From Actinomycetes bacterium (GTDB lineage Bacteria; Actinomycetota; Actinomycetes; Propionibacteriales; Propionibacteriaceae): 50,691 nt of DNA. A program made the translations under genes and the position numbers. Under the pieces are notes generated by a model. That model ran no database searches and was not told the origin of the DNA. It saw nothing but the letters and a program-made list of their open reading frames with translations. Of the stretch, positions 1-50,691 are shown piece after piece (the stretch's first letter is position 1; every line of letters starts with the position of its first letter). The stretch is from NCBI GenBank assembly GCA_021803025.1, contig JAJZQV010000012.1, positions 1-50,691 on the forward strand, in the 5' to 3' direction.

Positions 1-102
1 AAGCCGCCAAAACCGCCACCTTCACTACATCCACGAACACCTGAAAACGACCCGAACCCCGTAGTCACACCAGGAATCCGTCCTCATCGCGTGCAAAACT
101 CA
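1..102 (+). mobile_element. Right end of an insertion sequence with transposase C-terminus
   Basis: Bases 2-64 read as an open frame ending NRHLHYIHEHLKTTRTP and a TAG stop, which looks like the last residues of a transposase whose body lies outside the window. The element seems to end with CTCA at about base 102, because from 103 the sequence is continuous host hydrolase coding on the other strand. An end in CA fits IS elements of the TG...CA type such as IS3 relatives. The family is not recognised from so short a piece; the IS call rests mainly on the abrupt truncation of the neighbouring gene. Confidence 0.45.
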
Positions 103-944
103 GGCGACGTGACCATGAGGATCGGACAGTCGATGGCCAACCCGGCCGAGACCTTGTCGTGGCCGGCGATGACGGCGGTCAGCCATGCCGAGCGGGTCGG
201 GTTGGACGGGCTGCGCTTCAGCTCGGGGTCGTACGACCACGTGCCGTCACCGAGTGTCTCGAGCGTACGGGCGTAGAAGCCGTTGTCGGGCAGGGGAAGG
301 ACGAACGTGCCCGCCCGCGTGGCGAGCCCCCGGACGATCGGTGGCACGAGGGCGCGGATGAGCGCCGATCCCTGCAGGTCGATCCACGGTGAGTTGAGGA
401 CGAGTCCGGCGAGGGTGTGCGGGTGCCTGTCGGCCCACAACGCTCCGATCAGACCTCCGGTGGAGTGCGCGTACAGCACGACGCTCTCGTGGCGGCTCGC
501 AACCTCCTCGACCGCGGCGTCGATCTCGAGGTCGTACTCGCCCAGGTCCTCGATGTAGCCGGCCATCATGCCGGCGCGGAGGCTCCGTCCGTACCGCCTG
601 AGGTCGAGGGCGTAGAAGTCGTAGCCCAGCTCGTCCCACCACGTGGCGACGTGGGTCTGGAAGAAGTAGTCGTTCCAGCCGTGGAGGTACAGGACGGCGC
701 GGTCGTGGCGGAGCGTTGCGCGGCGTACGAGGGTCGCGACGAGCGTGTCGTCCCCGACCTCGGGGTCGACCTCCTCGGGGTGGCGCCGCACGCCCGCCAG
801 CTCCAGGTCGCGTGCCTGGTAGCCGGGGAGCAGCTCGTCCTCGCGCCAGGCATGCCAGACGACATGGGCAGGCTGTGGAGTGTCGAGGGGCGCGGTGTCA
901 CCGACATGCCCGTCCGTCGTCGCGCTCTCGCTCTGGGAGGTCAC
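84..944 (-). pseudogene. Alpha/beta hydrolase (serine lipase-like), 3' end cut off by an insertion
   Basis: The 286-residue reading frame has an alpha/beta hydrolase core: strand and oxyanion region YLHGWND, nucleophile elbow AHSTGG, and the strand PILMVTS near the end, which in this fold precedes the loop carrying the acid residue. The frame then runs into foreign bases, adds PEFCTR and stops. The catalytic acid and histidine that should follow are therefore missing, and the product is very likely inactive. It starts with ATG at 944, 15 bases after DUF3073, so the two are probably co-transcribed. The intact family is about 330-350 residues. Substrate is unknown; related proteins are monoacylglycerol-lipase-like. 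Confidence 0.75.
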
Positions 945-959
945 GGGGACGACAGAGAG

Positions 960-1184
960 CTAGCCCGAACGGCGCAGGGGCCAGGACTCGTCGTCGTCCT
1001 CGTCCTCGTCGAGCTCGTCCGCATCATCGTCATAGGCATCGGCGAGATCGGCGTACTGGTCCGGGATCCCGTCCGACGGACTGCGAAGCTCACGCTCCAG
1101 CGATGAGAAGTCCGTGGATACCGACCTGTACTTCAGTTCTCTGGCGACTTTCGTCTGCTTCGCCTTCGCACGGCCGCGCCCCAT
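960..1184 (-). CDS. DUF3073 family small acidic protein
   Basis: A 74-residue protein with the conserved basic start MGRGRAKAKQTKVARELKY, a SLERELR segment and a strongly acidic tail (a run of D/E from about residue 50). This matches DUF3073, a short actinobacterial family of unknown function often found beside purM and purF, as here. A GGCGAGGGGG stretch upstream of the ATG can serve as ribosome binding site. A nearly identical 26-base start region recurs at 28684-28709. Function cannot be inferred beyond the conserved neighbourhood. Confidence 0.85.
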   Translation of the reverse strand: MGRGRAKAKQTKVARELKYRSVSTDFSSLERELRSPSDGIPDQYADLADAYDDDADELDEDEDDDESWPLRRSG

Positions 1185-1203
1185 AGAGCCAGCCCCCTCG
1201 CCT
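1178..1203 (-). repeat. 26-bp leader/start sequence, copy 1 of 2
   Basis: This stretch covers the first bases of the DUF3073 gene and its probable ribosome binding site. It matches 28684-28709 at 25 of 26 bases, in the same orientation relative to an ATGGGGC start. Confidence 0.6.
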
Positions 1204-1329
1204 GTGATCGCTCGCGGAGTGGCCGCGGCACATTGTTGTCAGTTCGTGAGGCACAGATTACCGGAGCACAACCGATCCACCAACCTTGATCGACAGCGAT
1301 CTTCCGGGTGCAGCAGAGGCCCGCTGCCC

Positions 1330-1342
1330 GCGCCTGAGGCGC
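1330..1342 (-). terminator. Short hairpin after purM
   Basis: GCGCC-TGA-GGCGC forms a perfect 5-bp stem 11 bases downstream of the purM stop. It has no U-tract, as is usual for actinobacterial terminators, so the call is tentative. The rest of 1185-1352 holds no other feature I can support. Confidence 0.35.
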
Positions 1343-1352
1343 GAACGCTGGG

Positions 1353-2405
1353 TCAGTCCCCGTGGACGCCGTCGAGGCGTACGGAGCCGTTCCCGTGGTG
1401 GATCTCGCCGCAGACCCAGGACACGATCCCTCGCTCGGTGAGGACCCGCTGCGCCGCGTCCACGGACGTCTGCGGGAGGACGAGCGCCATGCCGACGCCC
1501 ATGTTGAGCGTCGCCTCGATGTCCGGCTGGGACACGTCGCCCAGCCGCTGCACCAGGCCGAAGACCGGAGCGGGAGCCCAGGTGGCTCTGTCGAGGCGGG
1601 CGGTGACGGTCGCGGGCAGCACGCGTGCGAGGTTGTTCGCGAGACCGCCTCCCGTGATGTGGCTCATCGAGTGCACCTCAGTCGCACGGACGACCGCGAG
1701 GACGTCGGCTGCGTACACGCGCGTCGGCTCGAGGAGCTCCTCGCCGAGCGTGCGGCCCAGCTCGGGGACGTAGCCGTCCAGCCGGAGCCCGGCCTGCTCG
1801 AGCAGGACGTGGCGGACGAGCGAGTAGCCGTTCGAGTGGAGGCCGCTCGAGGCGAGTGCGAGAACGACGTCGCCCGCGACCACCCGGTCCGGTCCCAGCA
1901 TCTCGTCCGCCTCGACGACGCCGGTCGTGGCACCCGCGAGGTCGTACTCGTCGGCCGCCAGAAGCCCGGGGTGCTCGGCGGTCTCCCCGCCCAGCAGCGA
2001 CGCCCCGGCCGCGGTGCAGGCCGCCGCGATGCCCGACACGATCGCGGCGATGCGCTCGGGGACGAGGGTGCCGCACGCGATGTAGTCGGTGACGAAGAGC
2101 GGCTCGGCGCCGACGACGACGAGGTCGTCGACGAGCATTCCCACGAGGTCCCAGCCGATCGTGTCGTGCTTGTCGAGCGCTTGGGCGATCGCCACCTTGG
2201 TCCCGACGCCGTCGGTGGAGGTGGCGAGGACAGGACGCCGGTACGCCTTGAACGCCGACGCGTCGAAGAGCCCTGCGAAACCACCGATGCCGCCGATCAC
2301 CTCCGGCCTGTGCGTCGCCTTCACCGCCGACGACATGAGCTTCACGGCTCGGTCGCCCGCCTCGATGTCGACACCGGCCTTCGCGTACGCAGACTGGCGA
2401 CTCAT
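1353..2405 (-). CDS. purM: Phosphoribosylformylglycinamidine cyclo-ligase (AIR synthetase)
   Basis: PurM closes the imidazole ring of FGAM to aminoimidazole ribotide with ATP, the fifth step of de novo purine synthesis. The 350-residue length is normal. The start MSRQSAYAKAGVDIEAG, the GIGGFAGLFD motif, the TDGVGTK nucleotide-binding motif, GWDLVGMLVDDL and the HITGGGL motif are all present. The ATG at 2405 overlaps the purF stop in an ATGA arrangement, which implies translational coupling and fixes the start. DUF3073 follows downstream. No damage is visible. Confidence 0.97.
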   Translation of the reverse strand: MSRQSAYAKAGVDIEAGDRAVKLMSSAVKATHRPEVIGGIGGFAGLFDASAFKAYRRPVLATSTDGVGTKVAIAQALDKHDTIGWDLVGMLVDDLVVVGAEPLFVTDYIACGTLVPERIAAIVSGIAAACTAAGASLLGGETAEHPGLLAADEYDLAGATTGVVEADEMLGPDRVVAGDVVLALASSGLHSNGYSLVRHVLLEQAGLRLDGYVPELGRTLGEELLEPTRVYAADVLAVVRATEVHSMSHITGGGLANNLARVLPATVTARLDRATWAPAPVFGLVQRLGDVSQPDIEATLNMGVGMALVLPQTSVDAAQRVLTERGIVSWVCGEIHHGNGSVRLDGVHGD

Positions 2406-3865
2406 GCGTTCCCCCTCAGTCCCAGGGCTCGGGCCGCCGGCGGTACGGCCACGGGGTAGACGCCGTCGAAGCAGGCGCGGCACAGCCGGTCCTTGGCGAT
2501 GCCCGTCGAGGCGACGAGCCCGTCGAGCGAGATGTAGCCGAGCGTGTCGGCGCCGATCGAGGTCGTGATCTCCTCGACCGACATGCCGGGTGCGATGAGC
2601 TCGGCCCGGGTGGCGAAGTCGATGCCGTAGAAGCACGGCCACTCGACCGGCGGCGAGCTGATCCGCACGTGCACCTCGGCGGCGCCCGCCTCCCGCAGCA
2701 TCCGGACGAGCGCCCGCTGCGTGTTGCCCCGCACGATCGAGTCGTCGACGACGACGAGCCGCTTGCCCTCGATGACGTCCCGCAGCGGGTTGAGCTTGAG
2801 CCGGATACCGAGCTGACGGATCGTCTGGGAAGGCTGGATGAACGTTCGCCCGACGTACGAGTTCTTGACCAGCCCCACCCCGTACGGGATCCTCGACGCC
2901 TCCGCATACCCGATCGCGGCCGGCGTGCCCGACTCCGGGACGGGGATGACGAGGTCCGCGTCCACGGGGTGCTCCATGGCGAGCGTCCGGCCGATCTCGA
3001 CGCGTACGGAGTGCACCCGCCTGTTGGCGATGCGCGTGTCGGGGCGCGACAGGTACACGTACTCGAACAGGCAGCCCTTCGGGTGGGCCTCGGCGACGCG
3101 CACGCTCCTCACGCCGGACTCGTCGATCTGGATCATCTCGCCCGGCTCGATCTCCCGTGTGAACGTCGCGCCCACGATGTCGAGGGCCGCCGTCTCGGAG
3201 GCGACGACCCAGCCGTTCTCGAGGCGGCCGAGAACGAGCGGGTGGATGCCCTGCGGGTCGCGCGCCGCGTACAGGGCGTTCTCCGTCATGAACACCAGGC
3301 AGTACGCGCCGCGCAGCCGGGGCAGAAGGTCCAGCGCGGCGTCCCAGAGCGTCACGTCCCGGTACGTGCCGAACAGGCCGCTGACCAGGGAGGTGTCGTT
3401 GGTGGAGTCGAGCGAGACCTTGTGCGGGACGGGCTCCGCCGAGTCTCTCTCGTGGAGCAGGGCCTCGAGCTCGTCGGTGTTCGTGAGGTTGCCGTTGTGG
3501 GCGAGCGCCAGGTTCCCGGTCTCCAGCGACCGGAACGTGGGCTGCGCGTTGTTCCAGGTGCTCGAGCCAGTCGTGGAGTAGCGGGTGTGGCCGATGGCGA
3601 GGTGGCCGGTCAGCGACGCGAGGGTGGACTCGTCGAAAACCTGCGACACGAGACCCATGTCCTTGAAGACCATGATCCGGTTGCCATTGCTCACGGCGAT
3701 GCCTGCGGACTCCTGGCCGCGGTGCTGCAGCGCGTACAGGCCGTAGTAGGTCAGCTTCGCGACGTCCTCGTTCGGGGCCCAGACGCCGAAGACCCCGCAT
3801 GCGTCGCGGGGACCCGGGGAGTCGGTGTCGTGCTCGTCCGTCAGTCGTCCGTCTCCGCGCAGCAC
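2402..3865 (-). CDS. purF: Amidophosphoribosyltransferase (glutamine PRPP amidotransferase)
   Basis: PurF makes phosphoribosylamine from PRPP and glutamine, the committed step of purine synthesis. From a GTG at 3865 it has 487 residues. A short propeptide precedes Cys23 in DACGVFGVW, which becomes the N-terminal nucleophile of the glutaminase domain. The phosphoribosyltransferase domain carries VVVDDSIVRGNTQRAL. A longer open frame to 4096 has no family similarity. The GTG is preferred because TAGGCT lies 7 bases upstream with no Shine-Dalgarno, fitting a leaderless message. It overlaps purM by four bases and forms a purF-purM operon. Confidence 0.96.
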   Translation of the reverse strand: MLRGDGRLTDEHDTDSPGPRDACGVFGVWAPNEDVAKLTYYGLYALQHRGQESAGIAVSNGNRIMVFKDMGLVSQVFDESTLASLTGHLAIGHTRYSTTGSSTWNNAQPTFRSLETGNLALAHNGNLTNTDELEALLHERDSAEPVPHKVSLDSTNDTSLVSGLFGTYRDVTLWDAALDLLPRLRGAYCLVFMTENALYAARDPQGIHPLVLGRLENGWVVASETAALDIVGATFTREIEPGEMIQIDESGVRSVRVAEAHPKGCLFEYVYLSRPDTRIANRRVHSVRVEIGRTLAMEHPVDADLVIPVPESGTPAAIGYAEASRIPYGVGLVKNSYVGRTFIQPSQTIRQLGIRLKLNPLRDVIEGKRLVVVDDSIVRGNTQRALVRMLREAGAAEVHVRISSPPVEWPCFYGIDFATRAELIAPGMSVEEITTSIGADTLGYISLDGLVASTGIAKDRLCRACFDGVYPVAVPPAARALGLRGNA

Positions 3866-3872
3866 GGGGCTC

Positions 3873-3878
3873 AGCCTA
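3873..3878 (-). promoter_or_regulatory. -10 element for leaderless purF
   Basis: On the minus strand TAGGCT is followed by 7 bases and the GTG start of purF. This geometry recurs before many genes in the window. Confidence 0.6.
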
Positions 3879-4041
3879 ACAAGGACACCGGGACCGCGAC
3901 CGCCGCGCCCACCAGGCGCCCCGTCCGGTGGCGCCGGTCCAAGGTGGCCGCGTGCGGGTGGCGCCGGACACGGTCTTCGTCCCAAGACCGCGCCGCACGG
4001 CCCGTCGGCGGTGAACCTGACATTCCCGGTGAGTGCGCGGG

Positions 4042-4599
4042 TCAGTTGTCGCCGTCGGTGGCGACGGTGCTCTGCTGCGGGACCCCGTCTACGCACGAGG
4101 CCTTCATGTCGGTGCCCTCACCCACACGCTCGAATGACACGTCCACCCGGTCGGCGCCGTGCCGCCCGGTCTCGACCCGCCAGCCGTCCAGAGGCCTGGC
4201 GTACTCGAGCGTGATCACCTGACCCTGGCATGACAGTGAGACAGTCCCTCCCGGGACGGTCCAGGTACGGACGACGGGAGTCGCGGTGATCGTGGGCGCT
4301 GTCCTGGAGGGCTGCGGCGAGCTCTGGGCCACGGACCCCTCGGAGGCCGGTCGCGTGGTCCTCGGCCCGGGGTCTGCGGACCGCGACGGCGTTGCCGCGG
4401 GGGTGGCCGAGGTCGGAACGGGGGTGGCCGTCGCGCTGCCGAGCCGTGCGGAGACCTGGGGGGCCGACAGGACGTGCGTGGACTCGCCGACGCTGAAGAC
4501 CGCCACCGCCCGCCATACCACGACGCTCGTCACCGCCGTCGCCAGGACCCAGGAGGCGGCGGCCACGGCGGTGATCCGCCCACCTGATGCCTTGGCCAC
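4042..4599 (-). CDS. Membrane-anchored exported protein, unknown function
   Basis: From a GTG at 4599 with AAGGA about 7 bases upstream, the protein has 185 residues. A single hydrophobic helix lies at about residues 10-30 (AVAAASWVLATAVTSVVVW). A Thr/Pro/Ala-rich spacer of roughly 60 residues follows, then a C-terminal domain with two cysteines (SLSCQG and KASCVDG) that could form a disulfide outside the cell. It is divergent from the response-regulator gene at 4710 with about 110 bases between, so it could be a target of that system. I recognise no family. Longer upstream frames overlap the divergent promoter and are unlikely. Confidence 0.6.
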   Translation of the reverse strand: MAKASGGRITAVAAASWVLATAVTSVVVWRAVAVFSVGESTHVLSAPQVSARLGSATATPVPTSATPAATPSRSADPGPRTTRPASEGSVAQSSPQPSRTAPTITATPVVRTWTVPGGTVSLSCQGQVITLEYARPLDGWRVETGRHGADRVDVSFERVGEGTDMKASCVDGVPQQSTVATDGDN

Positions 4600-4709
4600 G
4601 CCACCATCCTTGCCGACACGCCTCCAAGGCGCGGTTAACGAGCCGAGAAATCCACGTCGGATCACTCGACATGCTCCCGGGAGGGGACTCCATGCCATAG
4701 CGTCGGCTC

Positions 4710-5390
4710 GTGTCCAACGTGCTGATTATCGAGGATGACGCGACGATCCGTACGGCAGTGATCCGCGCGCTCAGCGCGCGGGGACATTCGGCGATGTCGA
4801 CTCCGACCGCGCTCGAGGGACTGCAGCAGATCATCGCCCAGACGCCTGACGTCGTGCTGCTCGACCTTGGGCTGCCGGACCTTGACGGCAGGGCGCTGCT
4901 CGCGATGATCCGTGCGGTCAGCAGTGTCCCGGTCATCGTCGTCAGTGCCCGCGATGACGGGCCGGAGATCGTCGGGGCGCTCGATGCAGGCGCCGATGAC
5001 TACCTCGTCAAGCCCTTCGCCGCGGACCAGCTCGAGGCACGGATCCGCGCTGTCCTGCGTCGTGTGGAGACCCAGACCCAGGCCGGCCCCGTCATCGTCG
5101 GAGGCCTCGTCATCGATGATCTCGCCCGTACGGCCTTCCTCGACGGCCGCGCCCTGGAGCTCAGCCCCAAGGAGTTCGACCTTCTCTCGTACCTGTCCCA
5201 GCGACCGGGCGTCGTCATCTCCAAGCGCGAGATCCTCGCCGAGGTATGGCACCTCCCGTACGGCGGTGCCGACAAGACGGTCGACGTCCACCTGCACTGG
5301 CTCCGCCGCAAGCTCGGCGAGTCCGCCGACCAGCCTGTCTACCTGCATCGCGTACGGGGCGTGGGCGTGAAGCTGGTCGCCCCCTCGTGA
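4710..5390 (+). CDS. OmpR/PhoB-type response regulator
   Basis: 226 residues. The receiver domain (about 1-115) has the acidic pair EDD at 8-10, the phospho-acceptor Asp52 in LLDLGLPD and the conserved Lys in YLVKPF. The DNA-binding winged helix (about 130-224) has LSPKEFDLL and the RGVGVKL end. The GTG start at 4710 has TAGCGT six bases upstream and no Shine-Dalgarno, so the message is probably leaderless. The stop overlaps the kinase start by four bases (GTGA), making this the partner of the next gene. The regulated genes may be the neighbouring exported protein and the flavin-related remnant downstream. Confidence 0.93.
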   Translation: MSNVLIIEDDATIRTAVIRALSARGHSAMSTPTALEGLQQIIAQTPDVVLLDLGLPDLDGRALLAMIRAVSSVPVIVVSARDDGPEIVGALDAGADDYLVKPFAADQLEARIRAVLRRVETQTQAGPVIVGGLVIDDLARTAFLDGRALELSPKEFDLLSYLSQRPGVVISKREILAEVWHLPYGGADKTVDVHLHWLRRKLGESADQPVYLHRVRGVGVKLVAPS

Positions 5391-6658
5391 GAAGCCTGCT
5401 CGTGCGGTACGGGTTGGCGGTGACCTCCATCGTGCTCATCGCCTTCCTCGTGCCGCTCGGCATCATGGCCCAGTCGCTGACCGAGGAGAGGGCGTTGGCT
5501 GCTGGGCGTCAAGACGCCCAGCAGGTGGCGCTGTTCGTCGGCGATACCCAACGGCTGGTCGCCACTCTCACCGACGTGAACTCGGGAGAGCGACGCACGA
5601 CGGTCTTCACCCCCTCCGGTCAGACGCTCGGGGAGCCCGCACCCCTGACGGCCTCCGTCCAGCTCGCGCGGACAGGGCGTGCGTTCACGGCCACGACGAC
5701 CGGCGGCGCCGAGGTCCTCGTCCCCGTGGCGGGCGCCGGTGGGACCACCGTCGTCTCTACGTTCGTGCCTGACAGCCAGCTCCATGCCGGCCTCCTTCGG
5801 GCCTGGCTCACCCTGGCAGGGGTCGGGGTCGCGCTGCTGCTCGTCACGGCTCTCGCCGGCCACCGCATCGCCTCCGGGCTGTCCCGCTCCGTGAGCGACC
5901 TCGCCGACGTGGCCCAACGGCTCGGCGCCGGAGAGCTCACCGCACGCGTGGAGCCGTCCGGGCCTGCGGAGGTCCGCTCGGTGGGCACTGTGCTCAACGA
6001 GCTGGGCGAGCAGGTCGACAACCTCCTGGCGGACGAGCGGGAGCTCGTCGCCGATCTGTCCCACCGCCTCCGGACACCGATCACGGCACTGCGCCTCGAC
6101 GCCGAGACCCTTGCCGACCCCGAGGAGCGGGAGCGCATGGGCGCTCACGTCGCAGAGCTGGTCGCAGCCGTCGACACCGTCATCGAGGCGGCGCGCTCCC
6201 ACCGTCGTCGCGCGCCCGTGAGGAGCGATGCCGCCCAGGTCGTACGGGACCGTGCGAAGTTCTGGTCCGTCTTGGCGGCCTCTCAGGGCCGTCCCTTCTC
6301 GCTCGACGTCTGCGACAGCTCGGCCGTCGTCGCGGTGGGGGCCGAGGAGCTCGGCGCCGGCCTGGACGTGGTCCTCGACAACGTCTTCAAGCACACGGAG
6401 CCGGGCTCTCCGCTGTCGATGTCCGTGACGGCCGACTCGGACACGGTCAGAGTCGTGGTCGCAGACGCGGGTCCGGGCATGCCGGACGTGAAGCTCGCGA
6501 GTCGTGGACGGTCCGGAACCGGGTCGACGGGCCTCGGCATGGACGTGGCGCGACGTACCGCCGAGCGTGCCGGAGGCGACCTTGAGCTCGGTCCCGGGCT
6601 CGATGGGCGCGGACTCTCTGTCACACTTCGCCTGCCCAGTGCCTTAGCCAAGCTTTAG
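5387..6658 (+). CDS. Sensor histidine kinase
   Basis: The GTG at 5387 overlaps the regulator stop and gives 423 residues. The first membrane helix is at about 9-28, an extracytoplasmic sensor of about 110 residues follows, and the second helix is at about 138-157. Then come a HAMP linker, the HisKA dimerisation domain with His226 in DLSHRLRTP, and a HATPase domain with N-box VVLDNVFKH, G1 box DAGPGMPD and G2 box GSTGLGMDVA. All catalytic motifs are present. The signal is unknown. An in-frame extension back to 5246 lies inside the regulator gene and is rejected. Confidence 0.93.
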   Translation: MRSLLVRYGLAVTSIVLIAFLVPLGIMAQSLTEERALAAGRQDAQQVALFVGDTQRLVATLTDVNSGERRTTVFTPSGQTLGEPAPLTASVQLARTGRAFTATTTGGAEVLVPVAGAGGTTVVSTFVPDSQLHAGLLRAWLTLAGVGVALLLVTALAGHRIASGLSRSVSDLADVAQRLGAGELTARVEPSGPAEVRSVGTVLNELGEQVDNLLADERELVADLSHRLRTPITALRLDAETLADPEERERMGAHVAELVAAVDTVIEAARSHRRRAPVRSDAAQVVRDRAKFWSVLAASQGRPFSLDVCDSSAVVAVGAEELGAGLDVVLDNVFKHTEPGSPLSMSVTADSDTVRVVVADAGPGMPDVKLASRGRSGTGSTGLGMDVARRTAERAGGDLELGPGLDGRGLSVTLRLPSALAKL

Positions 6659-6746
6659 TCCTCGATTGCACCGCTCCTGTACGAGTGGCCGTCAGGATGT
6701 CTGCAACGACGCCGCACAAGCGTCCGCGGATGTGAAGGAGCCCCCC

Positions 6747-7244
6747 ATGAATCGCATCTCACGTACCGGACTTGCAACGCTCGGAGCCGTCGCCGTCGTC
6801 GCCGTGGGCGGCCTCGGGATGGCCTACGCCACGACGCCGAGCGGCCTGCAGGCTCAGGCCAGCGCGACTCCCCAGGACAACCAGGTCGAGGCACTCAACC
6901 GGACCGCCCAGGGCATGCAGTCGGAGGCGGCCACCGTCGAAAGCACGCTGTCGGTGACAAGCTCGGCCAGCCCGTCCGAGAGCACCGAGCCGAGCGACAG
7001 CCCGTCCGAGAGCACCGAGCCGAGCGACAGCCCGGTCGAGAGCACCGAGCCGAGCGACGACCCGTCGGAGACCGCCGAGCCCTCCGACCGGCCCACTGCG
7101 GTCGAGCCGACGGCCCACGAGACGAACGCCCAGACCCAGCCACTGGCGCACAGTGAGGCCGACGGCCACGACCAGGCCGGCAGCCACCCCGAGGCCGAGC
7201 ACCTCGAGACCGGCGGCTCGGATACCGACGGAGCGCATGACTGA
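6747..7244 (+). CDS. Exported Ser/Glu/Pro repeat protein
   Basis: The 165-residue protein starts with ATG at 6747 behind a clear AAGGAG site. It has a signal peptide (about residues 1-30, LATLGAVAVVAVGGLGMAYA) and a long disordered region. The decapeptide SPSESTEPSD and variants repeat about four times at roughly residues 75-115. The tail is rich in His, Asp and Glu, which might bind metal. There is no FMN-binding motif. It follows the kinase gene by 88 bases, and its end overlaps the start of the ApbE-like remnant (ATGACTGA), so it belongs to that operon. Function is unknown; by position it stands where FMN-binding proteins often lie in such operons. Confidence 0.75.
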   Translation: MNRISRTGLATLGAVAVVAVGGLGMAYATTPSGLQAQASATPQDNQVEALNRTAQGMQSEAATVESTLSVTSSASPSESTEPSDSPSESTEPSDSPVESTEPSDDPSETAEPSDRPTAVEPTAHETNAQTQPLAHSEADGHDQAGSHPEAEHLETGGSDTDGAHD

Positions 7245-7760
7245 CCCGACGACCACCGCCCGGCGCGTGGCCGCCCGGGCCGTCATCCCCACCTCGGTGG
7301 CGGTGTTCGGCGCCGGCCTCGCCCGGGCGAACGGCCACGACCCGAGCGCGCCCTCCTTGTCGTCGACGCCACGTACTCGAGCACGGAGCCTCCCATTGTC
7401 GCGCTGTGGGGACACCCCTACGCGTCCGGTGGATCTCTCGTCGACCCGCGCAGCCAGACGCCCGGAGGCGCGGGCCTCGCGGCGGTCACGGTGCTCCATC
7501 CCGACCCCGCCTGGGTGCAGGTGTGGTCCAAGACCCTCTACCTCGCCGTCCTAGCCGGAGTCGCCGCCTCGGCACAGACGCTGGACCTCGCAGCGGCATG
7601 GGTCACCGTCGACGGCGAAGTCGGGCTCTCCGAGGCGATCCGTCCCTTCGTCCTATGGCAGGTCAGACGCGAAGACGCTTGGAGGCGTAACTGGCTCGCT
7701 CTGCTCGCGCTGGGGGCCGGACTCACGGCCCATCTCAGCGCCGAGGTGTGGGGCATGCGC
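7237..7760 (+). pseudogene. Decayed ApbE-like FAD:protein FMN transferase
   Basis: An ATG at 7237 overlaps the previous stop, as for a coupled gene, but that frame soon loses any family likeness. From about 7345 another frame (no start nearby) reads ALLVVDATYS, then GGSLVDPRSQTP, LAAVTVLHPDPAWVQVWSKT and a WVTVDGEVGLSEA end. This resembles the C-terminal half of ApbE enzymes (DPRTG, a VWS(K/T) motif and a DG strand). The FAD-binding front half is absent and the frame has no proper stop before running over the convergent peptidase gene. I read this as a deleted and frameshifted gene. The family assignment comes from motif memory and is moderate. Confidence 0.5.
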
Positions 7761-7823
7761 CGTCCGTACCGCGGCCGGGTTCCCCCGTCCGAGCGGGCCC
7801 TCGCTCTCAGCCTGTGCACAGCC

Positions 7824-9155
7824 TCAGGCCGGACGCAGCTCCTCGAGGAACAGCGCCTCGGCGAGGGCGGCCTTGGCGAAGTCGCCGAGGTGCAGGCTCT
7901 CGTTGGGGCCGTGCATGCGGGAGTCGGGGTCACACACGGCCGTAAGCAGGATGGTGGCGCCGGGGTACTGCCGCTGGAAGTCGGCGGCCATCGGGATCGA
8001 GCCACCCTGACCCATGTGGACAGGCGCGACAGCGAAAGCCTCTGTGAACGCCCTCGTCGCCGCGGCCGCGACCTCCCCCTCGACAGGCAGCACGCCTGGG
8101 TCGCCCGCGCTGCCCCGCGTGACTGTGACGCGAGCACCCCACGGGGCGTGGGACTCGAGGTGCTCGACGAGCCTGTCCAGGGCGTCCGTCGCCCTCTGGC
8201 CCGGCGCCACCCGCAGGCTGACCTTCGCGCGGGCTGCCGGGAACAGCGTGTTCGACGCGTCGGCCACGCTCGGCGCGTCGATGCCGATCACGGTGATCGC
8301 CGGCTGGGACCAGGTGCGTGACGTGATGGAGCCGGACCCGAGGTAGGCGACGCCGTCGAGCACGCCCGACTCCGTACGGAACCTGTCCTCGGGGTAGTCG
8401 AGGTCCGAGTCGGGCGCCGCGACGAGGCCCTCGACCGCCACGCTCCCATCCTCGTGGTGCAGGGTCGCCAGGAGGCGGCACAGCGCGGTGAGCGCATCGG
8501 GCACGACGCCTCCGTACTGTCCGGAGTGCAGCGCGTGGTCGAGCGTCGCCACCTCGACGACGCAGTCGCACACCCCACGCAGGGTCGTCGTGAACGCGGG
8601 GACGCCGACGTCCCAGTTGCCCGAGTCCGCGATCACGTACGCGTCGGCGCGGAGCTCCTCTGCATGTGCGGCGATGAGGGCTCCGAGGCTCGGCGAGCCG
8701 ATCTCCTCCTCACCCTCGACGAAGACCGTGACGCCGACCGGAAGGTCGCCCTCGAAGGCCCGGAGGGCAGCGAGGTGGACTCCGATGCCGCCCTTGTCGT
8801 CAGCCGCGCCCCGTCCGTACAGGCGGTCCCCGCGGCGTGTGGCCTCGAAACCGGGGTTGTCCCACACAGCGGCATCACCGACAGGCTGGACGTCGTGGTG
8901 GGCGTACAGGCACACGCGGGGAGCGCCCGCCGGCCCTTCGAAGCGCCCGATGACCGCCGGCTTGCCGCCCTCGGCCACGATCCGCACGTCGGGGCAGCCC
9001 AGGGCCGTGAGATGGTCTGCGACCGCCTGGGCGCTCGCCTCGACGTCCGCGTCGTGCTCCGGCTGCGAGCTCACCGACGGGATCGCGACGAGGCGGATCA
9101 CGTCCTCGATGGCACGTGGGACTTGCAGGGCGACGGCAGCGGCGAGCTCGGGCAT
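7824..9155 (-). CDS. M20 family dipeptidase / zinc metallopeptidase
   Basis: 443 residues from the ATG at 9155. The metal-binding and catalytic motifs of M20 are all visible: YAHHDVQPVGD (His86, Asp88), the bridging Asp in YGRGAADDKGG, EGEEEIGS with the general base and metal ligand, and DSGNWD. The arrangement matches the DapE/ArgE/carnosinase-like peptidases described as M20 dipeptidases, which cut dipeptides or acylated amino acids in the cytoplasm. TAAGGT lies 7 bases before the ATG, suggesting a leaderless transcript, so the longer frame to 9326 is not used. It is convergent with the ApbE remnant and follows the DUF559 gene. Confidence 0.9.
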   Translation of the reverse strand: MPELAAAVALQVPRAIEDVIRLVAIPSVSSQPEHDADVEASAQAVADHLTALGCPDVRIVAEGGKPAVIGRFEGPAGAPRVCLYAHHDVQPVGDAAVWDNPGFEATRRGDRLYGRGAADDKGGIGVHLAALRAFEGDLPVGVTVFVEGEEEIGSPSLGALIAAHAEELRADAYVIADSGNWDVGVPAFTTTLRGVCDCVVEVATLDHALHSGQYGGVVPDALTALCRLLATLHHEDGSVAVEGLVAAPDSDLDYPEDRFRTESGVLDGVAYLGSGSITSRTWSQPAITVIGIDAPSVADASNTLFPAARAKVSLRVAPGQRATDALDRLVEHLESHAPWGARVTVTRGSAGDPGVLPVEGEVAAAATRAFTEAFAVAPVHMGQGGSIPMAADFQRQYPGATILLTAVCDPDSRMHGPNESLHLGDFAKAALAEALFLEELRPA

Positions 9156-9294
9156 GAGAGCGACCTTATCGCCCGGTGCGTGAAGCGATTCGACCTGTGG
9201 ATGCGTCGTCCGACCTCCTCCGGGCCTCCCTCGGCCACATGCCGTCCGGATCGTCTCAGAGCGCCCTGCGAGCGGAGATGCAGGCGGTACCACG

Positions 9295-10260
9295 TCAGCG
9301 GAGCCGGGAGACCGAGTCCAGAGCACGCCTCACGATGCGTACGACGCCGTCCGGCTCGTCGAGATGCTCCCACCCGAACCGGATGACGAGGTACCCGTAC
9401 GAGACCAGGGCGTTCTGACGCTCACGGTCCTTGAGGAACTGGCCGGCGTCGCCGTGCACCGCCCGACCGTCGAACTCGATGACCAGGCGGTGGGCGGGGA
9501 ACAGCACGTCAGGCCTGAACAGCACACCGCCGAGCCGGAGCTTTGCGTTGGCGACCCAACCGGTGACGCCCGCTGCACGCAGGATCCTGTGCAAGCGCAG
9601 CTCTCCGTACGACCATGGGTTCGACAGGCACGCCCTCACCACGCAGCGACGCACCGCCTGCCCGTCCGTACCCGCCAGCGCAGCCAAGGCCGCCTCGAGC
9701 TCGGACGTTGTCACGAGCCGACGTCTCAACGCCTCACAGATGGCACGACCGTCGTCCACGGCCGCCAGCTCCACCGCCGTGTACGCCGGAGTCGCGAATG
9801 TGAGGCCCTGCGAGCGTTGTACGAACTGCCCGGGAACCCTTCGGCGCGTCACCGTGACGCGCGGACGTGACTTGAGGGTGGGATGCGCGACCTCGGCGAC
9901 AGACCCCGAGAGGCCGGGCAGCCATAGGGCGGCCGCGGTGGCAGCGTGCAGGACGCCGTGCGGGGCCGACCATGCGCAGACGGCCCGCAGCCACGTGCTC
10001 TCCGTGCGGTCGGCGGCGAGCACGAACACCCCGGGAAGGGGGTTGTCGAGGACGCCGGCCGTCTTCAGGCGGGCCAAGGCAGACCGCTGCCGCGGATGGG
10101 CGGCGGAGGCGATCACCCCGCTTTCGGCGAGGACAGCGGAGACGATGGGGTCCACGCACACGACACTGTGCGCTTCGGCTACCACTCCGTCAGATGTCCC
10201 CAGGTTTCGCGTGACGCGATTCGGCCTGTGGACGGCCGGATCGGCAGGCAACCGAGCCAT
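9295..10260 (-). CDS. DUF559-type endonuclease-like protein with N-terminal winged-helix region
   Basis: The C-terminal 110 residues match DUF559/Vsr-like PD-(D/E)xK folds: RPDVLFP, then LVIEFDGRAVH, and a basic KDRERQ helix followed by YGYLVIRFGWEHL. The N-terminal part (IASAAHPRQRSALARL onward) resembles the AbiEi-like DNA-binding domain commonly paired with DUF559 in actinobacterial paralogue families. The role is unknown; DNA repair or mobile-element functions are suspected for relatives. The start is uncertain: the frame opens at 10260 but GTG codons at 10185 and 10164-10155 are better candidates, since the extra N-terminus is not family-like. It is divergent from DUF3224. Confidence 0.75.
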   Translation of the reverse strand: MARLPADPAVHRPNRVTRNLGTSDGVVAEAHSVVCVDPIVSAVLAESGVIASAAHPRQRSALARLKTAGVLDNPLPGVFVLAADRTESTWLRAVCAWSAPHGVLHAATAAALWLPGLSGSVAEVAHPTLKSRPRVTVTRRRVPGQFVQRSQGLTFATPAYTAVELAAVDDGRAICEALRRRLVTTSELEAALAALAGTDGQAVRRCVVRACLSNPWSYGELRLHRILRAAGVTGWVANAKLRLGGVLFRPDVLFPAHRLVIEFDGRAVHGDAGQFLKDRERQNALVSYGYLVIRFGWEHLDEPDGVVRIVRRALDSVSRLR

Positions 10261-10319
10261 GGAAGCGATCTACGGCGCGAATCGTGTCATCGCGCCCGCT
10301 CACCTCGTACGGTGGCTCC

Positions 10320-10721
10320 ATGGAGACCACCTGCACTTTCATCGTCACCGACTTCTCACCCTCGGACATCGAGCTCGACGTCGAGACGGCGCTGCCGACA
10401 GGCCTGGCGACGATCACGAAGCGCTTCTCGGGGGCGATCGAAGGGCACTCCCAGGCGCTGTTCTGCTCGGCCTTCGACCCCACGCACGGCGGCACGTACG
10501 TCGCGCTCGAGTCCTTCGACGGTCAGGTGGACGGACGCAGGGGCGCCTTCACGTTCGCGCACGCCGCCACCACGGGGCCGGAGGGTGGCCGCTCCAACGG
10601 CTGGTTCACGATCGTCTCCGGGTCCGGTACCGACGAGCTGTCCGGCATCCGGGGCTCCGGAGACATCGTCATCGCCGCCGACGGCACGCACCATCTCACC
10701 TTGTCGTACGAGCTCGGCTGA
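10320..10721 (+). CDS. DUF3224 domain protein
   Basis: A 133-residue protein with the DUF3224 pattern: TKRFSGAIEGHSQALF, a central GGTYVALESFDGQVDGRRGAF-like strand region and the end GSGDIVIAADGTHHLTLSYEL. The family is a small beta barrel of unknown function, perhaps related to allene oxide cyclase-like lipocalins. The ATG at 10320 has TACGGT six bases upstream and no ribosome binding site, indicating leaderless expression. It converges on the sulfur-relay operon with a shared terminator between. Confidence 0.88.
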   Translation: METTCTFIVTDFSPSDIELDVETALPTGLATITKRFSGAIEGHSQALFCSAFDPTHGGTYVALESFDGQVDGRRGAFTFAHAATTGPEGGRSNGWFTIVSGSGTDELSGIRGSGDIVIAADGTHHLTLSYELG

Positions 10722-10723
10722 CC

Positions 10724-10747
10724 GTGTCCCCGCCGAGGCGGGGACAC
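10724..10747. terminator. Bidirectional hairpin between DUF3224 and the DsrE-like gene
   Basis: A perfect 11-bp stem, GTGTCCCCGCC with GA loop and its complement, sits in the 33-base gap between two convergent stop codons (10721 and 10755). It would end transcripts from both sides. Confidence 0.75.
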
Positions 10748-10754
10748 CACCACG

Positions 10755-11366
10755 TCAGATGAACAGGGTCTGTGCGCCCTCGCTGAGCTCCATGAAGTCG
10801 GTCGCGCTGATGACGCCCTGAACGCCCGGGTGGAAGTCAGCCTCGATCATCTTCATCATGTCGAACGACATCCGGCAGGCCCACATCTTGACGCCCGCCG
10901 CCTCGAGAAGGTCGAGGAACTCGGGGACGGTTGGCACGCCGAGGTCGGCAATCTGCTTGTGCATCATCGACGTCGCCAACTTGGTCATGCCGGGAAGCCG
11001 GCCCATCCACTGCGGCATCGACCAGTGCTCGAGCCCCGGCTTGATGTTGCCGAGGTCCGACATGTGCATCGCCGTGTTCCCGATCATCGTGAACTCCAGG
11101 TCGGCGTTCGTCTTGGTGTTGACGATGTCGAGGCCCCAGAACGTGAAGAACATGTGGGTCTCGATCCCCTCCCCGGCCGCGGCGTTCGCGAGGATGAGGC
11201 CGGGGTAGGCCATGTCGAGATTGCCCTTGGAGCAGATGAGGACGAGCTTGCGCGGGCCGGAGTAGCCGCCCGCGCTGGGCTGCGCCTCCGTCTCGACGTC
11301 GGAGCGCCGGGTCGTCGCCGGGCCTCCGAAGTTGGGGAGGATGAATCCTTCAGGAACGGTACGCAT
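10755..11366 (-). CDS. DsrE/DsrF-like sulfur carrier protein
   Basis: 203 residues. After a 35-residue poorly conserved lead, the DsrE fold begins with KLVLICSKGNLDMAYPGL and continues with THMFFTFWGLDIV. A second cysteine lies in VKMWACRMSFDMM, the position used for persulfide carriage in DsrE-like proteins of the DsrE2 type. The ATG at 11366 is chosen because GAGGAG sits 8 bases upstream; a GTG at 11375 would overlap that site. It is last of three co-directional genes (SQR-like, TusE-like, DsrE-like), consistent with passing sulfane sulfur from one protein to the next. Confidence 0.88.
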   Translation of the reverse strand: MRTVPEGFILPNFGGPATTRRSDVETEAQPSAGGYSGPRKLVLICSKGNLDMAYPGLILANAAAGEGIETHMFFTFWGLDIVNTKTNADLEFTMIGNTAMHMSDLGNIKPGLEHWSMPQWMGRLPGMTKLATSMMHKQIADLGVPTVPEFLDLLEAAGVKMWACRMSFDMMKMIEADFHPGVQGVISATDFMELSEGAQTLFI

Positions 11367-11378
11367 TCTGCTCACTCC

Positions 11379-11696
11379 TCACACGCACCCGACGGGCTTG
11401 GGAAGGCCCGCGAGGTAGGACATCTTCTTGGCCGGTTTTCCCGGGAACAGCGTGAACAGCTCCTTCACGTCGAACTTCCCCTGGGTCTGCATCCGGCGCA
11501 GGGTCGGCGTCATGCCGGTCTTCGCCTGGTCGTCGCGCATGAACCGGAGCGCGGCCCAGTGCGCCTCCGTGAGGTCGTCGATCCCGACGAGGCCGGCGAG
11601 GATCTCGGCCAGGGGCTCGCTCCACTCCTCGCGGTTGGTGAAGAAGCCCTCGTCGTTGACGGTGAACGTGTAGCCGTCGATGGTGTTGATGGGCAT
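11379..11696 (-). CDS. TusE/DsrC/DsvC family sulfur relay protein
   Basis: 105 residues, ending LPKPVGCV with the invariant penultimate cysteine (Cys104) that carries persulfide in this family. In true DsrC a second cysteine lies 11 residues earlier; here that position is Ser93 (KKMSYLAGL). It should therefore act as a one-cysteine carrier like TusE rather than as the trisulfide substrate of dissimilatory sulfite reductase. Other family marks are GYTFTVNDEGFF near the start and WAALRFMRDD in the middle. The start lies one base after the stop of the SQR-like gene, and the DsrE-like gene follows 12 bases after its own stop. Confidence 0.9.
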   Translation of the reverse strand: MPINTIDGYTFTVNDEGFFTNREEWSEPLAEILAGLVGIDDLTEAHWAALRFMRDDQAKTGMTPTLRRMQTQGKFDVKELFTLFPGKPAKKMSYLAGLPKPVGCV

Positions 11697-11697
11697 G

Positions 11698-12945
11698 TCA
11701 GGCCTCCTTGGTCTTCTCGGCCGGGACCTTGCCGGCCATGGTCATGAGCGTGGGCACGGGCAAGGGATGGCCCGGGAGCAGGATCTGCCAGTAGACCTGC
11801 TCGAAGGCGAGCTTGCCGAGGTGGTTGAGCCGGGACTCCTTGAGCAGGCTGAAGGGGCCCACCGCGGGAGCCGGGAAGACGCCCGTGAGGGGCTCGGTGT
11901 CGTAGTTGAAGTCGAGCAGCATCGCCTTGCCGCGCCCCGACTCGATGAAGCAGTTGGCGTGCCCGTCGAAGGCGTGGGTCATCGGCTTTCCCGCGTACGC
12001 CTGGGCGAAGTTCTCCACGAACACGTGGACGGCGAAGTGCGCGACCGACCCCGCCTTGGACGTGGGGATGTTGCTCGCGTCGCCGACCGCGAAGACCCGC
12101 TCGTAGCGCGTGGAGGCCAGCGTCTTCGGGTCCACAGGGACGAAGCCGAGGTCGTCGCCGAGGCCGGAGTCCGTCACGAACTGGGCACCCATGTTGGTCG
12201 GCACGGTGACGAGCAGGTCGAAGGGAAGCGCACGGCCGTCGTACGCGTTGATCGTCCTCTTCTCCGGGTCGACGCGCTCGATGGCGAAGTCTGTCACGAG
12301 GCGGATGCTGCGGTCCTTGAGCAGGCCGCCGAGCCGCTTGGACGCCACGGGCTTCGTGAACGCGCCGTCGAGCGGGGTCACGTACGAGATGTCGACGAGG
12401 TGACGCATGCGGCGGTGGCGGAAGTAGTCATCCGCGAGCAGCACGAACTCCAGCGGTGCGACCGGGCACTTGATGGGCATCTCGGTCACGTGGACCAGCA
12501 GCTTGCCGCCCTTGAAGTCCTTGAGCGCCTTCGCCAGAGCCGTCGCCCCGTCCAGCGTGTAGAAGTCGAAGGCCGACTTCCGCCAGACACGGTCGTCGGT
12601 GAGGCCGTCCGTCATGTCCGGCCGCGGCGTCGTGCCCGTCGCGATGATGAGCCAGTCGTAGTCGAGGGTCGCGTTGTCGAGCGTGACGGTGCGAGCCTCG
12701 GGGTCGACGCGCTGGATCGTTCCCATGACGAGGCGGACCTTCGGCGAGAGCTGCGCCTTGCGCGACTTGCGGACCCGTTCCGGCGTGGAGGTGCCGAACG
12801 GGATGAACAGGTAGCCGGGCTGGTAGTCGTGGGCGTCGTCCTTGTCGACCACGGTGATGTCAGCGTCCGGCGGGAGTGCCTTGACGAGCATGTTGGCGAG
12901 CATCGTGCCTGCGGTGCCTGCGCCGAGGATGAGTACCTGGGACAT
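11698..12945 (-). CDS. Sulfide:quinone oxidoreductase-like FAD flavoprotein
   Basis: 415 residues with two dinucleotide-binding folds: VLILGAGTAGTMLANML at the N-terminus, the IATGTTPRP motif, and a FAVGDASNIPTSKAG FAD-binding motif at about 285-299. Two cysteines, Cys160 (MPIKCPVAP) and Cys332 (GHANCFIES), fall near the positions of the redox-active pair of sulfide:quinone reductases. The C-terminal segment is amphipathic and could touch the membrane. It probably oxidises sulfide or sulfane sulfur and passes sulfur to the TusE- and DsrE-like products downstream. TAGCCT lies six bases before the ATG, so the operon starts with a leaderless gene. Confidence 0.85.
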   Translation of the reverse strand: MSQVLILGAGTAGTMLANMLVKALPPDADITVVDKDDAHDYQPGYLFIPFGTSTPERVRKSRKAQLSPKVRLVMGTIQRVDPEARTVTLDNATLDYDWLIIATGTTPRPDMTDGLTDDRVWRKSAFDFYTLDGATALAKALKDFKGGKLLVHVTEMPIKCPVAPLEFVLLADDYFRHRRMRHLVDISYVTPLDGAFTKPVASKRLGGLLKDRSIRLVTDFAIERVDPEKRTINAYDGRALPFDLLVTVPTNMGAQFVTDSGLGDDLGFVPVDPKTLASTRYERVFAVGDASNIPTSKAGSVAHFAVHVFVENFAQAYAGKPMTHAFDGHANCFIESGRGKAMLLDFNYDTEPLTGVFPAPAVGPFSLLKESRLNHLGKLAFEQVYWQILLPGHPLPVPTLMTMAGKVPAEKTKEA

Positions 12946-12951
12946 GCGTGA

Positions 12952-12957
12952 AGGCTA
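12952..12957 (-). promoter_or_regulatory. -10 element of the sulfur-relay operon
   Basis: Minus-strand TAGCCT with a six-base gap to the ATG at 12945. It sits directly behind the terminator of the upstream gene, so the operon has its own promoter. Confidence 0.6.
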
Positions 12958-12962
12958 AACCA

Positions 12963-12995
12963 GGGGGGGGTATGCGCCTTGACGGCGGCCCCCCC
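12963..12995 (-). terminator. Terminator after the beta-lactamase-fold gene
   Basis: On the minus strand seven G residues, an inner GCC/GGC stem and a run of C residues form a strong hairpin 16 bases after the stop at 13011. It insulates the sulfur operon from the hydrolase gene. Confidence 0.65.
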
Positions 12996-13010
12996 TTTTC
13001 GCGTGGACCG

Positions 13011-14372
13011 TCAGAACGCCGGACGACGAGGGCTGACGTTCCCCAGCGGGGCGACCTGCCACGCCAGCGCCGCCGTGCCCGACACGACGTCGGCGGTCAC
13101 CTCGAGGACGTGCGGGCTGAACAGCGGGACCACCCTCGCCTGGAGGGTCTCCGGGGTCGTCCATCCTCCGGTGCCGGCCGCGTCCAGCCCGTCTGCCCTC
13201 GCGGTGCGTGCCCAGCTCCCGTCGCCGAGCGGCACCGTCACCGGGCCGCTCCCGTCGTCGAGCGTGAGGCCGTCCGCGTCGACGACGACGCGTCCCGTCG
13301 CGGCGACCATGTCGGCCGCCTCACCCGTCGCCACCAGCTCGTGGCGGCCTGGGCTCGCCGGGGCCGAGGACCGGAGCGTCGGCAGCGACCGCTCGGCGAG
13401 GAAGCCGTCGAGGTCGTACGAGCCCGCGAGCGGCTGGTCGGACAGACCAGGAAGGAGGTGCTCCCACACGAGGTCGACCTCGAGCTGCATGTCCTCGACC
13501 TGAGCACAGGCGGCCAGCACGAGGTCGTGCTCCCGCAGGACGAGACAGAGCTGGCCGAACGCGCCGTCGCCACGCCAGCCGTGGCGGCTCCGCCACATCT
13601 GGTAGCCGTAGCCCTGCGACCAGTCCGGGTTACCGGGCCCGTTGGGGATGTGGACGGTCATGGCCTCGTCGGTCCAGGCCTGCGTGAGGATGTGCCGGCC
13701 GCCGTACTCGCCGCCCTGCAGCAGCATGAGGCCGAGCCTGGCGATGGCGTCGACGGGGACGTGGAGCCCCGAGAAGCCCATGTCGTACGGCCCCAGCGGA
13801 AGCCAGTGGACGTCCGCGATGCCGAGCGGGTTGAACAGGCGGGGGCGCAGGTACTCGTGCAGCGGCTGGCCGCTGACGGTCTGCACGATGGCGGAGAGGG
13901 TGAGGGTGCAGCCCTGGTTGTAGCAGAAGACGGATCCCGGCTCCTCGTCGGGCTCGATGCGGAGGAACGCACCGACGGGGTCCGCGGGGTCGAGGGCCTG
14001 CATCGTGTCCGTCGTGTGGCCCGACGCCATCGAGAGCAGGTTCCGCACGGTGATGGCGCTCGCCCGAGGCCCCAGGCCGGTGGTCTCGGGGAAGTACGAG
14101 GCCGCGGTCGCGTCCAGGTCGACCAGGCCCTCGGCGACGGCGAGGCCGACGGCGGAGGCCGTGAACGTCTTGGACAGGGAGTACTTCTGCACCTTGTCGC
14201 TCGGACGGTACGGCGCCCAGGTCGTCGACGCGACCACGTGGCCATGGCGGATGATCGTCAGTGAGAACGGTCTGACCCCGTTCCCCTCCCACGCCTCGAC
14301 GAGGGCGCGGATGGCGCGGGGGTCGACCCCCTGGGCTTCGGGCGACGAGAGCGGCGGTACGTAGGCGTTCAC
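13011..14372 (-). CDS. Serine hydrolase of the beta-lactamase / penicillin-binding protein fold
   Basis: 453 residues from a GTG at 14372, with TAGGGT 7 bases upstream (leaderless). The class C beta-lactamase/esterase motifs are SLSK (Ser65 nucleophile, Lys68), CYNQG (the YxN motif) and HGWRGDGAFGQ, which takes the place of the KTG/HxG motif. There is no signal peptide, so it likely acts in the cytoplasm as an esterase or peptidase rather than as an antibiotic-resistance enzyme. A C-terminal domain of about 110 residues rich in beta strands follows the catalytic part. The substrate cannot be told. Confidence 0.87.
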   Translation of the reverse strand: MNAYVPPLSSPEAQGVDPRAIRALVEAWEGNGVRPFSLTIIRHGHVVASTTWAPYRPSDKVQKYSLSKTFTASAVGLAVAEGLVDLDATAASYFPETTGLGPRASAITVRNLLSMASGHTTDTMQALDPADPVGAFLRIEPDEEPGSVFCYNQGCTLTLSAIVQTVSGQPLHEYLRPRLFNPLGIADVHWLPLGPYDMGFSGLHVPVDAIARLGLMLLQGGEYGGRHILTQAWTDEAMTVHIPNGPGNPDWSQGYGYQMWRSRHGWRGDGAFGQLCLVLREHDLVLAACAQVEDMQLEVDLVWEHLLPGLSDQPLAGSYDLDGFLAERSLPTLRSSAPASPGRHELVATGEAADMVAATGRVVVDADGLTLDDGSGPVTVPLGDGSWARTARADGLDAAGTGGWTTPETLQARVVPLFSPHVLEVTADVVSGTAALAWQVAPLGNVSPRRPAF

Positions 14373-14446
14373 CCGTCCGACCCTAGCCGCCCTGGCCCGA
14401 CCCGGGGCCGGTCATCGGGGCGTTCGCCGGTCCCTAGACTGCCGCC

Positions 14447-15017
14447 ATGACCTCACGCGTTGCCCTCGACGGGGGACAGTCCGGATGTCAGGGACGCGAT
14501 GCTGACGGGCACCTCTGGGAGGGCGTCGGGATCGACACGTCGAGGCCGCGGACGCCGCAGCTCGCCGCCGCCGTCCGGGTCGCTGCCCCCGAAGGGGCCG
14601 CGCGCGTGCTCGCCGGGTCGACCGGCCTGGGCGTCGAGGACACGGCCGCCGCGCTGCTCGCCGAGCTGGCTGACCACGGGACCCGTGAGGTGTACTTGGC
14701 GCACGACTCGGTGACCAGCTACCTGGGCGCGCTCGCGCCGACCGACGAGGTCGCCGCCCAGGTGCTGCGCGACGCCGCCGCCGAGCTCGTCACCTCGGTG
14801 ACGACGGGGTTGCGTCTCGTCGACGGGCACGAGGACGACCCGATCTGCGTGCTCGGCAAACGTGTTCCGCAGCGAGACGCTGTCGTCGGCCTTCGCGGCG
14901 GGAATCCACACGCTCGCGCCCTCGCACCCGTTGGTGCCCGCTCGCGGTACGGGGCTCGACGGCGCCGACCTCCTGGACCAGGTCGAGACCGGCCTCGTCG
15001 ACCTCGTCGACCGTTAG
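14447..15017 (+). pseudogene. Broken BadF/BadG-type N-acetylglucosamine kinase
   Basis: The start MTSRVALDGGQSGCQGRDADG is the phosphate-1 loop of the BadF/BcrA/N-acetylglucosamine kinase ATPases, and VYLAHDSVTSYLGAL matches their second motif. The reading then jumps directly to APTDEVAAQVLRDAA, so the middle of the kinase, including the GTG phosphate-2 region, is missing. After VLGK the frame is wrong: the family-like C-terminus (VFRSETLSSAFAAGIHTLAP to the TAG at 15017) continues in another frame. One internal deletion and one frameshift are therefore present. TAGACT lies six bases before the ATG, so the promoter looks intact. Confidence 0.8.
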
Positions 15018-15045
15018 GGCGTCGCCGACGAGCCGGACACCCTTC

Positions 15046-15921
15046 CTAGCCCGCGGCCGTCGCGCCAGGAGCGCTCAGCGACTCGTACCGTACATCTCCG
15101 TTCGCCGCGATCTCCGCGGCAGCGGCCTTACGGTCGGCGACCGCGGCCCTCACGGCGGCCGCCGCCGACTCGTACCCGCTCGGCGGCCCCGTGCCGCTGC
15201 CGTCGCACGCCAGCGGCTGCCCGGGCGCCGGGCCGAACTCCGTCCCTGCGAACACCTCGTTCTTGACGAACTCGTAGTACGCGGCCTCGCTCGCGACGTA
15301 CGGGTTGCCTGCGGCGCAGCGAGCGACGAAGTAGCCGACGACCTCGCTGAACGTCTCCGAGGCCGAGCCGCCGTACGTGCCGAAGCGCCCGTGACGGCTG
15401 TACAGCGCCAGGAAGTCCGTCCAGTAGGGCGGGTTCGACGACCTGTCGCGCGTGTAGGCGTGGGTGATCTCGTGGACGAACAGCCGCGCCACGTGGCCGG
15501 GGTCGTCTGGGAAGGTGGTCAGCAGCTGCGGGAAGTCGAGGCTCACCGCGTCTGCCTTGGTGAGCCCGTAGTCGCCGGCGGTCCAGCCTCCGATCGACGT
15601 CGCCGACAGCTCGAGGGCGCCCACCTTCGCGTGAAGGGTGTCGAGGTACGGCGTGCAGCTGATCGTGTCGAGCGTCCGCCAGACCACCGCGACGACGGGG
15701 CGGTACCGCTCGTCGGTCCAGTAGGCGCCGGTGAGCCGGAAGCCCCAGTTCGTCTCGATGCCGGCGCGGAGGTCCGTGAGCGAGACTGCGGGCTCGTACG
15801 GGTGCGTGGTGGCGCATCCGATGGCGAGGGCCGGCTCGTCAGCGCGCGAGGGGGCCGGCACGACCGCGAGGGTGAGCGCGGCGGCAACGACCAGAACGGC
15901 ACGTACGACGCGCGCGAACAC
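15046..15921 (-). CDS. Exported HExxH metallopeptidase-like protein
   Basis: 291 residues from a GTG at 15921. A signal peptide covers about residues 1-27 (VVRAVLVVAAALTLAV, then PAPSRADEP). The zinc motif HEITH lies at 150-154 in a helix RLFVHEITHAYTRD, and a downstream glutamate in SETFSEVVGYF is a plausible third ligand of a gluzincin-type site. Four cysteines could form two disulfides. The family is not recognised. It is probably a secreted peptidase or a peptidase-fold protein. The stop lies 29 bases after the end of the convergent broken kinase gene. Confidence 0.7.
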   Translation of the reverse strand: MFARVVRAVLVVAAALTLAVVPAPSRADEPALAIGCATTHPYEPAVSLTDLRAGIETNWGFRLTGAYWTDERYRPVVAVVWRTLDTISCTPYLDTLHAKVGALELSATSIGGWTAGDYGLTKADAVSLDFPQLLTTFPDDPGHVARLFVHEITHAYTRDRSSNPPYWTDFLALYSRHGRFGTYGGSASETFSEVVGYFVARCAAGNPYVASEAAYYEFVKNEVFAGTEFGPAPGQPLACDGSGTGPPSGYESAAAAVRAAVADRKAAAAEIAANGDVRYESLSAPGATAAG

Positions 15922-15990
15922 GGTTGACCTCCCCGGCCCCGAGTGTTTCCTGAGACCCTCTCAGTATCCGGTCAGGGTGGTCAAGCCCGG

Positions 15991-16692
15991 TCAGCTGGAC
16001 TCGGCCGCGTGGCGCATGCGCGGAGTGGAGACGACGTCGAGGAAGGCCGTGAGGCTCGTGAAGAAGCGGCGGCCGTCGGCGGCGGTGTCGGTGTCCACGC
16101 CGTACTCCGGGTGGGCCATGAGACCGACGACGTTGCCGCGCTCGTTCGTGATGCCGGCGATGTTGTTCATCGACTGGTTCGGGTTGACGCCGAGGTAGCG
16201 GAAGACGACCTGGTCCGACAACTCGAGCCGGTCCAGCACCTCCGGCGTCGCGATGTACCGGCCGGATCCGCTCTTGAGCATGAGCGTGATGACCTCGCCC
16301 CTCTCGAACTGGTTCGTCCACACCGTGTCACGTGTCTCGACGCGCAGGCTCTGCTCCGCGGAGATGAAGCGCCCCGAGCCGTTGGTCGTCAGGGCACCCG
16401 GGAGCAGCCGAGCCTCGCACAGGGTCTGGAACCCGTTGCCGATGCCCAGCACGGGCAGTCCCTCCAGTGCGAGCCCGATGACCACCTCCATGACGGGCGT
16501 GTGGCGGGCCAGGGCACCGGGACGGAGGTGGTCGGAGTACGAGGCCCCGCCCGGCAGGACCACGGCGTCGATGCCGTCCAGCGAGTCGCTCGTGTGCGTC
16601 AGCGTCACCGGCTCCCCGCCCACGGCAGCGATCGCCGCGGCGACGTCCGACGCGTCGACCGTTCCCGGGAACGTGACGATGCCGACCTTCAT
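15991..16692 (-). CDS. purQ: PurQ-family FGAM synthase glutaminase subunit lacking its catalytic Cys
   Basis: PurQ is the class I glutamine amidotransferase subunit that feeds ammonia to PurL. The 233-residue protein aligns along its length: VTFPGT at the start, PGGASYSD, FRYLGVNPNQS and the HPE motif (His194, Glu196). The nucleophile elbow, normally GICNGFQ, reads GIGNGFQ here (Gly85). Nearby conserved positions also differ (PGGFSYGDYLRCG becomes PGGASYSDHLRPG; MPHPER becomes MAHPEY). Without the cysteine it should not hydrolyse glutamine. The ATG overlaps the stop of the purC-purS fusion (ATGA), so it is produced together with PurS. purL is not in the window. A sequencing error is possible but does not explain the other changes. 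Confidence 0.88.
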   Translation of the reverse strand: MKVGIVTFPGTVDASDVAAAIAAVGGEPVTLTHTSDSLDGIDAVVLPGGASYSDHLRPGALARHTPVMEVVIGLALEGLPVLGIGNGFQTLCEARLLPGALTTNGSGRFISAEQSLRVETRDTVWTNQFERGEVITLMLKSGSGRYIATPEVLDRLELSDQVVFRYLGVNPNQSMNNIAGITNERGNVVGLMAHPEYGVDTDTAADGRRFFTSLTAFLDVVSTPRMRHAAESS

Positions 16693-18224
16693 TCGCCCAG
16701 ACCGTCCCTGTGCTCGCCCTCGCCCGGGTGTGGTGCCGGGTCGGACTGCTCGTCCGCCCCCGGCTCGCCCTCCACGTCCTGCGGGCCGTGCTCGTGGCCG
16801 TCGTGCTCGTGGTCGTGATGGTCGTGGTCATGGTCGACATGGACATGGTCGTGGTCGTGACCGTCGTGGTCGTGGCCTTCGTCGCCGAAGTCGCCGACGA
16901 GGGAGATCTCGTAGTCCTCGACCTCGATGTTGACGAGGAGCGCTTCGGTGGCCCGGCGGAGCTCCTCGATGCGCTCCTGGGTCAGGACGCCGTCGAGGTC
17001 CACCTCGAACCGCTTCCCCTGACGGACCGTGATGCCCGTGTAGCCGAGCCGCCGCAGCGTCTCGGTGATCGAGGCGCCCTGCGCGTCGGGGATGTCCTCC
17101 CGGAGCATGACGTCGACGATGAACGTCGAGACCTCGCCATCCTCGTCGCCGACCGGATCGGCAGCCGGCTGCTGCTCCTCGACCGTCGGCTCCGGAACGG
17201 GCTGCTGCTCGGCGGGCTCCTCCTCGACGACGTGCTGCTCGGCCGCGTAGTCCTCTCCACCCGGCTGCTGCTCCACGTAGGGCACCGGCTCGGGTGTGGG
17301 GGTCTGCGCCTCCTCGACGGGCTGTGCCTGCGCCTCAGCCGCCGGCTCGAGGGGTGCGGCCTCCACGACCTCGCCCCCGGTCAGGCGCCGGTACGTGTCG
17401 GCGTAGGTGTGGGAGAGGCTCCCGACGACCTCCTCCGGAAGCTCCGGTGCCGGGGCCTGCGAGTCGGGGTCCCACCCGGACTCGTTCGTCAGCCAGTCGC
17501 GCAGCTGCTGCTTGTCCAGCGAGGGCATCTCGGTGCCCGGCGCGTACGAGTCCGCCGACCAGTAGCGGGAGGAGTCGGGAGTGAGCACCTCGTCGGCGAG
17601 GACGAGCGTGCCGTCGGAGCGCCTGCCGAACTCGAACTTCGTGTCGACCAGCACCAGGCCGTGCTCGCGAGCGATGCGCTCGGCCCGTACGTACAGCCGG
17701 AGCGACGCCCGCCGCAGCTCCAGCGCCGTCTGTTCCCCCACCATGTCGACGAGCTGGGAGAACGTGATGTTCTCGTCGTGGCTCCCCTGCGGCGCCTTGG
17801 CCGCCGGCGTGAAGATGGGGCGCTCGAGACGCTCGCCGCGCTGCAGCCCCTGCGGGAGCGCCAGCCCGGCGACCGTGCCGGACTCGCTGTACTCCTTCCA
17901 GCCGGAGCCGGCGAGGTAGCCGCGCACCACGCACTCGACCGGGACCATGTCCAGCTTCTCCACGACGAGGGCACGACCGGCCACGTCGTTGGGCACGTCC
18001 GTGCTCACCAGGTGGGTCGGCATGATGTCGTCGAGCTGGCCCAGCCACCAGGTCGTCAGCTGCGTCAGGACGGCACCTTTGCCGGGAACCGGCGTCGGGA
18101 GGACGTGGTCGTACGCCGAGACCTTGTCGGTCGCCAGGAGCAGGAGCCGGTCGTCGGGGAGTGCGTACAGCTCGCGGATCTTCCCGGAGTGCACGAGGGG
18201 CAGGGTGCTGCGAGTGCTCGACAC
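16689..18224 (-). CDS. purC: Fusion of SAICAR synthetase (PurC) and PurS, with histidine-rich tail
   Basis: One 511-residue frame holds two purine enzymes. Residues 1 to about 290 are PurC: SGKIRELY, ATDKVSAYDH, VECVVRGYLAGSGWKEY, SHDENITFSQ and LVDTKFEFG. Residues about 291-363 are a Glu/Pro/Gln-rich linker. Residues about 364-445 are PurS, the small bridging subunit of FGAM synthase: FIVDVMLREDIPDAQG, VRQGKRFEVDLDG and EVEDYEISL. Residues 451-480 hold 14 histidines mixed with Asp, followed by an acidic end, which is likely to bind divalent metal. The GTG start has TAGACT six bases upstream. purQ follows with a four-base overlap. No stop or frame change separates the parts. Confidence 0.93.
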   Translation of the reverse strand: MSSTRSTLPLVHSGKIRELYALPDDRLLLLATDKVSAYDHVLPTPVPGKGAVLTQLTTWWLGQLDDIMPTHLVSTDVPNDVAGRALVVEKLDMVPVECVVRGYLAGSGWKEYSESGTVAGLALPQGLQRGERLERPIFTPAAKAPQGSHDENITFSQLVDMVGEQTALELRRASLRLYVRAERIAREHGLVLVDTKFEFGRRSDGTLVLADEVLTPDSSRYWSADSYAPGTEMPSLDKQQLRDWLTNESGWDPDSQAPAPELPEEVVGSLSHTYADTYRRLTGGEVVEAAPLEPAAEAQAQPVEEAQTPTPEPVPYVEQQPGGEDYAAEQHVVEEEPAEQQPVPEPTVEEQQPAADPVGDEDGEVSTFIVDVMLREDIPDAQGASITETLRRLGYTGITVRQGKRFEVDLDGVLTQERIEELRRATEALLVNIEVEDYEISLVGDFGDEGHDHDGHDHDHVHVDHDHDHHDHEHDGHEHGPQDVEGEPGADEQSDPAPHPGEGEHRDGLGE

Positions 18225-18246
18225 GCGCTCAGTCTAGGGTGAAAGC
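18225..18246. promoter_or_regulatory. Bidirectional promoter with overlapping -10 elements
   Basis: The whole region between two divergent GTG starts is 22 bases. Plus-strand TAGGGT (18235-18240) is six bases before the Nudix-like gene; minus-strand TAGACT (18236-18231) is six bases before purC. They share the CTAG palindrome and overlap by two bases, so both genes appear leaderless and their initiation complexes must exclude each other. Confidence 0.7.
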
Positions 18247-18846
18247 GTGCGTACGTCCCTCGTCTCCGTTGACGTGCTCGCGGTTCGGCGGCGCGGCGGC
18301 GATGTCGAGTTCGCCACCTACCAGCGTCACACGGAGCCCTTTAAGGGGCGGTACGCCCTGCCTGGCGTGCTCCTGCTCGAGGGCGAGCGGCTCGAGGCGG
18401 CGGGGCGGCGGGCCCTGGCCACGAAGACCGGGCTCACGACGTCGACCATCGGTCAGCTCGTCCTGTTCGACGAGCCGAGCCGGGACCCGCGCGGCGCCAC
18501 CCTGTCTGCGACGCTGTGGGCGGTGGCCGACGACGACTCGGCCACGGTCCAGTGGCGTCCCATCGGGGAGCCGGGCCAGCTCGCGTTCGACCACGCCGAG
18601 ATCGTCTCCTTCTGCCAGCCCATGATCGCGGGGCTCCTGTGGAACGACGTCCCCTTCACGAGGGCGCTCATGGGTGAGCGCTTCACCGTCGGCGACGCCC
18701 TCGGCGTCACCACCGCCCTCACCGGCGACCTCCCCGACCGGGGCAACCTCAACAAGAAGCTGGCTACTGTGCCGGGCCTGCGCCATGCAGGCTTCGGACG
18801 CGGCCGCGGCCGGCCGTCCCAGTGGGAGTGGCCGGACGAAGCCTGA
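18247..18846 (+). CDS. Nudix-like transcriptional regulator (NrtR-type)
   Basis: 199 residues. The N-terminal 130 residues follow the Nudix fold (VDVLAVRRRGGDVEFATYQR, FKGRYALPGV). The catalytic box is degenerate: where REvxEExG is expected it reads RRALATKTG, so the metal-binding glutamates are gone. The C-terminal part (FTVGDALGVTTALTG to GRGRPSQWEWP) resembles the winged helix of NrtR-type repressors, in which the Nudix domain only senses a ligand such as ADP-ribose. It is divergent from purC-purS over a 22-base promoter region, so autoregulation with control of purC is likely. The ligand is unknown. Confidence 0.78.
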   Translation: MRTSLVSVDVLAVRRRGGDVEFATYQRHTEPFKGRYALPGVLLLEGERLEAAGRRALATKTGLTTSTIGQLVLFDEPSRDPRGATLSATLWAVADDDSATVQWRPIGEPGQLAFDHAEIVSFCQPMIAGLLWNDVPFTRALMGERFTVGDALGVTTALTGDLPDRGNLNKKLATVPGLRHAGFGRGRGRPSQWEWPDEA

Positions 18847-18875
18847 AGGACCCGACCGGCCGCCGGAACGTGCGG

Positions 18876-19406
18876 TCAGCGGACCCGGCAGCTCGTCCAC
18901 GCCTTCGTACCGGCGATCCTGGCCGCCACCTTCGTGCCGCCGTACTCGCCGCTCACAGCGTGAGAGTAGACGTTCGCCGCCGCATCGAGCGTGGGCTGGC
19001 CCGGATCCGCGCTCACGACCGCCACGAGGTCCGTGCGAAGGTCCGCGGGCAGCCGCTGCCACAGCCGCCCGTCACGGCGCTCGATCCTCGACGCCACCTT
19101 GGCGAGCCGGGGCCCGTACGAGCCGGAGGCCGCCTTGTGGAGGACGGACATGAGGGCGGCGTCGCGCGCCTGCCCGGCGGGGAGGCTCTTCGCAGCCTCG
19201 AGGTCGGAGCGGAGCGCCTGCGGCAGCGCCCTGTACATCCAGGCGAGATGCTGCGCCGTCGTACAGCTGGAGCCCGTCGTGGGGCCGGCCGGGGTGGCGG
19301 CAGGCACGGAGGTGGCCGGTGTCAGGGCGGTCGCGACCGGCACGGCCACCAGTCCGGCCACGGCCAGGGCGGCGGCGGTGATCCCGAGCTTGAGCGAAGT
19401 CTTCAT
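18876..19406 (-). CDS. Exported alpha-helical protein, unknown function
   Basis: 176 residues from the ATG at 19406, with GAGAGGA about 8 bases upstream. The signal peptide is about residues 1-28 (LKLGITAAALAVAGLVAVPV). After a Thr/Pro spacer there is a helical domain with two cysteines near its ends (GSSCTTAQHL and WTSCRVR) that could pair. The domain repeats a pattern of short helices (MYRALPQALRSDLEAAKSLP, LWQRLPADLRTDLVAVVSAD), suggesting an internal duplication. It is divergent from the second two-component system by about 140 bases and is a plausible target or sensor partner. No family is recognised. Confidence 0.65.
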   Translation of the reverse strand: MKTSLKLGITAAALAVAGLVAVPVATALTPATSVPAATPAGPTTGSSCTTAQHLAWMYRALPQALRSDLEAAKSLPAGQARDAALMSVLHKAASGSYGPRLAKVASRIERRDGRLWQRLPADLRTDLVAVVSADPGQPTLDAAANVYSHAVSGEYGGTKVAARIAGTKAWTSCRVR

Positions 19407-19544
19407 CAGGTTGTCCTCTCGTGAGCGCCGGACGCCGGCGCACGACAACGGTGACACCCCCGGGTCAGGGTCCGGTGACGGAAGTGTTCGAGGAATGTCA
19501 GGACGCGGCGGCGGTGCGCCTGGGGACGGCCCGCGGGCTGTTCA

Positions 19545-20231
19545 ATGGAGCCCATGCAGCCGGGCCTGGTGGTGGTCGTCGAGGACGACCCGTCGATCGC
19601 CGACATCGAGCGCAGGTACCTGGCGGCGGCCGGCTTCGGTGTCCACGTGGAGCGCGACGGGGCGGACGGCCTCGAGGCGGTCCGGCGACTTCAGCCCGTC
19701 GCGGTCGTGCTCGACGTCGGACTGCCGGGCCTCGACGGGGTCGAGATCTGTCGCAGGCTCCGGGCTGAGAGCGACTGGACGCCCGTCCTGTTCGTCACCG
19801 CTCGCGACGACGAGGTGGACCGCGTGCTGGGGCTGGAGCTGGGCGGCGACGACTACCTCACGAAGCCCTTCTCGCCCCGGGAGCTCGTCGCCCGGGTACG
19901 GAGCGTCCTGCGCCGTCAGGCAGGTCCGCCCGCGCCGGTACGGGAGGTCGGCCGCGTCCGCCTCGACGAGACGCGCCGCGAGGTGCGGGTCGACGACGTG
20001 CCGGTGGCGCTCACGGCCACCGAGTTCGACCTCCTGGCCAAGCTCATGTCGTCGCCCGGGCGAGTGTTCACCCGCGAGCAGCTGCTCAGCTCCGTCTGGG
20101 GTCAGGCCGACTACGCAGGGGGCCGTACGGTCGACGTCCACGTCGCGCAGGTACGGGGGAAGCTGGGCGACGCCTCCCCCATCGTCACGCGGCGAGGCGT
20201 CGGCTACACGGCGGAGGACCCCCGTGGCTAG
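19545..20231 (+). CDS. OmpR/PhoB-type response regulator (second system)
   Basis: Receiver domain with the EDD pair, phospho-acceptor Asp in VVLDVGLPGLDG (Asp54 counted from the ATG at 19554) and Lys in YLTKPF. A winged-helix domain follows with LTATEFDLL and RGVGYTAED at the end. Length is 225 or 228 residues, depending on which of two in-frame ATG codons (19545, 19554) is used; neither has a convincing ribosome binding site. The stop overlaps the kinase start by eight bases. Neighbours suggest control of the exported proteins on either side. Confidence 0.92.
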   Translation: MEPMQPGLVVVVEDDPSIADIERRYLAAAGFGVHVERDGADGLEAVRRLQPVAVVLDVGLPGLDGVEICRRLRAESDWTPVLFVTARDDEVDRVLGLELGGDDYLTKPFSPRELVARVRSVLRRQAGPPAPVREVGRVRLDETRREVRVDDVPVALTATEFDLLAKLMSSPGRVFTREQLLSSVWGQADYAGGRTVDVHVAQVRGKLGDASPIVTRRGVGYTAEDPRG

Positions 20232-21567
20232 GCAGCCGGCTTCGCTCCGGCGGCGCGTGACGCTCGTCATGCTGGCCATCGTCGCCATCGCCGTCCTCGT
20301 CACGGGGGCGGTCACCGTCCCACTCATCCGCACGTCGACGACCCAGGGCGAGCGGGACAGGCTCGCGGAGGAGGCCGACCTCCTGGCCGTCGCCGACCAC
20401 GTCCCCGCCCGCATCGCGGCGGGAAGCACGTTCGTCAGCGGCTCGCGGTTCGCCGTCGTCGAGGCGCCCCCCAACGGCCGGGCCGCAGGCCCCGCGGCGT
20501 CGTACGTCACGGCGGGTGTCCGTGCCGCCCTCCACGCGAGGGGTACGTACTCGGGGACGCTGCCCGGGTCCTTGGGCCGGGCGCTCGTCGAGGGGCGCGC
20601 CACCGCATCGGGCTCCTGGATCGTGTCGGTGCTGCCGCTGGCCGAGGTCGACAACGCCCTCAACAAGGCCACACGGCGCGTGCTGCTCGGGCTGCTCGTG
20701 GGCCTCCTCGTGGCGGGTGTCGCCGCGCTGAGCCTCGCCCGCTGGCTGACGAGGCCTCTCGCCGAGACCGCTCACGCGGCGCGGAGGCTGGCGGCCGGCG
20801 AACGGGGCGTCGCGCTGCCCGCGCCCGCGTCGCAGGAGGCCGCCGAGCTCACCGCGGCCCTGTCCGCGCTCGACGGTGCCCTGGCCACGAGCGAAGAACG
20901 GCAGCGCGAGTTCCTGCTCGCGGTCTCCCACGAGATGCGGACGCCGCTGTCCGCGGTCCGCGGCTACGCGGAGGCGCTGTCCGACGGGATGGTGGGTGCG
21001 GACGAGCTGCCGCAGGTCGGCGCGACGCTCGTGAGGGAGACCGAGAGGCTCGACGCGTTCCTGCGGGACCTGCTGGAGCTGGCGCGCCTGCAGGCCGACG
21101 ACTTCGCGGTCCACCCCGTACAGGTCGAGATGGGCGTCCTGCTCGACCACGTCTGTACGGCCTGGTCGGCGCGGGCGGCGTCGCTCCAGGTCTCCCTGTC
21201 GGTGGACGCGGGCGGGGTGTCCCGGGTCGTCGCCGACCCGCAGAGGCTGCGGCAGGTTCTCGACGGTCTGGTGGAGAACGCGCTGCGGGCCACGCCGGCA
21301 GGGGGAAGCGTCTCCGTCACGGCGCGCACCGGTGACGGCGCGTACGTCGTGGAGGTCTCGGACACAGGTCCGGGGCTGGCGCCGGAGGACCTCTCCGTCG
21401 CGTTCGACCGCGGCGCGCTCCACGCCAAGTACCGCCAGACCCGGCCGGTCGGTACGGGGCTGGGCCTGTCGATCGCAGCCCGGCTCGTCACGCGGATGGG
21501 GGGCGCCGTGACCGCTTCCAACAGCGTGTCGGGAGCGGTCTTCACCGTCAGCCTCCCCACGGGCTGA
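20224..21567 (+). CDS. Sensor histidine kinase (second system)
   Basis: 447 residues from a GTG at 20224 overlapping the regulator gene. Membrane helices lie at about 11-35 and 152-173, with a sensor of about 110 residues between. HAMP follows, then HisKA with His236 in AVSHEMRTPLSAVRGYAE, and HATPase with VLDGLVENALRATPAGG, DTGPGLAPED and GTGLGLSIAARLV. All motifs of an active kinase/phosphatase are present. The ligand is unknown. The upstream in-frame extension runs through the regulator and other genes and is not real. Confidence 0.93.
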   Translation: MARQPASLRRRVTLVMLAIVAIAVLVTGAVTVPLIRTSTTQGERDRLAEEADLLAVADHVPARIAAGSTFVSGSRFAVVEAPPNGRAAGPAASYVTAGVRAALHARGTYSGTLPGSLGRALVEGRATASGSWIVSVLPLAEVDNALNKATRRVLLGLLVGLLVAGVAALSLARWLTRPLAETAHAARRLAAGERGVALPAPASQEAAELTAALSALDGALATSEERQREFLLAVSHEMRTPLSAVRGYAEALSDGMVGADELPQVGATLVRETERLDAFLRDLLELARLQADDFAVHPVQVEMGVLLDHVCTAWSARAASLQVSLSVDAGGVSRVVADPQRLRQVLDGLVENALRATPAGGSVSVTARTGDGAYVVEVSDTGPGLAPEDLSVAFDRGALHAKYRQTRPVGTGLGLSIAARLVTRMGGAVTASNSVSGAVFTVSLPTG

Positions 21568-21576
21568 GCCCGAGGC

Positions 21577-22617
21577 TCAGTCCGCCGACGCATGCGCCTT
21601 CGTCTTCGTCGCTGCGGGGTTCGCGTTCGCGTTGGCGTTCGCGTTCGGGTTGGGGTTGGTGTCCTGCCGGCCGTACGCGTTGCCATGGGCTCGGGTCGTC
21701 GCCGCGGCCGGCGTGGGGAGCGAGATCGTGGCGGTGCGCGGCGAGGGGACGGCCGTCGCGTTCGGGTGTCCGTTGTTCGTCTTCGTCGCCGCGGGGCCCG
21801 GCCTCGCGGAGGGATCCCGTTTCGCTGAGGGGTCAGGCTTCGCCGTCGGGTCGGCCCCGGCGGTGGCGGCCGTGGCATCGAGCGAGGGCATCGTCGTCGC
21901 GACCTCGGCGGTCGGGGTGGCGGTCACGTGCGGGCAGCCGTGGGACCGGCGCGCGTTGGAGTCGGCGGCCTGGGTCGGGTGCGGGAAGAAGCTGGGATAG
22001 GGCAGCCAGGAGGGCCACCATCCCGGGACCGGTGAGGCTGCCTGAGGGGCAGGTCCTGTCGTCGTGCACACCGTGGCGCTCTGCCCGGGCGTCGACGACG
22101 ACTGGGCCTGCGAAGGTCCTGAGGGCTTCGCTGGGGACGAGGATGCCGTGGTCGGCGCCGTCGTCGGCACGGAGGTGACCTGCGGCCGCGTCGTCGGCGC
22201 GACCTGTGGCGTCGGCGCCTGGGGAAGCACCGTGACCGCGGCTTCCTGGACAGTCGGGACGGCCGTCGCAGTGGGCTCGGGTGCCATGGTCAACACCGGT
22301 GTCGGGGCCGGCGGCAGCGTGAGGGGCGTCTGATCGGTGCCTGTGCCGACGGTGCCCCCGTCCGGAAGCCCGGTCGACCCCGCGCTCGCTCCGGGCGCCG
22401 GGACGCTCGCCCCGGGCTGCGGCAAGGGGACGTTGGGAAGCTGCTTCGGTGAAGGGGCCGCGGCGCTCGGAACCTGGTACGTCGCCTGCACGACGACAGC
22501 CGGGTCGGAGGTCGAGCTGGACTGGAACGAGTTGAGGGCGATTCCCGCGCCCACGAGGACGGCGCCGAGGCCGAGCGCACCGCCCACGGCCCACACCGCC
22601 GATGAGGTCGTCCGCAT
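21577..22617 (-). CDS. Long Pro/Thr/Ala-rich exported or surface protein
   Basis: 346 residues from the ATG at 22617, with AAGGGGGGG as ribosome binding site. A hydrophobic helix near the N-terminus (residues about 6-30, AVWAVGGALGLGAVLVGAGI) acts as signal or anchor. The rest is low complexity: Pro/Thr/Ser/Ala spacers, one Cys in VCTTTG and one in SHGCPHV, an aromatic patch PGWWPSWLPYPSFFPHP, a KPDPSAKRDPSARP stretch and a terminal run of alternating Asn-Pro and Asn-Ala. It converges on the kinase gene with nine bases between. No enzymatic domain is visible. A stalk-like or glycosylated wall protein is a guess. Confidence 0.6.
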   Translation of the reverse strand: MRTTSSAVWAVGGALGLGAVLVGAGIALNSFQSSSTSDPAVVVQATYQVPSAAAPSPKQLPNVPLPQPGASVPAPGASAGSTGLPDGGTVGTGTDQTPLTLPPAPTPVLTMAPEPTATAVPTVQEAAVTVLPQAPTPQVAPTTRPQVTSVPTTAPTTASSSPAKPSGPSQAQSSSTPGQSATVCTTTGPAPQAASPVPGWWPSWLPYPSFFPHPTQAADSNARRSHGCPHVTATPTAEVATTMPSLDATAATAGADPTAKPDPSAKRDPSARPGPAATKTNNGHPNATAVPSPRTATISLPTPAAATTRAHGNAYGRQDTNPNPNANANANANPAATKTKAHASAD

Positions 22618-22783
22618 CTCGATCCCCCCCTTCACCAACTCATCTGACGGGGACACCACAGCGAGCCTCCCGCAGAGTGCTCGAACACTAGAACCACCTC
22701 ATGGGACCGACGATGCGTTCCATGAGAGTTTCCTCATATGGGCCTCATCTCGACCCGCCCCTGACCTTCGCCACACTGGGCGC

Positions 22784-23224
22784 ATGGAGGATCTCGGCGC
22801 CGCGGTTCGTCGGCTCGCCAACCTGCTGAACCTCAGCACACCCGCCGGACTGGTGCTGGCGCGTGCCGGCCGCGCACGCATCTCCCCTGGTCAAAGGGGG
22901 CTCTGGTACGCGGAGAGCTACGAGCTTCCGTTCCCCGTGGCGGGTGCGTTCACGGTCGGGAACGTCATCGTCACGCCGGGGACGATCGCCGGGCTCGGCG
23001 CGAGAGCCCTCGCTCACGAGGAGCGGCACACCTGGCAGTACATGGCGTGCGGGACGTTCTTCATGCCGCTCTACCTGCTGGCGATGGCGTGGTCGTGGCT
23101 CCGTACGGGCGACCGTGCCGCGCGGAACGTCTTCGAACGCGCGGCGGGTCTGGCCGACGGAGGGTACGACGACGTGCCGGTGCGCTCCCTGAGACGCCTG
23201 CTCGAGCGAGGCGTCAGGCCTTGA
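22784..23224 (+). CDS. Small HEERH-motif membrane-associated protein
   Basis: 146 residues from the ATG at 22784. The centre reads ALAHEERHTWQYMACG, an HExxH motif (HEERH) of zincin type in a helix, followed by a hydrophobic stretch FFMPLYLLAMAWSWLR. Similar short proteins are widespread in actinobacteria without known function, and peptidase activity is not established. CACACT lies six bases before the start, a weak variant of the leaderless -10. Its 3' end overlaps the convergent DUF3263 gene by 11 bases. Confidence 0.7.
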   Translation: MEDLGAAVRRLANLLNLSTPAGLVLARAGRARISPGQRGLWYAESYELPFPVAGAFTVGNVIVTPGTIAGLGARALAHEERHTWQYMACGTFFMPLYLLAMAWSWLRTGDRAARNVFERAAGLADGGYDDVPVRSLRRLLERGVRP

Positions 23225-23504
23225 GGTCGATTCCGAGCCGTGCCGCGGACCGGTTGCGTCGGCGCTCGTCCCGCAGGCGCCGGAGCCTCTTGACGAGGAG
23301 CGGGTCGGCGGCCAGGGCCGACGGCGTGTCTATGAGGGCGTTCAGCACCTGGTAGTACCGGGTCGGCGACATGTCGAAGCGCTCGCGGATCGTCTGTTCC
23401 TTGGCCCCGGACGAGCGCCACCACGAGCGCTCGAACTCAAGGATCTCGGCGTCGCGGGCCGACAGCTCGGACCCGCAGACCTGGGTTGATGCCTGCGACG
23501 TCAT
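23214..23504 (-). CDS. DUF3263 protein
   Basis: 96 residues with the DUF3263 pattern: LSARDAEILEFERSWWRS, KEQTIRERFDMSPTRYYQVL and a basic end VKRLRRLRDERRRNRS. The central part looks like a helix-turn-helix, so DNA binding is likely, although the family role is unknown in most species. It is normal in length and complete. Confidence 0.9.
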   Translation of the reverse strand: MTSQASTQVCGSELSARDAEILEFERSWWRSSGAKEQTIRERFDMSPTRYYQVLNALIDTPSALAADPLLVKRLRRLRDERRRNRSAARLGIDLKA

Positions 23505-23673
23505 GGCGTCATGCTAACCCCGGAATCACACCCATGTCATTCCCTGGCCGAAGCCCTGGTTCGCCCGCTCGGCAACTGGGTATAGGGGCCTCTGGGAGCA
23601 GGACCGGCACCGGCGCGGGACTGGCGCGGGACTAGGGTGGACTGGACTGTTCGCCCCCGAGACACGAGGAACG

Positions 23674-24852
23674 ATGCGAAGAATCGAAGGCCGGGCCCAG
23701 CACTACGCGTGGGGCTCGCCGACAGCCATCCCCGGACTCCTCGGCCGTGAAGCGACCGGTGAGCCCTACGCCGAGCACTGGCTGGGAGCCCACGAGTCGG
23801 CTCCGTCCCTCGTCGACGGCGCCCCCTTCGACGCGGTGCTGGCGACCGAGGGGTCGTCGATCCTCGGCACGGCCACCGCGGAGCGGTTCGGTGGCCGGCT
23901 GCCGTACCTCATGAAGCTGCTGGCCGCTGACCGGCCGCTCTCCATCCAGGCGCACCCAGACCGTGAGCAGGCCGAGGCTGGCTTCGCCCGCGAGAACGCC
24001 GCGGGAGTGCCCGTCGACGCGCCGGAACGTACGTACCGCGACGCCTGGCCGAAGCCCGAGGTGATCATCGCCATCACGCCGTTCGTGGGCCTCTGCGGCT
24101 TCCGCGACCCTGTCCACACGGTGTTCCTCCTCGAGCAGCTCGGAGTGGCCGAGGAGCTCGGCAGCCTCATCGCGCCGCTCACCCAGCGCAAGGGCTCGGC
24201 CGCGCTGGCGCAGGTCTTCCTCGACGTGCTCAGCATCGACGGCGACCGCCTTCGGCTCGTCGACCTCGTCGTCGACGCGGCGTCGGACCACACCGAGGAC
24301 GACGCCGAGCTGGGCGACCTCGCGCGCGCGCTCGTGCACCTGGGCGATGCGTACCCGGGCGACCGCGGCATCCTCGCCGCGATGCTGCTCAACGTCGTGA
24401 CGCTGCAGCCGGGCGAGGGCATGTTCCTCGGCCCGGGCAACATGCATGCCTACCTCCACGGCGTGGCCGTCGAGGTCATGGCCAACTCCGACAACGTCCT
24501 GCGCGGCGGGCTCACCGGCAAGCACATCGACGTCGACGAGCTCATGCGGGTCGTGAAGTTCAAGGCCGAGGAGCCCTCGCTCCTGCCCGTCGACGCGGTG
24601 GGCCCCCGCACGTACCACTACGCGACCTCCGCCCCGGAGTTCACCGTGTGGCGGGTGGATCCCGGCGAGGCTCCCGTGCACGTGCCCGGGTGCGGGGCTC
24701 GCATCGGGCTCGTCCTCGACGGCGATGCCCACTTCACGGCCTCGGGCGAGACCCTCGACCTGCAGCGCGGCGAGTCGGTCCTGCTCGAAGCCCGCGACTG
24801 CGCCACGGTCTCGGGGACCGGTCTGCTGTACCTCTCGGGGCCGGGCATCTAG
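23674..24852 (+). CDS. manA: Mannose-6-phosphate isomerase, class I
   Basis: ManA interconverts fructose-6-phosphate and mannose-6-phosphate, supplying GDP-mannose for glycans. The 392-residue protein has the type I signatures: YAEHWLGAHESAPS, LLAADRPLSIQAHPD with zinc-ligand Gln and His, PKPEVIIAI with the zinc-ligand Glu, and GNMHAYLHG. The ATG has GAGGAA about 5 bases upstream. It stands alone, with an inverted repeat and a tRNA gene downstream. Confidence 0.95.
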   Translation: MRRIEGRAQHYAWGSPTAIPGLLGREATGEPYAEHWLGAHESAPSLVDGAPFDAVLATEGSSILGTATAERFGGRLPYLMKLLAADRPLSIQAHPDREQAEAGFARENAAGVPVDAPERTYRDAWPKPEVIIAITPFVGLCGFRDPVHTVFLLEQLGVAEELGSLIAPLTQRKGSAALAQVFLDVLSIDGDRLRLVDLVVDAASDHTEDDAELGDLARALVHLGDAYPGDRGILAAMLLNVVTLQPGEGMFLGPGNMHAYLHGVAVEVMANSDNVLRGGLTGKHIDVDELMRVVKFKAEEPSLLPVDAVGPRTYHYATSAPEFTVWRVDPGEAPVHVPGCGARIGLVLDGDAHFTASGETLDLQRGESVLLEARDCATVSGTGLLYLSGPGI

Positions 24853-24885
24853 CCCGATCCCAGGGTGGACGGCCCAGCCGGGGGC

Positions 24886-24979
24886 GTCGGTTTACCACGT
24901 TAACCAGGTGAGCCGTACGTTCTCACGGCAGATTCGCCATGAGAACGTACGGCTCGCCCACATAACATGGTGAACCGAC
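24886..24979. repeat. Long inverted repeat (40-bp arms, 14-base loop) upstream of tRNA-Thr
   Basis: Arms 24886-24925 and 24940-24979 match at 33 of 40 positions. The innermost 16 bases, GAGCCGTACGTTCTCA and its complement, match perfectly. The outer arms share GTCGGTT, ACCA and GTTA blocks. It lies 34 bases after manA and ends 30 bases before the tRNA -10 element. It could be the manA terminator, a tRNA-promoter operator or a remnant of a small mobile hairpin; it is much longer and less GC-rich than the other terminators here. Confidence 0.8.
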
Positions 24980-25008
24980 CGACCTCCACGTCATCGCGGT
25001 CCCTTCGC

Positions 25009-25014
25009 TAGATT
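25009..25014 (+). promoter_or_regulatory. -10 element of the tRNA-Thr gene
   Basis: TAGATT lies eight bases before the mature tRNA 5' end. No clear -35 element was seen. Confidence 0.5.
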
Positions 25015-25022
25015 TGGGCTGC

Positions 25023-25097
25023 GCCCTTGTAGCTCAGCGGTAGAGCACCCGCCTTGTAAGCGGAAGGTCGTGGGTTCGATTCCCACCGGGGGCTCCA
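25023..25097 (+). tRNA. tRNA-Thr (anticodon UGU), CCA encoded
   Basis: The 75-base gene folds as a tRNA. The acceptor stem GCCCTTG pairs with CGGGGGC (two G-U pairs). The D stem is GCTC/GAGC, the anticodon loop CTTGTAA carries TGT, and the T arm is GTGGG-TTCGATT-CCCAC. Discriminator T and CCA follow. The anticodon stem has one C-A mismatch at its outer pair. The anticodon reads ACA threonine codons and others by wobble. Confidence 0.93.
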
Positions 25098-25137
25098 CTG
25101 GCCCGGCCTTCGACCTCTGCCTGCCTACCAGGCCGGT

Positions 25138-25500
25138 CCACGACTCCAGCGGGCTCCACTCCACCGGACGTCATGCCCGCCGAGCGGGGCCGGCCGTGCT
25201 ACTCCTACGGCCCCGACCCCCGTGGACGCCACCAACATCCGGAGCGGAACCGTCGCGACGACCGGGCCGGCCGTGCCACTTCTACGGCTCTGACCCCCGT
25301 GGACGCCACCAACATCCGGAGCGGAACCGTCGCGACGACCGGGCCGGCCGCGCCACTCCTACGGCTCCGGTCCCCGGCCCCGCACGCCACCTCGCCCCGG
25401 AGCAGGACCGTCGTGACGACCGGGGCCGACTGTTCTACCCCGACGACTTCGATCCCGGCCCTGGACGCACGTCGTCCCGAGCGGGGGCCGTCGTTACGAT
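25138..25500. repeat. 77-bp tandem repeats after tRNA-Thr
   Basis: This gene-free stretch is built on a 77-base period. The units at 25215-25291 and 25292-25368 differ at only 3 positions; the unit before (from about 25138) and those after (from 25369) are diverged. Each unit contains GGAGCGGAACCGTCGCGACG or a relative. 77 is not a multiple of three, so this is not a coding repeat. The tRNA 3' sequence GGGCTCCACT also recurs once at 25151-25160. An open frame through it is in phase with the MFS gene but shows no protein-like pattern. Confidence 0.8.
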
Positions 25501-25507
25501 GCCCGGC

Positions 25508-26725
25508 ATGACCTCGCTCGGCCGCACCACCAGAACGCCCATGCGTCCCTGGCACTTCGTCGTGGCGTTCGGCGTGGTGAGCCTGCTCGCCGACATGGTC
25601 TACGAAGGCGCACGCAGCATCATCGGTTCCTACCTCGCCACACTCGGGGCCTCGGCGACCATCGTCGGTCTCGTCGCGGGCGCCGGAGAGCTCATCGGGT
25701 ACGGGCTGCGGGTGGTCACCGGCTACGCCGTCGGCCGGACCCGTCACTACTGGACCTGGACGATCCTCGGGTACGCGATGACGGCGCTGAGCGTCCCGCT
25801 CATCGGTGTCACCGGCGTCCTGGCCCCGGCCTTGGTCCTGTACGGGACGGAGCGGCTCGGCAAGGCCGTCCGGTCACCGGCGAAGGACACCATGCTCTCG
25901 TACGCGGCGGCGAAGACCGGTCGCGGCAGCGCGTTCGGCGTCCACCAGGCCCTGGACCAGACCGGGGCACTGCTCGGCCCGCTCCTGTTGGCGGCCGTCC
26001 TCAGCTGGCGAGACGGCGACTACCGTCTCGCGTTCGGGATCCTCGCCGTCCCGGGCGTCGTCCTCTTGGTGATGCTCGCCTGGCTGCGCTCCCGCGTCCC
26101 GGACCCCCGGGACTACGAGCCCCCGGACCACGACGAGGCATCGGATGTTGCGGAGCCGTCGCCCGTCGCCACGGCGCCCCGCCTGCCCGTGGTCTTCTGG
26201 CAGTACGTCGCGACAGTCGCGGTCCTCTCGGCCGGCGTCGCATCGTTCCCGCTCATCGCCTTCCACGCGCTTGACAGCCACCTCGTGGGGGACGCGACCA
26301 TCCCCCTGCTCTTCGCCGTGGCCATGGCCGTCGACGGCGTGAGCGGCCTCGTGGTGGGCCGCCTGTACGACGCGTACGGCTCCCGGGTCCTCGTGGCTGT
26401 CCCCCTCGCTGCCGCAGCCGCGGCCGTCACGTTCACGAGCAGCCTCGCGCTGCTGTGGCTCGGCGTCGCAATCTGGGGGGTCGTCAACGGCGTGCTCGAC
26501 TCGACCGTGAAAGCGGTCGTCAGCGAGATCGTGCCGTCCCGGACGCGCGCCTCCGCGTTCGGGTGGCTTGCGCTGGTCCGCGGTCTCGGGCTCCTCGTCG
26601 CGGGCGGGGTCCTCGGGCTCGCGTACGAGCACGGCGCCGTGTGGGCGATCCTGCTCATCGTCGGCACCAACGCCGTCGCGCTTGCCGGCCTGGTCGCGAT
26701 CCTGCGCCGGATCGAGCGCCACTAG
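25508..26725 (+). CDS. Major facilitator superfamily transporter
   Basis: 405 residues from the ATG at 25508, with TACGAT seven bases upstream (leaderless). About 11-12 hydrophobic helices are visible, from WHFVVAFGVVSLLADMVYEG to the C-terminal ALAGLVAILRRIE. Conserved MFS-type loops include GRTRHYW between helices 2 and 3, GKAVRSPAKDTMLSYAA in the first half, and a cytoplasmic loop with charged residues near the middle. LADMVYEGARSI resembles a subgroup of drug- or quinolone-type efflux proteins of unknown substrate. The extension back to 25070 runs through the tRNA and tandem repeats and is rejected. Confidence 0.88.
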   Translation: MTSLGRTTRTPMRPWHFVVAFGVVSLLADMVYEGARSIIGSYLATLGASATIVGLVAGAGELIGYGLRVVTGYAVGRTRHYWTWTILGYAMTALSVPLIGVTGVLAPALVLYGTERLGKAVRSPAKDTMLSYAAAKTGRGSAFGVHQALDQTGALLGPLLLAAVLSWRDGDYRLAFGILAVPGVVLLVMLAWLRSRVPDPRDYEPPDHDEASDVAEPSPVATAPRLPVVFWQYVATVAVLSAGVASFPLIAFHALDSHLVGDATIPLLFAVAMAVDGVSGLVVGRLYDAYGSRVLVAVPLAAAAAAVTFTSSLALLWLGVAIWGVVNGVLDSTVKAVVSEIVPSRTRASAFGWLALVRGLGLLVAGGVLGLAYEHGAVWAILLIVGTNAVALAGLVAILRRIERH

Positions 26726-26776
26726 CCTCCACTAGCCTCGGTCCGGCTCCCGGGCGCGAGCCCGTACGATGCGTTC

Positions 26777-27391
26777 ATGTCCGCGACGATGGTCCAGCTG
26801 ATCGGCTACGCCGGGAGCGTCCTCGTGGTCCTGTCGTTCACCATGCGGCGCATCGTGCCGCTGCGGCTGGTCTCGGTCGGGGGCGCTGTCATCACCGCCG
26901 TGTACGGGCTGCTCATCAGCGCGTGGCCCGTGCTCATCACGAACCTCGTCATCGTCGGCATCCATGCCTGGCACCTGTACCGGGAGTTCACGACCTCCCA
27001 CGAGTTCGACCTCGTCCCCGTCGAGGTCGACGCCCCCTTTCTCACGGACTTCCTGGCCGGGCACCTCTCGGACATCCGCAAGTCCCAGCCCGACTTCACG
27101 GTGAACCTGCCCAACGATGTGGCCTACGTCTACATGCGAGACGGGATGCCGGCCGGGGCGCTGCTGGGCAGCAGGCAGGACGACCGGCTCAACGTCCACC
27201 TCGACTACGTCCTGCCGGCGTTCCGTGACAGCCGGCTGGGGCGTTGGCTGTACGAGAGCGGGGGTTCACGGCCGCTGCGTGCGGCCGGGCTCCGGGAGAT
27301 CGCCTCGCGAGCCGCCACGGACACCCACCGCCGGTTCCTCGAGTCGATGGGCTTCGTCGCAGACGGCGACCGTTACGTCCGCAAGCTGTAG
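26777..27391 (+). CDS. Small membrane domain fused to a GNAT-like acetyltransferase domain
   Basis: 204 residues from the ATG at 26777, with TACGAT six bases upstream. Residues 1-75 form about three membrane helices in a YgjV-like arrangement (VQLIGYAGSVLVVLSFTMRR, VSVGGAVITAVYGLLIS, VLITNLVIVGIHAWHLYR). Residues about 95-204 look like a compact N-acetyltransferase fold: VAYVYMRDGMPAGALLG, LNVHLDYVLPAFRDSRLGRW and the end HRRFLESMGFVADGDRYVRK. The full acetyl-CoA P-loop is not obvious. The substrate is unknown; modification of a membrane-near molecule is a guess. Confidence 0.7.
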   Translation: MSATMVQLIGYAGSVLVVLSFTMRRIVPLRLVSVGGAVITAVYGLLISAWPVLITNLVIVGIHAWHLYREFTTSHEFDLVPVEVDAPFLTDFLAGHLSDIRKSQPDFTVNLPNDVAYVYMRDGMPAGALLGSRQDDRLNVHLDYVLPAFRDSRLGRWLYESGGSRPLRAAGLREIASRAATDTHRRFLESMGFVADGDRYVRKL

Positions 27392-27407
27392 CCGGGCCGG
27401 CCTCGCG

Positions 27408-28619
27408 TCACTCCGGGGACGGCGCACCGTGCCGCGGCGAGGCGTGCGCCTGCCGGGCATCGGGCTGGCGCTCTCCTGCGGGCCGGGTCAGGAACTCCGG
27501 ACGGCGTGAGGCCATCGCGGTCGCGAGCGCCAGCGCCCCGATGGTGACGAGTGCTCCCAGGATCAGGGCGGCGGGCTCTCCGGGTGCGAGCAGGCCGGTG
27601 CTCGTCCCGATTGTCGCCGCTGCCACGGGCACGCCGAGCTGGGCGGACGTGGAGACCGCCCACAGGGGGTGCTGCCGCGACACCGCGAGCGCGAGGTGGG
27701 TGAGGACGGCGCCTGCCCCGAGCGCGAGACCGAGGAGGACCAGGCTAGGGTCCTGGACCAGCGCCGCGACGGACAACGACGCCCCCAGCCACACGAAGTA
27801 GAGCGGCGCGAAGAAGCCCTCGGCGACCGCGAAGAGCTGCCTTGCGAGGCGGTGGGGCTCGCCGGCGAACGAGACGGCGAGGCCCAGTGCGAATCCGGCG
27901 AGCAGGACCGAGACGTGCATGGCGGCAGCCACGGCTCCGAGGCCGAAGAGGACGACGAGGCTGATGCGGAGCTCGAGCGCGAGGTGGTGGTCCTTGCTCG
28001 TGTCGCGGAGCCGGTCCCAGTGCTCGCTCTGGTCGCCCCAGCGCAGCGCCAGCGCCACGCCGACCGCGAGAAGAGCGATGAGCGCCGCCCCGAGACCGGC
28101 CCGCGGGGCGTTGTGCCAGTCGATGGCGAGGGGCAGGGCGACGATGCAGGCCGTGTCGGCGACCGCGACCTGTGCCAGCGTCGGCAGCAGCTGGTCCCCG
28201 CCGAGACCCAGCTGGTCCACGGCAGGCAGCACGAGCGCAGCCGACGACGACGCCATGATCACGGCGTACAGGCCGCCGTGACCTGTCCCGAACAGCGTCG
28301 CGATCCCGAAACCTGCACCGGCGGAGAGGACGCCCACCGCCACGGCCCGGAGGACGCCCGCCAGAAGCGCCGGGCGGAGCCGGGAGTCCCGGACAGGCAC
28401 GTGGGTGCCGGCGACGAACATGGTCACGGCGAAGCCCACCTCGCCCAGGAACGTGAAGTTCGGGTCCGCCCCGTCGACGAGACGAAGGCCTGAGCCGCCG
28501 ATGACGATGCCGGCCAGAAGCTCGCCGATGACCACGGGCATCCGCCACCTCGCGGTGCCCGCGAGCAGGGGCCCGGCCAGCGCGACCAGGCCGACCAGCG
28601 CCAGCAGGGGGAGGCTCAC
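27408..28619 (-). CDS. Cation:proton antiporter (CPA2 / KefB-like)
   Basis: 403 residues and about 12 membrane helices. The N-terminal half reads PVVIGELLAGIVIGGSGLRL and FLGEVGFAVTMFVAGTHV, the usual start of Na+/H+ exchanger-type CPA2 proteins. ASSSAALVLPAVDQLG and AVADTACIVALPLAID carry the conserved acidic site. It lacks a cytosolic TrkA domain. The GTG at 28619 is preferred over a TTG at 28643, since family alignment begins at SLPLLALVGLV. It converges on the GNAT-fusion gene. Confidence 0.85.
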   Translation of the reverse strand: MSLPLLALVGLVALAGPLLAGTARWRMPVVIGELLAGIVIGGSGLRLVDGADPNFTFLGEVGFAVTMFVAGTHVPVRDSRLRPALLAGVLRAVAVGVLSAGAGFGIATLFGTGHGGLYAVIMASSSAALVLPAVDQLGLGGDQLLPTLAQVAVADTACIVALPLAIDWHNAPRAGLGAALIALLAVGVALALRWGDQSEHWDRLRDTSKDHHLALELRISLVVLFGLGAVAAAMHVSVLLAGFALGLAVSFAGEPHRLARQLFAVAEGFFAPLYFVWLGASLSVAALVQDPSLVLLGLALGAGAVLTHLALAVSRQHPLWAVSTSAQLGVPVAAATIGTSTGLLAPGEPAALILGALVTIGALALATAMASRRPEFLTRPAGERQPDARQAHASPRHGAPSPE

Positions 28620-28683
28620 GGGATCAGGCGTCCCTGGCCACAATCGGGAAGCGGCTCTCGGAGCTCTCGTCCACGCTCCCCGT

Positions 28684-28709
28684 GCCCCATAGAGCCATCC
28701 CCCTCGCCT
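28684..28709 (-). repeat. 26-bp leader/start sequence, copy 2 of 2
   Basis: This matches the start region of DUF3073 (1178-1203) at 25 of 26 bases, including the purine-rich ribosome-binding stretch and ATGGGGC. The frame after it codes only about 25 residues and is unlike DUF3073. A second overlapping frame (ATG at 28731, 35 codons, ending at 28624) is also open. No gene is called in 28620-28769. Confidence 0.5.
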
Positions 28710-28769
28710 TCCCCGCGGCCACCTTCGTCATGGCAGCATCTTGCCCCCTCGGCGGGTGCCGGGCGTCGA

Positions 28770-29294
28770 TCAGGCGCCGACGTCGTGGAGGTGGTGCTCG
28801 ACGTCGTGCACGAAGTACACCGCCAGGGTTCCGACCGTGAACTCCGACCCGTTGCTGCGGAAGCCCCGCCGCTGCCAGGCGTCGTCCGGGACCTCGTCCA
28901 GCGTCGTGGCAGCCGCCTCGGTCGCCGTCGCGAGCTCGTCGCCGACGACCGCCGGGTCCTGCTCCCAGTACCTGTCCTCGACCGCCGTCGCGTCCTGGTC
29001 CCAGCTCTCGAACCTCGCCCCGTCCTCGGCGAGCATGAGCTTGAGCCGCCCGTCCATGGTCCGGTTGACGTCCCGTACGTGGCAGGCGTACTCGAGCGGG
29101 GACCAGGTGAGCGGCGCGGGACGGGCACGTACCGACGGCCCGGACAAGACGCTGCGCCACCTCGGTACGCTCGCGCGGAGCCGGTCGGCGGCACGGGTCG
29201 CGTCGAACGGGGTGAACCCGCACTCCGTACAGCCCAGCGTGATGACGTACGTCCAGTCCCGGTCCTCGGGAGGCGGCGCGAGAGGCTCTGACAT
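28770..29294 (-). CDS. DinB-like (mycothiol/bacillithiol-dependent-type) protein
   Basis: 174 residues. The four-helix DinB fold is suggested by LTWSPLEYACHVRDVNRTMDG, with a putative metal His in the second helix, and by the C-terminal TLAVYFVHDVEHHLHDVG, with the His-rich end of the family. An unusual feature is a CTEC pair in the N-terminal ITLGCTECGFTPFDATRAAD. In actinobacteria this family includes thiol-dependent transferases and maleylpyruvate isomerase relatives. The substrate is unknown. Confidence 0.82.
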   Translation of the reverse strand: MSEPLAPPPEDRDWTYVITLGCTECGFTPFDATRAADRLRASVPRWRSVLSGPSVRARPAPLTWSPLEYACHVRDVNRTMDGRLKLMLAEDGARFESWDQDATAVEDRYWEQDPAVVGDELATATEAAATTLDEVPDDAWQRRGFRSNGSEFTVGTLAVYFVHDVEHHLHDVGA

Positions 29295-29513
29295 GTCGGG
29301 CAGCGTACGTCAACGGGGTCTCCCGTAGCCTGCGAACCGGACCTCGGACCAGTGAGAGTCTCCCCATGTGAGGAGTGCCCTCGGGCACCGGCTGACAGCA
29401 TCACCCCTAGACCTACAGACAACCACCCCACCGGCCCCGTACAGTTCGGCAGATGACGTCCCCCGGGAGGCCTGTCGCGAGAGGCGGCGGGGAGCCGCTT
29501 CAGGAGAGGAAGC

Positions 29514-31127
29514 ATGGCTGACCTGCTCACCGTCCGCGGAGTGACGAAGACCCACGCGGGGATGCCGGTGCTGAGGGGCATCGACCTCGACATCCGGCCC
29601 GGCGAGGTCCTCGGGCTCATCGGTGCGAACGGCGCCGGCAAGTCCACTCTCATGAGCATCATCGCCGGCACGTACCGGGCCGACTCAGGCTCCATGCTCG
29701 TCGAGGGCGACCCCTACCACCCGGCCGACCCGGCGCACGCGCGCAGCCTCGGCATCGGCATCATCGAGCAGAACTTCCAGATCGACGCCTCGCTCACCGT
29801 CGCGCAGGCGATCTACCGCAACACCTACCAGGCGGGGCGCCCGCACGAGCAGCTCAGGCGGCAGGCGCAGTGGCTGCTCAACGAGGCTGGGGTGCACATC
29901 TCCCCCGACGCCCGCGTCGGCCACCTCCTCCGGCCCGAGATCGGGCTCGTCGAGGCCGTACGGCTCCTCGCGGACGACGCCCAGATCGTGCTCGTCGACG
30001 AGGTCGCGGCCACGTTCAACGTCCGCGAGATCGCGGACCTGCACTTCATCACGAGCCGCCTGACCCGTCAGGGCCGCAGCGTGGTCTACATCTCGCACCG
30101 CCTGCACGAGGTGAGGGACATCACCAACCGGGTCGCCATCCTCCGCGAGGGCGTGATCGTCGACGTCCAGAAGTCGGCCGACACAACGACAGAGCGGATG
30201 GCCGAGGCGATGTTCGGCCGCGTCGTCATGCGGGACAAGCGCACGACGAGCCACAGTCCGGAGGTCGTCCTGCGGGCGAAGAACCTCCGGAGCGAGACGC
30301 TCAAGGGCGTCGACTTCGAGCTCCACCGAGGCGAGGTGCTCGCGTTCGTCGGACCGCGCCATTCGGGCATCCCCGACATCGTGGGTGCGATCACCGGCGA
30401 CCGGCCCGGTACGTTCGACGAGCTCGAGGTGTTCGGCCAGCCCCGCCGCATCACCCGCCCCGAGGACGCGGCCGCGCTGCGCATCACGTACTTCTCCGAG
30501 GACGACATCGACCTCGGCGTCTCCTCCGACGAGAGCATCGCGCGCAGCCTCATGTCGGGCGGCTGGGGCGCGGACGTCGACTTCGAGGACGAGGTCGCGG
30601 CACTCCGCGACATCATCGGCGTGCTCGGCAAGTTCCAGGTCAAGGCCAAGAGCATCCTCGGTACGGTCGACGCACTGTCGGGCGGCGACCAGCAGAAGAT
30701 CGCCCTCGCCCGCTTCATGAGCGAGGACTGCGACATCATGATCCTCAACGAGCCGACCCGCGGCCTCGACATGAGCTCTCGCCACGACGTGCACAAGATG
30801 CTCTCCGAGCTCACCGAGTCGGGGAAGTCGGCCATCCTGCTCTCGACCGACTACGAGGACGCGCTGGACTGGTCGGACCGGGTCTGCGTCGTCCGTGACG
30901 GTCTCGTCTGGCGCAACGTCCCCAGCAAGGAGACCACCGCCGACCAGCTCACGCTGTGGGCCCGGGAGGCGGAGAAGCGCCCCCGCCGCGTCTGGGAGGA
31001 CGAGGAGAACAGCGCGCTCGCCGAGGAGCTCTCGAGGGAGCAGGAGGCCGAGGAGTCCGAGATGCGTCGCCAGGAGGAGGAGCTCGACCGCCAGATCGCG
31101 GCCCGCGCCTCCCGCGCCTTCATCTGA
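29514..31127 (+). CDS. Tandem ABC ATPase of the sugar-import type, asymmetric and orphan
   Basis: 537 residues with two ABC domains as in RbsA/MglA. Domain 1 has an intact Walker A (GANGAGKST, 37-45) and Walker B (IVLVDE, Asp162-Glu163), but its signature LSxGQ is replaced by HLLRPEIGLVEA. Domain 2 has lost Walker A (GPRHSGIP) but keeps LSGGDQQ (389-395) and a Walker B with Asn412 for Asp (ILNEPTRGLD). Only one composite ATP site can work. A charged helix of about 45 residues, probably coiled coil, forms the C-terminus. No permease or binding protein is near, so transport is not assured. The start has GGAGAGGAA upstream. Confidence 0.85.
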   Translation: MADLLTVRGVTKTHAGMPVLRGIDLDIRPGEVLGLIGANGAGKSTLMSIIAGTYRADSGSMLVEGDPYHPADPAHARSLGIGIIEQNFQIDASLTVAQAIYRNTYQAGRPHEQLRRQAQWLLNEAGVHISPDARVGHLLRPEIGLVEAVRLLADDAQIVLVDEVAATFNVREIADLHFITSRLTRQGRSVVYISHRLHEVRDITNRVAILREGVIVDVQKSADTTTERMAEAMFGRVVMRDKRTTSHSPEVVLRAKNLRSETLKGVDFELHRGEVLAFVGPRHSGIPDIVGAITGDRPGTFDELEVFGQPRRITRPEDAAALRITYFSEDDIDLGVSSDESIARSLMSGGWGADVDFEDEVAALRDIIGVLGKFQVKAKSILGTVDALSGGDQQKIALARFMSEDCDIMILNEPTRGLDMSSRHDVHKMLSELTESGKSAILLSTDYEDALDWSDRVCVVRDGLVWRNVPSKETTADQLTLWAREAEKRPRRVWEDEENSALAEELSREQEAEESEMRRQEEELDRQIAARASRAFI

Positions 31128-31138
31128 GCCCTGTCGCC

Positions 31139-31160
31139 AGGCCCTATCGCGCGAGGGCCT
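31139..31160. terminator. Hairpin between the convergent ABC and macro-domain genes
   Basis: AGGCCCT and AGGGCCT form a 7-bp stem around an eight-base loop 12 bases after the ABC stop. It overlaps the last codons of the macro-domain gene. Confidence 0.45.
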
Positions 31161-31653
31161 CTTCCAGGGCCGCCTTGGCCCTGCCGCCGAAGGCGACGAA
31201 CCGGACGTCCTCGACACTCGTCGTGGCGGACCGTACGGCCTCGACGGCCGCGTCGGCGGCGTCCTGCAGCGGCCAGCCGTACGCGCCTGCGCTGAGCAGC
31301 GGGAACGCCACGCTGGCCGCCCCCAGCTCGTCCGCGACCCGCAAGGACTCCGTGTAGGCGGACAGCAGGGTCGGCCGCCGGTCCTCGCGAGTCGTGTACA
31401 CCGGCCCGACGGTGTGGATCACCCACCTCGCGGGGAGCTTGCCCGCGGTCGTGGCGACCGCACGGCCTGCGGGGAGCCCGGACGGGAGCTCTGTCTCGCG
31501 GAGGCGCCGGCAGGCGGCCAGGATCTCCGGTCCCCCCGCCGCGTGGATCGCTCCGTCGACGCCGCCCCCTCCCAGGAGCGACGAGTTGGCGGCGTTGACG
31601 ATCGCGTCGACCTTCACGCCCGTGATGTCTCCCTCGACGATGCTCATGCGCAT
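31144..31653 (-). CDS. Macro-domain O-acetyl-ADP-ribose deacetylase-like hydrolase
   Basis: 169 residues. The macro fold is clear: IVEGDITGVKVDAIVNAANS, LLGGGGVDGAIHAAGG (the diphosphate loop with catalytic Asp in this subgroup), VIHTVGPVY and FPLLSAGAYGWPL. This matches the YmdB-like class that removes ADP-ribose or acetyl groups from ADP-ribose derivatives. The ATG at 31653 has TACGCT six bases upstream, so the message is probably leaderless. No ADP-ribosyltransferase gene is nearby. Confidence 0.93.
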   Translation of the reverse strand: MRMSIVEGDITGVKVDAIVNAANSSLLGGGGVDGAIHAAGGPEILAACRRLRETELPSGLPAGRAVATTAGKLPARWVIHTVGPVYTTREDRRPTLLSAYTESLRVADELGAASVAFPLLSAGAYGWPLQDAADAAVEAVRSATTSVEDVRFVAFGGRAKAALEEALAR

Positions 31654-31757
31654 CCGGCCAGCGTAGAAGGGCTTGACGGGGAAGGACGACGGAACAGGCC
31701 ACGACGTGGTGAGATGGCTGACGGCGGTGGAATGAGGGCCGACCCGCCGAAGCTCTC

Positions 31758-32160
31758 GTGCCCCGTACAGCCGGCGAAGGGACGCGCGCGTCGAAGCTGG
31801 AGGGGGCGCTCGCCGAACTGATCCGCACGACGGCCGGCGCCGAGTGCGCCGCGGTCATCGACATCGCGACCGGGATCACCCTCGCCAAGGCCGGCGAACC
31901 GGCGTTCGGCCTGGACACGGCGGCGCAGGGGTTCGCGACGGCGGTGCGCTACCAGCTTCGTACGGCGCTGGACCTTGGGCTCGTCGAGCCCGCCGAGGCC
32001 GTGCTCTTCTCGCAGGGCTCGCACCACCACGTCTTCGGGGTGCGCACCCCCCGACAACCGCGAGGGGCTGCTCGTCTACCTCGCCGTCCGACGGGACGGC
32101 GCTGCCCTGTCGGCCGTCCGCCGCCGCGTCACCCTGGTGGCCAGGCGCCTGCCGCTCTGA
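31758..32160 (+). pseudogene. Roadblock/LC7-like protein, frameshifted in a C tract
   Basis: The first frame, from GTG 31758, reads LEGALAELIRTTAGAECAAV and continues to VLFSQGSHHHVFGV, a roadblock/LC7-like start and core. It then leaves the family pattern. The proper ending (PDNREGLLVYLAVRRDGAAL to VARRLPL and a TGA at 32160) is in another frame. The switch falls in a run of six C at 32047-32052; five C would restore a protein of about 133 residues. It is either a recent inactivation, phase variation or a sequencing error. Such proteins usually partner with small GTPases, none of which is nearby. Confidence 0.7.
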
Positions 32161-32167
32161 GCGGTCC

Positions 32168-32938
32168 TCAGCGGGTGCGGGCGGGGCCGGTACGGGAGCG
32201 GCGCCACCACCACGTCCCGAGCATGACGACGAGAATCGCGATCGTCAGGTACCAGGAATAGTCGGCGTAGACCTTCACGATCCGTACGGCAGGCTCGCCG
32301 ATCCACCAGCCCAGGGCGAGGTATCCCGCCTGGGTCACGGCCGCCGCGAGGATGTCGATCACGAGGAACTTCCGCAGCCGCATGCCGGACGCCCCGACGG
32401 CCGCGTAGATGAGGGCCATGGGCAGGGGCAGCGGCAGGTACGTCGCGATGACCGCGAGCGACTCGTACCGGTGCGTGAACCTGAGCACGATCTCCGCCCG
32501 CCGCTTCGACATGCGGCTCTGCCCGGTGAACGAGTCGAGGATCGCGTGCCCCCACAGGCGGCCGGCCCACCAGTACACCCAGTCGAACTTCACGATCGAC
32601 GCGGTCGCCGCGAGCCAGTACACGAGGATGGGACCGCCGTTGACCTCGATCCAGGCGCCCGTCGCGACGACGCTGGCGCGGCCGCCGTTGATGACGGCCG
32701 ACAGAGGCGGGTTCGCGAGAAGCAGAGGGCGCAGCGGCAGCATGACGAGCGCCCAGACGCCGAGGATGGCGATCGCCGCGTAGCAGGCGAGGTCCGCACG
32801 GGTCGGCTTGTGACGCCAAGGCAGCCTCGGGTCGTCCCACCACTCCTTGGAACCGCTCTCGACCTCGCCCGGACCAGGTACGGGCGGCTCGGGCGCGTCG
32901 ACAGGGAGCGCGGAGGGCGGCTGCTGCTCGTCGGTCAC
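32168..32938 (-). CDS. DedA / VTT-domain membrane protein
   Basis: 256 residues from a GTG at 32938, with TACGCT six bases upstream. After a Pro/Glu-rich cytoplasmic lead of about 45 residues there are membrane helices at AAIAILGVWALVMLPLRP, ILVYWLAATASIVKFDWV, ESLAVIATYLPLPLPMALIY and YLTIAILVVMLGTWWW. GQSRMSKRRAEIVLRFTHR and ASGMRLRKFLVID fit the DedA/VTT family, implicated in lipid-carrier transport and membrane homeostasis. The conserved acidic and arginine residues of DedA are only partly recognisable, so the exact subfamily is open. Confidence 0.75.
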   Translation of the reverse strand: MTDEQQPPSALPVDAPEPPVPGPGEVESGSKEWWDDPRLPWRHKPTRADLACYAAIAILGVWALVMLPLRPLLLANPPLSAVINGGRASVVATGAWIEVNGGPILVYWLAATASIVKFDWVYWWAGRLWGHAILDSFTGQSRMSKRRAEIVLRFTHRYESLAVIATYLPLPLPMALIYAAVGASGMRLRKFLVIDILAAAVTQAGYLALGWWIGEPAVRIVKVYADYSWYLTIAILVVMLGTWWWRRSRTGPARTR

Positions 32939-32954
32939 TCCGCGAGCGTACAGG

Positions 32955-33560
32955 TCAGGCCGACCGGAGCTCCGCGAGCACGACCGTCACGTCCTCGCCG
33001 TTGAGGGTCAGGTCGGCCGTGAGGACGCCCAGCGCACCGATTGGCTCGGCCTCGTCAGGATGCCGGGCGACATGGATGGTCCAGCGGCCGTACGTGATCA
33101 GGTCGTCGCCACGACGCTGCCCCGCCACCAGGTCCACGCCCTTGGCGCCCGAGCCACGTGCGGGGGTCTGCGGCGCTCCCGAGGACACCGGTGCCTCGGT
33201 GTCGGCCTCGACGATCGTGCGGAGCAACTCCGCGGCGTAGACCGGGTCGGACAGCGCGTCGTAGATCCAGCGGGTTCCCAGCGCCGAGTGCTCCATCGTG
33301 CCGAGCAGGGCCGACTCCGCACCCTCGAGCGGAGCGTCGCGGTACGTGAGCGGCACCTGGTACAGGTCGCCGCCGCTCGTGACGAGCATGATCTGGACGC
33401 CGACCGCCCCCGCGGGGTCAACGAACCGGAACTGTCCCACCGTGGCGAGGTCGCTCGGGTCGCCGGCGAACCAGGGCTGACGCGGCAACCACGCCTTCAT
33501 AAGGTCGGTCTTGCTCGGGGTCAACGTCGCGTTCGGGTGCACGTCTGCCGTACGGGCCAT
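32955..33560 (-). CDS. Stand-alone maltokinase N-terminal cap-like protein
   Basis: 201 residues from the ATG at 33560, behind AGGAGGAG. The whole protein resembles the N-terminal cap of actinobacterial maltokinase: LMKAWLPRQPWFAGD, YQVPLTYRDAPLEGAE, LLGTMEHSALGTRWIYDALS and DPVYAAELLRTIV. The kinase domain that should follow is absent and the gene stops normally, so it is a free-standing family member rather than a truncation. A role near alpha-glucan metabolism is only inferred from the domain name. Confidence 0.8.
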   Translation of the reverse strand: MARTADVHPNATLTPSKTDLMKAWLPRQPWFAGDPSDLATVGQFRFVDPAGAVGVQIMLVTSGGDLYQVPLTYRDAPLEGAESALLGTMEHSALGTRWIYDALSDPVYAAELLRTIVEADTEAPVSSGAPQTPARGSGAKGVDLVAGQRRGDDLITYGRWTIHVARHPDEAEPIGALGVLTADLTLNGEDVTVVLAELRSA

Positions 33561-33625
33561 GGCTCCTCCTCGGGTTCGCGGCCAGCCTGCCAGACATCAC
33601 CGGATCATGCACACTCGAGCGCGCT

Positions 33626-33714
33626 CTCCAGTCCGACTGAGCACCCTGCTCCTCGCTGAGCACCTCTCACGCGCGGTGCTCGGTCACGTCCGTGGTACTC
33701 AGTCGTGTCTGGAG
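33626..33714. repeat. Nested imperfect inverted repeats in an intergenic gap
   Basis: Outer arms at 33626-33645 and 33694-33714 share CTCCAG, CGACTGAG and ACC blocks in inverted order. An inner hairpin, GAGCACC with GGTGCTC, lies at 33658-33664 and 33675-33681. It sits between the stop of the DUF664 gene and the start of the cap-protein gene, so a terminator is the simplest reading. The 183-base gap holds nothing else I can support. Confidence 0.5.
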
Positions 33715-33743
33715 CGAGCGGACAGGCGATGTTCACGCTCCGC

Positions 33744-34253
33744 TCATCCACGTACCGTCCGGGTCGACTGGTCGGCGGCGAGGATCTGTTCGCGAAGGAT
33801 GTCGGCGTGCCCCGCGTGCTGGGCGAGCTCGGCGATGCAGTGGACGACGACCCAGCGCAGCGAGATCGGTCCCCGGCGGTTGCCCAGCACGAGGTCATCG
33901 AGACACATGTCGGCGATCCGCCGACGGGACGCCTCGCACACCGCGTCGTAGCGCTCCAGGACCGAGGCGATGGTGTCGTCGGGGCCGAGCGTGAACGACT
34001 CGTCGACGCTCGAGCCGACCTCGAACGTGCTGCGGTCACGGAGTGTGATGGCCTCGTCGAACCAGGCGAGCTCGACGAACGTCGCGTGCTTGACCAGTCC
34101 GAGCAGCGTCGTGAGAGACGGTACCAGCGAGCGTCTCGCCTGCTCGTCCGTGAGGCCGTCGAGGGTGCTGCGGAGCTCGGCGCGGTAGTCGTCGAGGAAG
34201 CTGTCCAGCATCCGTCGCTCGTCGGCCTGCCACGTTGCCGCGGAGTCGCTCAC
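33744..34253 (-). CDS. DinB family protein, DUF664 type
   Basis: 169 residues. The DUF664/DinB pattern is clear: LDDYRAELRSTLDGLTDEQA, LLGLVKHATFVELAWFDE with one metal His, and ISLRWVVVHCIAELAQHAGH, whose HxxxH helix supplies the other two. This clade includes mycothiol-dependent enzymes in actinobacteria; the substrate is unknown. Its start lies only five bases from the 3' end of kbl, so it may be co-transcribed with the threonine genes upstream. Confidence 0.9.
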   Translation of the reverse strand: MSDSAATWQADERRMLDSFLDDYRAELRSTLDGLTDEQARRSLVPSLTTLLGLVKHATFVELAWFDEAITLRDRSTFEVGSSVDESFTLGPDDTIASVLERYDAVCEASRRRIADMCLDDLVLGNRRGPISLRWVVVHCIAELAQHAGHADILREQILAADQSTRTVRG

Positions 34254-34257
34254 CCGG

Positions 34258-35433
<1,176 letters not shown>

Positions 35434-35492
35434 GTCCAGCCTCCTCCTGGCAGACGTTACCGACACCCCCGCGGGCGTCGACGATGCCGGGC

Positions 35493-36518
35493 TCACGCCC
35501 AGCGCATGACCACCTTGCCGCCATGGCCCGACGCGGCGGTGGCGAACGCGGCCTCGTGGTCGGCGGCGTCGAACCGGTCGGTGATGACGCCGGAGATGTC
35601 GAGCCCCGACTGGATGAGCACGCTCATGGCGTACCAGGTCTCGAACATCTCCCGGCCGTAGATACCCTTGAGCGTGATCATGTGGAAGACGAGCGTCGAC
35701 AGGTCGAGCGTGGTCTCCCCGGACGGGATGCCCAGCATCGCGATGCGGCCCCCGTGCGTCATGTTCGCGAGCATGTCGCGCAGCGCCGCGGGCGCACCGG
35801 ACATCTCCAGGCCCACGTCGAAGCCCTCGGTCATGCCGAGGTCGTGCTGCGCCTCCGCCACGCTCTCGCGGGAGACGTTGACGGTACGGGTGGCGCCGAG
35901 GCGGCTCGCGAGCGCCAGCCGCTCGTCCGAGAGGTCGGTGACGACGACGAACCGCGCGCCGGCGTGCTGCGCGACCATGGCGGCCATGATCCCGATCGGG
36001 CCGGCCCCGCTCACGAGCACGTCCTCGCCGAGGCACGGGAACTGCAGCGCGGTGTGCACGGCGTTGCCGAAGGGGTCGAAGATCGCCGCGACGTCGACGT
36101 CGACCTCGTGCCGGTGGACCCACACGTTGCCGGCAGGGATGACGACGTAGTCGGCGAACGCCCCGTCGAGCTGGACGCCGATGCCCTGGGTCCGGACGCA
36201 CAGGTGGCGCCTGCCCGCACGGCAGTTGCGGCACTGGCCGCACACGAGGTGTCCCTCGCCCGACACGAGCTGGCCGATCTCGAGCCCTTCCACGGCCGCA
36301 CCGAGTGCGGCGATCTCGCCCGCGAACTCGTGGCCGATGATGCGCGGGGTACGGATCGTGCGCTGCGCCCACTCGTCCCAGTTCGCGATGTGCAGGTCCG
36401 TGCCGCAGATGCCGGTCGAGAGCACCCGTACGAGCACGTCGTTCGGCCCGACCGCCGGGACGGGCACCTGGCTCAGGGACAGGCCCTTATCCGGCCCGTT
36501 CTTCACGAGGGCTCTCAT
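35493..36518 (-). CDS. tdh: L-threonine 3-dehydrogenase
   Basis: Tdh oxidises threonine to 2-amino-3-ketobutyrate with NAD+, feeding Kbl encoded 59 bases downstream. With the ATG at 36518 the protein has 341 residues, the length of the E. coli enzyme. Zinc medium-chain dehydrogenase motifs are GICGTDLHI and GHEFAGE (catalytic zinc), a four-cysteine structural zinc loop around [16 protein letters not shown], and [10 protein letters not shown] for NAD. TACCCT lies five bases before this ATG, supporting it over the start at 36542. Confidence 0.95.
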
Positions 36519-36602
36519 GGTCGAGGGTATGAGCGAGGACAATGCAGCTCCATCAGTCGGGACGCGGAGAACAGAGCCGGTTCCTGGGGCCTTGCGGGGC
36601 CA

Positions 36603-38027
36603 CTAGAAGGCCGGTATCGGGGGCGCGTACGCCATGGCGGCCATCATCACCAGGCCCGCCAGAGCCAGCAGCCAGGCGTACACGCGTTGAGGGACGAGTC
36701 TGAGAGCCAGGACGACGAGGAGCGGGGCCAGCGACATCGAGTAGCGCGAGACGATCCCTACGTCCATGCCGAACGTCACAGCGTTGGTCAGGCGCAGGCC
36801 CGGCGGGTAGGCCCATAGGACGAGGACCGCCGCCGTGGCCACACCGAGAAGGTCGTTACGCTCAGGAGTCTCAGGCGTCGTCTCCGAGGTGGGTCCCCGC
36901 ATGATAGCGGTGGTGATTAGCGCCCCCAGAACGAGGATCGTGATGACCGCAGGAAGGACCTGCTGGACATCCGCGGCGAAAGAGAACCAGACGCTGGGGG
37001 TCGCTGGCTTGGTGCCCGCCGGCTCGGGGAACCACGGCGAGTGGAACGACAGGGCCTCCAGCGCCATCCCTCGGGCCACCTGGCCGATCGACTTCACGGG
37101 AGCGAAGGCGTACAAGTCCGCGTTTCCGACAGTGGCGGAGCCGGAGATCCACCGGCCCCACAGGAACCACGGAACGATCACAGCGCCGGAAGCAGCCCCC
37201 AACTGCCACCACGTTGGCTGCCACGCGATCGCCCTTGGACGACGGAGGACACGACACCCCCAGACCCACAGCCCGTACGCCACGATAGCGCCGGCGGGAA
37301 GCGCAGAGGTGACGGCGGTGATCCCAGACAGGAGTGTCGCGAACAAGAAGAACCAGTAGCCCCGCCTGGACCGCAGCCACAGGAATCCCCCGGCAGCCGT
37401 GAGGGAGCCGAGAACGAGACTGGCGGAGGACGGGTTGAAGTATGCGCCCATCCGGAAGAAGATCGCCGCCGCCGAAGGTACGGTAACCAGCGCCGCGAGA
37501 TGCGCGCCCTTGAGGTGAGCAGCGTACCCGAGGAGCCACAGACTCAGGAGACCCGCCAACAGCACCAGCGCCGAGTACGTACGCAGGCCGGTGATGTCCA
37601 CCCCCGAGCCAGAGGGCACCCCCGCGATCAGGGCGGCCAGGGCGAAGAACGTCGGGTAGTGGATGTAGGCACTCGAGTACGCCCCCTTCAGCTGGGTGCC
37701 TGCGCAACCCGGCGGAGGCGGGGACACCAGACCGACACCACAGTTGGCCTCGTATACGACCCTAGGTGAGTAGACCGACCCGCGGGTGGGCAATTGACCG
37801 TCCCAGAGGTGAGCGACGTAGTCGGTGTGGACGTGCTCGTCGACCACGAACAGGGGCATCCCCGCCTGGGAGAGATGTCGGACAGCACCGAAGAACAGGA
37901 CGAGCACCACCAGGGCGATCAGAGGCCATCCGATCGCACCCGCGAGCGAGGCCACCCGTGCCCAGCCTGTCCGGACGTGGCCGGACGCCGTTGTGTGCGG
38001 CCTGTCGTCGGCCGAAGTGGCGCTCAC
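36603..38027 (-). CDS. Polytopic membrane protein, probable glycosyltransferase of the GT-C type
   Basis: 474 residues from a GTG at 38027, with TAGCGT seven bases upstream. About 10-11 membrane helices are visible. A first extracytoplasmic loop contains FVVDEHVHTDYVAHLWDGQL, an acidic motif after helix 1 that in GT-C enzymes lies in the active site, and a CGVGLV...GCAG cysteine pair. This suggests a polyprenyl-phosphate-sugar-dependent glycosyltransferase or a polymer-modifying protein of the adjacent glycan region. No specific family is recognised. It is divergent from the aminotransferase scar at 38152. Confidence 0.7.
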   Translation of the reverse strand: MSATSADDRPHTTASGHVRTGWARVASLAGAIGWPLIALVVLVLFFGAVRHLSQAGMPLFVVDEHVHTDYVAHLWDGQLPTRGSVYSPRVVYEANCGVGLVSPPPPGCAGTQLKGAYSSAYIHYPTFFALAALIAGVPSGSGVDITGLRTYSALVLLAGLLSLWLLGYAAHLKGAHLAALVTVPSAAAIFFRMGAYFNPSSASLVLGSLTAAGGFLWLRSRRGYWFFLFATLLSGITAVTSALPAGAIVAYGLWVWGCRVLRRPRAIAWQPTWWQLGAASGAVIVPWFLWGRWISGSATVGNADLYAFAPVKSIGQVARGMALEALSFHSPWFPEPAGTKPATPSVWFSFAADVQQVLPAVITILVLGALITTAIMRGPTSETTPETPERNDLLGVATAAVLVLWAYPPGLRLTNAVTFGMDVGIVSRYSMSLAPLLVVLALRLVPQRVYAWLLALAGLVMMAAMAYAPPIPAF

Positions 38028-38112
38028 GCCGAGCACGCTACTCCCCTGATCGGATCAAGAGGCGGCCACAAGCCGCTCACCAAGTCGTGGCTGGCCCGCG
38101 GACCACGGCCGA

Positions 38113-38118
38113 TATAGT
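38113..38118 (+). promoter_or_regulatory. -10 element ahead of the aminotransferase scar
   Basis: TATAGT lies 33 bases before the GTG at 38152, which has GAAAGG as ribosome binding site. It may now drive the downstream membrane-protein gene. Confidence 0.4.
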
Positions 38119-38151
38119 GCGGGTCGTTGACCCTTGACCCTGAAAGGCGCC

Positions 38152-38325
38152 GTGACCGACATCACCTCTCTCGGGCAGCCCACCGTCGGCCCCGAAGAGC
38201 TCGACGCGGTCCTTGCGGTATTTGAGACAAACTGGCTGTCAGGAGCCGGACCGGCCTGGACAATGCCCGGGGAAGCGTCCGAGACCGGGACGAACTATCC
38301 CGCAGTCCTCAGGAACACACCGTGA
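38152..38325 (+). pseudogene. N-terminal remnant of a DegT/DnrJ sugar aminotransferase
   Basis: From the GTG the frame reads VTDITSLGQPTVGPEELDAV and continues LAVFETNWLSGAGPA. This is the usual first 35 residues of DegT/DnrJ/EryC1 aminotransferases (a proline-glycine turn, a helix, then WLSGGP-like). The frame then loses the family pattern and stops at 38325. The rest of the enzyme, about 330 residues, is gone. The start signals remain, and the stop overlaps the start of the next gene. It is not a copy of the intact aminotransferase at 40997, which has a different N-terminus. Confidence 0.7.
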
Positions 38326-40364
38326 TGTCAGGCCCGTCAGCATCACGAAGCAGCCGACTCATCGGAGCCTGGCCACGGGTCGACGAGGTCGTCAATGGAG
38401 TGCGCGAGGACGGGCTTCCGACGTGGCGCTCAGTGCTGTGGTTCCCCGCCCTCATGTTCGTCGGCATGCTAGTCCTGGTCGGGCTGGGCATCAGCGGAAG
38501 CTCAGTTGGCAACTGGTGGCACTACTTCGAGCAAGGCGCCGATCCCAGTGTCTACGCCGGTCAGCCACGCATGATCCGCACTGACGAGTGGGTTGCCCAG
38601 GCCTCGCAGGTCATCTCGCAGTACCGCAACGGTTTTCCGGGGATCAGCCCGATGTTTCCCGGCGGATACGACGTGACCCTCCATGGTGACCTACCCACCC
38701 GTGACTGGTCGGTGGCCTTCAGACCGCACCTGTTCCCCATGCTCGTCCTGCCACTGGCGCAGGGATACGCCTGGCGATGGTGGCTCCCGGCGTGGTTGCT
38801 GCTGTCTGGGGCCTTCCTGCTCACCCGGACCATGCTTCCGCGCATCGGGTGGGCGGCGCCCACCCTCGCCATCTCGGTGGTCTTCTCCCCGATCGTCCAA
38901 TGGTGGTGGCTGGCAATCACCTTCCTTCCCCCTGCCTGGGCATTCGTGGGCATGGCAGCCGTGTGGTGGTCGGTTCACACGACCCGGTGGCGAGAGCGGA
39001 CCTTCATGGCCGCGTTGACGGGCTATCTGGCCGTCAGCCAGGCGATGAGCATCTACGTGCCCTTCATCATCCCTTGTGTCGTCATGTTCGCGGCCTTCAC
39101 GGTCGGGACAGCCTGGTTGGGGGTCCGGCGCTTCGGGCTCAGGACAACCGTCGTGCGGGCCATGCCGCTGGTGGTCGCGGCAGCGATGGCCGGGGTTGTG
39201 CTGGTCCTCTGGTACGTGACCCGGCGAGCCACAATCTCCGCGATGCTCGGCACCGTGTATCCGGGAGCCCGCCGCGTGCTGACCGGATCCGGCGGCGCCC
39301 GAGAACTGTTCGCCCTGTTCACTGCGCCCTTCAGCACACCTGAGGGGCCGAATCTCTCGCTGGGACCATTCGGCACCAACCAAAGCGAAGCCTCAACCCC
39401 CTACATGATCGCCGCGTTCCTGGGCGTGGCTCTCCTCGCTCTGCTGTGGTTCGACCTGCGACGCAAGCGCCGGCTCGACTCCATGGTTGTGGCGACTCTC
39501 GGTGCGATGATCCTCATCGTCGGTTATCTCATCGTCCCAGGGTGGAGCGCGGTAGCTCACCTCATCGGACTCGACATGATGACGGCCTCGCGCGGCCGGA
39601 TGTTCTGGCTCGTGGCCGGCGTGGTCGCTTTCGTCGTGGTTGGGCGTCGCCTTGTACCCGCCGATGACTCGGAGCCGGTCAGCCTGGGTCGGTGGACTCA
39701 GGCGTTGACCCTCCTGGTGGCCTCCGAGGTCATGATCCTGGTTGTCTACGTCATGGTCCGGCGCTCCGACGAGACCCTCGTCATTAACTGGGAGTGGATC
39801 ATCCTGGTGCCGGTTTTCATCCTGGCGATCTGGTTCGTGGTTCAGCGGCACCTCGCGCTGGCTGCGCTCACGATCGCCATCGTCAGCTTCGCCACCACGA
39901 GCGGAGTCAACCCTCTCTATCGGGGGGTGTACGACGCTGCCACCGAGACAGAGGCCGGCGCCGCTGTCGTGGCCATCAACAGGTCAAGACCAGGCAACTG
40001 GCTAGCCGTCGGTGCCGGGCCCGAGGACTTGGCCGTCCTGCTGCACGCGGGGGTGACCTCTTTCAACGGTCTCGCCTCGTTCCCACCGATGGCCATGTGG
40101 ACCTCCATCGATCCTTCGAGGCGGTACGAGGCCGTATGGAACCGCATGGGGGTTATTAGCTGGAAGCCGGGAACCGGCGAACCGACGTTCGAAAACCCCG
40201 TGGCCGATCAGATCGTCGGGACCTTCGACCCATGCTCGTCGTTCGCCAAGACGCAGGTGACGTACGTCCTCGTGCGGGATGAACAGCCGACCGCGTGCCT
40301 GACGAAACTCGCCGTCACCCATGACGGGCCACTCGTGACGTACATCTACGAGGTCGTCAAGTAG
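38325..40364 (+). CDS. Large polytopic membrane protein of a surface-glycan locus
   Basis: 679 residues and roughly 12-13 membrane helices (for example SVLWFPALMFVGMLVLVGLG, APTLAISVVFSPIVQWWWLAITF, ALLALLWFDLRR). A long first outer loop contains RMIRTDEWVAQASQVISQ, with an acidic pair after a helix as in GT-C glycosyltransferases. The C-terminal extracytoplasmic part is soluble and has a Cys pair (FDPCSSF, TACLTK). Similar proteins lie in O-antigen-like and wall-polysaccharide loci without assigned function. A GTG at 38322 is an alternative start. Codon use looks less GC-biased than in the flanking core genes. Confidence 0.7.
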   Translation: MSGPSASRSSRLIGAWPRVDEVVNGVREDGLPTWRSVLWFPALMFVGMLVLVGLGISGSSVGNWWHYFEQGADPSVYAGQPRMIRTDEWVAQASQVISQYRNGFPGISPMFPGGYDVTLHGDLPTRDWSVAFRPHLFPMLVLPLAQGYAWRWWLPAWLLLSGAFLLTRTMLPRIGWAAPTLAISVVFSPIVQWWWLAITFLPPAWAFVGMAAVWWSVHTTRWRERTFMAALTGYLAVSQAMSIYVPFIIPCVVMFAAFTVGTAWLGVRRFGLRTTVVRAMPLVVAAAMAGVVLVLWYVTRRATISAMLGTVYPGARRVLTGSGGARELFALFTAPFSTPEGPNLSLGPFGTNQSEASTPYMIAAFLGVALLALLWFDLRRKRRLDSMVVATLGAMILIVGYLIVPGWSAVAHLIGLDMMTASRGRMFWLVAGVVAFVVVGRRLVPADDSEPVSLGRWTQALTLLVASEVMILVVYVMVRRSDETLVINWEWIILVPVFILAIWFVVQRHLALAALTIAIVSFATTSGVNPLYRGVYDAATETEAGAAVVAINRSRPGNWLAVGAGPEDLAVLLHAGVTSFNGLASFPPMAMWTSIDPSRRYEAVWNRMGVISWKPGTGEPTFENPVADQIVGTFDPCSSFAKTQVTYVLVRDEQPTACLTKLAVTHDGPLVTYIYEVVK

Positions 40365-40470
40365 CCGCACGCTCAGCCGTCGTATGGCGAGGGCTCACCG
40401 AGGACCGTCGCGCGATGTGTTGGTCGATCCCGATAGAGGCAGTCGCGGCATGGCGCGTTGAGAACGTGCA

Positions 40471-40630
40471 GCTCGCCGGGCTCGACGAAGACGCCAAGCT
40501 CCAGGCCCAGCAGGTCGTCGCCCGCGTCTCGTCGCGCCGTCCTCCGGAGCGCGGATCCATGGTGCGCATGGGCGTCGACGCCGAGCACATCCACGTGTTC
40601 TCCGACGTCACGCAGGAGCGCCTGTCCTGA
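40471..40630 (+). repeat. 160-bp direct repeat, copy 1: orphan 3' end of msiK
   Basis: This copy matches 46548-46707 at 159 of 160 bases; the single difference is a synonymous CGT/CGC. It encodes the last 52 residues of the MsiK ATPase, in frame, up to the stop codon. The rest of the ATPase is absent, and upstream bases 40365-40470 are unrelated. A strong hairpin follows at 40649-40680, as expected behind a real gene end, so this may be the older location of the msiK terminus. Confidence 0.95.
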
Positions 40631-40648
40631 GTCTCTGACACGCACGCT

Positions 40649-40680
40649 GTCCGGGCCTCGCCGTCTGGCGGGCCCCGGAC
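40649..40680 (+). terminator. Terminator behind the orphan msiK 3' end
   Basis: Two 14-base arms (GTCCGGGCCTCGCC and GGCGGGCCCCGGAC) pair with two mismatches around a four-base loop. No equivalent follows the intact msiK, where the pabB frame begins at once. Confidence 0.7.
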
Positions 40681-40834
40681 GTCTGTTCGTACGGCCCCCC
40701 AGTCAGACGCCTGACACGTGCTCGCTGAGCACGGACGGAAGACTCGGGCGGCGCCGGCCGCGCATCCCCCATGGGCGTGGCATACCTTGACGTGTTGACC
40801 CGAGGGCCCCATCAACCCCCCGAAAGGAGCCCGC

Positions 40835-40840
40835 TATACT
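40835..40840 (+). promoter_or_regulatory. Strong -10 element for the amino-sugar genes
   Basis: GCTATACT is close to the consensus -10 with an extended element, though no good -35 was found at normal spacing. The region 40681-40996 otherwise contains only short open frames that I do not call as genes. Confidence 0.5.
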
Positions 40841-40996
40841 CTTGCCGGCCACTCCGAGGAAGGCGACGTGATCGACTTCACCCCCTCGGCAGACCCATCC
40901 TGCAGGACGGCATTCCCGCCTGATCCCCGCGCCCGGCGGATCGTTCATGATCACCGGCGACGTCATGCGCGTCGCCTTACTCGAGGAGACACCCCG

Positions 40997-42073
40997 ATGA
41001 TCCCAGCAGCCAAGCCCGTCATCGGCGACGAGGAGAGAGCCGCCGTCGATCGGGTCCTGCGAAGCGGGATGATCGCCCAGGGCCCCGAGGTCGCCGCGTT
41101 CGAGCGGGAGTTCGCCGACGAGCTGGTGGGCGGCCGCACCTGCGTCGCCGTGAGCTCCGGCACCGCCGGCCTGCACCTGGGCCTACTCGCGGCCGGCATC
41201 GGCCCCGGCGACGAGGTCATCGTCCCGTCCTTCACGTTTGCCGCGACGGCCAACTCCGTGGCACTGACCGGGGCCACCCCCATCTTCGCCGACATCGACC
41301 CGGTCAGCTACTGCCTCGACCCGGCGTCCGTCGAGGCTGCCATCACGGAGCGGACCGCTGCAGTGATGCCCGTGCATCTCTATGGCCACCCCGCCGACAT
41401 GACTGCCCTCGTGGCCATCACCGACAAGCACGGGATCCAGCTCTTCGAAGACGCCGCCCAGGCGCACGGGGCATCCTGGGACGGTCGCCCGGTCGGCTCG
41501 TTCGGCACCTTCGGGATGTTCAGTCTCTACCCCACCAAGAACATGACTTCGGGCGAGGGCGGCATGGTGTCGTGCGCCAACCCCGACATCGTCCGTAAGG
41601 TCCAGCTCCTACGCAACCAGGGCATGGAGAAGCGGTACGAGAACGAGGTCGTGGGCTTCAACCAGCGCATGACCGACGTGCACGCCGCCATAGGACGGGT
41701 CCAGCTCACGAAGCTCCCCGCCTGGACCGCCCAGCGCCAGGCCAACGCCACGTTCCTATCCGAGAACCTCGTCGGCGTCGGTGTCCCGACAGTCGCCGCG
41801 AACGCCACGCACGTCTGGCACCAGTACACGATCAGGGTCCCCGAGGATCGAGACGGCTTCGCGGCGGCGCTCGCGATGCGTGGCGTCGGCTCGGGGGTCT
41901 ACTACCCGATCCCGAACCACGAGCTGCCCTCATTCGGGCTCACGCTCGACCTCCCCTGTACACGCGAAGCGTGTGCCCAGGTACTCTCTCTCCCCGTCCA
42001 CCCGGCCCTCAGCCAAGAGGACCTCGAAACCATCGTCGACGCCGTGAACGCCTTGGCGAAGGCAGGTGCGTGA
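40997..42073 (+). CDS. DegT/DnrJ/EryC1 sugar-nucleotide aminotransferase
   Basis: 358 residues from ATG 40997, behind GAGGAGA. It is a PLP enzyme: AVSSGTAGLHLGLLA binds the cofactor phosphate, EVIVPSFTFAATANS and PVHLYGHPADM follow, EDAAQAHGA holds the cofactor ring Asp, and the Schiff-base lysine is in SLYPTKNMTSGEGG. The family transfers an amino group to a keto-sugar nucleotide. The next gene, overlapping by one base, is a Gfo/Idh dehydrogenase that could make the 3-keto sugar. The pair matches the WlbA/WlbC or GnnA/GnnB logic for 3-amino sugars. In the WlbC/WbpE or GnnB sense the substrate would be UDP-3-keto-GlcNAc(A); this is inference. Confidence 0.92.
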   Translation: MIPAAKPVIGDEERAAVDRVLRSGMIAQGPEVAAFEREFADELVGGRTCVAVSSGTAGLHLGLLAAGIGPGDEVIVPSFTFAATANSVALTGATPIFADIDPVSYCLDPASVEAAITERTAAVMPVHLYGHPADMTALVAITDKHGIQLFEDAAQAHGASWDGRPVGSFGTFGMFSLYPTKNMTSGEGGMVSCANPDIVRKVQLLRNQGMEKRYENEVVGFNQRMTDVHAAIGRVQLTKLPAWTAQRQANATFLSENLVGVGVPTVAANATHVWHQYTIRVPEDRDGFAAALAMRGVGSGVYYPIPNHELPSFGLTLDLPCTREACAQVLSLPVHPALSQEDLETIVDAVNALAKAGA

Positions 42074-43059
42074 TGCCGAACCTCAAGGCTGGACTCATTG
42101 GGCTGGGCGTGATGGGACGGCACCACGCCCGCGTTCTGCGCTCCTTGCCGGGGGTCGTTCTGGTCGCCGTCGCTGATCCCGGCGGCGACCAATACGACGC
42201 TGCCGGAGGCCTGGATATCGGCAAGGACGTCCAGCACCTCATCGACAGCGGGGTTGACTATGCGGTCGTTGCCGTCCCCACGGTCTTCCACGAGGAGGTC
42301 AGCATCGCCCTGGCCGAGGCGGGCATCCACGCACTGGTGGAGAAGCCGCTGGCCAACGACGTCGCCGCTGCGACCCGGATGGCAGACGCCTTCCGTTCGC
42401 GTGGTCTCGTCGGTGCCACGGGACACATCGAGCGATACAACCCGGCTCTGCAGTCGATGCGTACGCGTCTCGAGGCAGGCGAGCTCGGCGAGGTGTTCCA
42501 GGTCGTCACACGCCGACAGGGTCCTTTCCCGATCCGGATCGCAGACGTGGGCGTTGTGAAGGACCTCGCCACCCACGACATCGACCTGACCGCGTGGGTG
42601 ACTGGCTCGTCGTACGTGTTAGTGTCCGCCCAGACGGCGTTCCGTTCCGGCCGCGAGCACGAGGACCTCGTTGCAGCAGCCGGTCGGCTCGCGGACAATG
42701 CGGTCACGAACCACCTCGTGAACTGGCTGTCGCCCATGAAGGAGCGGGTGACGGTTGTGACCGGCGAGCGCGGTTCGTTCGTGGCGGACACGCTCACTGG
42801 TGACCTGACGTTCTACGCCAACGGCACCGTCGCGACCACCTGGGACCTCATCGCGGGCTTCCGCGGCGTGACCGAGGGCGACGTCGTTAGGTTCGGAATC
42901 GCCAAGCCGGAGCCGCTGCGAACGGAGCACGAGGCCTTCCGCGATGCCGTGCTGGGCAAGCCAGCGGACATCGTCACGATGGAACAGGGGCTGGCGACGG
43001 TCCGGGTTGCCGAAGCCGTGCTGACCGCTTCCAAGACTGGAGAGACCATTCGCCTCTGA
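42073..43059 (+). CDS. Gfo/Idh/MocA sugar-nucleotide dehydrogenase
   Basis: 328 residues. The NAD(P)-binding start KAGLIGLGVMGRHHARVL, the AVAVPTVFHEEVSIALAEAG motif, the EKPL signature (VEKPLANDV) and the catalytic-region histidine in LATHDIDLTAWV are all visible. It overlaps the aminotransferase stop (TGATG), so the two are translated together. WlbA and GnnA of known 3-amino-sugar routes belong to this family and oxidise C3 of UDP-GlcNAc derivatives; the same role is proposed here. Converging GtrA and glycosyltransferase genes follow on the other strand. Confidence 0.92.
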   Translation: MPNLKAGLIGLGVMGRHHARVLRSLPGVVLVAVADPGGDQYDAAGGLDIGKDVQHLIDSGVDYAVVAVPTVFHEEVSIALAEAGIHALVEKPLANDVAAATRMADAFRSRGLVGATGHIERYNPALQSMRTRLEAGELGEVFQVVTRRQGPFPIRIADVGVVKDLATHDIDLTAWVTGSSYVLVSAQTAFRSGREHEDLVAAAGRLADNAVTNHLVNWLSPMKERVTVVTGERGSFVADTLTGDLTFYANGTVATTWDLIAGFRGVTEGDVVRFGIAKPEPLRTEHEAFRDAVLGKPADIVTMEQGLATVRVAEAVLTASKTGETIRL

Positions 43060-43070
43060 GTAGGCCGGGG

Positions 43071-43528
43071 TCAGTCGGGCGGCCCGATCGTCTCGCCCGG
43101 GGCCCCCAGGTGTGCGGAGGCTGACGACGGGTCAGCGTTGCCGGGACTCGAGCTCTCGGACATGCCGAACACCCACCGGCTCATGAGCCAGTAGTTGATG
43201 AGGGCAATGACGGCCATCGAGATCAGTTTGGCGACGTGCGCCTGCAGGCTGACGGCAACGAGCCCGGCCACGATGGAAGTTGACAGAACGAAGTTCAGGG
43301 CGACCAGGAGAACGTATCGGATGAGCATCTTCCTGCTATGCACGACCCGAAAGACCAGCGCCCTGTTGCCCGAGTAGTTGACGGCGAACGCCGACAGGAA
43401 GCCGATTGCCGACGCGGCGGGGGCTGCCACACCCAGCGCGTACAGCAGCGAGAACATGCCCGCGTCCACCGATGCGCTCGCGACGCCTACCCCGAGGAAA
43501 GTCACCAGCCTCCGGATCCGGTTCCCTC

Positions 43529-43532
<4 letters not shown>
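43071..43532 (-). CDS. GtrA-like membrane protein
   Basis: 153 residues from a GTG at 43532 that overlaps the glycosyltransferase stop (GTGA). Four membrane helices are visible: VTFLGVGVASASVDAGMFSL, AIGFLSAFAVNYSGNRALVF, YVLLVALNFVLSTSIVAGLV and ISMAVIALINYWLMSRWVF. This is the GtrA fold, thought to flip or handle polyprenyl-phosphate sugars made by the partner GT2 enzyme. The C-terminal 30 residues are a soluble Ser/Pro-rich tail. Confidence 0.92.
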
Positions 43533-44458
<926 letters not shown>

Positions 44459-44581
44459 CCGTGTCCCTTCGTCGATCAGATCTTAAGGGCGACGTACCAG
44501 TGACATGGCCAACCATGTGCGAGCCTGGGCCCGGTATTACGTATCGTGGTGGCACCATCCACGAGCATCCCAGGAGCCCGC

Positions 44582-45286
44582 ATGACGCCTACCCCGCAGT
44601 TCGTCTCGAAGGGCGGCAACCAGATTCACACCAGCGCAGTGATGGGTGCCTCTGTACGGCTCGGGACAGGAAACATCATCGGCCCAGGGTCAGTCCTCGC
44701 CGGCAGACTCGTCGTAGGTGACGGTAACTTCTTCGGTGCCAACGTGGTGGTCGGATGCCCACCCGAGGTTCGGGGGTTCCCACACACCGCCGACTGGATA
44801 GACACATCAGAAGGCGAAGGCGTCGTCATCGGCAACCGCTGCGTCTTCCGAGAAGGGGCGCAGGTCCATACCGGCTGGCACGACCAGACCGTCGTGGGGG
44901 ACGAAGTCTTCCTCATGAACCAGGTGTACGTCGCCCACGACTGCCACCTCGCTGACGGCGTGACGATGGCTTCCAACGTCGCCGTCGGCGGCCACGTGCA
45001 TGTTGGGCTGCACGCCAACCTCGGTCTCGGCACCGTGGTCCACCAGCGGCGCTCCATCGGCGCCCTGGCGATGGTCGGCATGGGATCGGTAGTCACCCGC
45101 GACGTGCCACCTTTCGCCAAGGCGTTCGGCAACCCATGCCGGGTCAAGGGCACGAACTCCGTGGGCATGGAGCGTATGGGGATCTCAGCGGAGTCGATCC
45201 GAGAGGTCCAGGAGGCCCTTGAACGCGGGGAGCTACCCGGCGACATGGGGTACGGCGACCTGGCGCCCTACGCCACGACCAGGTGA
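44582..45286 (+). CDS. LpxA-like UDP-sugar acyltransferase (left-handed beta helix)
   Basis: 234 residues from ATG 44582, behind CAGGAG. Hexapeptide repeats fill residues 15-165 (for example VRLGTGNIIGPGSVLAGRLV). The LpxA-specific features are present: REGAQVHTG, LMNQVYVAHDC with the putative catalytic His119, GGHVHVG, TVVHQ and the end VPPFAKAFGNPCRVKGTNSV followed by a helical GMERMGISAESIREV tail. LpxA acylates UDP-GlcNAc in lipid A synthesis, which actinobacteria lack. In this locus it more likely acylates a 3-amino sugar made by the two enzymes at 40997-43059. An acetyl donor is equally possible. Confidence 0.82.
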   Translation: MTPTPQFVSKGGNQIHTSAVMGASVRLGTGNIIGPGSVLAGRLVVGDGNFFGANVVVGCPPEVRGFPHTADWIDTSEGEGVVIGNRCVFREGAQVHTGWHDQTVVGDEVFLMNQVYVAHDCHLADGVTMASNVAVGGHVHVGLHANLGLGTVVHQRRSIGALAMVGMGSVVTRDVPPFAKAFGNPCRVKGTNSVGMERMGISAESIREVQEALERGELPGDMGYGDLAPYATTR

Positions 45287-45615
45287 CTTGTTCCGTTTTG
45301 CCCGTCGGGTGGCCGTGCGAGCCTCCCGGCCTGAGAACAGGTCGCTCCTGATCGGGCGGTCCCTGTCTTGGCCCGAGGGACGTCCTCCGGGACCGGGGCC
45401 AGCCCAGGTTCTCGCGCCTGGCCCAGGACAGTTCCCCAGGTCAGTCGGACAGGGTGGCCCACGTGAGCCGGCGACCCCGGGGGCGCGGCGCGATCTCACC
45501 CCGGTGTTCCATATCGGCGTCCGGGCATGAGAAGATCCACGGCAGAGGGCGTAACCCTCGTTCGTTCCACTACGGATCGTCGGGCACGTACCTGCCCGTG
45601 GAAAGGATTCACACT
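45287..45615. other. Gene-free region between the acyltransferase and msiK
   Basis: 329 bases without a supportable gene. It is GC-rich, with short imperfect inverted repeats around 45390-45440 (CCAGG and CCTGG blocks) that may end the upstream transcript. The msiK promoter must lie in its right part, but no -10 element is convincing; the ribosome binding site is GAAAGGA at about 45601. Confidence 0.5.
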
Positions 45616-46707
45616 GTGGCTACTGTCACGTTCGCAGACGCCTCGCGCGTCTACCCCGGTGCCGACCACCCGGCCGTCGACAAGCTGAGCCTTGAGATCG
45701 GCGACGGCGAGTTCATGGTCCTCGTCGGCCCCTCCGGCTGCGGCAAGTCGACCTCGCTGCGCATGCTCGCGGGGCTCGAGGAGGTCAACACCGGCAACAT
45801 CTACATCGGTGACCGCGACGTCACCGACCTGCCGCCGAAGGACCGGGACATCGCCATGGTGTTCCAGAACTACGCGCTGTACCCACACATGACCGTCGCC
45901 GACAACATGGGCTTCGCGCTCAAGATGCAGGGCGTCGGCAAGCAGGAGCGCGCCGAGCGCGTCCTCGAAGCCGCCAAGCTGCTCGGCCTGGAGGACTTCC
46001 TGTCCCGCAAGCCGAAGGCCCTCTCCGGTGGGCAGCGGCAGCGCGTCGCCATGGGCCGCGCGATCGTTCGTCAGCCCCAGGTCTTCCTCATGGACGAGCC
46101 GCTGTCGAACCTCGACGCCAAGCTTCGCGTCTCGACCCGTACCCAGATCGCGGCCCTCCAGACCCGCCTCGGCGTCACCACCGTGTACGTGACGCACGAC
46201 CAGGTCGAGGCCATGACGATGGGTGACCGCGTCGCGGTCATGAAGGACGGCGTCCTGCAGCAGGTCGACACCCCGCTGACCCTGTACGACCAGCCGGCCA
46301 ACCTCTTCGTGGCCGGATTCATCGGCTCCCCGGCCATGAACCTCATGTCCGGCCCGATCGTGGACGGCGGCGTCTCCATCGGTGACTACGTCGTCCCGAT
46401 CAAGCGCGAGGTCCTGGCCAAGGCCCCCGGCGAGAAGACGCTGACCCTCGGCATCCGTCCTGAGTCCTTCATCATGGCGGACGACGGCATCGGGCTGGAC
46501 GTCGCGGTCGTCGAGGAGCTCGGGGCGGACGCTTATGTGTACGGCACGCTCGCCGGGCTCGACGAAGACGCCAAGCTCCAGGCCCAGCAGGTCGTCGCCC
46601 GCGTCTCGTCGCGCCGCCCTCCGGAGCGCGGATCCATGGTGCGCATGGGCGTCGACGCCGAGCACATCCACGTGTTCTCCGACGTCACGCAGGAGCGCCT
46701 GTCCTGA
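45616..46707 (+). CDS. msiK: MsiK/MalK-type ABC transporter ATPase for oligosaccharide import
   Basis: 363 residues from a GTG at 45616 with GAAAGGA upstream. One complete ABC domain: Walker A GPSGCGKST, Q-loop VFQNYALYPHMTV, signature LSGGQRQR, Walker B VFLMDEPLSNLDAKLR and switch His in VTHDQ. A regulatory OB-type (TOBE) domain follows from about residue 245 (GSPAMNLMSGP, LGIRPESF). In actinobacteria this ATPase is shared among several sugar importers encoded elsewhere, so the lack of permeases here is normal. Its last 160 bases are duplicated at 40471-40630. It ends at the junction where pabB begins. Confidence 0.94.
   Translation: MATVTFADASRVYPGADHPAVDKLSLEIGDGEFMVLVGPSGCGKSTSLRMLAGLEEVNTGNIYIGDRDVTDLPPKDRDIAMVFQNYALYPHMTVADNMGFALKMQGVGKQERAERVLEAAKLLGLEDFLSRKPKALSGGQRQRVAMGRAIVRQPQVFLMDEPLSNLDAKLRVSTRTQIAALQTRLGVTTVYVTHDQVEAMTMGDRVAVMKDGVLQQVDTPLTLYDQPANLFVAGFIGSPAMNLMSGPIVDGGVSIGDYVVPIKREVLAKAPGEKTLTLGIRPESFIMADDGIGLDVAVVEELGADAYVYGTLAGLDEDAKLQAQQVVARVSSRRPPERGSMVRMGVDAEHIHVFSDVTQERLS
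46548..46707 (+). repeat. 160-bp direct repeat, copy 2: 3' end of intact msiK
   Basis: This is identical to 40471-40630 except for one base. The match ends exactly with the msiK TGA stop at 46707. The two copies are in the same orientation and enclose 5.9 kb of sequence (40631-46547). Confidence 0.95.
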
Positions 46708-48485
46708 CTGGGGCCGACCTCTCGTCACACCAGCTGACAGGCTCGCGGGCCGCGTTCGTCCTCCTGGACGATGCGCGGCCCGCGGGTCGTTGTGGAGCTC
46801 GCCTGTTCCGCGACCCCGTCGAGGCGACGACGGCGTGGACCGTCGACGACGTACCGGCCGTCCTGGAGACGCTCCGCCAGGCCGGCCGCCGTGGACTGCA
46901 CGCCGCGGGGTTCCTCGCGTACGAAGCGGGCTGGGCCATGGAGCCCGCGCTCCCCGCCGTCATGGTTGACCGTCGAACGCCCCTGGCTTGGTTCGGGCTG
47001 TTCGAGTCGGCGGTCCCCGTGAGCGACCCGTGCAGCCTCCTGCCCGACCCTGCTGGTGCCCACGTCGGACCGGTCACCCCGCACATCGGCTACGACACGT
47101 ACGCACGCCGGTTCGCGGTCGTGCACGACCACATCAGGTCTGGCGACATCTACCAGGCGAACCTCACGTTCCAGGCGTCGGCCCGCTACGCCGGCAGCCC
47201 GCTCGCGCTGTACGCGGCGTTGAGGTCCACGTCGCAGGCTGGCCACGGGGCGGTCGTGTGGACTGGCTCGCAGTGGGTCCTCAGCCTCTCCCCCGAGCTC
47301 TTCGTCTCCCTGGAGGGCCGAACCGTCACGGCGAGGCCGATGAAGGGCACCGCCGCACGGTCCCCCGACCCCGCGGTGGACGCCGCCCTCGCCGAAGACC
47401 TCCGGCTCGACCCCAAGCAATGCGCCGAGAACGTCATGATCGTGGACCTGCTCCGGAACGACCTCGGCCGGGTCGCCGAGCTGGGGTCGGTCGCCGTCCC
47501 ACGGCTGTTCGAGGTCACCACCTACCCGACCGTCCACCAGCTCACGAGCACCGTCACGGCGACGCTGCGCGACGGGCTAGACACCCTCGACCTCGTGTCG
47601 GCGAGCTTCCCGTGCGGGTCAGTCACGGGCGCTCCCAAGATCTCCGCCATGGAGATCCTGGCCGGGCTGGAGGAGGGCCCACGGGGTGTCTACTGCGGCT
47701 CGGTCGGACACCTCGACCCATCGGGTGACGCGTCGTTCAACGTGGCGATCCGCACCCTCGTGCTCGACGAGGAGCGTTCGACCGCGACCCTCGGGCTCGG
47801 TTCGGGCCTCGTGGCCGACAGCACGCCCGAGGCGGAGTGGAAGGAGTGCCTGGACAAGGCGGCGTTCCTCGACCTGGGGAGGAAGGTCGAGCTCGTGGAG
47901 ACGATGCGCCACGACTCCGGCGGCGTCCGACGGCTCGAGCTCCACCTGGCGCGGCTCACATCCAGCGCGGACGCGCTGGGCATGGCGTGTGACACCTCAG
48001 CCGTCCGGGACCTCGTCCTGGAGAGCACCTCGACCGTACGGCTGCCCTCCCGGGTCCGGGTCGTGCTGGGCCGCGTCGGGGCCACCTGCGAGGTCGGCCC
48101 GCTCCCGGCATCGCCTCCGGAACCCTGGTCGGTGAAGCTCGCATCCCTGCCCGTCGAGCCGACCGACTTCCGGCTGCGTCACAAGACCACGGACCGGGCC
48201 TTCCACGACCGCGCCAGGGTCGACAGCGGCGCCGACGAGGTCGTCTTCGTCCGTGAGGACGGTCTCCTCACCGAGGGGAGCTTCACGGCGCTCTTCGTCC
48301 CGCGCGGCGACGTGCTGCTCACGCCCCGGGTCGAGTCCGGCGCACTCGACTCCGTCCTCCGGCGCGAGCTGCTGGCGTCAGGTCGCGCGGTCGCCGCCGA
48401 TCTCCGGACGTACGACCTCGCGGACGGCTTCCTGCTCGGCAACAGCCTGCGAGGCCTGGTCCGCGCCCGGCTGAGCACGACCTAG
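46704..48485 (+). CDS. pabB: Fused aminodeoxychorismate synthase component I and lyase (PabB-PabC), start codon altered
   Basis: PabB aminates chorismate and PabC releases p-aminobenzoate for folate. The frame is family-like from SRAAFVLLDDARPAGR (about 46743) through AAGFLAYEAGWAME. The chorismate domain has MKGTAARSPDP, PKQCAENVMIVDLLRNDLG, GSVTGAPKISAM and GVYCGSVGH. The PabC-like class IV aminotransferase domain has HKTTDRAFHDRAR and EVVFVREDGLLTEGS. No ATG, GTG or TTG occurs in frame before 46938, which lies inside the conserved part. A CTG at 46704 overlapping the msiK stop is the best start and may be a changed ATG. With it the protein has 593 residues. Expression may be weak or coupled to msiK. 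Confidence 0.85.
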   Translation: MTGADLSSHQLTGSRAAFVLLDDARPAGRCGARLFRDPVEATTAWTVDDVPAVLETLRQAGRRGLHAAGFLAYEAGWAMEPALPAVMVDRRTPLAWFGLFESAVPVSDPCSLLPDPAGAHVGPVTPHIGYDTYARRFAVVHDHIRSGDIYQANLTFQASARYAGSPLALYAALRSTSQAGHGAVVWTGSQWVLSLSPELFVSLEGRTVTARPMKGTAARSPDPAVDAALAEDLRLDPKQCAENVMIVDLLRNDLGRVAELGSVAVPRLFEVTTYPTVHQLTSTVTATLRDGLDTLDLVSASFPCGSVTGAPKISAMEILAGLEEGPRGVYCGSVGHLDPSGDASFNVAIRTLVLDEERSTATLGLGSGLVADSTPEAEWKECLDKAAFLDLGRKVELVETMRHDSGGVRRLELHLARLTSSADALGMACDTSAVRDLVLESTSTVRLPSRVRVVLGRVGATCEVGPLPASPPEPWSVKLASLPVEPTDFRLRHKTTDRAFHDRARVDSGADEVVFVREDGLLTEGSFTALFVPRGDVLLTPRVESGALDSVLRRELLASGRAVAADLRTYDLADGFLLGNSLRGLVRARLSTT

Positions 48486-48543
48486 GCTCACGCTGTTGTC
48501 TGGGTACGGTGAGGGGCAGGCAACAGTCGCAGCTGGAGGAACA

Positions 48544-49911
48544 GTGACACAGACCGTGAACCTCGTGATCCTGGGAGCCTCGGGGGATCTCACCCGTCGC
48601 CTCCTGCTGCCGGGTCTCGGCACCCTGCTCAAGGCGGAGCACAACATCTCGGTGCACGTGGTCGGAGCCGCCGCGGAGGACTGGGACCAGGGCACGTGGC
48701 GCGACATGGTCAAAGCCGCGCTGACCGACGGCGGCTGCTCCTCCACGGCGATGCAGGAGATCCTCGACGACACCTGCTACACGCAGGTCGACGCGTCGAG
48801 CAAGGACGACCTGGCCGGCCTCATCAAGGACCTCACGGGACGGATCGTCCTGTACTTCGCGCTCCCGCCCGCGGTGAGCATGGCCGCCTGCAAGGCCCTG
48901 TCGGAGATCACTCTCCCGCGGGAGCTGTACCTGGCGATCGAGAAGCCGTTCGGCACGGACGCGAAGAGCGCCCACGACTTCAACGAGCTCCTGGCCCACC
49001 TGCCGCTGCCGGAGTCGCACATCTTCCGCGTCGACCACTACCTCGGCAAGGCGACGGTGCTGAACCTCGTCGGGCTCCGGTTCACGAACCGCCTGTTCGA
49101 GCCGGTGTGGAACGCGACGAACATCGAGAGCATCCAGATCGTGTACGACGAGACGCTCGCCCTCGAAGGCCGAGCCGGCTACTACGACCGCGCCGGGGCG
49201 CTCAAGGACATGATCCAGAGCCACCTTCTGCTCGTCATGGCGCTGCTCTGCATGGAGGAGCTCGCCACGTTCGACGCGTTCGAGCTGCGCGACCTCATGG
49301 CGCACCTGCTGCGCTCGACCCACCTATGGCAGGACGATCCCGTCGAGGCATCACGGCGCGCCCGGTACACCGCCGGCAAGGTGGGAGACGAGGTCGTCCC
49401 CGACTACGTGAACGAGAAGGGCGTCGACCCGACGCGTAACACGGAGACCCTGGCCGAGGTCGTCGTCGAGATCCGCAACGCCCGCTGGTCGGGGGTGCCC
49501 ATCACGCTGCGCAGCGGGAAGGCGCTCGGCGACGGCGTACGTCAGATCACGCTCGTGTTCCGGCCCATCGCCCACACCCCGGCCGGCTTCCACGACGAGG
49601 CCCCCCGCAACGTCGTCGTCATCGGGCTGTCGCCCGAGTTCATCCGGGTGCAGCTGTCCACCAACGTCGAGGGGGACCGGTTCAGCCTCGAGCCGACCGT
49701 CCTCCACGCAGAGCTCGGGGAGAGCCAGATCCGGCCGTACGGCGAGATCCTGTCGCACATCCTCAAGGGTGACCCTCTGCTCAGCGTGAGGGGTGACGTC
49801 GCCGAGGAATGCTGGCGCATCGTCACCCCGGTCCTCGACGCGTGGGCGGAGGGCAAGGTGCCCCTCGACTCGTACGCGGCGGGCTCAGCAGGACCAGGCG
49901 CCTGGAGCTGA
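48544..49911 (+). CDS. zwf: Glucose-6-phosphate dehydrogenase
   Basis: Zwf oxidises glucose-6-phosphate to 6-phosphogluconolactone with NADP+, opening the pentose phosphate pathway. 455 residues from a GTG behind GGAGGAAC. The dinucleotide motif GASGDLTRRLLLPGL, the EKPFGTD motif, the active-site RVDHYLGKATVLN and GYYDRAGALKDMIQSH are present. The length is a little shorter than the common 480-510 residues. It lies between pabB and the DUF4032 gene and seems to be transcribed on its own. Confidence 0.95.
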   Translation: MTQTVNLVILGASGDLTRRLLLPGLGTLLKAEHNISVHVVGAAAEDWDQGTWRDMVKAALTDGGCSSTAMQEILDDTCYTQVDASSKDDLAGLIKDLTGRIVLYFALPPAVSMAACKALSEITLPRELYLAIEKPFGTDAKSAHDFNELLAHLPLPESHIFRVDHYLGKATVLNLVGLRFTNRLFEPVWNATNIESIQIVYDETLALEGRAGYYDRAGALKDMIQSHLLLVMALLCMEELATFDAFELRDLMAHLLRSTHLWQDDPVEASRRARYTAGKVGDEVVPDYVNEKGVDPTRNTETLAEVVVEIRNARWSGVPITLRSGKALGDGVRQITLVFRPIAHTPAGFHDEAPRNVVVIGLSPEFIRVQLSTNVEGDRFSLEPTVLHAELGESQIRPYGEILSHILKGDPLLSVRGDVAEECWRIVTPVLDAWAEGKVPLDSYAAGSAGPGAWS

Positions 49912-49975
49912 GCGCGAACCCGCTCGCCTCGCCGCCCCGGCACGTCGTTTCGCGTGCTGGTGCACACTGTCACAC

Positions 49976-50691
49976 GTGCCCCGCTTCGTCTCCGCCAAGC
50001 CCGACTCACGGCTGATCCCGCTGCCGTGGGGCACGCCGCTCGCGGAGTGGCCGACCGAGCACCTCGTCGCCCTCCCCCGCGGCATCTCCCGCCACGTCGT
50101 GCGGTTCATCCGTGTCGGCTCCAGCGTGTACGCGGCGAAGGAGGTCATCGAGCACCTCGCCCTCCACGAGTACCGGCTCCTGCACGACCTCATGCGGATG
50201 GGAACCCCGTCGGTGGAGCCCATCGGCGTCATCACGAAGCGCATCGCCGCCGACGGCACCGAGCTCGACCCGATCCTCATCACGCGCCACCTCCAGTTCT
50301 CCCTCCCGTACCGCTCCCTCTTCGCGTCGGGCGTCCGCCAGGACACGGTGAGCCGGCTCATCGACGCCATGGTGGTGCTGCTGGCACGGCTCCACCTCAT
50401 CGGGTTCCTCTGGGGCGACGTGTCGCTGTCGAACACGCTGTTCCGCCGGGACGCCGGGTCGTTCGCCGCCTATCTCGTGGACGCCGAGACCGGGGAGCTG
50501 CACGACACGCTCACCGCCGGGCAGCGCGAGCACGACCTCATCATCGCGCGGACGAACCTGTTCGGCGACTTCTGCGACCTGCAGGCGGGGGGGATGCTCG
50601 AGGAGAGCCTCGACCCCCTCCATCTCGTCGACATGGTGGAGACCCGGTACCGGGAGCTGTGGTCGGAGCTGACCGGCGTCGAGGAGTTCTC
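49976..50691 (+). CDS. DUF4032 domain protein (kinase-like), cut by the window end
   Basis: The first 238 residues are visible from a GTG at 49976, and the frame is open at the window edge. The N-terminal region is kinase-like: VYAAKEVIEHLALHEYRLLH resembles the ATP-site lysine and helix C, and LARLHLIGFLWGDVSLSNTLF resembles the catalytic loop of lipopolysaccharide-kinase-like proteins, followed by YLVDAETGE. The DUF4032 C-terminal domain would follow outside the window. The target is unknown. CACACT seven bases before the GTG may be a weak leaderless -10. Confidence 0.8.
   Translation, partial: MPRFVSAKPDSRLIPLPWGTPLAEWPTEHLVALPRGISRHVVRFIRVGSSVYAAKEVIEHLALHEYRLLHDLMRMGTPSVEPIGVITKRIAADGTELDPILITRHLQFSLPYRSLFASGVRQDTVSRLIDAMVVLLARLHLIGFLWGDVSLSNTLFRRDAGSFAAYLVDAETGELHDTLTAGQREHDLIIARTNLFGDFCDLQAGGMLEESLDPLHLVDMVETRYRELWSELTGVEEF

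What the first reader, a model, noticed from the sequence alone, without database searches (positions are those of the whole stretch)
40471..46707. 160-bp direct repeat of the msiK 3' end bounds a glycan cassette
The last 160 bases of msiK, ending exactly at its stop codon, occur again 6.08 kb upstream with one synonymous difference. The enclosed DNA holds an aminotransferase, a dehydrogenase, GtrA, GT2, an acyltransferase and msiK itself. This looks like a recent insertion or duplication using the msiK 3' end as target or homology, as islands do at tRNA 3' ends, but no integrase is inside. The repeat could also allow excision by homologous recombination, which would remove the full msiK.
Basis: partly seen in the sequence, partly recalled or inferred. 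Interest (0 to 1): 0.72.

Follow-up and report, generated by a model that had tools for sequence, protein, structure and literature searches.

The report
Leftover msiK tail beside glycan cassette
A 160-base stretch that repeats the end of a sugar-transport gene is probably the leftover of an older copy of that gene, left behind when surface-sugar genes were swapped at this spot, so it looks like an ordinary recombination scar and not a mobile element.

Summary
In detail: 40471-40630 and 46548-46707 match at 159 of 160 bases, 6,077 bp apart, and nowhere else in this draft genome. The reading as an island at a 3' end fails: the truncated copy lies upstream of the intact gene, and none of the genome's nine tyrosine-integrase matches is on this contig.

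Sister genomes suggest what happened. In five congeners msiK is followed by a GC-rich hairpin and zwf (5 of 5); tdh stands upstream, with variable genes between, in the 3 contigs that reach it. Here the left fragment keeps the msiK downstream hairpin (clear match to one sister, G003), while the right, complete msiK keeps the native leader with the Rfam msiK RNA but joins a foreign pabB-pabC fusion gene at its stop codon.

Best reading: the left copy is the residue, in place, of the old msiK; the complete msiK belongs to a block (glycan cassette, msiK, pabBC) now lying between that residue and zwf. The event is recent: 1 difference between copies against 11-12 to the nearest sister. The locus resembles known replacement-type surface-glycan islands. 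Excision is untested and an assembly chimera is not excluded.

The parts
35493..36542 (-). tdh, conserved left flank gene
   Evidence: NCBIfam NF003808 above cut-off; precedes msiK in the 3 sister contigs that reach it
36603..38036 (-). 477-aa ORF without Pfam or NCBIfam match
   Evidence: no blastn match in sister contigs L133-L140
38322..40364 (+). DUF7657/DUF7654 membrane protein gene
   Evidence: Pfam; no match at E 1e-3 in the six sister genomes
40471..40630 (+). left copy: last 160 bp of msiK; read as residue in place of an older msiK
   Evidence: has the base shared by five sisters at the differing site
40631..40680 (+). GC-rich hairpin after the left copy, aligned with the msiK downstream hairpin of sister G003
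   Evidence: blastn 90% over 210 bp for 40471-40678; score above 500 of 500 shuffles for G003; fold z only -1.43; no T-run terminator found
40997..42073 (+). DegT/DnrJ/EryC1/StrS aminotransferase
42073..43059 (+). Gfo/Idh/MocA oxidoreductase, nearest NCBIfam model UDP-GlcNAc 3-dehydrogenase (below cut-off)
43071..43892 (-). GtrA-domain protein (domain in the C-terminal half of the longest ORF)
43529..44458 (-). GT2 glycosyltransferase
44582..45286 (+). LpxA-like hexapeptide acyltransferase
   Evidence: no match at E 1e-50 in the six sisters
45555..45613 (+). msiK RNA (RF01747) in the leader of the intact msiK
   Evidence: 58.6 bits, gathering 33
45616..46707 (+). intact msiK
46548..46707 (+). 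right copy: 3' end of intact msiK
46704..48485 (+). pabB-pabC fusion gene; likeliest start CTG overlapping the msiK stop
48541..49911 (+). zwf, conserved right flank gene
   Evidence: NCBIfam NF009492 above cut-off; follows msiK in 5 of 5 sister loci

Best explanation
The left 160 bp is the residue, in place, of an older msiK, still attached to its own downstream hairpin. A block made of the glycan cassette, a complete msiK with its own leader, and pabBC came to lie between that residue and zwf; the 5' part of the old msiK was lost, perhaps with the arrival of the DUF7657 gene region. Likely route (inferred): DNA from the same or a very close lineage recombined homologously on the zwf side and illegitimately on the other. 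The tdh-msiK-zwf spot works as a replacement-type flexible island for surface glycans with msiK as a conserved flank. Shown: msiK downstream sequence on the left copy, native leader on the right copy, variable content in sisters, low divergence between copies. Inferred: order of events, donor, route.
For: msiK then zwf in 5 of 5 sister loci, hairpin between them by eye in the alignment. Left copy plus hairpin aligns with G003 at 90% over 210 bp, to 40678, while the G003 match at the right copy ends 18 bp past the stop. Intact msiK keeps the native leader, with the msiK RNA. Unaligned tdh-msiK interval: 235 bp in G001, about 2.3 kb in G002, about 3.7 kb in G003, about 9 kb here. The DUF7657 protein, the acyltransferase and pabBC have no close match in six sister genomes, and none of the foreign parts matches sister contigs L133-L140 by blastn. 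Copies differ at 1 of 160 sites; sisters differ from the copies at 11-12 (G003) and 20-24 (four others), and all five share the left copy's base. DUF2304, found in the interval of G002 and G003, is not found in this genome.
Against: The hairpin match rests on G003: in the other four sisters the blastn match at the left copy stops at 40630-40633, with shuffle p 0.018-0.40. The same shuffle test gave p 0/500 for a match of G001 inside the end of pabBC, so it is lenient. Homology beyond the hairpin is only a hint. The nearest sister differs by side: at tdh G001 (89.0%) over G002 (86.7%) and G003 (85.7%); at zwf G003 (86.7%) over G001 (82.9%), which points to a mosaic history or a chimeric contig. 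The 99% identity of the copies also fits an intragenomic duplication. The linker 40365-40470 matched nothing tested.
Confidence: 0.55

Rival explanations
1. Intragenomic tandem duplication of the msiK region (cassette, leader, msiK, hairpin), followed by replacement of the first copy's front by the DUF7657 region and of the second copy's hairpin by pabBC.
For: Explains without a donor why the copies are 99% identical and why leader and hairpin are native.
Against: Needs a duplication and two later replacements; no remnant of a second cassette copy: the only direct repeat in 38,000-50,691 of 25 nt or more is the 160-bp one.
Confidence: 0.2
2. A short segment (msiK 3' end plus hairpin) was copied alone to the upstream place, by template switching or similar, and now ends transcription of the DUF7657 gene; pabBC replaced the hairpin at the right in a separate event.
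For: The copied part is short with sharp edges and carries a hairpin.
Against: Needs two unrelated events at the two msiK ends; no function of the hairpin shown and no T run.
Confidence: 0.1
3. Assembly chimera of coexisting strains or species joined at the msiK 3' end.
For: Draft genome in 191 contigs; msiK is broken at contig ends in sisters G001 and G003; nearest sister differs between the left and right flank.
Against: Both copies lie inside a 50.7-kb contig with different flanks and differ by a base; two separate foreign junctions would have to be false; both flanks are of the same genus at 82-91%.
Confidence: 0.12
4. Integrase-driven island that uses the msiK 3' end as attachment site, able to excise.
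For: Direct repeat of a gene's 3' end bounding foreign genes; nine integrase-family genes exist elsewhere in the genome.
Against: Truncated copy is on the wrong side of the intact gene; no PF00589 match on the contig; an att core is usually far shorter than 160 bp (recalled).
Confidence: 0.03

Closest known systems
Replacement flexible genomic islands exchanged by homologous recombination (PMC4033161; abstract and two passages seen)
   Same: Same place holds different genes for exposed structures in relatives; no integrase; Gram-positive cases are included
   Different: Here the flank gene left a truncated second copy and a non-glycan gene (pabBC) entered on its other side; a search of that text for 'truncated' and 'duplicat' gave no passage; the boundary SNP peaks described there could not be tested
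Homology-facilitated illegitimate recombination (PMC3240628; abstract seen)
   Same: One end joined by homology, the other illegitimately, could set foreign DNA beside a conserved gene
   Different: Only inferred here; neither donor nor recipient sequence seen
Genomic islands at gene or tRNA 3' ends (recalled)
   Same: Repeat of a 3' end at the two sides of foreign genes
   Different: Fragment upstream of the intact gene, no tyrosine integrase on the contig, 160-bp repeat
msiK RNA motif, Rfam RF01747
   Same: Full match above gathering score in the leader of the intact msiK
   Different: No difference seen; no match was reported at the truncated copy

Membership tests
Replacement flexible genomic island | Same position holds different genes of similar surface-glycan role in relatives | tested here: met
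   tdh-msiK interval: GT2-like genes and DUF2304 in G002 and G003, glycan cassette here, nearly empty in G001; sister genes other than DUF2304 named by eye
Replacement flexible genomic island | Conserved flanking genes | tested here: met
   tdh in 3 of 3 contigs that reach it, zwf in 5 of 5; in G001 and G003 the two halves of msiK lie on different contigs
Replacement flexible genomic island | Peaks of substitutions at the boundaries between otherwise close strains | not testable with these tools
   No conspecific genome at hand; sisters differ by 9-18% in the flanks
Integrase-driven island at a gene 3' end | Truncated 3' copy downstream of the restored gene | tested here: not met
   Fragment 40471-40630 is upstream of msiK 45616-46707 on the same strand
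Integrase-driven island at a gene 3' end | Integrase gene within the element | tested here: not met
   PF00589: 9 matches in the genome, 0 on contig C11; serine recombinases not searched genome-wide
Homology-facilitated illegitimate recombination product | One homologous and one illegitimate junction between known donor and recipient | not testable with these tools
   No donor or recipient allele available
msiK RNA (RF01747) | Match above gathering score upstream of msiK | tested here: met
   45555-45613 +, 58.6 bits against 33

The most novel reading that the evidence does not exclude
The direct repeat is a working switch: recombination between the two msiK 3' ends reversibly loops out the 6,077-bp glycan cassette with msiK; the circle, which would carry msiK with its own leader and hairpin, can reinsert, coupling surface glycan and sugar uptake in part of the population.
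Probability: 0.02. Interest if true: 0.55.

Novelty: new member of a known kind. Interest (0 to 1): 0.2.

Why it matters
It shows how such repeats can be read: with sister genomes one can ask which copy is the old one, and here the broken copy, not the intact gene, appears to stand in the original place. It adds the tdh-msiK-zwf region of this actinobacterial genus to the known kind of surface-glycan replacement loci, with a conserved sugar-uptake gene as the flank at which swaps leave a scar. It does not point to a new mobile element.

Tried and rejected
Integrase island at the msiK 3' end: rejected on geometry. tRNA target: the only tRNA in the window is tRNA-Thr at 25023-25097. Plasmid origin: the 'near' search of 40200-47400 against plasmids found 495 records, none covering 80% of the query; the 20 rows shown all lie within msiK. 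Repeat elsewhere in the genome: none; linker 40365-41000 elsewhere: only the right copy. Inverted repeats within 80 bp: six short imperfect pairs, none at a junction (that tool did not list the two hairpins folded). Linker 40365-40470 as remnant of the lost msiK front or of sister intervals: no signal, p 0.45-0.80. Profile of the five sister msiK-zwf intergenic regions against the window: no significant hit at the left copy (hairpin E 1.5 on the opposite strand and 17 on the right strand; part beyond the hairpin E 2.5), with better scores at unrelated places. Sigma-70 promoters and T-run terminators: none found in 40200-48700. Fold of the left hairpin: z -1.43, 19 of 200 shuffles fold as well. 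Neighbourhoods of the 80 named msiK loci at E 1e-8: no zwf and no pabBC match, one weak aminotransferase match (27%, L043), tdh-type matches in 6 of 80, of which only L005 Acidipropionibacterium timonense is strong (65%). Limits: sister genomes are 69-97% complete; genome-wide absence was tested only for the DUF7657 protein, the acyltransferase and pabBC; the other cassette genes were compared only with fetched loci. Papers: PMC4033161 abstract and two passages, PMC3240628 abstract; the other listings were seen as listings only. An earlier count gave the differing site as 40538/46615; right is 40540/46617.

Full report
The observation. The repeat is as described: 160 nt at 40471-40630 and 46548-46707, 6,077 bp apart, one difference at repeat position 70. 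It is the only such pair in the draft genome, whose contig C11 is the window. Just outside, the two places are unrelated: 12 of 30 identical bases upstream, 7 of 30 downstream.

What the sisters show. Seven genomes of the genus are held, this one included. Of the six sisters, five have one full-length match at 86-93% (G005 also a 43-base match at 80%) and G006 has none; G006's best MsiK-like protein is 46% identical. I took the contigs of the five. In all five msiK is followed by zwf (in G002 only the first 64 bp of the match are on the contig), with 119-152 bp between stop and start (from the lengths) and a GC-rich hairpin there (by eye). tdh precedes msiK in the three contigs that reach it; in G001 and G003 the two halves of msiK lie on different contigs. 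The unaligned stretch between the tdh match and the msiK match is 235 bp in G001, about 2.3 kb in G002 and about 3.7 kb in G003, against about 9 kb in the window. In G002 and G003 it holds GT2-like genes (by eye) and DUF2304 (profile). A tdh also stands near msiK in Acidipropionibacterium timonense, with another ORF between. So genes change between relatives at this spot.

Which copy is old. The G003 contig aligns with the left copy at 90% over 210 bp, through the hairpin to 40678; its match at the right copy ends at 46725, 18 bp past the stop. Against 500 shuffles the stretch after the left copy scores best for G003 (0 of 500), with p 0.032, 0.018, 0.168 and 0.40 for G002, G004, G001 and G005; the stretch after the right copy gives p 0.26-0.70 for the five. 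The test is lenient: a G001 match inside the end of pabBC also reached 0 of 500. In the four sisters other than G003, blastn at the left copy stops at 40630-40633. Sequence beyond the hairpin, to about 40791, shares blocks with G004 (p 0.008); summed over five sisters p is 0.004 against 2,000 shuffles, but that score is only 60th of 1,684 sliding segments of the window and a profile gives E 2.5. I treat it as a hint. On the upstream side the situation is reversed: the intact msiK has the native leader with a full msiK RNA at 45555-45613; none was reported at the fragment. The surroundings of one old msiK are thus split: front on the right copy, back on the left. The simplest reading is that the left copy is the back end of the old gene in its place and that the complete gene lies in a block between it and zwf.

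The right-hand junction. The intact msiK joins a pabB-pabC fusion gene at its stop codon. At E 1e-90, 7 of 147 family genomes have one, this genome included and none of its sisters; the other six are 40-46% identical. In its open frame no ATG, GTG or TTG lies before 46938; the candidates are one ATC and six CTG codons, of which the CTG at 46704 overlaps the msiK TGA and precedes the conserved N-terminal part. The start may have been cut at the junction, and translation may depend on coupling to msiK (inference).

Age. The copies differ at 1 of 160 sites; G003 differs from them at 11-12, the other four sisters at 20-24, and all five share the left copy's base at the differing site. So the change arose in the intact gene and the duplication is younger than the split from G003, unless conversion has kept the copies alike.

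Mechanism. A block could have been joined by homology on the zwf side and illegitimately on the other; homology-facilitated illegitimate recombination is a described process (PMC3240628, abstract). A tandem duplication with later replacements is not excluded. Site-specific integration does not fit: wrong side, and 0 of 9 tyrosine-integrase matches on this contig. The kind of locus is known: replacement flexible genomic islands for exposed structures (PMC4033161, abstract and two passages). I judge this a new example of that kind with a clear scar.

The cassette. A DegT aminotransferase, an oxidoreductase whose nearest curated model is UDP-GlcNAc 3-dehydrogenase and an LpxA-like acyltransferase (all below curated cut-offs), with GT2 and GtrA, would suit making and transferring a 3-acylamino sugar; this is inference from family names. 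GC is 63.5-67.5% in the cassette genes, 64.9% in the DUF7657 gene and 71.8% in pabBC, against 67.4% in msiK and 68.1-70.8% in the tdh, zwf and outer parts.

Caveats. The contig could be chimeric: msiK is broken at contig ends in two sisters, and the nearest sister differs by side, G001 at tdh (89.0%, against 85.7% for G003) and G003 at zwf (86.7%, against 82.9% for G001). A mosaic history would give the same. No reads and no conspecific genomes could be examined.

Noticed in passing
46704-46940: pabB-pabC fusion gene has no ATG/GTG/TTG before its conserved N-terminal part; a CTG overlapping the msiK stop is the likeliest start.
   Followed up: partly
46737-46793: A very stable hairpin (46708-46800 folds at -55.6 kcal/mol, z -3.9, 1 of 200 shuffles as good) lies inside the 5' end of the pabBC frame, about 30 nt after the msiK stop.
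   Followed up: no
45555-45613: Rfam msiK RNA (RF01747) in the leader of the intact msiK, 58.6 bits.
   Followed up: no
40997-45286: LpxA-like acyltransferase with a UDP-GlcNAc 3-dehydrogenase-like enzyme and a DegT aminotransferase in an actinobacterium, resembling a 3-amino-sugar acylation set.
   Followed up: no
L140 (G003:C167) 4096-5175: Sister G003 carries a second complete MsiK-like gene, 67% identical.
   Followed up: no
window 33700-36540 and 48540-50691: The nearest sister genome differs between the two flanks (G001 at tdh, G003 at zwf), which hints at a mosaic history or a chimera.
   Followed up: no
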